Source of the DNA: a virus
Direction: 5' to 3' (one strand)
Length of the DNA: 44,076 nt
IMG/VR virus record: IMGVR_UViG_3300031565_000090
Coordinates: 1 to 44,076 of that record
This document shows, piece by piece, positions 1 to 44,076 of the stretch. Below the pieces are notes generated by a model. That model worked only from the letters and a program-made list of their open reading frames with translations. It was not told the origin of the DNA and made no database searches. How positions within the stretch are numbered: the stretch's first letter is position 1; each line of letters starts with the position of its first letter. The position numbers and the translations under genes were made by a program.

Positions 1-410
1 GGCGCAGCTAAGAAATATGGGTGGAAGAACCTTACTGTTGGGATGATAACGGACTTTGTGAATCAGGGTGGACAAGAGTTCTTCCAAGAGGTAGTACATA
101 ACGCGGCTATCAAGACAGTGGACCAGAACCAAGCCTTACTAGAGAACACGGCAAATGCCTTTGTAAGTGGGGTTATTGGCACGGCGCCTTTTGTACTAAT
201 ACCCGCTGGGGGGCAGGCAATAAGGCGGCTCGAGACTAAAATCGGCGATGTAAGAAAAGGGAAAACCGGGGTATTGACTCCAGTGAATATAACCCCTCAG
301 ATGCAAATTAAGATACTCAACAAGGTTTTCGCACCTGTCTCGGGATTCACGGTCAAGACGACAGAAGCCGAAATTGAACACCTTAAACGGTTTGCACCGG
401 AGATGCTCGA
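1..410. repeat. Left copy of imperfect terminal repeat (circular overlap)
   Basis: These 410 bases match 43667-44076 with 12 substitutions (105, 156, 186, 195, 204, 207, 213, 226, 231, 286, 297, 337) and no indels, about 97% identity. The offset keeps the reading frame of the giant gene. Ten of the 12 changes are synonymous; the other two are Asn/Asp and Val/Ile. This suits a circular genome assembled from two closely related strains. A real long direct repeat or a partial tandem duplication is the alternative. Confidence 0.9.
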
Positions 411-3006
411 GGGCGGTCCCGTCGAGTATGCGGCAAGGCTATGGGATGACAAGGGGCGGAATGTGTACGAAGCAGGCAAGGGCATTACCGTAGGGTTAGT
501 TGATAAGAAGACGGTCATTACCGGCAAAGCCAAGGTCGATGAGGTAGCGCTTGCCTACAACGAGATGTGCTCCAAAGTCAACGAGTATGCCTATACACAG
601 TTGAAACTCAAACAGACACTAAAAGCCATCAGTGACTTTGGGCTGGCCAAATCCAAAAGCCAGTTGAAAACGCTTAATGAATACAAGAAGAGAGAGAAGG
701 AGCTAGAAGCTAAACTGAAGGAACTTAAAGAACCCATGGTGCAGGCAGTCCAGGGGTTTAGTGATGTTTTCCTCAAGAACTCCATTGGGATGGAGGCCGA
801 GCAAAAAGCAGAAGTCCGAGATATGCCAAAGACCATTGCCATGGACATTGATTCCGTCACCACTCAGTTATTTGGCGAGCGGAATGCCCTAGAGATAGCC
901 AAAGACATCAAGGAACTTGGGGAACAAATCAAGGTTATAGAGGATGAAATGAGCAAAGGTATGACTCGTGGCCAACTAGAAGGCTATGGCAGGCTCATCG
1001 GCATACTAAAGGGGCAGGTTGGTGACTTGGTAAACGAGTTGAGGATGAGATACCTGGCAGAGGGCGAGAAAATCAAGCCTGACACCAAAAAGCTCACTAT
1101 GGAAGTAATGTCGCTTCAGGCAAGGCTAGGCAAAGCCGTGGAGGGACTCAGTAACTTTATTGGCTCGTCATTGAATTATAATGTGTACCGCAAGGGTGAA
1201 CTGGCTACTAAGGGTGAGGTCGTGAAGATGGAGCGCGACACCTTTGAGGCGATCCAGAAGACTACCGAGGCAATATATGGCAGGGAAAGCTATGCGAGTG
1301 TCTTGCAGAAATTAAACAATAGCCTTGAAGAGATAATCGCCCTAATGGAGAAGGCTAAGGTCCCCACCAAGAAAGCGGTCAAAGCAAGTTTTGAAATATA
1401 CGATGCCATCAAGAAACAGGACGTCAAGCTACTCAAGGAAGGTGTAAAGATACTTCAATTAGAGGCTGGCAAAATCAAGGACAAGCCATTACAGCTAGAG
1501 GCGGGTCAACAGGTGAAGTTGCTAGAAACCCTCACCACTGAGAACGTTTGGGGGAGGATAAAGTCTAAAAAGGCCACTAGAGTAAAGGTTACTGATGATT
1601 TTTGGCACTTAGGAGACTCTGATTTCGAGGCTAAGCGGAGCGACGAAATTATGAGGGAAGCTGAGAGGATAGTTCAAAGAAGATACGAGGAGCTTATCAA
1701 ATGGATTCCTGGCTATGTTCAGAGAAGTGGTTCTGAGGAAATAATGAAATACTTGAGTAGACACTATGATAAAGCCTATTTTGAGGATAGGTACCAGGGG
1801 GAGTTTGGGGATATTTATGATTTCTTGGATGTGCAGAGGGAGGCGGACAGGATTCATCAGGAGGTGGCAAGACAAGAGAATATCCAAAGAAGAGAGGCTG
1901 CCCTAGAGATACAGGAAAGGGAAAGGGATTTAGCTAGGGAACTGAGAGACAAAGTGACTAGCCCTGGAAGGAAGAAAATCCTGGATAATCATGCCGCGGA
2001 ATTAGAGAGGTCAATTACGCAGCAAAAAAGGGGATTGAAGGTTGCCACTAAGACCAAGTTAGTTATTCCTGCTGAGAAGGTGATTGATACTACAAAAACC
2101 GCAGAGGAACGTGGCGTGGCTCTGGAATCTGCCAAAAAGGTGGAGGCAGAAGAGAAGGTAAGCCCAGGGGGAAAGGCAAAGGCTAAAGCGAAGGCAGCCC
2201 AGAGGATTCGCATTGCCAAACAGCAGATAATGGAAGAGGGCAAGAAGGTAGACAAGCGAGAGACGGACAACGAGAGTGCCTTCCCTGGTATAAGGCCTAA
2301 GACAGGCAAAGATAGGCAACAAGAGCATCAGGCTATTGGTACGAGGCTTGATGATTACTTAAGAACTATGACATTGGCACAGGCATTGAAACAAATTGAG
2401 GACGAGACAGGGGAGTCAGTATTTACAGGAACTGCGATTCAGGATGCCACTAAAGCAGGGATATATGCCTTTGCCAAGGCACAAACTAGGTCATTGACTA
2501 AGACACAAACTCAAACTCAGGCAGCCGTCCAGACTGCCGTCCAGACTGCCGTACAAACAGCCGTCAAGACAGCACTGAAGGAACAAATACAAACAGCCAC
2601 GAAGGAAGAGATTAAAATTGTCACCAAGTTAATAACTGAGATAGTAACAAAAACTAAACCTCACCCAATGACCATCATACCGCCACGACGACCCAAGATG
2701 GAACCCATCAAGGGTAAGCAGAAAAAGCTACGTGAGGGGCCAGCCCTCGCTACCTGGAAGCAGGGTATGTACTGGGTCAGCATCTTTCCACCGTTCCGCA
2801 CGACTGGCACGAAGCCTGATGTGGTATATTCCCGGCATAAGCCACCGTGGGGGAGTGTAATAGCAAAGGGGAGACACGCACCACGGAAGACGCTCAGGTC
2901 TATCGGTAGGGTGCCGCCATTGGTAGAGCTGCCGATGGGCGTTGTGACGGCACGGATAAAACATGGGCGCAAGTTGACGTTCTCACGCCGCAATAAAAAA
3001 TCCTGA
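1..3006 (+). CDS. C-terminal part of a 1735-aa putative virion protein (5' end lies at 41465-44076)
   Basis: The frame is open from base 1 and continues in frame from the gene starting at 41465 when the window is closed into a circle of 43666 bp. This part holds about residues 735-1735 of the joined protein. A hydrophobic, glycine-rich stretch lies near joined residue 785-805. It is followed by about 700 mostly helical, Lys/Glu-rich residues that look like coiled coil, and by a Gln/Thr/Ala-rich short repeat (QTAV units, bases 2520-2570). The tail is basic with Trp/Pro/Arg motifs and ends in RRNKKS. The plan of membrane-active segments plus long helices resembles large internal or ejection-type virion proteins. 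Function is inferred from size, architecture and place at the end of the structural operon; no catalytic motif was seen. Confidence 0.8.
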   Translation, partial: GAAKKYGWKNLTVGMITDFVNQGGQEFFQEVVHNAAIKTVDQNQALLENTANAFVSGVIGTAPFVLIPAGGQAIRRLETKIGDVRKGKTGVLTPVNITPQMQIKILNKVFAPVSGFTVKTTEAEIEHLKRFAPEMLEGGPVEYAARLWDDKGRNVYEAGKGITVGLVDKKTVITGKAKVDEVALAYNEMCSKVNEYAYTQLKLKQTLKAISDFGLAKSKSQLKTLNEYKKREKELEAKLKELKEPMVQAVQGFSDVFLKNSIGMEAEQKAEVRDMPKTIAMDIDSVTTQLFGERNALEIAKDIKELGEQIKVIEDEMSKGMTRGQLEGYGRLIGILKGQVGDLVNELRMRYLAEGEKIKPDTKKLTMEVMSLQARLGKAVEGLSNFIGSSLNYNVYRKGELATKGEVVKMERDTFEAIQKTTEAIYGRESYASVLQKLNNSLEEIIALMEKAKVPTKKAVKASFEIYDAIKKQDVKLLKEGVKILQLEAGKIKDKPLQLEAGQQVKLLETLTTENVWGRIKSKKATRVKVTDDFWHLGDSDFEAKRSDEIMREAERIVQRRYEELIKWIPGYVQRSGSEEIMKYLSRHYDKAYFEDRYQGEFGDIYDFLDVQREADRIHQEVARQENIQRREAALEIQERERDLARELRDKVTSPGRKKILDNHAAELERSITQQKRGLKVATKTKLVIPAEKVIDTTKTAEERGVALESAKKVEAEEKVSPGGKAKAKAKAAQRIRIAKQQIMEEGKKVDKRETDNESAFPGIRPKTGKDRQQEHQAIGTRLDDYLRTMTLAQALKQIEDETGESVFTGTAIQDATKAGIYAFAKAQTRSLTKTQTQTQAAVQTAVQTAVQTAVKTALKEQIQTATKEEIKIVTKLITEIVTKTKPHPMTIIPPRRPKMEPIKGKQKKLREGPALATWKQGMYWVSIFPPFRTTGTKPDVVYSRHKPPWGSVIAKGRHAPRKTLRSIGRVPPLVELPMGVVTARIKHGRKLTFSRRNKKS

Positions 3007-3042
3007 ACACGGATATAGCTTAACCCCCCGTATCAATCTCTC

Positions 3043-3071
3043 TTGACAACACTTGCTTATATCGCTAACCT
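3043..3071 (+). promoter_or_regulatory. Possible sigma70-like promoter
   Basis: A perfect TTGACA (3043-3048) is followed after 17 bases by TAACCT (3066-3071), a weak -10. The next start codon, at 3088, lies only 16 bases further on, so the message would have almost no leader. No SD precedes that ATG. Confidence 0.35.
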
Positions 3072-3087
3072 ATTTATCATTCTACCA

Positions 3088-3315
3088 ATGAAAAAGGCAT
3101 TGGGCGTTATTTTAATCATAATTGGCTCAGCTATTGGTGTTTGGTGTTTTCTAGTGGTGGTGCGTATGTTGCTGAATTTTAGTAATGTGATATTATCGCT
3201 AAGATTGGGTGACGTTTCAGAACTTCTGGCATTTCTGTTCTATGTTCTTTGTGCCGGTGCTGGAATTGCTTTGATATTTCTCGGGAGAAGATTAGTTCAC
3301 AGTGTTGAAAGGTGA
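3088..3315 (+). CDS. Small membrane protein, 75 aa
   Basis: I chose the ATG at 3088 (MKKALGVIL); an upstream TTG at 3043 belongs to the possible promoter. Two hydrophobic helices (about residues 4-25 and 45-68) flank a short loop, and the C-terminus is basic (GRRLVHSVER). The gene stands alone after the giant virion gene and converges on the primase gene. It may be a late membrane protein of unknown role; a holin-like role is possible but nothing specific supports it. Confidence 0.5.
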   Translation: MKKALGVILIIIGSAIGVWCFLVVVRMLLNFSNVILSLRLGDVSELLAFLFYVLCAGAGIALIFLGRRLVHSVER

Positions 3316-3329
3316 AGCGCCGTCAATCA

Positions 3330-3373
3330 TGGTATCGTTCTGTTTTGGGGTATAGTGGTATCGTGGTATCGTT
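3330..3373. repeat. Iteron-like direct repeats (GGTATCGT x3)
   Basis: GGTATCGT occurs at 3331-3338, 3357-3364 and 3365-3372, the last two directly in tandem. The first and third copies are followed by TC and preceded by T. They sit in the short gap between two converging genes, next to the 3' end of the primase-helicase gene. Possible roles are initiator-binding iterons or a transcription-end element; the sequence alone does not decide. Confidence 0.4.
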
Positions 3374-3381
3374 CTTGTCAT

Positions 3382-5820
3382 TTAATCATCCTCTGGCGGC
3401 CTAGGACGGCAGGTACAACACTGCCAGCCAGGCGTCCCCGGCCAGAATAAGTCGCTACCACACTTACAGGGCTCTGCAGGATAATCGGGGTAGCCTTGTT
3501 GTGCCGGCCTTGCCATTACAGCATCTTTTTGTGACAAAGTGACAAAACTTTCGGTCTTTTCAGGAAACTTTCCTTGTGAGGCTTCTACATGGGAAAGTTT
3601 ATGGGTTGTGACAAAACTTTTGTCACAAGTATTAGTTTTGTCACTAGTTTTGTCGGGCGGCTGGCTATCTTCTGGTATGGTGTCCGTTAGCTCTCTAGTC
3701 CTAATACCCTTCCATATTCTATGTTTACCACCGCTACTGATCCCTTGTTCAAACCCCCTAGCCAACATGAAGCGCTTAACCTGGTGGGTATTCAGTGAAT
3801 CAAGCCCACTACCGATACACCATGCCTTTACCCCTGCCCGAAGTCCCGTGTTGGTGATGGTGGCTCCATCTTCCACAATGCAGCACTCGTCAATGAAGAT
3901 GCCTAGAATATCGTTTTCCTTGCGGTAGTCACTGGTCGCCTGGGTGACGGCCTGTGGGTCCCGCAAGCCGTCCTTTTGATAAGCAAGGCATCCGCGCACG
4001 GCCCAGGCCAATATGCCAGGTAGTTCATCCAGCAGCTTAAACTTCAAAGCCTCGTCTTTTTCTTCGTCTGGTATATGTACTGTGAAGGGTACAATCTTCA
4101 GCCTTCGCCATGCTGCTATAGAATCGTCTCGAATCTCTGGCCGGTAGTTACCACTAAGCCAAAGGTGGTGTGTTGGTTGCCATTCGATTTCGTGTTCATA
4201 CTTGCGGTCTGCCGTGATAGTCTCAGCGCCGGTTAGTGACTTCACTAAAGACATATGCAGCCTTCGGCCTTCCTCTATCTCGCTCGCTGCTACGAATCGC
4301 TTGCCGCGAAGGTTGGCCAGACTTTCCTTCGGTCCACCACTACCCTTACCTTTCATTTGCATAAATATATCGGGGCTAACCCGGTGTGCGTAACACCCTA
4401 GCAATACCCGAATTGTGCTAATAAAGGTTGACTTGCCATTTTGCCCTTCGCCATAGACAAAGAACACGAGCTCGGTCCGGGTGTCACCAGTCAAGGAATA
4501 GCCTACACACTTTTGAATATAGGCCATAAGTTCCATGTCACCCCTGGTCACCCTGTCCATAAACCTGTCGAATATAGGACACGTAGCCTCGGGGTCGTAC
4601 TTCGTAGCTATGATGTGGGTGATGTAGTGGTCCTTGTTGAAGGGTAATAGCTCCGCCGTCCGTAAATCTACCGTTCCGTTGGCACAATTCAATAGCCAAT
4701 TATCCTGGTCTATTTCGTGTACCTCGATAGGGGTACCCGGCTGTGATTCAGCCCGGGCGATCATGGCGACTATCCTATGGTTGCTTTCAGATTGCATAGC
4801 GTGTTTGGCGAGTTCCTTTGCCGCCGCTGTGTCCGTTTCCTTCGACGCTTCGACATAGATACTTTTGGCTGTTTTTGTTGCATAGTGGCTAATCCGTGCG
4901 CCTAAGTCCCTTTGCCACACCTTACCCGTCCAGACATACCAGCAATTTTGCTCGTAGCAATAGCGAAGGCGCTCACCGAATAGCCTTACTAACCTAACAG
5001 CGTTGCCGGTGTCTGTGTTGGTGACTGTCATACCTTCGCCAGTTTCTACGTCCTCAGTTGGTTGGTATCGTGCTATGCTATGAGCTATACTGGCAACTTC
5101 GTCCGCTTCTAGCGGCGGCTTGCAACTAGCGATATTGATTGCCTGTAGTGCTGGCTCTATCGCATCTTCCGATAAGCCTTTGGTTCGTAGCGTTCCCGCT
5201 ATTCTGGCTAGTGTGGCGTTTCGCTTCGTGGCGGGTATGATACCCCCTTCTACTGGTGGGGCCTGTGTTGTCTGCCTGACTAGAGCCTTTGCTATTTGGT
5301 CGGGTAGCGTATCCCATGCGTAAAGCGCATCCGGCGAAGGTGGAATTAAGGTTTTGTATTCGCCGTCCGTCCGTTTGCCTATTACATTGATAAACCCACC
5401 ATCGCCGCGTATGTCAATGTCCTGTAGTATGCCAGCCATGGTCTTAACCGAGTGTCCGGGGTGTCTGAACCAATAATGAAACCCCCCGCGTGGCGTTTGA
5501 ATATGGGGTGATAGGCCAACTTTGTCGAAGATTGCTCGTAGCTTCGGTTTATCTACATCTATAACAACTATGCCGGACACCCCCCCGGTGACTACTCCCC
5601 ACAGTGGGGGATTAAAGTCTCGTTCCCAAATCCCTATGTCCTCTAGTGTGGGTGTTTCGTGTTGGTAGCGTGTCCACTCAACTAGCGGCGACTTACCACT
5701 TTTCCCCCCACCAGAGGGGACCACAGAGTAGTTACAGCTTACTAGCAGTTGATAAGGGGTGAGCCCATTATCCGCCTGGTCTTGTGTGGTTTTGTTGTTT
5801 TGGTGTATAGTTTTACCCAT
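3382..5820 (-). CDS. Primase-polymerase / D5-type SF3 helicase, 812 aa
   Basis: The likely replication protein. The N-terminal part looks like an archaeo-eukaryotic-type primase-polymerase (bifunctional prim-pol): IDVDKP near residues 87-92 with the acidic metal ligands, then TPRGGFHYWF (109-118). A PriCT-like helical segment follows (about 200-255). A D5_N-type region then leads into an SF3 helicase with Walker A GEGQNGKS (457-464), as in P4-type plasmid and phage primases. The C-terminus has a zinc-ribbon-like CKCGS...CCTC cluster. I chose the ATG at 5820, preceded by AGGGGG and overlapping the upstream zinc-ribbon gene by 8 bases, rather than an in-frame ATG at 5886 that lies deep inside that gene. 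It is the last gene of the long minus-strand replication operon. Confidence 0.9.
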   Translation of the reverse strand: MGKTIHQNNKTTQDQADNGLTPYQLLVSCNYSVVPSGGGKSGKSPLVEWTRYQHETPTLEDIGIWERDFNPPLWGVVTGGVSGIVVIDVDKPKLRAIFDKVGLSPHIQTPRGGFHYWFRHPGHSVKTMAGILQDIDIRGDGGFINVIGKRTDGEYKTLIPPSPDALYAWDTLPDQIAKALVRQTTQAPPVEGGIIPATKRNATLARIAGTLRTKGLSEDAIEPALQAINIASCKPPLEADEVASIAHSIARYQPTEDVETGEGMTVTNTDTGNAVRLVRLFGERLRYCYEQNCWYVWTGKVWQRDLGARISHYATKTAKSIYVEASKETDTAAAKELAKHAMQSESNHRIVAMIARAESQPGTPIEVHEIDQDNWLLNCANGTVDLRTAELLPFNKDHYITHIIATKYDPEATCPIFDRFMDRVTRGDMELMAYIQKCVGYSLTGDTRTELVFFVYGEGQNGKSTFISTIRVLLGCYAHRVSPDIFMQMKGKGSGGPKESLANLRGKRFVAASEIEEGRRLHMSLVKSLTGAETITADRKYEHEIEWQPTHHLWLSGNYRPEIRDDSIAAWRRLKIVPFTVHIPDEEKDEALKFKLLDELPGILAWAVRGCLAYQKDGLRDPQAVTQATSDYRKENDILGIFIDECCIVEDGATITNTGLRAGVKAWCIGSGLDSLNTHQVKRFMLARGFEQGISSGGKHRIWKGIRTRELTDTIPEDSQPPDKTSDKTNTCDKSFVTTHKLSHVEASQGKFPEKTESFVTLSQKDAVMARPAQQGYPDYPAEPCKCGSDLFWPGTPGWQCCTCRPRPPEDD

Positions 5821-6073
5821 CGCGCGCCCCCTGGTGATTGCCATAGTTGGGGAATAGAGCGTTGGCACGCTCGATTGCTTCGTCATAACTCATTGGGGGG
5901 TGAAGCGTCTGTTTTCTACGTAACCTACACTCAGGACACCTTTTGACTTTTGCAAGTCCCTTCGATGCGAAGTAGGATTGTTCGCCGGTGCTAAAGGTAA
6001 ACTTCTGGTGGCAATCCACGCACTCTAGAATTTCGTCTTGGAATGAGGTGTTAATCCTGCCGTTCCTTTCCAT
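5813..6073 (-). CDS. Small zinc-ribbon protein, 86 aa
   Basis: Two Cys pairs, CVDC near residue 18 and CPEC near 46, are separated by FTFSTGEQ and SYFASKGL. This is the pattern of the probable zinc-ribbon family zf-trcl (PF13451), common in Chloroflexota and other environmental bacteria. The rest is charged. The start has an AGAGGGAAAG SD. The gene overlaps the primase start by 8 bases, so the two are probably translated together. A nucleic-acid-binding or accessory replication role is inferred from position only. Confidence 0.75.
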   Translation of the reverse strand: MERNGRINTSFQDEILECVDCHQKFTFSTGEQSYFASKGLAKVKRCPECRLRRKQTLHPPMSYDEAIERANALFPNYGNHQGARDG

Positions 6074-6103
6074 CTTTCCCTCTTTTATATTTTAATGGAA
6101 CCG

Positions 6104-6850
6104 TTATTTCAGTACCGGCCACACCTCAACGTAGGCAAAGTCAGGCTCATAGGTGCTACTAAGCCCCCCGAATGTTATACCGACCAGCGTCTCGTTATTT
6201 GACACCATGGCAAAGATGCCGATGTTGAACGCCACTCCTGTAATTGTCCACATGGTTCCATTGTACGCAACGGTAGGTGTAACCCAATTCATAGCCGGGG
6301 AAAACCCTCCGAGTACCTCTTCAACTGTGCTATTGCCATCATCAAGCCATAGTGGCGGCGAGTATACCAAGTGCACGGTGGCGGTGAAGTTCCCTGCCTC
6401 GCTGCACTTGGCGTGGAGTATGTAGTTGCCAAAGGTGCCGGTCAGGTACCCCTCCGGAGGGCTGGCCATTATTCCCGCCACGTCAGCCTCCACTGTGGTG
6501 ATTCTGTCATCGAGTGTGTTGAGGTCCCCGGTATGGCCTGTAACCTTGTTGCTGACGGTGTTGAGTTGTGCCTCGGTCGCCAGTGGCCACAATGCCAGTA
6601 TAGTGTCGGTGTCCATGGAGAGGTTGGCTAAGTTTGAGCCTATGTGAGTAATGCCCGCTTCCATCCTTTCCATGTCTGCATTGTAGATACTCTTACTGGG
6701 GGCTATGCCGTGGATCATAGCTGCGCTGATACCGATTGCCACCACTACAGCTAGGGCGACGTGTATGGCACTCTCCCTGTTGAAATTGAGTGTTTCCTTG
6801 ACGGAATTGAGTGGTCCCTTAACTCTGTCTGTCCATTTAATGTGTCTCAT
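6104..6850 (-). CDS. Membrane-anchored coiled-coil protein with beta-rich head, 248 aa
   Basis: A short basic N-terminus leads into one transmembrane helix (about residues 28-50). A helical stalk follows (about 55-130) whose heptad-like pattern suggests a trimeric coiled coil. The C-terminal 110 residues are rich in Thr, Gly and aromatics and look beta-folded. This TM-stalk-head plan suits a surface protein shown outside the cell or on a virion. An AAAGGAGG SD precedes the ATG. It lies oddly between replication genes, which hints at a lysogenic-conversion or superinfection role rather than a structural one. No family recognised. Confidence 0.6.
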   Translation of the reverse strand: MRHIKWTDRVKGPLNSVKETLNFNRESAIHVALAVVVAIGISAAMIHGIAPSKSIYNADMERMEAGITHIGSNLANLSMDTDTILALWPLATEAQLNTVSNKVTGHTGDLNTLDDRITTVEADVAGIMASPPEGYLTGTFGNYILHAKCSEAGNFTATVHLVYSPPLWLDDGNSTVEEVLGGFSPAMNWVTPTVAYNGTMWTITGVAFNIGIFAMVSNNETLVGITFGGLSSTYEPDFAYVEVWPVLK

Positions 6851-6864
6851 AAATAACCTCCTTT

Positions 6865-7266
6865 TTACTCTCTCAGCATTATGTGTTCGCTCTTTCTAGT
6901 TCGACCATCTCCAACTATCAGTTTGTAGCATCCCTCTTGCGCTTTCACTGGCTCACCTCTCTCCACCACTCGCTTGTAAAGTTCGTCAAGTTTCTTCTCC
7001 TCATAGTCTTTAAGCACATCAAGGAGAAGTTCTTTTACTACCTTGCTCTCGCCCTCGCCTATCATCTCAGCCATTACCTCTGCCAATTTGCGAGCCTTCT
7101 CACGAAATGGGGCTAGGTCCTTCTCCTGGAGCACGATAGTTCTCACGTCTTCTACTGTCTCGTCTTTGAGTATCGTGTACTCTTTGTCAATGTGAGGGGC
7201 ATCGCCTTTTCCAGTGAGGGCTTGACCTTTCCTGTAGAGAGAGATGCTTTCATACGGTTCTGCCAT
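6865..7266 (-). CDS. Hypothetical protein, 133 aa
   Basis: A soluble charged protein. The middle (about residues 45-105) is strongly helical and Lys/Glu-rich (KARKLAEVMAEMIGEG...). The C-terminal part has a short beta-like segment (GCYKLIVGDGRT). An AAAGGAGG SD supports the ATG at 7266, and the frame overlaps the upstream gene by 17 bases. I do not recognise the family. Its place beside a zinc-finger gene and the DUF5131 gene suggests an early function. Confidence 0.55.
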   Translation of the reverse strand: MAEPYESISLYRKGQALTGKGDAPHIDKEYTILKDETVEDVRTIVLQEKDLAPFREKARKLAEVMAEMIGEGESKVVKELLLDVLKDYEEKKLDELYKRVVERGEPVKAQEGCYKLIVGDGRTRKSEHIMLRE

Positions 7267-7477
7267 TGATAACCTCCTTTATACTATCTATTTCTTGTAG
7301 CTCTTTGAGCCACTTAGTTACCCTTTTACTGTGGCACCCACGCTTGCGGTTGCATACCAGACCGCTGCCTTTGCCCTGGCCATGGGGGCACGTGGCACAG
7401 ACTTGCACTATCTTCCGTATTAAGTCATTCCTTACCTCCATAGCGTGTCGTTCAGTAATCTCTAAGACCTCAGTCAT
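7250..7477 (-). CDS. Cys-rich small protein, 75 aa
   Basis: The centre holds CATC at about residues 27-30, then CNRKRGC about a dozen residues later, followed by His: a likely four-Cys zinc site. Flanks are charged and helical. The ATG at 7477 overlaps the stop of the DUF5131 gene as ATGA, so translation is probably coupled. Function unknown; small zinc-binding proteins recur throughout this operon. Confidence 0.6.
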   Translation of the reverse strand: MTEVLEITERHAMEVRNDLIRKIVQVCATCPHGQGKGSGLVCNRKRGCHSKRVTKWLKELQEIDSIKEVINGRTV

Positions 7478-8352
7478 GCCGGCATCTCCTGTCTATAAGA
7501 GCCCTCTTTGTTAAAGGCGAAGTCTGTCTCTGGTGACTGATAGTTCACCAATTCCAGTAAATTGTCTTTAAGGAACACCTTTACTCCCGCCTTGTCCGCA
7601 GCCTCGACAATCTCCCTGACCCACTCGATACGGGGCTGAGCTGTCCACTTCTTTTCCCATTGCACAGGTGTAAGATGTGGGTACTTATCAAATAGATGTG
7701 ACATTTCCTTGACTGTGCCAGTGCAAGCACCGATGATGAGCCAGTTGATACTAGCCATGAGTTGTTCTGGAGTCATAGGGATTTCAGTCAGCAAAGGTTC
7801 AAAGCTAATATACCGAATGGGGGCTTTAACATGGACTAAGGTATAAATAGCATCAAGATATGCTTGTTGATTCGTAGCCGTCACGCCCACGAAGCAGTTA
7901 TCAGGAAACGGTGAGAACTCGGGCAATCGCTGAGGTTGCTTGGTTAAGAGGTAGAAGCGGTCATAAAAGTTAGTTTCAATAGCACTTAATACTTTCCGAG
8001 TCCACTCTTCGGGTATTCCGATGCCAAACAAGTCAGACATATCACAGGGAAAGATGCCCTTCAATGGCGAATCTATCCTACGATGTAATACTTCTTCCAA
8101 TCTCTCTTGCCAAAAGCGAGGATAGAAGGGGTCATTAGACGGTTCGCTCCCTTCAGGAGTAATACATTCTCGATAATTTCCTTTAAGATACCTCTGCTTC
8201 AATCTCCCATTCGCCAGCCTACAGGCATAGCAGGGAAAGCCCCCGCCTTTGCATAGTCCGTTGACATGGTTCAAACATCCCGTGATGGGATTCCAGGTGT
8301 AACCCTGGCTGCCGTCAGGATTCGTAACCCATTCGATTTTTGTTCTGTTCAT
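7474..8352 (-). CDS. DUF5131 / phage Gp37-Gp68 family protein, 292 aa
   Basis: The N-terminus (TKIEWVTNPDGSQGYTWNPITGC) and the Cys-containing segment that follows (CLNHV...CYACRLA) are typical of DUF5131, also called the Gp37/Gp68 family of phages and plasmids. Later segments such as IFPCDMSDLFG, FYLLTKQPQRL and WLIIGACTG also match it. Conserved Cys residues suggest a metal or cluster site; some workers place the family near radical-SAM-like folds, but the biochemical role is not established. The start overlaps the upstream stop as ATGA. Confidence 0.85.
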   Translation of the reverse strand: MNRTKIEWVTNPDGSQGYTWNPITGCLNHVNGLCKGGGFPCYACRLANGRLKQRYLKGNYRECITPEGSEPSNDPFYPRFWQERLEEVLHRRIDSPLKGIFPCDMSDLFGIGIPEEWTRKVLSAIETNFYDRFYLLTKQPQRLPEFSPFPDNCFVGVTATNQQAYLDAIYTLVHVKAPIRYISFEPLLTEIPMTPEQLMASINWLIIGACTGTVKEMSHLFDKYPHLTPVQWEKKWTAQPRIEWVREIVEAADKAGVKVFLKDNLLELVNYQSPETDFAFNKEGSYRQEMPA

Positions 8353-8780
8353 GTGCCTCCTCCTGGTAACTGAAGATGATGGTTCAACATAACTTCATAA
8401 AGTATCTTGCCCTCTTTCCCTACCTGCATATATGGCAAGAATATCTGGTCTACACTTACCATCTCGGTCTCTAGGATCGCCGTCTGTGCTCTTATCCAAT
8501 CCTTGAGTATGCGCCAGGCGACGCGGGACGCGAACTCTTTACTCACCTGAGTTCTTACCCGCTGCTTATTCAACACCGCTTGCACTCTGTCAATGCTTGC
8601 TGGAAGTTTGAATGGCGTGTCGCCATAGGCCGTAGCAATAATAAATGCCAGGCCCACAGGCTCGCCCTGGTCATAGTCTATCCAAATACTCTTGGCACCA
8701 TGGGCCACTAACATACCCTGAATCTCACCAATAGATTTCATGGCTGTTACTGTCGTGCTGTAATTAGCTATCCTTGCCAA
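8349..8780 (-). CDS. Conserved phage hypothetical protein, 143 aa
   Basis: The sequence matches my recollection of a conserved phage family: MARIANYSTTV start, SIGEIQGMLVAHGAKSI, a central FKLPASIDRVQAVL segment and VAWRILKDWIRAQ followed by ETEMVSVDQIFLPYM. It is an alpha/beta, soluble protein of the size usual for the family. It usually occurs in early regions beside nucleases and methylases, as here. Its function is unknown. It overlaps the DUF5131 start by 4 bases. Confidence 0.75.
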   Translation of the reverse strand: MARIANYSTTVTAMKSIGEIQGMLVAHGAKSIWIDYDQGEPVGLAFIIATAYGDTPFKLPASIDRVQAVLNKQRVRTQVSKEFASRVAWRILKDWIRAQTAILETEMVSVDQIFLPYMQVGKEGKILYEVMLNHHLQLPGGGT

Positions 8781-8793
8781 TTTTCACCTTCCT

Positions 8794-9195
8794 TTAGTAG
8801 CCTCTAAGCAAGGTTAACTGTGTGCTTCCCAGCCTTGCCTGTTCCTTAATTTCCTCTGTCCTCTTGTTGCTCGATAGGATGCTTGCCTTTATACAGGGGA
8901 TGCCCAGTGCCCGCAACGCCTGGTAATTTGTTTTCCTTTGCTCCAGGTATGATAGTGCTGGCTCTGGGTTGGGGTCCTTCGACCTGTAGCCCTGGGGCTG
9001 ACGGAACATGTGGCAACGGTCATTGTCACACACAAGGGCAAAGTACTTCTTGAACTCGATTTCAATAAGCGGCTCACCGCACAGCCTACAGTTCGCTGGA
9101 GGCGAGGCCAGCCTGGGTTTCTGGTCCCGCCAGGTTGGTAAAGGGGAAGAGAATGAATCGAGAAAGGCAGTATTCATTATGTAAACATCGCTCAT
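8794..9195 (-). CDS. Zinc-ribbon-like hypothetical protein, 133 aa
   Basis: I chose the ATG at 9195 (MSDVYIMNTAF), preceded by TAGGAGTGCT, over an in-frame start at 9321 that would intrude on the upstream gene. A four-Cys site is visible (CRLC, then about 20 residues later CDNDRC). The C-terminal half is helical and charged. The family is not recognised; it may be a nucleic-acid-binding accessory protein of the replication operon. Confidence 0.6.
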   Translation of the reverse strand: MSDVYIMNTAFLDSFSSPLPTWRDQKPRLASPPANCRLCGEPLIEIEFKKYFALVCDNDRCHMFRQPQGYRSKDPNPEPALSYLEQRKTNYQALRALGIPCIKASILSSNKRTEEIKEQARLGSTQLTLLRGY

Positions 9196-9229
9196 AGCAC
9201 TCCTATTCTTGGAAGTGGTAAGGTAGTAG

Positions 9230-9451
9230 TCATTTTGCTTCGACCTCGAATGGCATATTGATATCAATGTCTGGGTTTGGATTAGGATGGCATTTGCCAC
9301 AAATCCACTCACCAGAGCCATACTCGCTATCGGGTCGCCACCACCAGTTATTAGTACCGCAATTACGGCAAGGGTAGGCTGGCTTTAGTTTTAGTATCAT
9401 GTCTTTGGCAGTAGTCATAATGAAAGCGTCATCCATTAAGGTAGTTGTCAT
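9230..9451 (-). CDS. Small zinc-ribbon protein, 73 aa
   Basis: CRNC and CGKC pairs lie about 20 residues apart around an aromatic loop (NWWWRPDSE), a typical zinc ribbon. The C-terminus is acidic. The ATG at 9451 overlaps the upstream stop as ATGA. A second in-frame Met at residue 12 could also serve as start. Function unknown. Confidence 0.6.
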   Translation of the reverse strand: MTTTLMDDAFIMTTAKDMILKLKPAYPCRNCGTNNWWWRPDSEYGSGEWICGKCHPNPNPDIDINMPFEVEAK

Positions 9452-9900
9452 TTAATTGCCCCCTGTTTAACTCTTACTAACGCAGGATTCCACAAGAGTA
9501 AGCGTCCGAGATGAAGGAGTACCATCTTACTTTGATTGTCATCACCACCAGGTATCCACTCGCCTCTCTTAATTAGCCACTCACAGATGGCACGCAACCG
9601 CTCAGTTAGCACCATAATGGCGACCTCATCTTGGTAGTTTTCGCCACTTAGTAAGTAAGCCCACCACATCGCTTTGGTGACCCTAATTCCACTTGGCCTC
9701 CCCCGACATTCAAACTCTACGGCTATATTCCCAGAGTCACTAACTATGGTGTCTCGCTTAACCTCTACTGCCCCAGCCTTACCTGAGAGTAGGGCACGGA
9801 CAATGTCCTCGCCTATCTCGCCTTCTGGTATGTCGTAGTATGGGTTATAGTGCCCCAAGTCGTTTCTCCGTTTCTGTTTTTGATTCGACCATAGTGTCAA
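9448..9900 (-). CDS. Probable PD-(D/E)XK nuclease-like protein, 150 aa
   Basis: The segment EGEIGEDIVRALLSG followed by VEVKRD, then NIAVEFECRGRPSGI and TKAMWWAY, has the order of acidic and Lys residues seen in small phage PD-(D/E)XK nucleases (E...VEVK...F.E). Such enzymes cut or resolve DNA during recombination. Its position between a methylase and, further upstream, RecT supports a role in recombination. The frame overlaps the methylase gene by 56 bases; no better internal start exists. The metal site is inferred from pattern only. Confidence 0.6.
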   Translation of the reverse strand: MTLWSNQKQKRRNDLGHYNPYYDIPEGEIGEDIVRALLSGKAGAVEVKRDTIVSDSGNIAVEFECRGRPSGIRVTKAMWWAYLLSGENYQDEVAIMVLTERLRAICEWLIKRGEWIPGGDDNQSKMVLLHLGRLLLWNPALVRVKQGAIK

Positions 9901-10759
9901 ACCCTATCCATCGCCGCCCGTTCTTGGCTGAGGCCACCGCAGTCGTACCACTACCCATGAATGGGTCACAAACAATGCCATTAGGCGGACACGATACCTT
10001 CACGATGCGTTCAACAAGTGCTACTGGTATCTGGTTTGGCCATGATGTCTTGTCGTCAGACACATTCTTGACTAGGTTGTAGTCCAGCCATACATCGTAT
10101 GGCACAACGCCAGGGCGGGTTTTCAGGTTTTCTTGAATGCGCTTGTCTGTCGGGTTGCGGTAGGGTTGAGGATCCGCAAGCCCATCAAAATAGGCTGGCT
10201 TATCACCCTTTGTTAGGAATAGGATAGCCCTGTGGCTTCGTGTCCAGTTGCCAGGGGATTGCCCGATGTTTGTTGGGTAGTGCCATACAATCCAGCGCTG
10301 AAGCGTGAATCGCAATGCACGCAACCGAGGTAGTAGGTAGGCACACTGTTCTGGGTATTGCATAAGGTAAAATGCGCCACTAGGTTTAAGTATGCGTTCT
10401 ATGGCTCTATACCACTCGACGCACCAATCGTAATAGGCATCGTGGCGGTCAGAGGATGCTCCGTTTCCATAATCCACACCGAGGTTATATGGCGGGTCGG
10501 CAAAGACTAAATCCGCATATTCATGTGGTAGTCTATTCATGCCCTTGATGCAATCAATGATATGGACGATGCCAAGGTCAAGTTGCCCATTATTCTTAAT
10601 CACACTAGGTACAGAATTATTAATCAGCCATACATGAATTGTTGGTTGTGGCAAGCTAAGGTGATTAGCAATGTGCCTTTCCGTCCACCCTAACTCTTGG
10701 CGGATTCTTATGGCATCTTGTTTGAGCTTTTGCCGTTCCAGTGTTAGTGCCCTTGCCAT
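9845..10759 (-). CDS. DNA adenine-N6 methyltransferase with N-terminal HTH, 304 aa
   Basis: The catalytic motif DPPY (residues 88-91, FADPPYNLG) precedes the AdoMet-binding motif DPFMGSGTT (about 265-275), the order of beta-class amino-methyltransferases. The first 50 residues form a helix-turn-helix-like unit (LGWTERHIANHLSLPQPTIHVW), an unusual fusion that may give DNA targeting or autoregulation. No restriction endonuclease lies beside it, so it is more likely to protect viral DNA or regulate genes than to form a restriction system. SD AGAAGG lies upstream of the ATG. Confidence 0.9.
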   Translation of the reverse strand: MARALTLERQKLKQDAIRIRQELGWTERHIANHLSLPQPTIHVWLINNSVPSVIKNNGQLDLGIVHIIDCIKGMNRLPHEYADLVFADPPYNLGVDYGNGASSDRHDAYYDWCVEWYRAIERILKPSGAFYLMQYPEQCAYLLPRLRALRFTLQRWIVWHYPTNIGQSPGNWTRSHRAILFLTKGDKPAYFDGLADPQPYRNPTDKRIQENLKTRPGVVPYDVWLDYNLVKNVSDDKTSWPNQIPVALVERIVKVSCPPNGIVCDPFMGSGTTAVASAKNGRRWIGFDTMVESKTETEKRLGAL

Positions 10760-10771
10760 TATTACCTTCTG

Positions 10772-11869
10772 TTAGCTTTTCGCCTTCGCCTCCAACCTCT
10801 TCTGTACCTCGGCGACAAACTCCGCTTGCTTCTCCGGGGGCAGGCTTTCTATTGCTTGTCCCAGCGTGGCGCCTTTAGCTTCGGGATACTTGCCCTTTAC
10901 ATAAGATGCAACATCGGTCCATTCCAGCGCCTTAAGCGCATCATTAAGCCAACCCATGTCTATGGGAACCGGGGGATCGGCTACTGGATCCTCAAATAGT
11001 TCCTGGAAGTCCGCATCCATGGGTTGTGGGTAAGCCTCGGATGCCCGGGATTCCTTTACCTTGTCGACCAACATCAGCCAGATTTGCTCCAAGGTTTGCC
11101 CTTGCTCTATTAGTTGTTTTACCGACTCCACCTGCAAGAGGGCATGGATCTGAGCCTCTGTTAGCCCCAGTTCGGACTGTGCTCTTACCCAGAATTGAGC
11201 CCAGTCTGGATCGTCACCGTTTTGGAATGCTTGGGGTAACTCGCCTTCTATATCGGATGTAATTTCCGCCGTAGCCAGTGTGCCGGCGAAGAGTGATGGG
11301 AATGCCTCTACTAGAGCGCGTTTCAGTGCCGACTTACGCAACATCCAGGGTTGCTTCGGTTCGCTCCAGAACAGTGTTGGCCTTCCCTCTCTGGTGAGTT
11401 TGATACACTCGTTTTTGTTGACTGCCACATAAGTCGGGCGTCCTCTGTCCTTGCGATACACCTTGGCCCAGCCGCCGACTAGCCTGCTCTTATCCTCCTC
11501 AAGTAAGAAGGCGCCTTCCCTTAGTTCTAATTTGCCTCCGCTATCCTTGAGGATTATCCCGGCTTCGCACCCGTCATACTCATTATTCATCTCGGCCGCC
11601 TTCAGGTACGAGTCTATCGCGATAACGAATGCCGCCTTATCCCTTGCGTCATACTTGATAAGGAAGCACTCGTTGGCGAAGGGATTGAGCTGAAGGCTCT
11701 GGCACGTTTTGAGGAATACAACTATCTCTTGGTCCGCGGCTAAAGGGCAAATCAGACTCTTAACGTCTTGGAAAGTAATGGCGATAGGTTCACCCTTCCA
11801 CTGGACGATTGCCTTAGTCTCCTGTGGTTTTACTATGGTTGCTATTGCACCTTTCCCATCGTTTGCCAT
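10772..11869 (-). CDS. recT: RecT/Bet-type single-strand annealing protein, 365 aa
   Basis: The first 210 residues carry the RecT/Bet hallmarks: LKTCQSLQLNPFANECFLI near residue 48, an FVIAIDSYLKAAEMN core, GWAKVYRKD and a WMLRKSALKRALVEAFP helix. These proteins anneal complementary single strands during phage recombination, usually with a partner exonuclease; the nuclease-like protein at 9448-9900 is a candidate partner. The C-terminal 150 residues are acidic and helical with Pro-rich linkers, longer than in minimal RecT, and may bind partners. SD AGGGAGG. Confidence 0.88.
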   Translation of the reverse strand: MANDGKGAIATIVKPQETKAIVQWKGEPIAITFQDVKSLICPLAADQEIVVFLKTCQSLQLNPFANECFLIKYDARDKAAFVIAIDSYLKAAEMNNEYDGCEAGIILKDSGGKLELREGAFLLEEDKSRLVGGWAKVYRKDRGRPTYVAVNKNECIKLTREGRPTLFWSEPKQPWMLRKSALKRALVEAFPSLFAGTLATAEITSDIEGELPQAFQNGDDPDWAQFWVRAQSELGLTEAQIHALLQVESVKQLIEQGQTLEQIWLMLVDKVKESRASEAYPQPMDADFQELFEDPVADPPVPIDMGWLNDALKALEWTDVASYVKGKYPEAKGATLGQAIESLPPEKQAEFVAEVQKRLEAKAKS

Positions 11870-11872
11870 ACT

Positions 11873-12103
11873 TTATGCCTCCCTCGCGGATGCCACTTGA
11901 TATGTGTCGCCCATTATTTGCTGCCAATGCTGTTCGGCCTCGTTTATGACCTCCTCCATTGTTACCTTAGTCTGGTTGAAGTCGGTTATGAAGGCATCCT
12001 TGTAGTAAAGTGCAACAGCGGCATCGCCATCCTTGTCCCTCAAGTTGTAGCCCCTACCTAGGAGTTCAACCCAACGAGGGTTCATCTCTGTTTTACTTGT
12101 CAT
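11873..12103 (-). CDS. Hypothetical protein, 76 aa
   Basis: A small acidic soluble protein with aromatic-rich segments (WVELLGRGYNLRD, ALYYKDAF) and a helical C-terminus. AAGGAGGTG SD precedes the ATG. It lies 3 bases upstream of recT and is clearly co-transcribed with it. A recombination-accessory role is possible; no family recognised. Confidence 0.6.
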   Translation of the reverse strand: MTSKTEMNPRWVELLGRGYNLRDKDGDAAVALYYKDAFITDFNQTKVTMEEVINEAEQHWQQIMGDTYQVASAREA

Positions 12104-12107
12104 TTGT

Positions 12108-12374
12108 TCACCTCCTTGTTTTAGAGTCTTTATTTTGTTTAGGTTGCTCGATTATCCTCACTGCCATATAGATAAAATAGAAGGACCACCAGGTAGTAGC
12201 GATGAAAAGGCTGATGACTGCCAGGTGATACAACCATGCGTGTTCAAAATTAGTGAATTTGGATAGCACCACTATACTTGTAATGCAAACGACAAAGATG
12301 CTTAGGCCCGTCAATATAAGTATGACTGGGTAGATTGCATTCAGGAATTTCTTAAGCCTTGTTATTAGTTTCAT
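12108..12374 (-). CDS. Small membrane protein, 88 aa
   Basis: Two hydrophobic helices (about residues 13-36 and 45-70) with basic ends (KLITRLKKF and KQNKDSKTRR) predict both termini in the cytoplasm. AGGGAGGTG SD. It sits in an early operon, so a host-membrane role such as superinfection exclusion is conceivable. No family recognised. Confidence 0.55.
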   Translation of the reverse strand: MKLITRLKKFLNAIYPVILILTGLSIFVVCITSIVVLSKFTNFEHAWLYHLAVISLFIATTWWSFYFIYMAVRIIEQPKQNKDSKTRR

Positions 12375-12389
12375 TGTTCTGTCACCTCC

Positions 12390-12602
12390 CTAATTCAATT
12401 CGGCCTTTTCGGCAACTATCTCCCAAGCGTAACTCTGCGACAAAAGAATGAACGCCTTGCATTTCAAGTTTGTGAGGCATCTCCTATCACGGCAGTCAGG
12501 GCATAGGAAATTCCTTGCCCTGCTTTGGGCTTGGGGCATCACTGCTTCAAGCGTCTTGTTCTCTATTTCCTCTTGTGTCATTTTATTTGTTACAATAACC
12601 AT
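12390..12602 (-). CDS. Cys-rich small protein, 70 aa
   Basis: CPDC, CLTN and CKA supply a probable zinc site (C-x2-C-x4-C-x6-C; residues 34-48) between helical flanks. The start is uncertain: ATG at 12602 or the in-frame ATG seven codons later, neither with a clear SD. Function unknown. Confidence 0.5.
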   Translation of the reverse strand: MVIVTNKMTQEEIENKTLEAVMPQAQSRARNFLCPDCRDRRCLTNLKCKAFILLSQSYAWEIVAEKAELN

Positions 12603-12607
12603 GGCGG

Positions 12608-12946
12608 TTAATCTCGACCGCTTTCCTTTCCGGCAGGGACTTGCTCGCGTGGGGTTTCTTGAGCTGTCCCTGCCTGTGGTATTTCATCGATGCCGCTCGA
12701 CCTGCGGGGCAGATTCAAACGCTTCCTGAGCCTTCTCAAGTCATGGCTGTCCGGAGGACCCTGTACCTCCTTTATATTATTTCGCTCAAGGCGCTGTCGC
12801 TGCCTGATTTCGTCATAAGTTAATGCCCGGGGTCGCCCGCCGAGCTTGCCCCATGTGGCGAGCTGTTCCTTACCGTATCTTTGCAAGGTGACGGTGCCGC
12901 CTAGCCTTCCCGCATCAGCCCTTGTCCTTTTGATTGCTTGCTTCAT
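12608..12946 (-). CDS. Basic protein with GG-R repeats, 112 aa
   Basis: I chose the ATG at 12946 because it overlaps the previous stop as ATGA; an ATG at 13009 lies well inside that gene. The N-terminal half has the motif RADAGRLGGTV...YGKEQLATWGKLGGRPR, similar to KGG-type stress-repeat and phage DNA-binding-like sequences. The C-terminal half is very Arg-rich and looks disordered. It may bind DNA. It is the last member of the ATGA-coupled chain. Confidence 0.6.
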   Translation of the reverse strand: MKQAIKRTRADAGRLGGTVTLQRYGKEQLATWGKLGGRPRALTYDEIRQRQRLERNNIKEVQGPPDSHDLRRLRKRLNLPRRSSGIDEIPQAGTAQETPREQVPAGKESGRD

Positions 12947-13248
12947 TTCTTTATATTCTGTTGCCTTTCTAAAATAGTATATTGGGCGTAATTCTCTTTT
13001 CTGCACCAAAAGCTATTCTCTGGTGCTTTAATTCCCCACTCATCGTTGTGCATTTCCACAATTACTTCATATCCTTCGCCGTCAGAAGCAAAGAGAGGTT
13101 CTGTATCATTTTCCGTGGTAGCCTTCCCGTCAGGCACTCTCAAAGCATCGTCAATGGTTTGTTTTAGAGCTTCTAACCCCTCTCGATTGCCTATAATGCG
13201 AGCTTCAGTATGCCATGCCTCTTGTCCATAAATATTTAGAATTTTCAT
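12943..13248 (-). CDS. Hypothetical protein, 101 aa
   Basis: An acidic alpha/beta protein: a beta-like start (MKILNIYGQEAWHTEARIIGN), a helix (EGLEALKQTIDDAL), then strands (EGYEVIVEMHNDEWG). Translation is coupled by ATGA overlaps on both sides (13245-13248 and 12943-12946). Similar small immune- or phage-type proteins exist, but I cannot name a family. Confidence 0.6.
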   Translation of the reverse strand: MKILNIYGQEAWHTEARIIGNREGLEALKQTIDDALRVPDGKATTENDTEPLFASDGEGYEVIVEMHNDEWGIKAPENSFWCRKENYAQYTILERQQNIKK

Positions 13249-13955
13249 TGCTCAGCCTCTACTCTTTTGAAGGAATAGGCAAAGGCCCAGGGATTACTTT
13301 CCCAGGGATAGTCTTTGTTGATGGAGTTCCAAAGGTTTTTGAACTCAGTCTTGTTATGATATGGGAAGGGGTAAATCCCCTCTGCCAATATATTATCTCG
13401 GCTTATCTCCTGCAATCTCTCTGCCCTCACATCTGTTATCGTGATAAAGTAACGGGCTGCCCATTCGGGCATAAAGAGAGGGGAACGCTTATACCAGCCT
13501 TCCTTTCTGTAAGAGTTTGGCTTTACTCCGTCAGGGGGGTTATCATAATAGCGAAAACTCTGCACGCCTTTTATTGAACTTATCCTAAGCTCGGGCAGAG
13601 GCTTAAATTCCCACCTTTGCTTCCTTGTCTTTGTCAGCCCATTCTTTACCCACTTGCCATATCTATAATGAACCTCTTTAACATAGACAGTCTCCCCGAC
13701 TTGGTAGCGGGCTTTCCAGCCCCATTCGCCATCGTCTGTGTAAGCCCCAAAGATTTCATCACCCGGATATTCTTCGCCATCCTTATCAATCTTAGTCGGG
13801 TGGAATTTACCAACAGTGATATGTGAATACCCATCAAACTCAGGTAATCCCATATCAGGCTGCGGCTTAATCACCCTTCTTGTCTGCAATTCTCTATCAG
13901 GGCTGCTCTCTGCAATAGCCTTTATCTTCCAGGGTTTGAATAGTATCCCTTTCAT
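13245..13955 (-). CDS. ASCH-like phage protein, 236 aa
   Basis: The start at 13955 is set by an ATGA overlap with the upstream gene and by the family-typical opening MKGILFKPWKIKAI...LQTRRVIKPQP, shared with phage proteins often annotated as morphogenetic or ASCH-domain-like (RNA-binding PUA-related fold). Further family features are GETVYVKE, a lysine-rich WEFKPL segment, and WAARYFITITDVRAERLQEIS...EGI near the C-terminus. The family may act on RNA or modified nucleotides; its role in phages is not established. A longer frame to 14231 is open but overlaps a membrane-protein gene. Confidence 0.75.
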   Translation of the reverse strand: MKGILFKPWKIKAIAESSPDRELQTRRVIKPQPDMGLPEFDGYSHITVGKFHPTKIDKDGEEYPGDEIFGAYTDDGEWGWKARYQVGETVYVKEVHYRYGKWVKNGLTKTRKQRWEFKPLPELRISSIKGVQSFRYYDNPPDGVKPNSYRKEGWYKRSPLFMPEWAARYFITITDVRAERLQEISRDNILAEGIYPFPYHNKTEFKNLWNSINKDYPWESNPWAFAYSFKRVEAEQ

Positions 13956-14464
13956 TGAGCCTCCAGTTCTGTCATCGTTTCTTTCACTAGGGTGTGTTGT
14001 CGACTTGGCCGAATCAGTGTGAGCATGATTCCCACAAAGGCGGCAAGCACTACAAAGTCGCCTGGGCTGATAAAGCCTGCTATCCAATCGCCCAGGTAAA
14101 TAAGATTGGCTCCGTCCATCGGTATGTAAATACCTCTGGTAGTAACTTGGTTCGCAGATGGCATAAAACCGCCATTGGCGAGGCACACGGAGTAGTTCAG
14201 GGACGCACCCACGGACAACGGAATGAGCCACTTAATCAGTCCCCGCCGGTTTGGTGTCAGTGAGATTAACTTGGCGTAGCAGAGGAGTGCCGCGGCAAAG
14301 GTGGCTGCTTTTATCAAGACCGTGCCTGTACTCGGCCATAGGTCAAGAATCGTACGCGCTATAAGAGCGATGGCCATCAACAATAATGTTTTCGTCAGCC
14401 ACTCTTGTTGCTCAGGCGTGAGCTTTACCAGGGATTCCTTTATCGAGTTGATTCCTCTCATCAT
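13952..14464 (-). CDS. DUF5317-like membrane protein, 170 aa
   Basis: Three or four hydrophobic helices are visible (about residues 24-45, 48-68, 78-98 and 133-155). LNYSVCLANGGFMP, then LIYLGDW and SPGDFVVLAA, resemble the DUF5317 signature (LN-x5-NGG-MP ... LGD ... S-GD), a family of small bacterial membrane proteins of unknown function. A cytoplasmic helix precedes the first membrane span. Both ends are ATGA-coupled to neighbours. Confidence 0.6.
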   Translation of the reverse strand: MMRGINSIKESLVKLTPEQQEWLTKTLLLMAIALIARTILDLWPSTGTVLIKAATFAAALLCYAKLISLTPNRRGLIKWLIPLSVGASLNYSVCLANGGFMPSANQVTTRGIYIPMDGANLIYLGDWIAGFISPGDFVVLAAFVGIMLTLIRPSRQHTLVKETMTELEAQ

Positions 14465-14664
14465 TCTCCCTTTGTCAATGTGCTAAAATAAGCAGGGCGT
14501 CGTTCCCCGATTACACTGAAGGCCGCAGCCCACGGGACGGGAGGAGAAGAGGAGCGGGAAAATATAAACGCCCCTAGCCTTTTCCTCACAATGTCCACTA
14601 TCCCTGAGGGCATTCCGAGGATTTCCCGCCAAAAGTGGTGACGCCCTGCCTTAGAATTTGTCAT
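14461..14664 (-). CDS. Hypothetical basic protein, 67 aa
   Basis: A short basic, Ser/Pro-containing protein with an amphipathic middle (IVDIVRKRLGAFIFSRS). Start and stop are both in 4-base ATGA overlaps with neighbours, the main evidence that it is translated. No domain recognised; it may be partly a spacer ORF that keeps ribosomes moving along the chain. Confidence 0.45.
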   Translation of the reverse strand: MTNSKAGRHHFWREILGMPSGIVDIVRKRLGAFIFSRSSSPPVPWAAAFSVIGERRPAYFSTLTKGE

Positions 14665-14825
14665 CTATTATTGCCTCGCTTGAGGTCATTGGTTTCCTCA
14701 TTGTGCATGGCTGCCTTTTCGATGGGTCGTATAAATAACCACCATGAGATTGCTTGTGTCAGGAAGATAATCCGCTTCCATAATGGGGCTCTTGGTATTG
14801 GGTGTACTTCTATGGTGGTTGTCAT
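14661..14825 (-). CDS. Small single-span membrane protein, 54 aa
   Basis: Reading ATG at 14825 to TGA at 14661 gives a 54-residue protein with one hydrophobic, Trp-rich helix (about residues 18-34, IIFLTQAISWWLFI) between basic residues. Both ends are ATGA overlaps, which strongly support it as a real gene. Function unknown. Confidence 0.6.
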   Translation of the reverse strand: MTTTIEVHPIPRAPLWKRIIFLTQAISWWLFIRPIEKAAMHNEETNDLKRGNNR

Positions 14826-14881
14826 GGTTGTCCCTTGGTTTCATTAAGTAACTCAATCAGAGTAAATCCCTTTTGTTTCAT
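14822..14881 (-). CDS. 19-aa micro-ORF with prepilin-like KGFTLIELL motif
   Basis: ATG at 14881 (preceded by GGAGGAGGT) to TGA at 14822 encodes MKQKGFTLIELLNETKGQP. The start overlaps the upstream stop and the stop overlaps the downstream start, both as ATGA. KG-FTLIELL is the classic type IV prepilin cleavage and methylation motif (cut between G and F, Glu at +5), but the usual hydrophobic helix is missing. It may be a pilin remnant, a decoy peptide for prepilin peptidase, or a coupling peptide whose likeness is chance. Confidence 0.5.
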   Translation of the reverse strand: MKQKGFTLIELLNETKGQP

Positions 14882-15129
14882 ACCTCCTCCTCTCTGGGCG
14901 CAGGCATGATTTTGACTAGCCCCTTGGCAATGAGGTCGCTGAAACCTTGTATCAAACTGGCTGCGACCTGGCAGACACCCAGGGCGACATAAAGTGCGGT
15001 TACCAAGAGCATCAGGGCATAGAGGCCAAGGTTGATTGCTGTTTCCTTGACCGACCAGCCCTTTAGACTAAGGACATTCTCCTTTTGGAATATCGCTAGA
15101 AACTCTCTAAGCCGTTCTGTTTTGTCCAT
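14878..15129 (-). CDS. Small membrane protein, 83 aa
   Basis: A charged amphipathic N-terminus (about 20 residues), then one long or two short hydrophobic segments (about 28-62), and an acidic C-terminus ending REEEV. Its last codons supply the GAGGAGG that serves as SD for the following micro-ORF. AAAGGAG SD upstream. It heads the ATGA-coupled chain. Function unknown. Confidence 0.6.
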   Translation of the reverse strand: MDKTERLREFLAIFQKENVLSLKGWSVKETAINLGLYALMLLVTALYVALGVCQVAASLIQGFSDLIAKGLVKIMPAPREEEV

Positions 15130-15187
15130 TTCTTACCGCTCCTTTGTCTTAACTGCATTAACCTCTAGTGGCGTTTATGCTAGGTTA

Positions 15188-15505
15188 TTAGGGGGGTGTA
15201 AGATGTTTTGAGGCATCTATGTACCTCTGCCTGTTTTTAACCCCCACTTTATTTAGGGTTTCTTTGTTTTCTCCATCATTTCTTTGGGACATAATGAAAA
15301 TTGTCACCTCCGGGGCGATCTCGGGCAGTTTTTGCATGAAAAGCACGGCCAAGTTGGGGGTCAGTGGACGCTTACCGGCTTTTAGCAGCGACAGGTATGA
15401 ATGACTGATACCAAGCACCTGATTACTAAACTTTCTGTCGCTTAGTTTGCGCTTGGTGCGCTCCCTGTCTATCGCTTCTATAAGATTTGTTGTCGCTGTT
15501 TCCAT
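15188..15505 (-). CDS. Cro-like HTH regulator, 105 aa
   Basis: Residues about 10-65 form an XRE/Cro-type helix-turn-helix (KLSDRKFSNQVLGISHSYLSLLKAGKRPLTPNLAVLFMQKLP). The rest is short and hydrophilic. It is transcribed divergently from the CI-like gene, the standard Cro/CI arrangement, and would control entry into the minus-strand early operon that follows. A good promoter (TTGACA/TATTAT) lies just upstream, and no SD precedes the ATG, so the message is nearly leaderless. Confidence 0.75.
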   Translation of the reverse strand: METATTNLIEAIDRERTKRKLSDRKFSNQVLGISHSYLSLLKAGKRPLTPNLAVLFMQKLPEIAPEVTIFIMSQRNDGENKETLNKVGVKNRQRYIDASKHLTPP

Positions 15506-15521
15506 TTCTGTTACACTACAT

Positions 15522-15551
15522 ATAATATACTATCTGTTTACCCCTTGTCAA
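15522..15551 (-). promoter_or_regulatory. Leftward early promoter
   Basis: On the minus strand TTGACA (15551-15546) and TATTAT (15527-15522) are 18 bases apart; TATATT at 16 bases is an alternative -10. The start codon at 15505 is 16 bases past the -10. A near-palindromic AACCTT...AAGGGGT surrounds the -35 and could be a repressor operator. Confidence 0.65.
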
Positions 15552-15599
15552 CATATAAGGTTTACATAACGCCAGAAAATAATTAACTATTTGGATGAC

Positions 15600-15628
15600 T
15601 TGCATAAAATTTATTACCGAAGTAAAAT
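15600..15628 (+). promoter_or_regulatory. Rightward repressor promoter
   Basis: TTGCAT (15600-15605), a 17-base spacer and TAAAAT (15623-15628) form a fair sigma70-type promoter for the CI-like gene, leaving a leader of about 48 bases with SD GGGAG before the GTG start at 15683. It faces the leftward promoter about 50 bases away. Confidence 0.55.
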
Positions 15629-15682
15629 TTGGTCTCATGTGGGAGGCGGTATCGATACAACTCAAAACGAAGGGAGCGCAGA

Positions 15683-16327
15683 GTGGGATTAGAAACCTTG
15701 GCGGCCAGGCTCAAAGCATTTCGGGAGAGCAAAAGCCTGACGAAGTATCGTCTGGCCAAGCTGTCTGGCATCAGCCAGACGTACATTTATAGGTTAGAAC
15801 TAGGGGAAATTAAGAATCCTCGACGTGATACTCTACAGGCACTTGCACGAGGATTAAATATCACAATAGCGCAACTCGTAGGTGAGACAGGACCATTAGA
15901 TACATGGCAACTGGTAGAGCAGAGTTTGAAAGCATATATCCCGGTGTATACCGGAATATATGAGGTAGGCATGGAACCTGTGGACTATGTGGTATGTACT
16001 CGGGCCAAGGTAGCCCCAGAGACAGTTCATGGTTATAGGATAGAGGGCCTAGCATTGGAGCCAGAGATACGAGAAGGGGATACCATTATCGTGGATACTG
16101 GCATCCTTCCTACCCATGGTGACCTTGTGGTGGTCGTCGGGAAGCCGGTAACAGGAAAGCAGCAGTTGGTGGGGATAAAGCGGTATAATAGGGACGGGCA
16201 TAACGAGCAGTGGGTTGAGGACAATGAGGGTAGGTGCGACCTCGACGAACATGGGCGCTGTGAGGCTGATGGTATGTGTCTCTATGGAGTTATCACCGAG
16301 TATGTACGCAGACTAAGACAGACGTAA
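15683..16327 (+). CDS. CI/LexA-like phage repressor, 214 aa
   Basis: The GTG at 15683 with SD GGGAG gives an N-terminus that starts right at the HTH (LETLAARLKAFRESKSLTKYRLAKLSGISQTYIYRLELGEIKNP). The C-terminal half resembles the S24/LexA dimerisation domain: EGLALEPEIREGDTIIVD, GDLVVVV and IKRY. The catalytic Ser, normally in G-[DN]-S-M, is replaced by LAL, while the Lys of LVGIKRY is kept. Cleavage on SOS induction therefore looks unlikely. Three Cys residues (CDLDEHGRC, then DGMC) near the end may bind metal. Probably the lysogeny repressor. Confidence 0.8.
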   Translation: MGLETLAARLKAFRESKSLTKYRLAKLSGISQTYIYRLELGEIKNPRRDTLQALARGLNITIAQLVGETGPLDTWQLVEQSLKAYIPVYTGIYEVGMEPVDYVVCTRAKVAPETVHGYRIEGLALEPEIREGDTIIVDTGILPTHGDLVVVVGKPVTGKQQLVGIKRYNRDGHNEQWVEDNEGRCDLDEHGRCEADGMCLYGVITEYVRRLRQT

Positions 16328-16373
16328 AGGGTAGGCTTCTCTGGGACAGCTTGCTTGGTTTCGGGGTATATTT

Positions 16374-16415
16374 ATGGGGTTCAGGTGGTCGGAGGTTCAA
16401 ATCCTCTCACCCCGA
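16374..16415 (+). other. attP: 3' half of tRNA-Pro (GGG)-like sequence
   Basis: These bases read as the end of a tRNA gene: ATGGGG with a GGG anticodon, a variable region, a T-arm (GGAGG TTCAAAT CCTCT), the acceptor strand CACCCCG and discriminator A, with no encoded CCA. A CGGGG 5' acceptor-like string lies at 16362, but the D-arm is missing, so no working tRNA is made here. It lies just upstream of the integrase, as expected for an attP that restores the 3' end of the host tRNA on integration. Only one copy exists in the window, which fits a free, circular form. Confidence 0.75.
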
Positions 16416-16452
16416 TTTTGAAGCTAAAATTGCCCGGGGGACCCGAAAATGT

Positions 16453-17433
16453 ATGGCATTAGAGCATCTGAATATAGCCAAGTCCCAAAGCTGGTCAAAT
16501 ACAGCACTTGGGCATCTGAATATACATGACATAATAACTTCTGATACTACTTTAGGCGGGCAATTAAGAATATTTCTTTTGTCCTGCAAAGTTAACGAAC
16601 TCTCGCCGCGTACCATCGATGACTACGCCCAGAAAGTCGGGGCTTTTGTCATGTTCTGCCAGTCTCAGGGCACCAAGGAGCCAGGGGATGTAACACCAAA
16701 CCACATTCGGATTTTCCTGCTTGTACTCAGGGAGAGAATTCAACCGTCCTCAGTGCATGACTACTATGGGTGTGTCAATAGATTTTTCAACTGGCTCGTG
16801 GCGGAGGGAATTCTTGAACACAGCCCCATGGAGCGGATGCACCCGCCTCGGGTACCCAAACAGGTCATCCAGCCTTTCACTCAGGACGACATAAGGCGGA
16901 TGCTGGTAGTCCTTGGCGAGGATACATTCCGCGGGCATCGAAACCGGGCTATCATCCTCACCTTCTTGGATACTGGGTTGAGGTTGTCGGAACTGGCCAA
17001 CATTATGCTAAACGACATCGACTTTGACAACGGCATTATTAAAGTCATGGGCAAAGGCCGGAAGGAAAGGTTTGTCAGGGTAGGCAAAGAAACCCAAAAG
17101 ACTATTTTGAGGTATCTGCTTTTAAGGAAGGACAAACAACTTTGTCTCTGGATAGGCGAGAATGGCGAACCTATCAAGGCTCGGGGCATCCAGTCGCTAA
17201 TCAAGCGCCTAGGCAAAAGGGCGGGGATTACCGATGCCCGGTGTTCGCCGCATACCTTTCGCCATAGTTTTGCAGTAAATTGTCTTAGGAACGGTATGGG
17301 TGAGTTCAACCTTCAAAGTCTGTTGGGACATAGTACCCTGCAAATGACTCGTCGCTATGTACAAACCTTCGGGGTTAGTGATGCCTTGTCGGCACATGAG
17401 AAGGCGAGTCCGGTGGATAATATGAAACTGTGA
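16453..17433 (+). CDS. int: Tyrosine recombinase (integrase), 326 aa
   Basis: I chose the ATG at 16453; the frame is open further upstream but only through the attachment site. Residues about 35-120 form a SAM-like core-binding domain (LSPRTIDDYAQKVGAFVMFC). The catalytic domain has Arg177 (TGLRLSE), Lys201 or Lys204 (MGKGRKERF), His267 and Arg270 (HTFRH), His293 (LLGHS) and Tyr302 (RRYV), a complete set. The XerC/D-like size suits site-specific integration into the tRNA-Pro gene predicted from the adjacent attP. Two similar 21-bp stretches (16456 and 16504) lie in its first codons. Confidence 0.92.
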   Translation: MALEHLNIAKSQSWSNTALGHLNIHDIITSDTTLGGQLRIFLLSCKVNELSPRTIDDYAQKVGAFVMFCQSQGTKEPGDVTPNHIRIFLLVLRERIQPSSVHDYYGCVNRFFNWLVAEGILEHSPMERMHPPRVPKQVIQPFTQDDIRRMLVVLGEDTFRGHRNRAIILTFLDTGLRLSELANIMLNDIDFDNGIIKVMGKGRKERFVRVGKETQKTILRYLLLRKDKQLCLWIGENGEPIKARGIQSLIKRLGKRAGITDARCSPHTFRHSFAVNCLRNGMGEFNLQSLLGHSTLQMTRRYVQTFGVSDALSAHEKASPVDNMKL

Positions 17434-17480
17434 ACTTGAATGGTACTGGCTGGCTGTATAAAAGGCTCCTACCCATTTTT

Positions 17481-17518
17481 AGCTCGCCAAAAGAACGCAT
17501 CTACTTGGCGTGGTAGCT
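17481..17518. terminator. Inverted repeat between convergent genes
   Basis: AGCT-CGCCAA (17481-17490) and TTGGCG-...-AGCT (17505-17518) can form an interrupted stem with a 14-base loop. It lies between the end of the integrase and the end of a minus-strand gene, so a bidirectional terminator is likely, though neither side has a long T-run. Confidence 0.4.
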
Positions 17519-17521
17519 ATT

Positions 17522-17722
17522 TCAAGCTATCCCAGCTTCTTTTATCCTAGAAAGTATCCTCTCTAGGTCTGGCAACCCTCTGCACGCCCGGTGGTGACAC
17601 CTATATACGCTATCTCTAGCCTTCATTTCGAGGGCACCAGCACCCTTCACTGTCATTATACCACAAAAGTTAAGCCCCCCACAATCATCGGACTGGCAAT
17701 TAAACGGGGGAATGTGGCGCAA
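17522..17722 (-). CDS. Cys-rich small protein, about 66 aa
   Basis: Read from a TTG at 17722, the protein has two zinc-knuckle-like clusters (CQSDDCGGLNFC and CHHRAC) and a helical end. The start overlaps the upstream gene by 23 bases and lacks a strong SD; an ATG at residue 24 would lose the first cluster. The paired Cys clusters are the main reason to believe in the frame. Function unknown. Confidence 0.4.
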   Translation of the reverse strand: MRHIPPFNCQSDDCGGLNFCGIMTVKGAGALEMKARDSVYRCHHRACRGLPDLERILSRIKEAGIA

Positions 17723-18080
17723 AGGCCAGCCCAGTTCCTAGCCTGACCGATATTAAGAGCATTGCTGGCCATCCAATGTGGAAGTGGATAATCAAAACAA
17801 CACCACCCGCCACTAGGCTGGCAGGGAGTAATAGCCACCGCCAGGTACCTTCCACCAGTTCTATTGCACGTTCCTTGAGGCTGAGTGGTGGAGGTGGTTC
17901 GCAAGCACAAAAGTAACAAGGCTGTAAGTGCCGCTGTTTGGCCAGTTCTTGGGTGAGGGCTTGAAGTTCATTGGCACCGCCGTCCCGGAAACAAGGGCAA
18001 TCCTTGCCTAGATGGTAGAACAGTTGAGCCGTAGGGCTTGCATAGACTGTGGCACTTGCCTCTATTGGTAATGGCTTTGT
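17700..18080 (-). CDS. Membrane protein with Cys cluster, about 126 aa
   Basis: Start uncertain: ATG at 18080 (preceded by GGGAAAG), 18098 or 18137; the last lies inside a palindrome. The soluble N-terminal part holds CPC and CYFCAC clusters separated by about 30 residues, a likely zinc site. Two hydrophobic helices then follow (about residues 83-120). It is downstream of the resolvase in the same direction. No family recognised. Confidence 0.5.
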   Translation of the reverse strand, partial: TKPLPIEASATVYASPTAQLFYHLGKDCPCFRDGGANELQALTQELAKQRHLQPCYFCACEPPPPLSLKERAIELVEGTWRWLLLPASLVAGGVVLIIHFHIGWPAMLLISVRLGTGLAFAPHSPV

Positions 18081-18109
18081 CATTTTACTTTCCCGCATTT
18101 CTCCATTGC

Positions 18110-18129
18110 CCAAAAAGAAGTCTTTTTGG
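18110..18129. repeat. Perfect palindrome between resolvase and next gene
   Basis: CCAAAAAGA (18110-18118) and TCTTTTTGG (18121-18129) are perfect 9-bp arms around AG. Flanking GCCC and GGGC extend the symmetry. It begins just after the resolvase stop (minus strand) and is followed by TTGGGCAAT-type sequence resembling a half-site of the 28-bp motif. Confidence 0.5.
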
Positions 18130-18140
18130 TCGGGCATAAT

Positions 18141-18785
18141 TTACTCAGCAACCTCCAAGCTACCGTCACCCCTAGACTTTTGGGCAACGGAGATTCCGCG
18201 CTCTATTAGCCGGCGGGATAGTGTCATGCGAGGAATACCAGTAACTCTGGCAGCCTCAAAAAGTGAGATGTCTCCCTTTTGTAGTTTTTCTACAATCCCT
18301 GGTGGGATCCGAACCCTCATGCGAGGTCTCCCGACAGGCTTACCTTCCCGCTTGGCTCGTGCTAAACCAGCCCGAACTCGTTCACTAATCAGGCTTCGCT
18401 CAAATTCTGCCATTGCACCGAAAATCTGGAAAACTAGTCTGCCTTGGGCTGAGGTGGTATCAACATTTTCGGTAAGGCTAATGAGGTCCACGCCACGCCC
18501 GTTCCAATCATCCCCTAATTCTAGGAGATCACGGAGGTTGCGTGCCAGGCGGTCAAAGCGGTAGATCACGACGGTGTTAATGCGGTGCCATGCGATGTCC
18601 TGCTTTAGCTGGCTCAATGATTCCCGGTTGCCGTCACTTCCACTGGCATGGTCAACATACTCCTTGAAATCCCAGCCCCGACCATGGCAATAATCACGTA
18701 ACAACCCGAGCTGGGTTTCTGGGTCTTGGCCCTTATCGTCGGTGCTTACCCTGGCATATATGGCGGCGTGTACTTGCTTTTTCAT
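18141..18785 (-). CDS. Serine resolvase/invertase, 214 aa
   Basis: The N-terminal catalytic domain has Ser14 in YARVSTDD, the RFDRLARN helix with conserved Arg residues, and LVFQIFGAMAEFERSLISERVRAGLARA. The C-terminal part is a short HTH (LFEAARVTGIPRMTLSRRLIERG). The length is typical of small serine resolvases and invertases. It may resolve genome multimers or flip a segment. It sits 10 bases downstream of a 28-bp motif, but the motif centres elsewhere vary too much for crossover sites. No obvious SD precedes its ATG. Confidence 0.92.
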   Translation of the reverse strand: MKKQVHAAIYARVSTDDKGQDPETQLGLLRDYCHGRGWDFKEYVDHASGSDGNRESLSQLKQDIAWHRINTVVIYRFDRLARNLRDLLELGDDWNGRGVDLISLTENVDTTSAQGRLVFQIFGAMAEFERSLISERVRAGLARAKREGKPVGRPRMRVRIPPGIVEKLQKGDISLFEAARVTGIPRMTLSRRLIERGISVAQKSRGDGSLEVAE

Positions 18786-18795
18786 AGCTAAAATT

Positions 18796-18823
18796 ATGGC
18801 TCAATTTGGCTCTTTTGAGCAAT
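18796..18823 (-). promoter_or_regulatory. 28-bp motif, copy 1
   Basis: ATGGCTCA and TGAGCAAT arms flank 12 bases (plus-strand reading). The right arm ends on the first base of the minus-strand stop triplet of the upstream gene; the resolvase ATG starts 10 bases beyond the left arm. Here the usual SD between motif and start is absent. Confidence 0.65.
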
Positions 18824-19029
18824 CAAGTTTCATCACTTGGTAGCCTACCAACGCTTTTAGGTATGTATGTCTCACTGGGTAATAAAAGCCATTCTTCTCT
18901 AGGCATATTACTTCTACATTCTCTTTCTCGTTCCAATGCCTCAATGCCTAGCCTTAATGACTTCTTCCATTTCGTATCGAATGGGTTAGTTTCCATAACT
19001 TGTAGCGTTTTAATAGCTTCTTCTATCAC
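18823..19029 (-). CDS. Hypothetical protein, 68 aa
   Basis: I chose the GTG at 19029, which has a perfect AAAGGAGGT SD and overlaps the upstream stop as GTGA; an ATG at 19062 has no SD. The product is helical and charged (IEEAIKTLQVMETNPFDTKWKKSLRLGIEALERE). It resembles small phage proteins that pair with the preceding gene product, but no family is recognised. Confidence 0.55.
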   Translation of the reverse strand: MIEEAIKTLQVMETNPFDTKWKKSLRLGIEALERERECRSNMPREEWLLLPSETYIPKSVGRLPSDET

Positions 19030-19331
19030 TTCTCTACCTCCTTTAGAAAGGCTTGCCACCATACTTTAATCACTAATGCCAATTCATCAGGCATTTTGGG
19101 CGACTGAATAAATGCTTCTATCTGAGGATTTATTTTATCCACCACCTTTTCTATCCCTCTTTGTTCAGCCTCATCTACTTCATTCTGTCGTGCTTCCCAT
19201 GTGAGCTTGGCTTGGGCTTCGGCTACTTTATCAAAGTCAGTTCCGTCACAAACAAAAGCATCCATTTTCTTGAATCTGGGCTCTAGTTCCATTATCTGTT
19301 CATCGCTCATCACAGTCTCTTTATAATCCAT
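19026..19331 (-). CDS. Hypothetical helical protein, 101 aa
   Basis: An acidic, largely helical protein (ELEPRFKKMDAFVCDGTDFDKVAEAQAKLTWEARQ...). SD GAGAGGA supports the ATG at 19331. It is coupled to the next gene by a GTGA overlap and lies directly after a 28-bp motif. Function unknown. Confidence 0.6.
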   Translation of the reverse strand: MDYKETVMSDEQIMELEPRFKKMDAFVCDGTDFDKVAEAQAKLTWEARQNEVDEAEQRGIEKVVDKINPQIEAFIQSPKMPDELALVIKVWWQAFLKEVEK

Positions 19332-19345
19332 GTTGTTCCTCTCCT

Positions 19346-19373
19346 ATTTCTCAATATAGCCCTTTTGGGCAGT
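19346..19373 (-). promoter_or_regulatory. 28-bp motif, copy 2
   Basis: ATTTCTCA-N12-TGGGCAGT. The right arm ends on the stop codon of the methylase at 19373. The next gene starts at 19331, 14 bases past the left arm, with an SD in between. Confidence 0.65.
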
Positions 19374-20872
19374 TACGCTAATGCCATCGGCAACGAAATC
19401 CCCTGTATTCTCTTGACCGATAATTTACAGTAATTTCCGCTAATATCTACTCCTATTGATTTACGGCCTAGTTTCTTGGCCACTGCGAGAGTAGTCCCGC
19501 TTCCCATAAATGGGTCAAGAACTACGCCGGGCTCAAAGCCAGTATTGCAGCCACAATCGGTATATTCAGTGGTGGGTCTTTCAGTCGGTCCCCAATCAGT
19601 TGAATCTACTTTTGTCGGGGTATTACCAGGCTGATGTGCTGGCTCACGTTTGTTTATATGCCCCGTCTTTTCATAGATTCGCTCCCGCGCCTTCCCACAT
19701 TTCTTACAGATAGCTTCAGGGCAGCCCGCTAATATCGGTGTCTCACATAGCTTCTCAGGGAAGGTGGCAAAGTGGGCTAACCAATCTTCTGTGCTACCAC
19801 ATACGGGACATTTCTTCTTGGGGTTGTCATCTATGATTACAGTTTGGATACTGCTCCTGCGTTTACCAGTAAAGTAGGTATCGCAGTTCAAGCAGAAGTC
19901 ATAATCGGAGGATTCTGTGCATATCTCCCAAGTATCACGCTTGTTGCGACCTAGTTCATTCGGGCGGATTTGGTTGCCGGCCCTAAGTGCTGAGGATGGG
20001 CTTAGATGAAGCATATCCTTGTATGCAGCGGTCTTGATAGTTTCCTGTTTCAGTGTATCCCCTCCCCATCGGTTGAGGGGTCCCGTGTATTGCTCAAACT
20101 GCTGCTCAAAGAAGTATCTCTTGCTCTTAGTGAAGAAAAACAGGTGTTCCCAAGAGCCTGTAAATCTATCCTTAACCGATTCGGGCATAGGGTTTGGCTT
20201 GTTCCAAACGATGTCGTTCCTTAATATCCAGCCTTGTTCTACCATTGCGATAGCAAAACGCTGAGGGATTAGACAGAGGGATTTGGCGGCCATCCCCTTC
20301 GGTGCTAAGTATCTGTTTGCCATTCCTAAATTGCCATAAAGCGGTGCGCCACCCCGAGAAAAAGATTTAGACAATCCTGGGTTAGCATGGTTTTCGTTAT
20401 GAGCGCCGCCGCTCCCGGCATAACTATCATCTATATTCACAAAACAGCAACCTGTTCGCTTCAGGACTCGTTTGACCTCATTGAAGATTTGTATTAAGTG
20501 GGAGATGTAGAGTTCTATGGTGGGCTCTAAGCCTAGCTCGCCTCGCCATGCCCCACAGTGAAGGCAGAAGGTGCCCTGGGATGCTGTCCCAGTTGTTCCT
20601 CTAGTAAATCCCTGCTCACCACGACCTATTACCTTTACGGTAAGGCCGCCACTACAATATTGCTGTGCATTGAATTGTTTTAATGTTTCCTTCGCCCACT
20701 CATGCCGGCACCCATCTTTACTATCCCAAATCTGAGGCTCGGTTTTGTAGGATCGGAGGCCCCAGTAGGGTGGGCTAGTCATGCACATATCCACGCTTTC
20801 AGGCGGCAGCTCTCTCAGGTCTAAGGCGTGTCCGCAATAGACGGTTGCATTAGGCTCTTGATAGACGATCAT
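19373..20872 (-). CDS. DNA N4-cytosine-type methyltransferase, 499 aa
   Basis: SPPY at residues 33-36 (CMTSPPYWGLRSYK) and a C-terminal DPFMGSGTTLAVAKKLGR form the beta-class order of amino-methyltransferases; the Ser-Pro-Pro-Tyr form favours N4-cytosine, though adenine cannot be excluded. Between them lie two Cys-rich inserts (CLHCG near 100 and CPVCG...CKKCG near 350-390), probable zinc ribbons for DNA contact. The long insertion makes it larger than minimal phage methylases. It overlaps the next methylase by 23 bases, so the two form a pair. No endonuclease is nearby. Confidence 0.9.
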   Translation of the reverse strand: MIVYQEPNATVYCGHALDLRELPPESVDMCMTSPPYWGLRSYKTEPQIWDSKDGCRHEWAKETLKQFNAQQYCSGGLTVKVIGRGEQGFTRGTTGTASQGTFCLHCGAWRGELGLEPTIELYISHLIQIFNEVKRVLKRTGCCFVNIDDSYAGSGGAHNENHANPGLSKSFSRGGAPLYGNLGMANRYLAPKGMAAKSLCLIPQRFAIAMVEQGWILRNDIVWNKPNPMPESVKDRFTGSWEHLFFFTKSKRYFFEQQFEQYTGPLNRWGGDTLKQETIKTAAYKDMLHLSPSSALRAGNQIRPNELGRNKRDTWEICTESSDYDFCLNCDTYFTGKRRSSIQTVIIDDNPKKKCPVCGSTEDWLAHFATFPEKLCETPILAGCPEAICKKCGKARERIYEKTGHINKREPAHQPGNTPTKVDSTDWGPTERPTTEYTDCGCNTGFEPGVVLDPFMGSGTTLAVAKKLGRKSIGVDISGNYCKLSVKRIQGISLPMALA

Positions 20873-21542
20873 CTCTCAAAACCTCTTTTAGGAGATACTT
20901 CCCGATGTATTCGGTATAGGCTGGAGGGATCGCCTCATCAAGCTCTTTGCGGTTCATCCAGTCTATCTTCATAGCCTTGCAAACTTCGGCTACCCGATAT
21001 TCTAATCGCCCTGTCTTTCGCCTTGTTGTTCCGGACACAACAACTGGGCATTTTATGCGATGGCATCGGGGTAGAAGGGGATAATAGGGTGGGTTTATCT
21101 CAAAATACCTGTGCCGGTGAGTAGGCAAATTAAACATCGTCCCGCAGAGCATAAGCGGATTATCTAGCAGAAACAGTGCATCCGGGACATTCTCTATAAC
21201 ATAAAACTTGCCCGTAGCTTTCAAGCGTTCCTTGATAGGCTCAATTAAGTCGGGATGATTGCTTTTGTATTCCGGTGGAGTTAATCGAGTGTAAGCCTGG
21301 CAGGGTGGACTAGCGTGGTAAGCATCAAAGCCATCAAGGGGATAGGTCAAGGCATCTGCCTGGTGAAACTCAAAGGGAAAGTGAGGCTGGGGCTTAATGT
21401 CCACACCCACTACTTCAAAGCCGGCACGATAGTAGCCCATGGCTGCCCCACCAGCGCCACAGAATAGGTCTAGTAACCTAGGGCGAGTTTCGCCCTGCGC
21501 ATACCGCTCAATGAATTGTGCTGTGCTAGTCGCCATTGTCAT
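20850..21542 (-). CDS. C5-cytosine methyltransferase-like protein, 230 aa
   Basis: Motif I is DLFCGAGGAAMGYYRAGF (residues 25-42), motif IV is ASPPCQAY with catalytic Cys81, and motif VI is YVIENVP (115-120). The target-recognition region is very short and the C-terminal motif is weak (AIPPAYTEYIGKYLLKE), giving 230 residues against 320-400 in full enzymes. Such short forms are frequent in phages. It would modify cytosine at C5 and, with the three other methylases, mask viral DNA from host restriction. SD AAGGG. Confidence 0.85.
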   Translation of the reverse strand: MTMATSTAQFIERYAQGETRPRLLDLFCGAGGAAMGYYRAGFEVVGVDIKPQPHFPFEFHQADALTYPLDGFDAYHASPPCQAYTRLTPPEYKSNHPDLIEPIKERLKATGKFYVIENVPDALFLLDNPLMLCGTMFNLPTHRHRYFEINPPYYPLLPRCHRIKCPVVVSGTTRRKTGRLEYRVAEVCKAMKIDWMNRKELDEAIPPAYTEYIGKYLLKEVLRDDRLSRA

Positions 21543-21600
21543 GCTTTACCCTTACAAAAAGTATAAGTCTAAAAGTCAAAAAAATATAGCCATTGGGCAA

Positions 21601-21792
21601 TTACTCCTGCACTGGTTGCCCAATTTGGCGGAGAGTAACATAGAGCTTATCTATCTCATCTCGGTTGGCATCCATTTCAGCCTCTTTACTATCTAGCTCC
21701 TTCTGTAACCGCCTATTGTCATTTTCTAGTTCATAGATTTGGCGTTTCACAGACTCTCTTTGTTCAATAAACGTTTGCATTTGTAGTACCAT
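21601..21792 (-). CDS. Small coiled-coil protein, 63 aa
   Basis: The likely start is the ATG at 21792, after AAGGAG and GGAGAG; an in-frame ATG at 21834 would run back through the 28-bp motif. Nearly the whole protein is one amphipathic helix with heptad character (RQIYELENDNRRLQKELDSKEAEMDANRDEIDKLYVTLRQ). It probably forms dimers or trimers. Function unknown. Confidence 0.6.
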   Translation of the reverse strand: MVLQMQTFIEQRESVKRQIYELENDNRRLQKELDSKEAEMDANRDEIDKLYVTLRQIGQPVQE

Positions 21793-21807
21793 CTCTCCAT
21801 TCTCCTT

Positions 21808-21835
21808 ATTGCTCAATTTGTCTGTTCTGGGCAAT
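21808..21835 (-). promoter_or_regulatory. 28-bp motif, copy 3
   Basis: ATTGCTCA-N12-TGGGCAAT. The right arm ends on the stop codon at 21835; the likely start of the next gene (21792) lies 15 bases past the left arm, after AAGGAG. Confidence 0.7.
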
Positions 21836-22050
21836 TACGCATGATGCTCGTCCTCAAGGTGCGCCTCTAAGTCTTGCCACTTACCTAGCCGGCCATGCTT
21901 GATCTGTGCCTTGCCGTTGACGGCTCGATAAGTGCGCTGGCCAAACAGATACCAATAGAGGCAATAGCCCGCTAAGACTACGATAGTGAAGACGAGCCAT
22001 ATACGCCACGTTTCCGAGAGCCAATCTATCATTTGCTCAACATTAAACAT
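21835..22050 (-). CDS. Single-span membrane protein, 71 aa
   Basis: One Trp- and Val-rich helix (about residues 15-36) is preceded by a short acidic segment and followed by a basic then acidic tail ending in EDEHHA, probably cytoplasmic. AAAGGAGGAG SD. It is flanked on both sides by 28-bp motifs, so it forms a self-contained unit. Function unknown. Confidence 0.6.
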   Translation of the reverse strand: MFNVEQMIDWLSETWRIWLVFTIVVLAGYCLYWYLFGQRTYRAVNGKAQIKHGRLGKWQDLEAHLEDEHHA

Positions 22051-22063
22051 TTACTCCTCCTTT

Positions 22064-22091
22064 ATTGCTCACTATACTCCAAGTGGGCAAT
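22064..22091 (-). promoter_or_regulatory. 28-bp motif, copy 4
   Basis: ATTGCTCA-N12-TGGGCAAT, same arms as copy 3 with an unrelated spacer. The right arm ends on the stop at 22091; the next ATG (22050) is 13 bases away, after AAAGGAGG. Confidence 0.7.
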
Positions 22092-22402
22092 CATTTGGGG
22101 ACTGCGTTTTCAGCCATCTCCTCTTCATGGCGTTTTAATACCTTCTCAATCCTCGCATTTATTTCGTCCTTCGTGTACTTTTCGAGTTGCATCAACGCTG
22201 AGGTAGTCGCCTGCTTAATATCACTCCCACTGCCAACTAGTTCACCGGTTCGGGCCTCAGTTATATTGACTATTCCTTTATTCCACGGCTCAATGGCATT
22301 AGTTGCGTGAAATTCATATTCCTCGTAGCCTGGCACAGTGACTTTCCCCAATGATTCGACCTCGCGATACTGATATGCCATGGCAATCCAAATCTTAATC
22401 AT
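22091..22402 (-). CDS. Hypothetical protein, 103 aa
   Basis: A beta-rich N-terminal half (REVESLGKVTVPGYEEYEFHATNAI, GIVNITEARTGELVGSG) is followed by a helical, charged C-terminus (TKDEINARIEKVLKRHEEE). AAGGAGGG SD. A second in-frame Met at residue 8 is possible but less well placed. It is flanked by 28-bp motifs. No family recognised. Confidence 0.6.
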   Translation of the reverse strand: MIKIWIAMAYQYREVESLGKVTVPGYEEYEFHATNAIEPWNKGIVNITEARTGELVGSGSDIKQATTSALMQLEKYTKDEINARIEKVLKRHEEEMAENAVPK

Positions 22403-22413
22403 GTTCCCTCCTT

Positions 22414-22441
22414 ATTGCTCATAAAGCCTGATTTGAGCCAT
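22414..22441 (-). promoter_or_regulatory. 28-bp motif, copy 5
   Basis: ATTGCTCA-N12-TGAGCCAT. The right arm ends 4 bases before the stop triplet at 22446; the next ATG (22402) is 11 bases past the left arm, after AAGGAGGG. Confidence 0.65.
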
Positions 22442-22445
22442 AAAA

Positions 22446-22694
22446 TTAGCTTTGCTCTCCCTTATTTTTCCAAACACTAACACCAAAGTTTACCAGTTGC
22501 ACTAGAAGCATGGTCCCTCCTGCAATGCCAGCTGATATTACGATGATTTTAAGGATAAGATGAGATTCGACAAATGGTATCCATATAGGTGCGAATTTAA
22601 TGACTAGGAAACTCCAGCCTGGGATTACAGCAATCAATGCCAGCATCGCAAGAATGGCTAAGAATGCTAAAAACCCTCTTTCTAGTTTGTCCAT
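22446..22694 (-). CDS. Small membrane protein, 82 aa
   Basis: Two hydrophobic helices (about residues 7-33 and 46-72) with a basic C-terminus (VWKNKGEQS). AAAGGAG SD. It lies between two 28-bp motifs. The size and layout would suit a holin or a membrane-exclusion factor, but no motif decides between these. Confidence 0.55.
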   Translation of the reverse strand: MDKLERGFLAFLAILAMLALIAVIPGWSFLVIKFAPIWIPFVESHLILKIIVISAGIAGGTMLLVQLVNFGVSVWKNKGEQS

Positions 22695-22704
22695 ATTCTC
22701 CTTT

Positions 22705-22732
22705 ATTGCTCACTTGAAGCGAAATGGGCAAT
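22705..22732 (-). promoter_or_regulatory. 28-bp motif, copy 6
   Basis: ATTGCTCA-N12-TGGGCAAT. The right arm ends on the stop at 22732; the next ATG (22694) is 10 bases away, after AAAGGAG. Confidence 0.7.
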
Positions 22733-22881
22733 TACGTCATATTTTCATAAATTTTGCGCCAGTGCCTTGAGCTTTTAAACAGTATGCGGGTATTCAATAG
22801 CGCATTGCGGCGACCCCACCCTTTCGTTTTGACAAGGTGATTCACTCGGATATTAACGGCTCTCCAGTATTTGCTTTTCAT
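22732..22881 (-). CDS. Small basic protein, 49 aa
   Basis: ATG at 22881, preceded by AGGAGGACACC, to TAA at 22732. The protein is strongly basic (about 12 Lys/Arg in 49 residues) with several Trp and Tyr (KYWRAVNIRV, KTKGWGRRN, RHWRKIYENM). It is bounded on each side by a 28-bp motif, like its neighbours, which supports it as a gene despite its size. It may bind nucleic acid. Confidence 0.6.
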   Translation of the reverse strand: MKSKYWRAVNIRVNHLVKTKGWGRRNALLNTRILFKSSRHWRKIYENMT

Positions 22882-22892
22882 GGTGTCCTCCT

Positions 22893-22920
22893 ATTTCCCA
22901 ATATACATGAAATGGGCAGT
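22893..22920 (-). promoter_or_regulatory. 28-bp motif, copy 7
   Basis: ATTTCCCA-N12-TGGGCAGT. The right arm ends 4 bases before the methylase stop at 22925; the next ATG (22881) is 11 bases past the left arm, after AGGAGG. Confidence 0.65.
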
Positions 22921-22924
22921 AATT

Positions 22925-24043
22925 TTAGCTACGAAAGACCAATATATCTTCCTTGTCCAGCACCGGCGCATCGGGATACTTTTGCTGGTAGATCGTGCGC
23001 CAGAATGATTGGCTTGTGAGTTTCCGATAGTGCCTTTCAACGAACTGGAAGCCAGCTTGCTCGCATAGCTTTATCGTGTCCAGATCCAGCCGGATCTCCT
23101 GTTTCTCCCGGATGAAGTTCTTGGTAACTAATATCAGCAGTCCGCCATCCTTGAGGATGGCAAAGCAGTTTTGATATACGAGAAGCATAGCCTGAAGGTA
23201 GGAGTCGGACTTGAGGTTGCCGATGTTATTAGGTGAGCTCGAGGGATATGTCAGATGAACTTGGCTATGAGGTGGCGCAATCTTCCTGCCATCCCCCCAT
23301 TTGGTTTGGTCAATAGAGTGTTTGCGGTCTTCAGGTTCGCTAAGACTATCCTCATACGGTGGGCTTGATATGACAGCATCAACCTGATAACCTTGGGCGG
23401 TGTGAGGGTGAGATTTACGCCCAAACCTTGCTGATGTCGGGTCCCTAGACAGTTTCTCCCAAAAGGGAGCCCTATCTTCCCCGGTGGCACTTTGTTGGTA
23501 TGGGGGTGAGCTAATCACAGCATCTATTGAGCCATAGGGGAGATTGCCGAGATTGCCTTTTGATTGGCGATAATCCGATAATTGGACTTGGGAATGTGGA
23601 CCATGTGAGCCTGGGTAACTATTTGGTTGACCGGTAACGTTACTCTCGGCATACGGCGGGCTCGAGATAATGGAATCCACCAGTAATCCTTCAAGTTGTA
23701 TGGCATCGCCCTGTAAAATAACCGCCGTTCCCATCTCGTATCCCATTTCGGGACCGAGGGTTTGAATCTTAGTCCAGTTGTCCCTTTGCATCTGGACAAA
23801 CTTTGCCTCCAGCTCAACGGTGATGACGTGCCTTCCTGTAGTGCAAGCTATAAGTAGCGTTCCCTGGCCAGCCATCGGATCCAGTATCACTTCCCCTGGC
23901 TTGGAATACCTCTCGATAAGCCAGCGCTGCAAAGGCAACATCATCTTGGCCGGGTGAGCGAATGAGCCAGCGCTGAAGTATTTGTCCCTATGCTTCTTAT
24001 CCGGCTTGAAGGTTATCTCCTGATATTGAGCCTTGCCCTTCAT
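22925..24043 (-). CDS. DNA methyltransferase with three SPPY motifs, 372 aa
   Basis: An AdoMet-binding motif (VILDPMAGQGTLLIAC, residues about 52-67, with an acidic VELE strand) is followed by three SPPY motifs at residues 128-131, 179-182 and 227-230, each in a VISSPPYxxS-like context. The segments after the first and third (HSQVQL...NLGNL and HSQVHL...NIGNL) also repeat. One motif would be enough for amino-methyl transfer, so the extra copies look like duplications, perhaps now inserted loops. The C-terminal part (ILKDGGLLILVTKNFIRE) completes the fold. Likely an N4-cytosine or N6-adenine methylase without a partner nuclease. Confidence 0.8.
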   Translation of the reverse strand: MKGKAQYQEITFKPDKKHRDKYFSAGSFAHPAKMMLPLQRWLIERYSKPGEVILDPMAGQGTLLIACTTGRHVITVELEAKFVQMQRDNWTKIQTLGPEMGYEMGTAVILQGDAIQLEGLLVDSIISSPPYAESNVTGQPNSYPGSHGPHSQVQLSDYRQSKGNLGNLPYGSIDAVISSPPYQQSATGEDRAPFWEKLSRDPTSARFGRKSHPHTAQGYQVDAVISSPPYEDSLSEPEDRKHSIDQTKWGDGRKIAPPHSQVHLTYPSSSPNNIGNLKSDSYLQAMLLVYQNCFAILKDGGLLILVTKNFIREKQEIRLDLDTIKLCEQAGFQFVERHYRKLTSQSFWRTIYQQKYPDAPVLDKEDILVFRS

Positions 24044-24253
24044 TCAACCAACCTTGTCTTGACCGTCAGGGAATAGCTGTATCTCAGCCATCCCTAGTGC
24101 CTCTGCCAATGACTTCCGCGCCTTGGGCCAAGGAGCCAATCGCCCACACTCGATAGCACTCAAATTAGGGGATGCCATACGGGCTCGCCGTGCTAGTTCC
24201 ACCTGGCTCAACCCTAATTCCTGCCGGCGTTCCTTAATTCTGTTTGCTTCCAT
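24044..24253 (-). CDS. XRE-family HTH regulator, 69 aa
   Basis: Almost the whole protein is one XRE helix-turn-helix (RIKERRQELGLSQVELARRARMASPNLSAIECGRLAPWPKARKSLAEALG). It is directly followed by the triple-SPPY methylase (stop and start adjacent), so the two are co-transcribed, like controller proteins beside methylases. A strong promoter ends 12 bases before its ATG with no SD, suggesting an almost leaderless message. It is a candidate to bind the 28-bp motif upstream at 24340-24367. Confidence 0.8.
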   Translation of the reverse strand: MEANRIKERRQELGLSQVELARRARMASPNLSAIECGRLAPWPKARKSLAEALGMAEIQLFPDGQDKVG

Positions 24254-24265
24254 AGTATTATATAT

Positions 24266-24294
24266 ATTGTATAGTATAATAATGGGCTTGTCAA
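24266..24294 (-). promoter_or_regulatory. Strong sigma70-like promoter of the HTH gene
   Basis: On the minus strand TTGACA (24294-24289), 17 bases, TACAAT (24271-24266). The ATG at 24253 begins 12 bases past the -10, so the transcript would have about 5 leader bases. An AT-rich, partly palindromic stretch overlaps the -10. Confidence 0.75.
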
Positions 24295-24339
24295 GGGGTT
24301 TTGGGGATTTCTTACTAAATTATTTGGTGGGTGTTAGGG

Positions 24340-24367
24340 ATTGCCCAGAATATGTGTTTTGAGCCAT
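24340..24367 (-). promoter_or_regulatory. 28-bp motif, copy 8
   Basis: ATTGCCCA-N12-TGAGCCAT, 86 bases upstream of the HTH gene start and about 45 bases upstream of its -35. Unlike most copies it does not touch a stop codon or an SD. A lone half-site (TGGGCAAT, 24437-24444) directly follows the next gene's stop. Confidence 0.65.
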
Positions 24368-24444
24368 AAAATCAACAAAACAATGCGGTTTTGTATCTGT
24401 CCAGACAGATAAAATGGCAGGGGTTTTCAACTATTTTGGGCAAT

Positions 24445-24627
24445 TTAGAGAAAGTTGGCAGGGCGTCGTTTCTTATGAATACCCATCTGGTTCAGTCGCC
24501 GTGTAACATCGGTTTTTGTCTTCAGGGGGCCTTCCGCAAAGCCATAGACGATGCCACGCTTAGGTTTCTGTGTAACGACACTAACCTTCCTGCTTTTGTC
24601 CTTGGGATACTTAATATAATATGACAT
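24445..24627 (-). CDS. Small basic protein, 60 aa
   Basis: The ATG at 24627 has a perfect AGGAGGT SD. The product is Lys/Arg-rich with short beta-like segments (YYIKYPKDKSRKVSVVTQKPKRGIVYGFAEGPLKTKT). It is followed by a half-copy of the 28-bp motif. Function unknown; it is the last of three similar-sized basic proteins encoded downstream of the polyvalent protein. Confidence 0.55.
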   Translation of the reverse strand: MSYYIKYPKDKSRKVSVVTQKPKRGIVYGFAEGPLKTKTDVTRRLNQMGIHKKRRPANFL

Positions 24628-24648
24628 TTGTAACCTCCTATTCAAACT

Positions 24649-24894
24649 TTACTTTATCCGCACAAGGCCACTTCTAGCCTTGTTCCAAGACTTCATTCGG
24701 TCCTTGTAGTATTGCCTGGCGCGTGTTCCCAAGATGCTGTGTGCTTTTGTCGCGGATGGCACTTTCATAAGGGCCTTGGCAATAGCATTTGGGGTATCTA
24801 CACAATACGCTACCTTTTTGCCTCTACTGTTCAGCAATGTGGCTCTAACTGACCACACTGTACCCAGCGGGGCGACCTTCCGCTTCTTTGGCAT
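24649..24894 (-). CDS. Small basic protein, 81 aa
   Basis: The ATG at 24894 follows GAGGTGA. The product is basic: KKRKVAPLGTVWSVRATLLNSRGKK, then a helical AIAKALMKVPSATKAHS segment. It may bind nucleic acid. It is co-directional with the polyvalent protein gene upstream. Confidence 0.55.
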   Translation of the reverse strand: MPKKRKVAPLGTVWSVRATLLNSRGKKVAYCVDTPNAIAKALMKVPSATKAHSILGTRARQYYKDRMKSWNKARSGLVRIK

Positions 24895-24901
24895 ATTCAC
24901 C

Positions 24902-25087
24902 TCACTTAACAACTAGGCGATGTAATTTACCATCGCGTATTACTCTTGCCCTGTATCCCGTTCTCCTCATTCTTTTGGCTGAACTCATTGCGTCTCGCTT
25001 TACTGGCCACCCCTGAGATAATACATGATAGCCTTTTGGGATCTTTGATTTGAGTCTCTTTGCTAGTTCCGTATGCGTTCTATCCAT
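24902..25087 (-). CDS. Small basic protein, 61 aa
   Basis: ATG at 25087 with AGGAGGT SD. The alternation (GYHVLSQGWPVKRDAMSSAKRMRRTGYRARVIRDGKLHRLVVK) suggests a small beta-alpha-beta unit like a SPOR or rotated-tyrosine fold. A similar pattern occurs near the end of the 968-aa protein upstream (about residues 800-860), hinting at a detached domain copy. The function is unknown. Confidence 0.55.
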   Translation of the reverse strand: MDRTHTELAKRLKSKIPKGYHVLSQGWPVKRDAMSSAKRMRRTGYRARVIRDGKLHRLVVK

Positions 25088-25096
25088 TGTAACCTC

Positions 25097-28003
25097 CTAT
25101 GTAAACTTTATCTTCTTGAATCCCCGGTGATGTTTCCGGGATAGTCTCTTCTTGCCCTTGTCGGCGTAGGCCACGCCGGGGAGTATCCGACCTCGCCCTG
25201 GGGTGTCAACGCCCCGGATGTCAACCCGGTTAGGATTCTTCCGCCATACCTCGGCATTATCGACTGTGACTACCCGCTTGGCCAGCAATGCCCGGTCTAT
25301 GGCAATGGCTCTGTCTGAGCGCTTATCTTGTATACCGGCGACACTAGGTTTCGGCTTGAGTGCAGCGATTTCCTTTCGCTGTTTTGGCTCTTTCTTGGGC
25401 TTGGTTTCCGCTTTTGCCTCTTTAGCTAAAGTCTCAGGTGATTTACGGTATTTTACGCCCCATACGCCAGGATAGCGTTCATACACCTCCATCTCATAGA
25501 ATGGGAATCGCTTTTTGAGTGCCTCTGCACCCTTCTCCGCCTGTCCCTTTGTCTTATAGGTTACCAGATGCCCAAAAGCATCTCGGTCACCAGAGTAGAC
25601 TCGGCGTTCTGCCCATGCGGGCTCTTCCTTCCTGGGTTTTGGCTCAGGCTTGGCCTTTACCTTAGAGACTGGCACCTCGACAACCTCATTGAATTTACTA
25701 TGCCAAGCATCTTCTAGTGGTTTACCTTTGACCTGCACCTCTGCTATTTGCTGGCTGACCTTTTTGAGCTCATCCTCTAGCCCCTTTTCTCCATGGTATG
25801 ATCGCTTCTGTAGGTCATCTGACCGTTTCACAAGAGGGTCAAGTTCCTTCTTTCTAAAGTCATCTAGCCTTGCCCATAGCTTCTTAACCTCTGTGTCTCC
25901 TGAGCCCCTTAGCACCTGCACGGTCTCCTTCTTGGGTTCCGGCACGACCTTGGCTTGGGGAGATGATTTGGCCTCGGCCATATTTTTTACTTGATGCTCG
26001 GGGAAGCGTGACGATACTTGAGACAGCCTACCAGTTGGGGTTAGTTTGGTAAATTCATATTCCTTGCCCAAACTGGTATCAACAACATCCGTCAATTTCC
26101 AAGACTCGCCCGATGTCCCAATTTCCTTAGTGACAAAGCCTACCTTGGGCATACCAGCCTTTGGCACCTCTTTCTTCCCCAGTTCAGGGTAGTCCTTCAG
26201 GACTTCGGGGGGTACGGGCTTGCCTTCTTTGAGGGCTTGTTCTATATGCTCCAAGTGGTACTTACTCATAGTGCCTTTCCAGACACGCCTTGAGTCATCT
26301 GGTCGCAGATTCCCATAGTATAGTTCGGGGCTTTGTGCCTTTGAGCCAACCAAGCCCTGTTCTCGCATCGCCAGATATTCCTGTTTTGTCATCTCCCACG
26401 GTTCTTTGGTGGGCTTGGGCTTGGATTCTGGGGCTCGCGCTGGTTCACTCCTTACCAGTTTGGCTTGGTCCTTCGGTATTACACTAGTTTGACCGGCCTG
26501 GTGTCCAGATGTGATGACCACTTGGTAGCCCTGTACATCCTGCCTTCCCATTCGCACGGTGCCTTCTGCTATAACCCTGCCGTTCACTAAGCCATCGGTG
26601 ATAACATCGCCGGGTTTGATCTGGGCACCCTCTACCGTTGGCTTCGGTTCGATAGGCTTTAGTGCTTCTGGGGGTTTCGTTTCTACTTTCGGCTCCTCAA
26701 CCTTTGTTACCTTTTCCAACTGCTTGACATCATCGGCAAATTCCTCTAGCTTCTTTTCGGCTGTGGCACTCTTACGTGGTGGAGCCACATCACTACCCCT
26801 GAGTGTCCTTAACCTACCCTTGATTAGTGTCTCAACCTGTGGCATCATCTTGGCAAATTCGTCTTTGGTCCACCATCCTGGAGCTTTTTCATAAAAGGAA
26901 GGCGAGTCAGTTGCTACCCCGGCTTGCCCATTCTTGGTTGCTATGTACTGTTCGACAAGCCTAGCCCAAACTTCCCGGGGTTCTCGCCAGTAGGGTGACA
27001 GGCGCTCTCGGATTAGTTTAGTCTTTGCCTTCTCCTCATCACTGAGCCCCTTCCCGTAGTCGGCTTTCATTATGTCTCTGACCTCATGGATTTCATTGAT
27101 CTTGAAGGTTGCTTGCTCTATAAGGTTCCCCAGTGGGGTAGTCTGTTGTCCACTGTACCTCTTTTCGCTCGCCTCGGCAGTTGATGTACTTTCGATGGCT
27201 TTGTGGCCAGTTTTGCCCCACAGACGAGTATTGAGGTTTTCTACCCTGCCGGATTCGTGGTCGAGCCAGTGGCCTAGTTCGTGGCCGAGTGCATTGGTTC
27301 CCTTAACCCCGACATTTACGGCTCGTTCTTTGGGGGTGTAGGTTCCACCAAAGCCACTAAGGAATGGGTGCTTGCCACTTGTGTGGACTAGCGTAATATC
27401 GGTATTGTCAAACAGGTCATGGAGTGGACCAAGAGCGTCTTCTACTTCCCCAACCCCTTTGGCAATCTCCTCTAGTTGTCCTGATTCTATGGGCTTACCA
27501 TCCTGCCTTTTGACTTTATAGCCGAGTTCCTGCTTCATTTGTTCATTGATAGCGACAGACCGGTTGGCAAATGATGTCTTCCAGCCTTTTTCGTAGCGTT
27601 CCCGTGATCCTTGGGCCGCTTTGTATTCTGGAGCCTGGTTAATGATGTTCTGGGGGACTGGTTGCCCGGTGCTGATGGCCTTCTTGACCATCTTGGCGTA
27701 TTGCTCATGGAGATAATTGGTATTGACCTTTTGCCACTCGCCAGACTTTAACCTAGCAAGTTGCCTACCCCACATATCGATTGTCAATTCCTTCTTCTGG
27801 CGGATGATAGGCTTGACCTTGGAGGTCATGTTCTCGAGTTCCCTCTTGGCATAGTCTATGGCACGTTCATATTGTTTGATTTCCCTACGCACTCGGTCAT
27901 CAACATACTGGGCTTGGGTCATCTCATAGGGATGCACCACTTCGCTTTGCCGTTTCTGTACGGCCTCGGACATGGCTTGTTTAATCTCCGTTGCTATTGC
28001 CAT
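25097..28003 (-). CDS. Polyvalent-type protein with zincin domain, 968 aa
   Basis: A zinc-metallopeptidase motif HELGHWLDH lies at residues 241-249, followed by YWREPREVWARLVEQYI near 330, the arrangement of the zincin module of large polyvalent proteins (LPD1-like). A short H..-K-A-x3-G-x-PVP-x7-PE module occurs twice (about residues 98-127 and 540-570), also typical of phage polyvalent proteins. Long Lys/Glu/Pro-rich linkers join small beta domains, and the C-terminus is basic (KHHRGFKKIKFT). Such proteins are thought to be injected with viral or plasmid DNA to counter host defences; that role is inferred here. AGGAGGTG-type SD. Confidence 0.75.
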   Translation of the reverse strand: MAIATEIKQAMSEAVQKRQSEVVHPYEMTQAQYVDDRVRREIKQYERAIDYAKRELENMTSKVKPIIRQKKELTIDMWGRQLARLKSGEWQKVNTNYLHEQYAKMVKKAISTGQPVPQNIINQAPEYKAAQGSRERYEKGWKTSFANRSVAINEQMKQELGYKVKRQDGKPIESGQLEEIAKGVGEVEDALGPLHDLFDNTDITLVHTSGKHPFLSGFGGTYTPKERAVNVGVKGTNALGHELGHWLDHESGRVENLNTRLWGKTGHKAIESTSTAEASEKRYSGQQTTPLGNLIEQATFKINEIHEVRDIMKADYGKGLSDEEKAKTKLIRERLSPYWREPREVWARLVEQYIATKNGQAGVATDSPSFYEKAPGWWTKDEFAKMMPQVETLIKGRLRTLRGSDVAPPRKSATAEKKLEEFADDVKQLEKVTKVEEPKVETKPPEALKPIEPKPTVEGAQIKPGDVITDGLVNGRVIAEGTVRMGRQDVQGYQVVITSGHQAGQTSVIPKDQAKLVRSEPARAPESKPKPTKEPWEMTKQEYLAMREQGLVGSKAQSPELYYGNLRPDDSRRVWKGTMSKYHLEHIEQALKEGKPVPPEVLKDYPELGKKEVPKAGMPKVGFVTKEIGTSGESWKLTDVVDTSLGKEYEFTKLTPTGRLSQVSSRFPEHQVKNMAEAKSSPQAKVVPEPKKETVQVLRGSGDTEVKKLWARLDDFRKKELDPLVKRSDDLQKRSYHGEKGLEDELKKVSQQIAEVQVKGKPLEDAWHSKFNEVVEVPVSKVKAKPEPKPRKEEPAWAERRVYSGDRDAFGHLVTYKTKGQAEKGAEALKKRFPFYEMEVYERYPGVWGVKYRKSPETLAKEAKAETKPKKEPKQRKEIAALKPKPSVAGIQDKRSDRAIAIDRALLAKRVVTVDNAEVWRKNPNRVDIRGVDTPGRGRILPGVAYADKGKKRLSRKHHRGFKKIKFT

Positions 28004-28090
28004 ATATCACCTCCGTTTTGATGAATTGCTCAAAACAGTCTAAAATCTAGCCTATTTTCACCCCTCTTTTATAGCTACCACTACCTATTT

Positions 28091-28118
28091 ATTGCCCATT
28101 ATGGGCATTTCGGGCAGT
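28091..28118 (-). promoter_or_regulatory. 28-bp motif, copy 9
   Basis: ATTGCCCA-N12-CGGGCAGT. The right arm ends on the stop codon at 28118. The left arm also forms a tight palindrome TGCCCA-TTA-TGGGCA. The next gene (polyvalent protein) starts 87 bases away; a lone left arm (ATTGCTCA, 28025-28032) lies between. Confidence 0.65.
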
Positions 28119-28261
28119 CAGTCAATCCATATAAATAGTAGCTTGATGAACTCCCAGCCCTTACGCCAAAATCCCATCTCTTGCTCTTTTTGCAAGCTCG
28201 CATCTGGCTTACCCGGACGCTCGTTTACCTTGCACCACCATTCTTCTTTTATGAAACTCAT
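28118..28261 (-). CDS. Small protein, 47 aa
   Basis: ATG at 28261 with GGAGGTG SD and ATGA overlap with the upstream gene; stop TGA at 28118. The product is Trp- and Lys-rich with an aromatic, hydrophobic end (GFWRKGWEFIKLLFIWID) that may touch membrane. Function unknown. Confidence 0.55.
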   Translation of the reverse strand: MSFIKEEWWCKVNERPGKPDASLQKEQEMGFWRKGWEFIKLLFIWID

Positions 28262-28431
28262 ATATACACCTCCGGCGTTTCCTCGTATTCCACATTATCT
28301 TCATCGTTTAAGCTCATCAACTTATCACCACACCAGTAAATAGGTGTGCCTACGCCAGGGATTACCCTGTGCATATCTCCGCAATGAGGACACTTTATAT
28401 GCACTATAGCTAAAGTTGTTGCCTGTTCCAT
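28258..28431 (-). CDS. Small zinc-ribbon-like protein, 57 aa
   Basis: ATG at 28431, directly after the upstream stop, to TGA at 28258. CPHCG (residues 14-18) and WCG (33-35) with a His suggest half of a zinc ribbon. The C-terminus is acidic (LNDEDNVEYEETPE). It is translationally coupled on both sides. Function unknown. Confidence 0.55.
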   Translation of the reverse strand: MEQATTLAIVHIKCPHCGDMHRVIPGVGTPIYWCGDKLMSLNDEDNVEYEETPEVYI

Positions 28432-28641
28432 TCACTGCTTCTCCTCTTGATCTCGCAATTTCACCCGCTCTTCATATCCCCACCTGAAGCAGCAATAGCC
28501 GCTTATTGCTAGTGCAAACGGTATCATAACGATAAGTGTGGAGTTGAAAAGCAGATACGCAGCAAAAAAAGCCCAAGGCACCGCAAGAAGCAAGGCCAGC
28601 CCGAGTTCCTGGAGACGCATCCACTTGCGCTCTGCGTTCAT
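28432..28641 (-). CDS. Small membrane protein, 69 aa
   Basis: The start at 28641 is set by an ATGA overlap with the upstream gene; an ATG at 28716 lies inside that gene. Two adjoining hydrophobic helices (about residues 10-50) and a charged tail (RVKLRDQEEKQ). Function unknown; part of the minus-strand envelope-type operon. Confidence 0.55.
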   Translation of the reverse strand: MNAERKWMRLQELGLALLLAVPWAFFAAYLLFNSTLIVMIPFALAISGYCCFRWGYEERVKLRDQEEKQ

Positions 28642-28829
28642 TCGTGGATTAGTTCCCTGGACGGACTCATCACCTTGCCGATTGCTTCTATGGATTTCTT
28701 GAAGTGCTCTCGCCACTTTTGCTCCTCTATCCTTTGTATGAGGTTAACCCCCCGGATAAAAAGGAAGATAGTGAAAATCAGAACCGATAAGCTGCTTATG
28801 TAGTACAGCATTTGGTCAGCTAAACTCAT
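28638..28829 (-). CDS. Single-span membrane protein, 63 aa
   Basis: One hydrophobic helix (about residues 7-27) and a charged cytoplasmic tail (QRIEEQKWREHFKKSIEAIGK). AGGAGGTG SD. ATGA overlap with the following gene suggests the two membrane proteins are made together. Confidence 0.55.
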   Translation of the reverse strand: MSLADQMLYYISSLSVLIFTIFLFIRGVNLIQRIEEQKWREHFKKSIEAIGKVMSPSRELIHE

Positions 28830-28832
28830 ATT

Positions 28833-29411
28833 TCACCTCCTTACTAAACCGAATATGCCAGTTAACATGCTAACGGCTATTGGGGCAATCACTACCGCCA
28901 AGGTAATGAGCAATGCAATACCAAAAGCAAACCAAATTATGCCGATATACTGGAGCTCGGGACTTTTGAGAAAGTTGGCATTAAGCATAATCAGGTGAGG
29001 CAATGTGCCTGTAAAGAACTTGATGGGCAATGTGATTAAACCCCATGTTCCACCCGCCTCAACCTCCACTGCTATATTGAAACCCATGGCATTATTCAAG
29101 ACACTAGCCTCAGTGGTATAAATACGTGTGCCGGCAGTGTGCTCCGCTGGAGTAGTATCGTCATAGCCACGGGTATACACTGTAAAGCTCGTTGTATTCT
29201 TGGCAGAGTACATAATCTTTTCATTATCAATCACGATGATTTCCTTGTCGGCGAAGAGAGCTGTGCTTTCAGCGGGGATATATGCCTCTTCCTCAGTTAT
29301 GTTGCCTGCAAGTGTGGTAGAGACGATGCCACCCCCTCCCTGATATATCGCTGACAGGATAGACACTCCCACAAAAACTAGCAAGAATGTTGTTAGTAAT
29401 TTATGGCTCAT
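28833..29411 (-). CDS. Membrane protein with phage-type beta domain, 192 aa
   Basis: A signal-anchor helix (about residues 5-25), an exported beta-rich domain, then one or two C-terminal helices (about 155-185). The exported part has VYTRGYDDTTPAEHTAGTRIYT, close to the R-G-x-D-[GT]-T-x-A-x-H-x-A-G motif frequent in phage tail and baseplate proteins. It probably forms a complex with the 786-aa and 325-aa proteins encoded just upstream. AAGGAG SD. Confidence 0.65.
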   Translation of the reverse strand: MSHKLLTTFLLVFVGVSILSAIYQGGGGIVSTTLAGNITEEEAYIPAESTALFADKEIIVIDNEKIMYSAKNTTSFTVYTRGYDDTTPAEHTAGTRIYTTEASVLNNAMGFNIAVEVEAGGTWGLITLPIKFFTGTLPHLIMLNANFLKSPELQYIGIIWFAFGIALLITLAVVIAPIAVSMLTGIFGLVRR

Positions 29412-29420
29412 GTGTTCTCC

Positions 29421-31781
29421 TTACCAAGTTGGCATCCTTTCAAGGATAAAACTAGCTAGTGCACCAAAACAGAATAGAATCACCACAGCGAGCGGGAATA
29501 TGGGCATGACGACATAGAATAGGACCGACACACCCAAACCGACCAGGCATGTAAAAGTGATATTGAATCTGCTTTTTATTAAAACGAAGGTTACCGCAGC
29601 GATTAGGCAGAAGATAGCTCCTCCCAGCCATACGAGGCTCTCTGTCAGCTGGCCACCACTGACATCTGCGATAGCTTCTACCAAGGGATTGAAGGGGTTA
29701 CGCTCCAGTATTTCAAGGTTCACGTTACTGATAAGCCCTGCTGGCTCAGGCTTGATAATATCTTGGCTGCCTGTCTCAATATAGGGGTAATACTGGTACT
29801 GGTCCTCTGTCTCATCGGACTGTAGGCCCGAGATTGATACATCTACGCCATCTGGGTTGCTGCCCCATGTAATTATCCCATGATGCCCGCTTGCCTCGCT
29901 CACATCAGGTAGGGCCGTTCCCTGGATGATTGTCGCTGGTTTATATTCCAATTCCAAAACCCCATCAATCCCTATCATTAAATCGCTGGCATAGGGCATA
30001 CAATTATTCTGCATCCATGTCCAGTTGTTCGAGTTATCGTTCCAGTCCCATGGGAAGGTCAGATATTGATGCTCAACCTTAGAAGAAGCATAGCCAGCTA
30101 CCCCTATATGATTAGTATAGGGTGTAGCCGACAGAGTAGCAGGTTGCATACTCATGCTGGAATACTGATATTCCCCAATTAAGGAGCCGCCAATAAGTAC
30201 CTGGCCATAAACGTGAGTATCCCCACCCTTTCTGTAAAAGATATAAACGCCGCCAGTATCCTCATTGTATGAAACGACAGCGCTTTGCCCTTGTGCTGAA
30301 AGCTCAATTATTGAACTAAGTGAGCCATCAGCATACCTAACCCTTAAAAATGCTCCAGGCCCACCCGCTGTCTCTTCCCAAACAATGTAAAGATTTCCGT
30401 CAACATCAGACACGGCACTATAGTCGCCACAGTCCATTGTAGAGCATATGGTCTGTGCTGCTGCCCATGCAGTCCCATTATAGTATTTGCCATACAAACG
30501 CCAATTTGACGCATCAGTGCTATACAAGAGGTACATATCATCGCTATTTGTATATGCTGTCAAACCAGCCACAGAATCACCGTTATATACCAGCCAGGGA
30601 TACCCTCCAGCAGTTGTCCATGTCCCATCATTTGTTGATGACTTTGTAACATAGAATTTAGTGCTTGAAATCTCCTGTGCATAGGCAATAAATGGGTAGC
30701 CGCTATTGTCCACTGCTATCGAAGCATATTTGGCTGTCCCATCAGCCACAGTTTGAGCAATTTGCCAATCCGCACTCCATGTTATATCCCCATTAGATTC
30801 CAAGAACCCACGCCTATATCTTACATAGTCATCACCAGTCCTCTTTGCACCATAAGCTATATGAACATAGCCATCCCAATACCACACTGCCATACTGGTA
30901 GACACAGAATCCCCACTCACTGCTGCCACTGTTTGTTCAGAAGCCCAACTAGCTCCATCAGTAGAGCTTCGCCAAGATATAACATCACTACCATTTATAT
31001 AGAAACACCAGAACCTCCCATTACCGTAACAAGTATTATGTTGCCTCCCGCTCAAGTATGTGTTCCATATGCTGGCAGTAGCAGTAATCTGGTAATTTCC
31101 ATTAACAAACAAATTCTCCGTGTCCTTCGGCGTCACGAAGTTGTCCACATATAAAGCAGCCTGCATACCGTCAGCAGTCACATATACCGTATGTACCCCC
31201 GAGGTAAAACTGCCGTAGTGCATTTCCCACTGCTCCGCATCCCCTGCTTCCAGTCCTGCAACCCTCAGTGTATTTGCCGCCGATATGTTTATCTTGAAAG
31301 CATCCTCTTTATAAAGTATGTTTTTACTAGCGCCCGCGGAAGCGTCAAAATACCCCGATGCCAAAAGCTCAAGAATGTAGGTTAATTCAAGGTCCTCATC
31401 GTCCTCAGTTGTAATGTACCCGTTATAGCCCACGATGATAGGGAAGTTGCTTAATGATGTGGCCCCGGTATAGAAAATTAGAGTCTTTTCCTCATCGGCT
31501 TCTAGATCCGTTGTGAACAGAATCTTGTCGTTTGCCAGTATATGGGGAAGCGAAGCGCCCTCGCCTGTCAATACCCTGGTGTCCAGTCCGCTTGAACTGA
31601 TAAACTTATTATCGGCTAACTGCGTGATGTTGGCACTACATATCAAGGGTAGATTGTCATACGAATTACCGGTTGACTCCTCTACATAGATATAGGCATA
31701 GTAAGTTGCCAGAACAGGGATGACAACAATAGTCATAGCCATCACCCCCAGCAATATGCCACGCACTACCCTGCTTAACAT
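29421..31781 (-). CDS. Membrane-anchored spike-like protein, 786 aa
   Basis: An N-terminal signal or anchor helix (about residues 8-30) precedes a LamG/concanavalin-like domain (about 50-250, with HTVYVTADGMQAALYVDNF). A region rich in repeats of W-x-S/Y-D-G and YxxxG-type blades follows (about 260-570), probably a beta-propeller. A short conserved segment then comes (NWTWMQNNCMPYA, then GIITWGSNPDGVDV), of a kind I associate with uncultured subsurface bacterial and viral proteins. Three C-terminal membrane helices (about 705-780) end it. Lectin-like plus propeller domains point to glycan binding at the host surface. It is encoded opposite to the 1268-aa spike. Confidence 0.75.
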   Translation of the reverse strand: MLSRVVRGILLGVMAMTIVVIPVLATYYAYIYVEESTGNSYDNLPLICSANITQLADNKFISSSGLDTRVLTGEGASLPHILANDKILFTTDLEADEEKTLIFYTGATSLSNFPIIVGYNGYITTEDDEDLELTYILELLASGYFDASAGASKNILYKEDAFKINISAANTLRVAGLEAGDAEQWEMHYGSFTSGVHTVYVTADGMQAALYVDNFVTPKDTENLFVNGNYQITATASIWNTYLSGRQHNTCYGNGRFWCFYINGSDVISWRSSTDGASWASEQTVAAVSGDSVSTSMAVWYWDGYVHIAYGAKRTGDDYVRYRRGFLESNGDITWSADWQIAQTVADGTAKYASIAVDNSGYPFIAYAQEISSTKFYVTKSSTNDGTWTTAGGYPWLVYNGDSVAGLTAYTNSDDMYLLYSTDASNWRLYGKYYNGTAWAAAQTICSTMDCGDYSAVSDVDGNLYIVWEETAGGPGAFLRVRYADGSLSSIIELSAQGQSAVVSYNEDTGGVYIFYRKGGDTHVYGQVLIGGSLIGEYQYSSMSMQPATLSATPYTNHIGVAGYASSKVEHQYLTFPWDWNDNSNNWTWMQNNCMPYASDLMIGIDGVLELEYKPATIIQGTALPDVSEASGHHGIITWGSNPDGVDVSISGLQSDETEDQYQYYPYIETGSQDIIKPEPAGLISNVNLEILERNPFNPLVEAIADVSGGQLTESLVWLGGAIFCLIAAVTFVLIKSRFNITFTCLVGLGVSVLFYVVMPIFPLAVVILFCFGALASFILERMPTW

Positions 31782-31783
31782 AC

Positions 31784-32761
31784 TCAGTATGCTCCCTTGT
31801 AGATTACCCAGACTGTACTAATCAGGCACAGAAATCCGCCCACGATAGTGATAACTAATGGAACGCCGATGAAAATTCCACCAATTACGAATAGCCAGGC
31901 CAGAAGCATTATTCCCTTATTGAACTTATGCCTGTTTATCAGCAGGATAAGAAAGACTACAGCAAGGCCATAGTAGAAAGTAGCTATCAAAGCACCGCGA
32001 GAGGTGCCAAGAGATCTTGCAGGGCCACTCAAGTCAAAGATTGTGCCGTCTATACTATTCTGCAACTGGTCAGCCCATGTTTCCGACTCCGGCTTATCAT
32101 CTGGATAGTCAGGCGTAAGAATATACTGGCCGACCACAGATGGGACCGTATCCATAAGATAAGGTACCACTCTGAGGAAGTAAGCGGATCCTGCGCTACT
32201 TAATGCAGTTGTTCCTTGTATAGTTTCAGTCATTACCACATCCCAGGCTTGCCCGAGATCAACGGCAAGAGACAATATCTTTGCTGCTATGAGGTTCTGA
32301 ATGCCGGCAGTTGCGCCAGTTTCCCAAGTAATTACATCAGTTATAGTGCCAGGGAGCCCACCAGCCCAGTCAGCCAGAGGATCACCAATTAGCTGAATTG
32401 ATACATGGCTTTCCCATGCAGGCACCTCATCTGGTTCAAGGTAAAAGGCAACAACTCCGAGCCCATACCCCCTGTCATTGTAGGGATATGGTCTTACCAG
32501 GGCGATTTCATCATCAGCTGCATCTAAAAGGCGAAAGAGAAACAACTCATCAGCATCATCAGACGGCAGCTCCTCAAAATCTATATAGTATGTTATGAGA
32601 TATAGCTGGTCACCATCCTCTTGGGCATTTTCGTATGCTGCAACCTCTTGAATTTCCAGATCAGTCGGTTGTGGAATCGAGGCCAGAACAGGGGCAACAA
32701 GGGTAAAGATGCCTAAAATGGCAACCAAGATAGGTAAAAACCACCTTAGTTTCTTAATCAA
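31784..32761 (-). CDS. Exported membrane protein, 325 aa
   Basis: It starts with TTG at 32761 (AAGGAG SD), overlapping the upstream stop as TTGA. A signal peptide (about residues 8-27) is followed by an exported beta-rich domain of about 220 residues and two or three C-terminal helices (about 255-320). The gene lies 2 bases upstream of the 786-aa spike gene. It may be a spike partner or stalk. No family recognised. Confidence 0.65.
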   Translation of the reverse strand: MIKKLRWFLPILVAILGIFTLVAPVLASIPQPTDLEIQEVAAYENAQEDGDQLYLITYYIDFEELPSDDADELFLFRLLDAADDEIALVRPYPYNDRGYGLGVVAFYLEPDEVPAWESHVSIQLIGDPLADWAGGLPGTITDVITWETGATAGIQNLIAAKILSLAVDLGQAWDVVMTETIQGTTALSSAGSAYFLRVVPYLMDTVPSVVGQYILTPDYPDDKPESETWADQLQNSIDGTIFDLSGPARSLGTSRGALIATFYYGLAVVFLILLINRHKFNKGIMLLAWLFVIGGIFIGVPLVITIVGGFLCLISTVWVIYKGAY

Positions 32762-32922
32762 GTTGTCTCCTTTAACCGTTTAAGTATATTGTCAATCTGT
32801 AAATTGGAGGGTGCCTCACACATCATAAACATCTTCTGGTTCGGATGACTGCACCTAGAATATGTATCTAACTTACCAGTATTGAGTAGGCACTTCTTAT
32901 TGTGGCAATTACTACCATGCAT
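32758..32922 (-). CDS. Cys-rich small protein, 54 aa
   Basis: ATG at 32922 (after GGCGGTG) to TGA at 32758. Four Cys residues (CHNKKC, then YSRCSHPNQK and MMCEAP) suggest a zinc or disulfide knot. A helical C-terminus follows. It is coupled to the next gene by a TTGA overlap. Function unknown. Confidence 0.6.
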   Translation of the reverse strand: MHGSNCHNKKCLLNTGKLDTYSRCSHPNQKMFMMCEAPSNLQIDNILKRLKETT

Positions 32923-32933
32923 TTAGCACCGCC

Positions 32934-33230
32934 TTAAAGCATACTTACAGGGCTTTCCGATTGTAATACCTTCCTTATGGGTTTGCCCTGGTTAGCCCAT
33001 TCAATTACATCTATGGCGATGTCCCATCTAGGAAAGGTCATCTTGTACTTCCAGCGTTCCACCGTGAATGGTTGTACTCCTAGAGCACGACTGACAGCCA
33101 TGATCTCTCGGTAGTGAAAGGCAGAACAGACACTATAGAACTCCTCAAGTAGTCCTACCTTCCTAGTGTTCTGGAAAGGTATCTCTGCTACTGCATAGGG
33201 TCGTCCACACCTAGCAGTACCTAATGCCAT
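32934..33230 (-). CDS. HTH regulator of the structural region, 98 aa
   Basis: I chose the ATG at 33230; an in-frame start at 33401 would overlap the divergent gene. The C-terminal half carries a helix-turn-helix (YREIMAVSRALGVQPFTVERWKYKMTFPRWDIAIDVIEWANQGK). It is first in the minus-strand envelope operon and diverges from the plus-strand virion operon, so it is well placed to control both. A promoter ends 11 bases before the ATG without SD, as for the other HTH gene at 24044-24253. Confidence 0.65.
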   Translation of the reverse strand: MALGTARCGRPYAVAEIPFQNTRKVGLLEEFYSVCSAFHYREIMAVSRALGVQPFTVERWKYKMTFPRWDIAIDVIEWANQGKPIRKVLQSESPVSML

Positions 33231-33241
33231 ACAGAAATTAT

Positions 33242-33270
33242 AGTATATTAAGAATAACATTACCACACAA
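33242..33270 (-). promoter_or_regulatory. Promoter of the HTH gene
   Basis: Minus strand: TTGTGT (33270-33265), 17 bases, TATACT (33247-33242); ATG follows 11 bases later. The -35 overlaps the inverted repeat at 33267-33283. Confidence 0.55.
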
Positions 33271-33283
33271 CACCAGATGTTGT
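33267..33283. promoter_or_regulatory. Inverted-repeat operator candidate
   Basis: ACAACA-CCAGA-TGTTGT has perfect 6-bp arms. It lies in the divergent gap between the HTH regulator and the virion operon and covers the -35 of the HTH promoter. A likely binding site for that regulator. Confidence 0.55.
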
Positions 33284-33320
33284 AAGATAATCCGTATAGT
33301 AGTGTGCAACACTTAAAATA

Positions 33321-33755
33321 ATGCAAAAGGTCATCCTCGCCATTGTTGGCTTGGTAGTTGGCATTATCCTTCTCACGACTATATTGCCCGACACCATACA
33401 TGATGCCACAACCGATGCTTATGCCGAACCCTTCACTGTTGGATCTGGCGAAACCAGCACCACAGAAACACTAACTTACGACCACTATTACGCAGACCTG
33501 ACAAACCTTTCAGCAACATCCGACAATGTAGCGGACATCCCGGTAGTCATGTCCTATGATGAGGACACCAAGGACACGGTGGTTGCAGGATTGGACTCCG
33601 GGGAGTCCCGGATTCTGACCATCAATTACGTCAGGGAGGCATACCAGGAGTTCGTTGGCTTCTCTGGATTCGTCAGATTGATACCTTTCCTCGGGGTCAT
33701 TGGCCTAGTAGTAGCAGCCCTATGGGCCTTGTTCTCAGGAGTACGAAATAGATAA
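33321..33755 (+). CDS. Virion-type membrane protein, 144 aa
   Basis: An N-terminal helix (VILAIVGLVVGIILL, residues 4-20), a polar Thr/Ser/Asp-rich domain of about 80 residues outside the membrane, then a C-terminal helix (VRLIPFLGVIGLVVAALWALF). The closing motif (GFSGFVRLIPFLGVIGL) is shared with the end of the next protein (LASFLGLVPLLYVLGL), so the two are probably related. First gene of the plus-strand structural operon; no SD is visible, so it may start near the transcript end. Candidate major envelope protein. Confidence 0.65.
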   Translation: MQKVILAIVGLVVGIILLTTILPDTIHDATTDAYAEPFTVGSGETSTTETLTYDHYYADLTNLSATSDNVADIPVVMSYDEDTKDTVVAGLDSGESRILTINYVREAYQEFVGFSGFVRLIPFLGVIGLVVAALWALFSGVRNR

Positions 33756-33854
33756 GGATAACGGGTATAGCTTTTTCCTTATGGAAAGGGTTAAAAGCCC
33801 CTCTGTAAGGTCGAGCAGGGGTACAGTCTACACCAATATAGGAGGTGTTTAGAG

Positions 33855-34358
33855 ATGGCATTTAGAAAAAAAGATAGCGGCGCAGGCGGAGGCGCAGGTA
33901 GTGCAGCCAACCTCAAGACCATCATACTTGGAGTAATCTCCATAGTCGTGGGCTTGATAATGCTGGGCATCGCGATGGACACGGTAGGGCCACTGCTTAC
34001 GGGTGGGGCTAACGCCGTAAACTGGACCAGATACCCAGGTGGCGAGTCAATCATCACCCTATTCCCCTTATTGATGATGATTAGCCTTGTGCTGTTTGGT
34101 GGCGTCCTAATCTGGATTGGCTACAAGGGCACCCAGATGGATGTTAAGAGCACCATCCTCACCACCGTGGTCGTCGTCGTGGGCATCATAATGCTCCCAT
34201 TAGTCATAACGCAGTGTGATAGCCTAATAACCCGTGCTGATATTGGCTCATACACCGGCCTTGCCAGTTTCTTGGGGCTTGTCCCGTTACTATATGTACT
34301 GGGTCTAACCTTCATAACCGGCATGGTAGGCTTCCGAGCAGTGCGTAGCAAGATGTAA
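33855..34358 (+). CDS. Four-helix membrane protein with internal repeat, 167 aa; candidate major virion membrane protein
   Basis: A Gly/Lys-rich N-terminus is followed by four hydrophobic helices. The first half (TIILGVISIVVGLIML ... LFPLLMMISLVLFGG) and the second (STILTTVVVVVGIIML ... LVPLLYVLGLTFITG) match in order and spacing, so the gene arose by duplication of a two-helix unit like the preceding 144-aa protein. AGGAGGTG SD and a strong stem-loop right after it suggest high expression. Size and topology recall the internal membrane proteins of pleomorphic viruses; that is analogy, not homology. Confidence 0.65.
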   Translation: MAFRKKDSGAGGGAGSAANLKTIILGVISIVVGLIMLGIAMDTVGPLLTGGANAVNWTRYPGGESIITLFPLLMMISLVLFGGVLIWIGYKGTQMDVKSTILTTVVVVVGIIMLPLVITQCDSLITRADIGSYTGLASFLGLVPLLYVLGLTFITGMVGFRAVRSKM

Positions 34359-34382
34359 TCGCCCTGGAAGAGCAGACTATGA

Positions 34383-34427
34383 GTACAACCCGACTCTAGG
34401 CGGAATAGGCTTGGAGTCGGGTTGTAT
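34383..34427 (+). terminator. Strong stem-loop after the four-helix protein gene
   Basis: TACAACCCGACTC (34384-34396) and its exact complement (34414-34426) form 13 perfect pairs; wobble pairs extend the stem to about 18 with a short loop. There is no T-run after it, so it may be a processing site, an mRNA stabiliser or a partial terminator that sets the level of the upstream gene above those downstream. Confidence 0.6.
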
Positions 34428-34447
34428 CTATAACAGGAAGAAATAAT

Positions 34448-34912
34448 ATGGGATTTCTAAGCAGGAAAAAGCATAATAGTACCGCCATCACCTGCCTTAT
34501 TATCGGTGAAGACAAGAATGTGGCGCACCGGACACTGGATTCTACCGGTGCGTTCTTACTCGACCCCAAGAATTTACTAGCTTACGACTCGTTCCCTCAA
34601 TGTATGGGCAGCTACACAGAAGTTGCCAAAGGTAAAAGGAAATACCTCGGTCTTACCAGCCTACTATATGAGACTATGGCCAGACCGTTTGACCATTCAA
34701 CCCTTGATTGGGTGAAAGTAGAACACAAAGAAGACCAAATTAAGGACAGCGCACTTGCCGAAGGGTTCTCCAAGGCCGTGCAAAGAATTGACCTGGGCGA
34801 TAGGTTTGACAAGATGTGGACGCTCGCCCTAATCGCCGTGGGCGGCGTGATCGGCCTGGCACTCCTATACGCACTCAGCAGTGGGCTGTTCCAAAAGATA
34901 GTTGGGAAGTGA
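34448..34912 (+). CDS. Tail-anchored protein, 154 aa
   Basis: A soluble domain of about 120 residues (FLSRKKHNSTAITCLIIGEDKN..., GLTSLLYETMARPFDHS) is followed by one C-terminal helix (about residues 125-147) and a short basic end. It would face the inside of a membrane virion or the cytoplasm. AGGAAG SD. It lies 3 bases upstream of a second protein of the same plan. No family recognised. Confidence 0.6.
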   Translation: MGFLSRKKHNSTAITCLIIGEDKNVAHRTLDSTGAFLLDPKNLLAYDSFPQCMGSYTEVAKGKRKYLGLTSLLYETMARPFDHSTLDWVKVEHKEDQIKDSALAEGFSKAVQRIDLGDRFDKMWTLALIAVGGVIGLALLYALSSGLFQKIVGK

Positions 34913-34915
34913 TAT

Positions 34916-35446
34916 ATGGCAAAGACGAAAGTTGCAGTTAAGAGGAAACCAAAGGTAGCGGTCGCCAATGAGAAGGTGGTGCTTGATATAGTTGAAGACC
35001 GAGAGGAACCCAAGGTAGAGGCACCACTCGAGCCCGAAAACCTCATCGACACGGTATATTTGATAAAGAAAAAGGGCATCGAGATACTTGAGGGTGATGA
35101 CGCTATGGCTGATATTAAGGCCATCCAAGAGGCCAGTGACGGGGAGGACACGGCTTATACATTCTATGAGGGTGGCGAACCTATTTACATTGCAATTAAG
35201 AACGGCTCTTATAGCCCTCTAAAATTCCCCGAGCCGGGCAAGGGTGCTGACCAATCCGGCATGACAGCAATGAAACTATACAGTCTGGGGGTTACATTCC
35301 CCGCCACGATTGAGAAGATTATAGAGCTGGAAACAGAGCCAAAACCATCGCTGCTAGACCAGGCCAGGAAGATTATGACACCCACGATCGTAATTGTGGG
35401 CTGCGTACTGGTCATCTTCCTGCTGGTTGTAATAATGAAAGGATAG
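34916..35446 (+). CDS. Tail-anchored protein, 176 aa
   Basis: A Lys-rich N-terminus (KTKVAVKRKPKVAVA) that could contact nucleic acid, an acidic middle with mixed alpha/beta character, and one C-terminal helix (about residues 150-174, TIVIVGCVLVIFLLVVIM). The plan is like that of the preceding gene: soluble domain plus tail anchor. Probably part of the same membrane complex that may link the genome or ATPase to the envelope. Confidence 0.6.
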   Translation: MAKTKVAVKRKPKVAVANEKVVLDIVEDREEPKVEAPLEPENLIDTVYLIKKKGIEILEGDDAMADIKAIQEASDGEDTAYTFYEGGEPIYIAIKNGSYSPLKFPEPGKGADQSGMTAMKLYSLGVTFPATIEKIIELETEPKPSLLDQARKIMTPTIVIVGCVLVIFLLVVIMKG

Positions 35447-35450
35447 AAAT

Positions 35451-35861
35451 ATGAGCATGAATAGAGGACCAGGGTATGGCAGGGGTGACGATCTCGGCAC
35501 CTGGGCTCCTATCGGGGGTTCAGGTGGTGAAAAGGAGCTCATACGCCTGCCATCCGATGTAGAGAAAAGAGCTCCTATCGCCTCTGTACTGATGAGGGGT
35601 AGAACCCCTGAAAAGTTGCGGGGACTTTATGGACTCGCCGCTTCCCTGGCCGGTGATCACGAACCAACCCTGATCTTTATTGCCAATATGGTAGGCGCGG
35701 CACTTGGAGTCCGTGGTTTGGCTCGTAGTGAATACAATATGGCACTCGCCAGGATGCTGGTGCCTACATCCATGCCAGCCGCAGACATGAGGGATAACCA
35801 AGCCAGGCGCCAGGAGTTCGCAAAGCGATCCAAGAAGGATGGTGCCGGAGAAGATGAGTGA
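35451..35861 (+). CDS. Hypothetical virion-module protein, 136 aa
   Basis: A Gly-rich start, a helical Leu/Ala-rich middle (KLRGLYGLAASLAG, LIFIANMVGAALGVRGLA) and a charged tail ending GAGEDE. It lies between the tail-anchored proteins and the ATPase, and its end overlaps the ATPase start by 8 bases. It may be an ATPase partner. No family recognised. Confidence 0.55.
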   Translation: MSMNRGPGYGRGDDLGTWAPIGGSGGEKELIRLPSDVEKRAPIASVLMRGRTPEKLRGLYGLAASLAGDHEPTLIFIANMVGAALGVRGLARSEYNMALARMLVPTSMPAADMRDNQARRQEFAKRSKKDGAGEDE

Positions 35862-36957
35862 ACAGGCTATTGCTGCCACCCCGCACAACGGGCATGAGGA
35901 ATATGCCGACATTGAGGACTTTCTGGAAAGTGCCTCAGCCGATGATACTGTGCCGGAGGAACCGGGGCAGTGGTTCCCTGACGAGTACGTAGAACTCGTC
36001 CTCGGGCATCGTGGCGGTGGCAAGTCTGTACGCGTGGCCCGCAAACTCCTTCTAGCACTGAAGCGCGGATACACCGTATTTACCAACTACGAACTATACC
36101 CGGAAAAGATTGGGGTAGACAATAAGCCAAAGGGATTAGACCTTGAGTTTTTGTTGAGCTTTGACACATCTCTCAATAACTCCGTTATAGGAATCGGTGA
36201 GGTGGATACATGGGTAGAAAGGAAGCGTGCTATGAGCACGAGCAGCATTCTGGTAGACAAGTTCCTCCACCAACTGAGGAAGCGAGGTTTGCGAGTCTTC
36301 CTTGATACCCAATCACCATCCTTGCCAAGCGTAATAATCAATCAGGTAGATTTGATGGTGACTAGCCACGATTCCTTCTATACCGATTGGGGAATAGAAC
36401 ACCAATTACGCAAGGGTACCAGCTTCTACTACGAGGAGGTGGACCAAAGCGGGATATTTACCGGCCACCCCGGAAGGATGTGGCGAACGGTTTTAGGTAA
36501 CGCTGACAGGATATGGCCGCTCTATAACACCTTCCAGATATTCGACCCATGGCAGTGGGCACGTAAGGTGGAAATGGTCGGTGAAAAAATGGTGTTCGAC
36601 ATGGACGAAGGCAAAATGTACACAAGCGGGGGGCATAACCTGGAAACCGAACAAAGGGAAATTAAGCAGTTCAACACACTTCTTAAGGCGGAGTACCGTG
36701 CCTGGGGCGATGATTTTATCAAACTGGCCAAGCAAAACAACGCCGTACTGGAAGAACAGCCAAACCGGTGGCGGCTGTCCATTGACAAAATACAAAAAGC
36801 CATGGCGAAGCTAAAAGGCAAGAAAAGGAAGGAGCTTGAACACGCCGTTGTCAGCCTTCAAAAGTTAGCCAGTGATAGTAACGGATATTTGGCAAGGCTG
36901 AACAGGGGCGAAAACATAATAGAGCTTGCTAGGCCAATGACGGAGGCTCAGCCATGA
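35854..36957 (+). CDS. Zot/HerA-like ATPase, 367 aa; candidate genome-packaging or assembly motor
   Basis: Walker A is GHRGGGKS (residues 51-58). GYTVFTNYEL (72-81) is the strand typical of Zot-type ATPases after the P-loop. VIGIGEVDTW (111-120) occupies the Walker B place, with Glu and Asp as in Zot/FtsK-HerA proteins. LRVFLDTQSPSLPSVI (146-161) gives the sensor Gln. No membrane helix is present, unlike filamentous-phage pI proteins, which favours a soluble motor such as those of membrane-containing viruses. I chose the ATG at 35854, overlapping the previous stop; a start five codons upstream is possible. Confidence 0.75.
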   Translation: MSEQAIAATPHNGHEEYADIEDFLESASADDTVPEEPGQWFPDEYVELVLGHRGGGKSVRVARKLLLALKRGYTVFTNYELYPEKIGVDNKPKGLDLEFLLSFDTSLNNSVIGIGEVDTWVERKRAMSTSSILVDKFLHQLRKRGLRVFLDTQSPSLPSVIINQVDLMVTSHDSFYTDWGIEHQLRKGTSFYYEEVDQSGIFTGHPGRMWRTVLGNADRIWPLYNTFQIFDPWQWARKVEMVGEKMVFDMDEGKMYTSGGHNLETEQREIKQFNTLLKAEYRAWGDDFIKLAKQNNAVLEEQPNRWRLSIDKIQKAMAKLKGKKRKELEHAVVSLQKLASDSNGYLARLNRGENIIELARPMTEAQP

Positions 36958-37023
36958 AGATAGCGAGTAGGCTAATCAACTCAAAATATGTTACGGTAGT
37001 AGGATGATTCACAGGAAGATTAG

Positions 37024-40000
37024 ATGAAAAGAATACTAGGGATTTTATTGGTTATCCTGTTTTTAGCTGTTGCATTGCCTTTTGGGAATACCAGTTTGGC
37101 TAGTACTGCCGATACATTTTATTCAACTTCCGCTGATGGTGATACCATTTCAACTGATGTGGTTTATGCGACTGCTTGGGATATGGAGGATGCAGAGTAC
37201 ATAATTGATGATGCCATATCTGTTGATGTGGGACAACTAAACACTTATCAGATATGGAGAACTTGCTTATATTTCGACACTAGCGCAATCCCCGATGGTG
37301 TGACCATAATAAGTGCATCCCTAAATCTTTATGGTTATCCAAATTCAGACCGATCAGATACCGACTTTTTAGTGGTTGTTCAAAATGGACAACCTACATA
37401 TCCCCATGACCCAATCGAAGTGGGAGACCACAATAGGGATAATTATTCGGGGGATGGAGGTAGCCTTACCACAGTCGGGTGGGATGAAGCAGGGTATAAC
37501 GTTATAGACTTAAATGAAGACGGCATCAGCTGGATAACCAAAAGCGGGACAACAAAATTTATGTTACGGAGTAGCAGAGATATAGCTGGTACTACTCCAA
37601 CAGAATGGGAGCGTGTAGGTTTTAAGGCTAATGAAGAGACTGGTACGGATAAAGATCCTTATTTATATGTTGAGTGGAATGATTCCCCGACAGTAGAAAC
37701 GGATGCGTGTTCCGATGCCACCTCTACATCGTTTCAAGCAAACGGGGACATAACGGATGCTGGCGGAACAGTAACCACAAGGGGCTTTTACTATACCACA
37801 GTTTATGACGGCTTTGAATGGGGAGAAGATGAAGACCCACTTGATGATGATGGCGGAGCGATAGACTGGACAATCACGGCAGAGGGGGATTCTAAGGCTG
37901 AGATAGATACAGCACAGAACTACACGGGGACAAGAAGTGCGAGATTGTATGTAGAGGGAGATACAAGTGGTTGGGTATCACCTACTGGGCATAATGACTT
38001 TGATACATGGTTCTATGAAGACAGGGCGTATGATGATGATACAGGTACATTTGCTATTACTGCAACCCCAGATGGAGAACTTGAATTAACCATTGGGGCG
38101 ATTACTTGCGACAAAATCAGGCTATATGCTCGTGACCTCACTGGGCTTACTCCCTCTAACCCCACTGTGACTATCTCTGTCTATTATGATTCAGCCTACC
38201 ACGAAATCTTTTCAGGAGCAATAACACACTCTACATGGGTGGAAAAGGCTATTGGTAGCACAGAAACAGTTACAAAGGCGAAGATTAGTGGTACGATTGC
38301 AGGTGCTGACTTTCTAGATCTCTATGAGTTTGAGTTCTATTCCGTACAAGCACCTTCCTTACCCGCTGCTTGGTTTACGCAAAGTCCATTAACTTCTTCT
38401 CAGTCTATAAGTTTTAGGTTTAGAAAGGATGCCGACTCAGTTCTTAGAATTGACCACGGGGATGGGACAACTGAGGCTTTGGTGAGAATATATAATGATG
38501 AGAAAATCTATTATTACGATACTGAATATAGGGATACAGGTACGACTGTTAGTATCGACCAATGGTATATACTTGAGTTAAAAAACTTTGATTGGGATGC
38601 AGACACCTACGATATTTATCTTGATGGTGTATTAGTCGAGGCAGATACCTCAATGAGAACTAATGCTGCGGGGGATAATGTAGTAGTTTTTTACAACTCG
38701 GGTGCTGCTTCTTCAGTATGGTTAGATAATGTCGGTGTCTGGGAGGTAGAAGATGAAGATGGCTCATTCGGTGAAGGCGAATACGACTTAGAGATTTCGG
38801 GGCTTGACTCTATCACCACTTATTATGTAATGGCTTTTGCCGAGAACGAAGCAGGGATAGGCTATGGGGATATAGCTGAGGGCTTGACCTGTCCTGCGGC
38901 ACCGACAGACGTGGTGGCAACCGATGGCGACCACACCGACAAGGTGGTAGTAACCTGGACAAAATCAACGGGAGCCACAGGTTACAACGTCTATGAGGGG
39001 GATAATCTATTAGATACGTTAGGCGATGTTGCGGCTTACGATGATACTTCGGCACCAGCACCGACTATAAACCCTGGGGACACGGTAGCCGCGGATGGAG
39101 ACTCTACGGCTCATGTGGCTTTGAGCCTTTCGGGAACGGTTGCCAATAATGGGACATCACGAACATACAAGGTGGTGGCCTTTAACGATGCTGGTGATAG
39201 CCCCGACAGTGACACAGATACAGGCTATAGAGGAGTTGGCGGGCTAACCTATCAGTGGCAAAGGTCGTCTGGGGATGCTGATGAGGACTACTCGAATATC
39301 GACGGGGCAACTGATTCTACCTACAATGATGTTGACGCACCCGCACCTACGATCACCCCTGGTAGCACGGTAGCAACCGATGGCGATTCCACGGCTCATA
39401 TTGCTTTGTCTTTGTCAGGGGCATTGGCGAATGAAGGAGCGGGACGATATTATCAATGTATTTTGAACGCCGAGGGCGCTGCGCAGCAAATCTCGGCATC
39501 AAATAGAGGGAATAGAGGCGTTGGCGCCTTGAATTATCAGTGGCAACGGTCCTCCGGGGATGCCGATGCGGATTATTCAAACATCGATGGGGCGACGGCC
39601 TCCACGTACAATGATGAAGATGCCCCAGCTCCATCGGTCACAGCCGGCAATGCAACGGCTTCAGATGGGACAAGTGCCGTACACGTAACTTTAACGGTTA
39701 ATAACCATACGGCAAATAATGGTGCTGGGCGATATTACCAGTGTATTCTATCGGCTGAAGGTGCTGGAGGGCAGACAGCAGCCTTTAACCGCGGTTACAG
39801 GGGAGCTGGCGACTTAACTTATCAATGGCATAGAAGTTCGGGAGATTCAGATGCCGATTATTCAGTTATCGGTGGAGGGACGACAAGCCCTTACAATGAT
39901 ACCGATGGCGTTTTTGAACCAGATGGGAGATACTACCTTTGTACTGTCAATATGACAGGTGCCGTATCGCAGAACTCTACAACAGATAGGGGCTACAAAC

Positions 40001-40830
40001 TCGTTATAGTGGCACCCAACGTTACCGCCCATGATACCACTGGCATCACCGGCATGTCAGGGATCCTACACAGTGAGATAATAGATACCGGGAATGAGAA
40101 TCCCGACACTGTGGGCTTCGAGTGGGGGTATTCAGCGGGCAATTACTCGCATAACTGGACCGACATGGGAGACTTCGGCCTGGATGTTTTCTCCCATACA
40201 ATATCTGGCTTCTCTATGAACACAACCGTATTCTGGAGGGGATTTGCTATCAATAGTGGTGGTACTGGGTACTCAGCAGCCATGAACTTCACGACGCTGG
40301 CATTACCGCTTGCACCCACTAACTTCACGATAACACAGATAGGCTACAATTCATACAACATCAGCTGGACAATGGGTACCGCTGCCAGCACGACCATAGT
40401 GAGGGCAAGCGAGACTGGCTATCCTGATGGTGTGACAGGCGGCTATCCGATATACTCCGGCAATAGCACCTGGGTGATAGTGACCGGGCTGGACCCTAAC
40501 ATGACCACATACTATTACCGTGCCTGGTCTGAGAATGATTATGGGTACTCTCTCGATTATGCCGAGGCAATTCTGGAGAACCCGCTGGGCATCGCCCAGC
40601 TACTCTTTCCCCTAGGGCTCTTTGGCTTTGCCTTGTGGAAGAGGGGTTGGATTAGAGCAATCTTATCACTATGCGTAATTATGTGGGGCGCTTTCGCTAT
40701 GCCTTATGATGTGAAAATCGCTGCTCCCCTGGTCGCCGTGGGTACAATACTCTTTGTTATCAGCATATTGAATATCATAAAGGGAGGTGATAAATGGTCT
40801 TCGGAAATCCCGTCGGTCTACCGCAGGTAA
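37024..40830 (+). CDS. Giant membrane-anchored spike with Ig-like repeats, 1268 aa
   Basis: A signal peptide (about residues 4-26) is followed by a DNRLRE-like domain (about 30-215), a LamG-like domain (about 250-570, with TYDIYLDGVLVEAD), an FnIII domain (about 620-670) and three tandem repeats of about 95 residues that share DAPAPTITPG, TAHIALSLSG and YQWQRSSGDAD motifs. More FnIII-like domains follow (about 1000-1180). Two or three C-terminal helices (about 1192-1255) end it. The repeats look like Ig folds of adhesins. It probably binds the host surface. SD AGGAAG. Its C-terminal anchor is duplicated in the next gene. Confidence 0.8.
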   Translation: MKRILGILLVILFLAVALPFGNTSLASTADTFYSTSADGDTISTDVVYATAWDMEDAEYIIDDAISVDVGQLNTYQIWRTCLYFDTSAIPDGVTIISASLNLYGYPNSDRSDTDFLVVVQNGQPTYPHDPIEVGDHNRDNYSGDGGSLTTVGWDEAGYNVIDLNEDGISWITKSGTTKFMLRSSRDIAGTTPTEWERVGFKANEETGTDKDPYLYVEWNDSPTVETDACSDATSTSFQANGDITDAGGTVTTRGFYYTTVYDGFEWGEDEDPLDDDGGAIDWTITAEGDSKAEIDTAQNYTGTRSARLYVEGDTSGWVSPTGHNDFDTWFYEDRAYDDDTGTFAITATPDGELELTIGAITCDKIRLYARDLTGLTPSNPTVTISVYYDSAYHEIFSGAITHSTWVEKAIGSTETVTKAKISGTIAGADFLDLYEFEFYSVQAPSLPAAWFTQSPLTSSQSISFRFRKDADSVLRIDHGDGTTEALVRIYNDEKIYYYDTEYRDTGTTVSIDQWYILELKNFDWDADTYDIYLDGVLVEADTSMRTNAAGDNVVVFYNSGAASSVWLDNVGVWEVEDEDGSFGEGEYDLEISGLDSITTYYVMAFAENEAGIGYGDIAEGLTCPAAPTDVVATDGDHTDKVVVTWTKSTGATGYNVYEGDNLLDTLGDVAAYDDTSAPAPTINPGDTVAADGDSTAHVALSLSGTVANNGTSRTYKVVAFNDAGDSPDSDTDTGYRGVGGLTYQWQRSSGDADEDYSNIDGATDSTYNDVDAPAPTITPGSTVATDGDSTAHIALSLSGALANEGAGRYYQCILNAEGAAQQISASNRGNRGVGALNYQWQRSSGDADADYSNIDGATASTYNDEDAPAPSVTAGNATASDGTSAVHVTLTVNNHTANNGAGRYYQCILSAEGAGGQTAAFNRGYRGAGDLTYQWHRSSGDSDADYSVIGGGTTSPYNDTDGVFEPDGRYYLCTVNMTGAVSQNSTTDRGYKLVIVAPNVTAHDTTGITGMSGILHSEIIDTGNENPDTVGFEWGYSAGNYSHNWTDMGDFGLDVFSHTISGFSMNTTVFWRGFAINSGGTGYSAAMNFTTLALPLAPTNFTITQIGYNSYNISWTMGTAASTTIVRASETGYPDGVTGGYPIYSGNSTWVIVTGLDPNMTTYYYRAWSENDYGYSLDYAEAILENPLGIAQLLFPLGLFGFALWKRGWIRAILSLCVIMWGAFAMPYDVKIAAPLVAVGTILFVISILNIIKGGDKWSSEIPSVYRR

Positions 40831-41042
40831 TTTTCGTCCTGGGGCTTCTGGGCTTTGCTCTATGGAAGCAAGGGTGGCTCAGGGTGATTCTGAGCGTTTG
40901 CCTAATCATCTGGGGCACATTTACAATGCCCTATGATATCAAGATCGCAGTGCCATTGGTCGGCATAGGTGCCGTACTCTTTCTTATGGCAACAATGAAT
41001 CTGATTGGCCAATACAGGCAAAGCAGAGAAGAAACAATGTAA
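40794..41042 (+). CDS. Two-helix membrane protein, duplicate of the spike anchor, 82 aa
   Basis: It starts 37 bases before the spike gene ends, in another frame, with an AGGGAGGTGA SD inside the spike gene. Residues about 5-70 match the spike C-terminus closely: about 40 of 67 positions are identical, including GFALWK, GW-R-ILS and MPYD-KIA-PLV. It is thus a free copy of the spike's membrane anchor and may assemble with it or fill the envelope. Confidence 0.75.
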   Translation: MVFGNPVGLPQVIFVLGLLGFALWKQGWLRVILSVCLIIWGTFTMPYDIKIAVPLVGIGAVLFLMATMNLIGQYRQSREETM

Positions 41043-41054
41043 AGGAGGTGAGAT

Positions 41055-41201
41055 ATGCCAGCTTATTGTGTGAAATGCAGAGGCAAGCGGGAGATGCAGA
41101 ATCCTGCACCAGTGGTGTTTAGGAATCGTAAACGTGTCACTCGTGCCACCAGGGGGACTTGCCCCGTTTGTCGGACCAAGATGTACCGAATAGAAAGGTA
41201 A
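41055..41201 (+). CDS. DUF5679-like zinc-ribbon protein, 48 aa
   Basis: AAAGGAGGTG SD and ATG at 41055. CVKCRGKREMQNP at the start and TRGTCPVCRTKMYRI near the end give the C-x2-C ... C-x2-C pattern and flanking residues of DUF5679, a tiny zinc-ribbon family of Chloroflexota, Actinomycetota and phages. Its role is unknown. It sits between virion membrane genes and the giant protein, so it may be a minor virion or assembly factor. Confidence 0.75.
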   Translation: MPAYCVKCRGKREMQNPAPVVFRNRKRVTRATRGTCPVCRTKMYRIER

Positions 41202-41211
41202 GGTAAACCAA

Positions 41212-41463
41212 ATGCCAAAGGAATACTGGATTGGCAAAGCGATGAAACGAAAAGGTGCATTGCATCGCCAGCTCGGGATTCCACAGGAAACGAAGATACC
41301 GACGACGCTGTTGAGGACTATACACAACGCCTACACTGGCGATGTGGTGAAGAATCCCACCAAGGTGGGCAAGCGCAGGTACAGGGTAACGACACTGATG
41401 CAACGGCGCGTGAATCCCGTGCTTACGCTAAAACGCTTCAACCGTCGCCGGGGGAGAATATAA
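41212..41463 (+). CDS. Small basic protein, 83 aa; possible genome-binding virion protein
   Basis: The segment KGALHRQLGIPQETKIPTTLL is a short motif found in small basic phage proteins. The second half is very basic with VTTLMQRRVNP and LKRFNRRRGRI; about 22 of 83 residues are Lys or Arg. It is suited to DNA contact inside the particle. It lies 1 base upstream of the giant gene. SD AGGTAA is weak. Confidence 0.65.
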   Translation: MPKEYWIGKAMKRKGALHRQLGIPQETKIPTTLLRTIHNAYTGDVVKNPTKVGKRRYRVTTLMQRRVNPVLTLKRFNRRRGRI

Positions 41464-41464
41464 A

Positions 41465-44076
41465 ATGGCGATCAGACCATCACAAATCAATCGAATCATA
41501 CAACAAAGGCTGGACCAGCAGGTCAGCGACTGGAACGCGGCCCAAGGGACTAATTTGTCAGTGCAACAGTACCTGAACTCATTGACCGGGTTAACCGCGA
41601 GTGCAAGACAGAGCTTGCTTGATAAATATAATGCAGCTCTCGCATCGGGGGCTCCACCCTCCACGGCAACTCAGGACATAGTAAGGGAAAGGCTGGAACA
41701 GCAGGTAGCCGACTACAATGAGAGCCATGGAACCAATTATGGCGTTGATGAGTACCTAGAAATGCTGGGTAGTGGGGATGGGGCAACCATAACACAGAAA
41801 ACGATAGATGTTTTGACAGGAACTGGTGTTGGTACTGGCGCTGGGGGTAAGCCTCCTGTTATTAAGCCACCAGAAGGCGAAGATAAAAAGGGTATAACTC
41901 CTCCGCGAATAACTATAATCGGGATAACGCAGGATGAGCTTGATAAAGTGGCAAGTGCTGAAAGCAAGGGTACTTGCATAGGTGCCATGAGGACATATTA
42001 CACGCCTAACACCTACAAGATAACATTAAGAGATGGCAGCCTGATCTTTGTGGAGGCATTGAGTAACAGTTTGGCTGAGCAGAAGGCCAAGGATGCTGGG
42101 TACAATGTAATTCGGGTATCAAAGATGTTCAGTTGGCAGAAGCCTGAAGACTATTATCAGACAAAGCCAGCGGAAGCGGGAAGGAAGGGGGAAAATGGGC
42201 TGATTAAACTCGATACAGGGGAGTGGGTTAAGGAAGAGTTTTATACTGCCCTCCCTGAGAAATCAAGGTCCCAACTTAACGAATTAGGCATCGATAAATA
42301 TAACCAATGGCTTCTGGGTGAGGCTGAAAGTCAAGTGAAGGCATCCGGTAACCAGTATCTTATAGATGCGTTTCAGAGTGAAGGTTTGGAGGGCTATAAC
42401 AATGCCGTCGATGAATATAATAAAGCTGTATCCGATGCCCAGTGGTACAGTCTGTACAAAGCCCACAAGGCTATTTCTGAGAAGGAGTGGGGACAGGATG
42501 ATTGGGAGTGGTTTCAGAATACTTACGTAGCCCTACTCGGCGACAAGGAATACATGAGCTATCTCGAAGGCTCTGAATTTCGGGACAAGTACACCTCGAT
42601 TATTCAGCCATCGAGTATGTCCACTGAGGATTACAACCTAATCAGGCCATATATCACACCCGAGGGCTTTGACTCAAGGGCAGCTTACCAGGCAGGGGAG
42701 GATAACCCAAACCTTGCTGTGAACATTATTAGAGCCACAAATCAATTCACGCTGGCAACCTTGGGAGATGAAACAAAAGCCAAGATAGACAAAGGCGAAT
42801 GGACACTTCTTCCCTACGGCCAAGTCATAGACACGAAGGCTTTAGAGAGTATGCCGCCGACTTACAGAAACATTGTGCAGTATTCGGGGCTGGTCGGCTA
42901 TGAGGCATATCAGGAGAATGTGCTGGAGCAGAACAAGAACGAGCATTGGTTTAAGAATACAATAGACGCTATTGTGGCTCAGAGTGTCGGCTTGGGCCAA
43001 GACATCAAGAATTTTGCGATATTGCAATTTTCCGCTACACATCCTGAAATCAAGGAAGGAGACAACAAACCAATAATAGACCCGTTTATCCCTGGGGCAG
43101 CTAATGTGGGTGTCATTGGTTTTACAACCCCGGCTATAAACACCTACACGGCAGAGGAGGCGGCGGAAATCAATGCGTTAAGAGCCGACGCACAGAAGCA
43201 TTATAAAGATATGTATGATGCGGCGGATATGGCAGCTCAAGAATGGATGGCTCAACGGCCACAACTCCAGTCAGTATATGCAGCGGGGTTTGTTGATAGC
43301 GTTAAGAATGACCCATCAGCATTAAAGGATCCCCTCTTGTGGACTGAAACTATGGCTAATACTCTGCCATATACAGTTGCTACTGGGCTTATCGCTGCCG
43401 GTTGGATGGGTGGCCCTGCTGGGTTAGCGCTAGGCGGTTCATTGGCATTTGGGATTACCTTGTCGGTCGAGGGGCATGACATATATAAGGATGCAATAGC
43501 GCATGGAGCCTCGCATGATAGAGCACTTAAATTGGCGAATACATACGGGGCAATATCGGCAGCGATAGAGACGCTGGGTGATACCATATTTGTAGGTGCA
43601 TTCGGATTTGGGGCCGGTGCATTTGCGCGGTCTCTGGGGAAGAACACGGCCACTAATATAGTACAGGGCGCAGCTAAGAAATATGGGTGGAAGAACCTTA
43701 CTGTTGGGATGATAACGGACTTTGTGAATCAGGGTGGACAAGAGTTCTTCCAAGAGGTAGTACATAACGCAGCTATCAAGACAGTGGACCAGAACCAAGC
43801 CTTACTAGAGAACACGGCAAACGCCTTTGTAAGTGGGGTTATTGGCACGGCACCTTTTGTGCTAATACCTGCGGGGGGTCAGGCAATAAGGAGGCTTGAG
43901 ACTAAAATCGGCGATGTAAGAAAAGGGAAAACCGGGGTATTGACTCCAGTGGATATAACCCCGCAGATGCAAATTAAGATACTCAACAAGGTTTTCGCAC
44001 CTATCTCGGGATTCACGGTCAAGACGACAGAAGCCGAAATTGAACACCTTAAACGGTTTGCACCGGAGATGCTCGA
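41465..44076 (+). CDS. N-terminal part of the 1735-aa putative virion protein (continues at base 1)
   Basis: The ATG at 41465 opens a frame that runs to the window end without a stop; codon 749 corresponds to base 43 of the window, and the gene ends at 3006. The N-terminus holds two related 30-residue units (QRLDQQVSDWNAAQGTNLSV and ERLEQQVADYNESHGTNYGV, about residues 14-42 and 75-102), each followed by YL. A Gly/Pro-rich linker and a long mixed region follow. Glycine-rich hydrophobic segments (about 635-665 and 698-723) then lead to the part encoded at the window start. It is the largest gene and ends the structural operon, as large internal or tape-measure-like proteins do. Confidence 0.8.
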   Translation, partial: MAIRPSQINRIIQQRLDQQVSDWNAAQGTNLSVQQYLNSLTGLTASARQSLLDKYNAALASGAPPSTATQDIVRERLEQQVADYNESHGTNYGVDEYLEMLGSGDGATITQKTIDVLTGTGVGTGAGGKPPVIKPPEGEDKKGITPPRITIIGITQDELDKVASAESKGTCIGAMRTYYTPNTYKITLRDGSLIFVEALSNSLAEQKAKDAGYNVIRVSKMFSWQKPEDYYQTKPAEAGRKGENGLIKLDTGEWVKEEFYTALPEKSRSQLNELGIDKYNQWLLGEAESQVKASGNQYLIDAFQSEGLEGYNNAVDEYNKAVSDAQWYSLYKAHKAISEKEWGQDDWEWFQNTYVALLGDKEYMSYLEGSEFRDKYTSIIQPSSMSTEDYNLIRPYITPEGFDSRAAYQAGEDNPNLAVNIIRATNQFTLATLGDETKAKIDKGEWTLLPYGQVIDTKALESMPPTYRNIVQYSGLVGYEAYQENVLEQNKNEHWFKNTIDAIVAQSVGLGQDIKNFAILQFSATHPEIKEGDNKPIIDPFIPGAANVGVIGFTTPAINTYTAEEAAEINALRADAQKHYKDMYDAADMAAQEWMAQRPQLQSVYAAGFVDSVKNDPSALKDPLLWTETMANTLPYTVATGLIAAGWMGGPAGLALGGSLAFGITLSVEGHDIYKDAIAHGASHDRALKLANTYGAISAAIETLGDTIFVGAFGFGAGAFARSLGKNTATNIVQGAAKKYGWKNLTVGMITDFVNQGGQEFFQEVVHNAAIKTVDQNQALLENTANAFVSGVIGTAPFVLIPAGGQAIRRLETKIGDVRKGKTGVLTPVDITPQMQIKILNKVFAPISGFTVKTTEAEIEHLKRFAPEML
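43667..44076. repeat. Right copy of imperfect terminal repeat
   Basis: Matches bases 1-410 at 398 of 410 positions without gaps; see the left copy. Removing one copy gives a circle of 43666 bp. Confidence 0.9.

Follow-up and report, generated by a model that had tools for sequence, protein, structure and literature searches.

The virus genome analysed here, a record of 44,076 nt (IMG/VR IMGVR_UViG_3300031565_000090) referred to below as the window, carries immediately in front of an integrase gene a segment of 42 bases, ATGGGGTTCAGGTGGTCGGAGGTTCAAATCCTCTCACCCCGA, that resembles one half of a tRNA gene. Two questions arise: whether this segment is the attachment site of a temperate phage, and what it says of the host. 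We conclude, with a probability of about 90%, that these 42 bases are the attP common core of a temperate phage of the Dehalococcoidia (Chloroflexota), whose integrase acts on the 3' half of the host tRNA-Pro(GGG) gene. The observations on which this conclusion rests are the core itself, the integrase, the gene layout, the circular contig, the existence of intact attB-type genes, and relatives that are integrated in the same manner.

A tRNA-Pro(GGG) half between repressor and integrase

Read manually in tRNA numbering, the segment begins with A32 and T33, followed by the anticodon GGG (16376-16378), G37 and T38, and continues through the 3' strand of the anticodon stem (TCAGG, 16381-16385), a variable region (TGGTC, 16386-16390), a T-stem and loop (GGAGG-TTCAAAT-CCTCT, 16391-16407) and the 3' strand of the acceptor stem (CACCCCG, 16408-16414) to the discriminator A73 at 16415. 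It is without the 5' strand of the anticodon stem (CCTGA) and without the D-arm, and the numbering confirms the description in a first-pass annotation, made from the sequence alone, of a tRNA 3' half with anticodon loop, variable region, T-arm and acceptor strand but no D-arm. ARAGORN reported no tRNA in the window, and a search of the window against Rfam returned no RNA family at gathering score. A relaxed ARAGORN run did call a degenerate tRNA-Pro at 16340-16416, as if a tRNA 5' half were hidden upstream, but we judge this call to be due to chance, as the same result was given by 33 of 500 shufflings of the 73 nt upstream and by none of three sibling attPs (0/3). The 42-mer is present once in the window, and the only other exact match of at least 12 nt to any part of it is one of 14 nt at 35515. 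Identity among four phages (the window and the three siblings) begins at position 32, and their upstream flanks are not shared, as in an attachment site of the anticodon-loop class (class A).

Table 1. Features around the attachment site and at the ends of the contig (positions in the window)
Feature	Position	Strand	Remarks
Small HTH (CI-like) regulator, divergent	15188..15505	-	probable partner of the repressor
CI/LexA-type repressor	15629..16327	+	HTH and S24 peptidase domains
attP core, tRNA-Pro(GGG) 3' half	16374..16415	+	from position 32 to A73 (discriminator); D-arm and CCA absent
Leader, tRNA 3' end to int	16416..16452	+	37 nt; GAAGCTAAAA common to phages L064 and L002; one difference in L003
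Tyrosine integrase (int)	16453..17433	+	326 aa; PF00589, PF13495, phrog_1
21-nt direct repeat, copy 1	16456..16476	+	86% identical copies
21-nt direct repeat, copy 2	16504..16524	+	86% identical copies
Terminal overlap, left copy	1..410	+	398/410 identical to right end
Terminal overlap, right copy	43667..44076	+	398/410 identical to left end

The genes on either side are those expected of an integration module (Table 1). The int product matches PF00589 at E=9.1e-34, and its ATG start, which lies 37 nt 3' of the core, agrees with the start in three sibling phages. The repressor gene is oriented in the same direction as int and its stop codon lies 46 nt upstream of the core; the divergent HTH regulator is probably its partner in a lysis-lysogeny switch. 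The 21-nt direct repeats might be candidate arm-type Int sites, and one sibling (L064) keeps 10 nt of the repeat at the same 48-nt spacing; since they are located in coding sequence, they may merely mirror a repeated peptide. We note that a second site-specific recombinase gene, of the serine type (Resolvase, PF00239), is found at 18141-18785 on the minus strand, 0.7 kb beyond int.

The circular contig and its relatives

The site is identified as an attP by the terminal overlap of the contig more than by the single copy of the core. This overlap extends over 410 bp at 97%, not 100%, identity, and an ORF that is open at the right end (41465-44074) continues in frame into positions 1-3006; the record is one circle of about 43,666 bp (~43.7 kb) plus the overlap. 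Exact end-repeat tests class the same record as linear, yet it is circular through the 97% overlap. Ten of the 12 differences within the overlap are synonymous, which favours two coexisting variants over sequencing error, and the mismatches look like two natural variants of one phage. Phage DNA flanks the single core copy on both sides, with PHROG matches to a DNA primase, an ssDNA-annealing protein and a methyltransferase on one side and to a resolvase/invertase, methyltransferases and, weakly, tail and virion proteins on the other. The first-pass proposal that one copy next to int marks the free circular form thus holds as to the single copy and as to the window not being an integrated prophage, although a single copy alone is no proof, and the case is carried instead by the overlap (398/410) and the phage genes on both sides.

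Several other features of the genome deserve mention. Four DNA methyltransferase genes or fragments are present (9845-10759, 19373-20872, 20850-21542 and 22925-24043, all on the minus strand), and large structural-type proteins, the longest of them some 1,700 aa when read through the joint of the contig, occupy 25097-44076 and 1-3006 with almost no family matches. Neither a terminase nor a portal was recognised among the 40 window proteins scanned, and a comparison of two structural-type proteins of this phage group with 50,697 phage records gave no match for either; the window and its siblings G003 and G725 possibly constitute an undescribed phage group. A 48-aa DUF5679 protein is encoded at 41055-41201 on the plus strand.

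In one sibling, the phage record L064 (G003), synteny with the window takes in the regulators, int and structural genes and extends to either side of the core; the Int of this phage is 81% identical and its core differs at one T-loop base. Two further phages, L002 and L003, have the identical 42-mer with Int proteins that are 54-55% identical. The order repressor-attP-int is kept in all three, and in all four phages a CI-like repressor ORF in the same direction ends upstream of the core at a distance of 46 to 352 nt, with an extra 111-aa ORF between repressor and core in L003. A structural relative, G725, closes by an exact 99-bp end repeat and lacks both this int and the tRNA half, which argues that the integration module can be swapped. 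A distant tyrosine recombinase, 27-29% identical to Int, is encoded in G003 (2888-3460, L075) and in G725 (18318-18809, L168); the G003 copy contains four in-frame TAG codons, and G725 has it without the tRNA-Pro int.

The integrated form, with an intact tRNA and int at one end and a 3' half at the other, is seen in two relatives, on one contig in G011 and on two contigs in G008. The attL and attR copies of G011 lie 6.1 kb apart, and rejoining their flanks yields an intact tRNA-Pro gene with CCA; the int gene of this element is broken into two frames. Contig C3 of G008 carries a tRNA-Pro(GGG) gene, an int (43% identical) and a phage terminase, and contig C9 a repressor (32% over 152 aa) together with an isolated tRNA-Pro 3' half. 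These would be the two ends expected of one prophage, though they lie on separate contigs, and only its int/repressor module is shared with the window. The gene in the right flank of the G008 element, which belongs to no Pfam family, has homologs in 13 of 61 relatives (E<=1e-30), but no empty site was readable because several genomes hold more than one homolog copy.

Intact tRNA genes, integrase relatives and the host class

The search of genomes for tRNA-Pro genes containing these 42 bases, which the first-pass annotation had proposed, located the exact 42-mer at 54 places in 46 genomes of a species-level collection (46/46 confirmed with one locus per genome), the scan being a single exact-match pattern that counts only hosts with all 42 bases unchanged. 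From the flanking sequence, 40 of these places, where CCTGA precedes the 42-mer, are intact tRNA-Pro(GGG) genes that match the core at 42/42 positions, 12 are isolated 3' halves, and two are cut by contig ends. The resemblance of the core to a tRNA-Pro(GGG) half is thus not a matter of chance, and a 20-kb DNA query is concordant: at E<=0.01, window positions 4000-23999 gave a match in 224 of the 393 genomes that share the class of G008 (record title Dehalococcoidia), and the strongest of these matches mostly fall on query positions 12375-12416, precisely the core. The earlier suggestion of an attP with a tRNA-Pro(GGG) 3' half is therefore borne out by anatomy and by intact genes with identical bases, as is the corollary that plausible hosts possess an intact tRNA-Pro(GGG) gene with this 3' end.

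An accompanying expectation, that the host gene probably lacks an encoded CCA, did not survive: CCA is encoded in 17 of the 40 intact genes and absent from 22, and the remaining one stops at a contig end. Identity between attP and attB ends at A73, so that the missing CCA in attP is uninformative about the host gene. The attL copy of G011 is without CCA and its attR copy has it, and for this reason the rejoined site encodes CCA. G011 suggested that integration might generally remove the CCA, an idea that we considered and rejected; among the loci examined, CCA is kept in 13 of 22 tRNAs with a member of the int family behind them and in 16 of 43 without int (Fisher p=0.12, in the opposite direction), a comparison that counts identical copies once, from which viral loci and five loci titled outside Chloroflexota were dropped beforehand, and which omits tRNAs without a GGTTCRA T-arm or with fewer than 400 nt visible downstream.

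By record title, 38 of the 46 genomes are Dehalococcoidia or Dehalococcoidales and four are Chloroflexi or Chloroflexota without a class (42 in total), whereas four are titled outside Chloroflexota, namely three gammaproteobacterial genomes (one of them Thiosymbion, a member of that class) and one WOR-3. The core is not class-specific, given that gammaproteobacterial and WOR-3 genomes carry the identical 42-mer, and as a sequence signature it narrows the host to a class and not to a species. What had been anticipated as a direct route to the host accordingly leads to the class and stops short of the species, with 46 species-level genomes to choose from, four of them outside Chloroflexota by title, and a 95.2% match in a Paraburkholderia phage besides. 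When two 20-kb pieces (40 of the 44 kb) were compared with the 393 genomes, no long match indicative of an integrated copy of this phage was present among the matches listed. The same comparison revealed no CRISPR spacer among the matches listed; one short stretch, in G144, is identical at 29 of 31 positions and did not prove to be a spacer on inspection. In the DNA search with positions 24077-44076 against the 393 genomes, 23 of the 36 matches listed fall on the DUF5679 gene, which may therefore be derived from the host class.

The integrase family points to the same class. Relatives at E<=1e-40 are present in 85 of the 393 genomes in the G008 class and in none of 274 in the class of G416, a genome titled Gammaproteobacteria, and a search of 50,697 phage records gives a top-ranked match of 29.6% identity. 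At the loci examined, many of these relatives immediately follow an intact tRNA gene of the same orientation, the tRNAs being Pro(GGG), Ala, Lys, Ile, Val, Met, Gly and Pro(TGG); several start about 60 nt behind the T-arm of an intact tRNA, including the tRNA-Pro(GGG) of G008 (L015/L076). In a quick tree of 37 integrases, those of the window and of the three core-sharing phages group together (support 92, at an open fork) within a starred set of 14, the others of which sit at Ala, Lys, Ile, Val or Pro tRNAs or at none seen. A minimum of six changes between Pro(GGG) and other targets is needed on this tree, so that target change must be frequent and tRNA-Pro(GGG) has been a recurrent target of this integrase family in the Dehalococcoidia.

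Isolated halves also occur in other settings. In G012, two tRNA-Pro halves lie 12 kb apart on one contig (L134, contig C138, at 423 and 12667), and an intact tRNA-Pro(GGG) gene is found at the end of another contig (L135); these look like tandem elements in one hotspot. In four viral contigs (L065, L066, L067 and L068) the acceptor end of the tRNA-Pro(GGG) half is a different one, CTCGCCCCGA, which is the same trick for hosts with another allele, and the integrases of these contigs are only distantly related or were not found.

Other explanations of the site have to be set against these data. If it were the attR (or attL) of an integrated prophage, host DNA should lie on one side; displaced 3' halves are indeed the usual mark of an attR, and 12 of the 54 places are isolated halves, but the contig closes on itself through the 410-bp overlap, the core occurs once, and the repressor lies on one side and int on the other in an order common to G003, a phage with synteny to much of the window. 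We consider this very improbable. Phages can carry tRNA genes, and the segment could accordingly be a decayed or captured phage tRNA gene, as cargo or as a regulatory tRNA fragment, with no role in recombination, a view to which the degenerate tRNA-Pro of the relaxed scan lends some colour. That call, however, was equalled by 33 of 500 shuffles and is missing in three siblings, four phages with differing upstream flanks become identical abruptly at position 32, and in genomes members of this int family take up the same position behind intact tRNAs, all of which leaves the idea with hardly any credence.

It is also unlikely that the site is an attP whose host is a gammaproteobacterium or some other lineage with the same tRNA-Pro 3' half. 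The four genomes titled Gammaproteobacteria, Thiosymbion or WOR-3 among the 46, and the Paraburkholderia phage with 95.2% of the same bases, speak for such a host, but the distribution of int relatives (85/393 against 0/274), the mere 29.6% identity of the top phage match, and the DNA-level matches of the DUF5679 gene in G008-class genomes (23/36 listed) favour an attP of a Dehalococcoidia phage.

Predicted integration and comparison with known systems

For the preferred reading, an attP acting on the tRNA-Pro(GGG) gene of a Dehalococcoidia host, the integration of this particular phage, the positions of cleavage and the host species are what we infer. Int would recognise the attP core and the matching half of the host gene, and strand exchange would most likely proceed across the 7-bp anticodon loop, where identity begins, to judge from the anatomy. 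As attP supplies position 32 to A73, an intact tRNA gene would be rebuilt at attL with int 37 nt behind it, and the displaced host 3' half would come to lie at attR, behind the repressor. The circle has the order repressor, attP, int in one direction, and integration would leave the prophage with the repressor at one end and int at the other.

We suggest, tentatively, that integration could in addition switch expression: the circle would have int downstream in a repressor-attP-int transcription unit, and after integration int would come under the promoter of the host tRNA-Pro(GGG) gene. Making the repressor in the circle would then also make integrase, and integration would split the unit and carry the repressor to the far end. 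The required layout is seen in the window and its three siblings, and the split is as expected in G008. A comparable control by circularisation is known for some integrative elements, so such a switch would be a variant and not a new principle.

The mechanism is that of a textbook anticodon-loop tRNA attP, and the site is useful mainly for naming a host. What is new is a host-class assignment, with a testable attachment site, for a phage group with two structural-type proteins unmatched in phage records. Our literature search found nothing on tRNA-Pro integrases of Dehalococcoides or tRNA attPs of Chloroflexi phages, and little on phages in a search on Dehalococcoidia. Lysogeny in this class is not itself new, as a Dehalococcoidia genome with 23 proviruses has been reported (PMC10533544).

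The site is of the same type as those of tyrosine-integrase phages with a tRNA 3' half in attP, such as mycobacteriophage Boilgate at tRNA-Lys, and it corresponds to the anticodon-centred class A of Islander, with crossover in the anticodon loop, for which 2083 islands are given (PMC4383910). A core of 30-45 bp over a tRNA 3' half is typical of mycobacteriophages (PMC10865867), and an anticodon loop, flanked by the two strands of its palindromic stem, is similar to the overlap region of 7 bp in classical att sites (PMC8371274). The 42 positions are matched at 95.2% in Paraburkholderia phage IPK, and the mycobacteriophages among the matches listed cover 41 of 42 positions at 85-88%. From these phages and islands the window differs in its host phylum, in its distant integrase (29.6%) and in its target, tRNA-Pro(GGG).

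The genomic islands of Dehalococcoides, which belong to the same class, are located at tRNA-Ala, tRNA-Val, tRNA-Lys and tRNA-Arg and likewise have a tRNA gene, a repeated 3' fragment at the far end and a recombinase nearby (PMC2764846), but those islands are chromosomal whereas the window is a free phage. The int family, in our search of this class, was located at the tRNAs for Ala, Lys, Val, Ile, Gly, Met and Pro. The Ccr recombinases are of the serine type; islands at ssrA use DsiB, which has been compared with them.

The comparison of DsiB with Ccr recombinases is made in the description of the ssrA islands (PMC3146451). As in mycobacteriophage BPs, repressor and integrase point in one direction with attP at their junction, but in BPs, with its integration-dependent immunity, attP lies inside the repressor gene, which is truncated on integration (PMC4557955); here the core begins 46 nt past the repressor stop codon, so that integration would leave the repressor unchanged. 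Fionnbharth, with tRNA-dependent lysogeny, similarly combines a tyrosine integrase with an attB in a host tRNA gene, but there only about 10 bp are common, the host tRNA is destroyed and the phage carries its own tRNA (PMC10865867), whereas the 42-bp core of the window would rebuild the gene and the window contains no phage tRNA genes.
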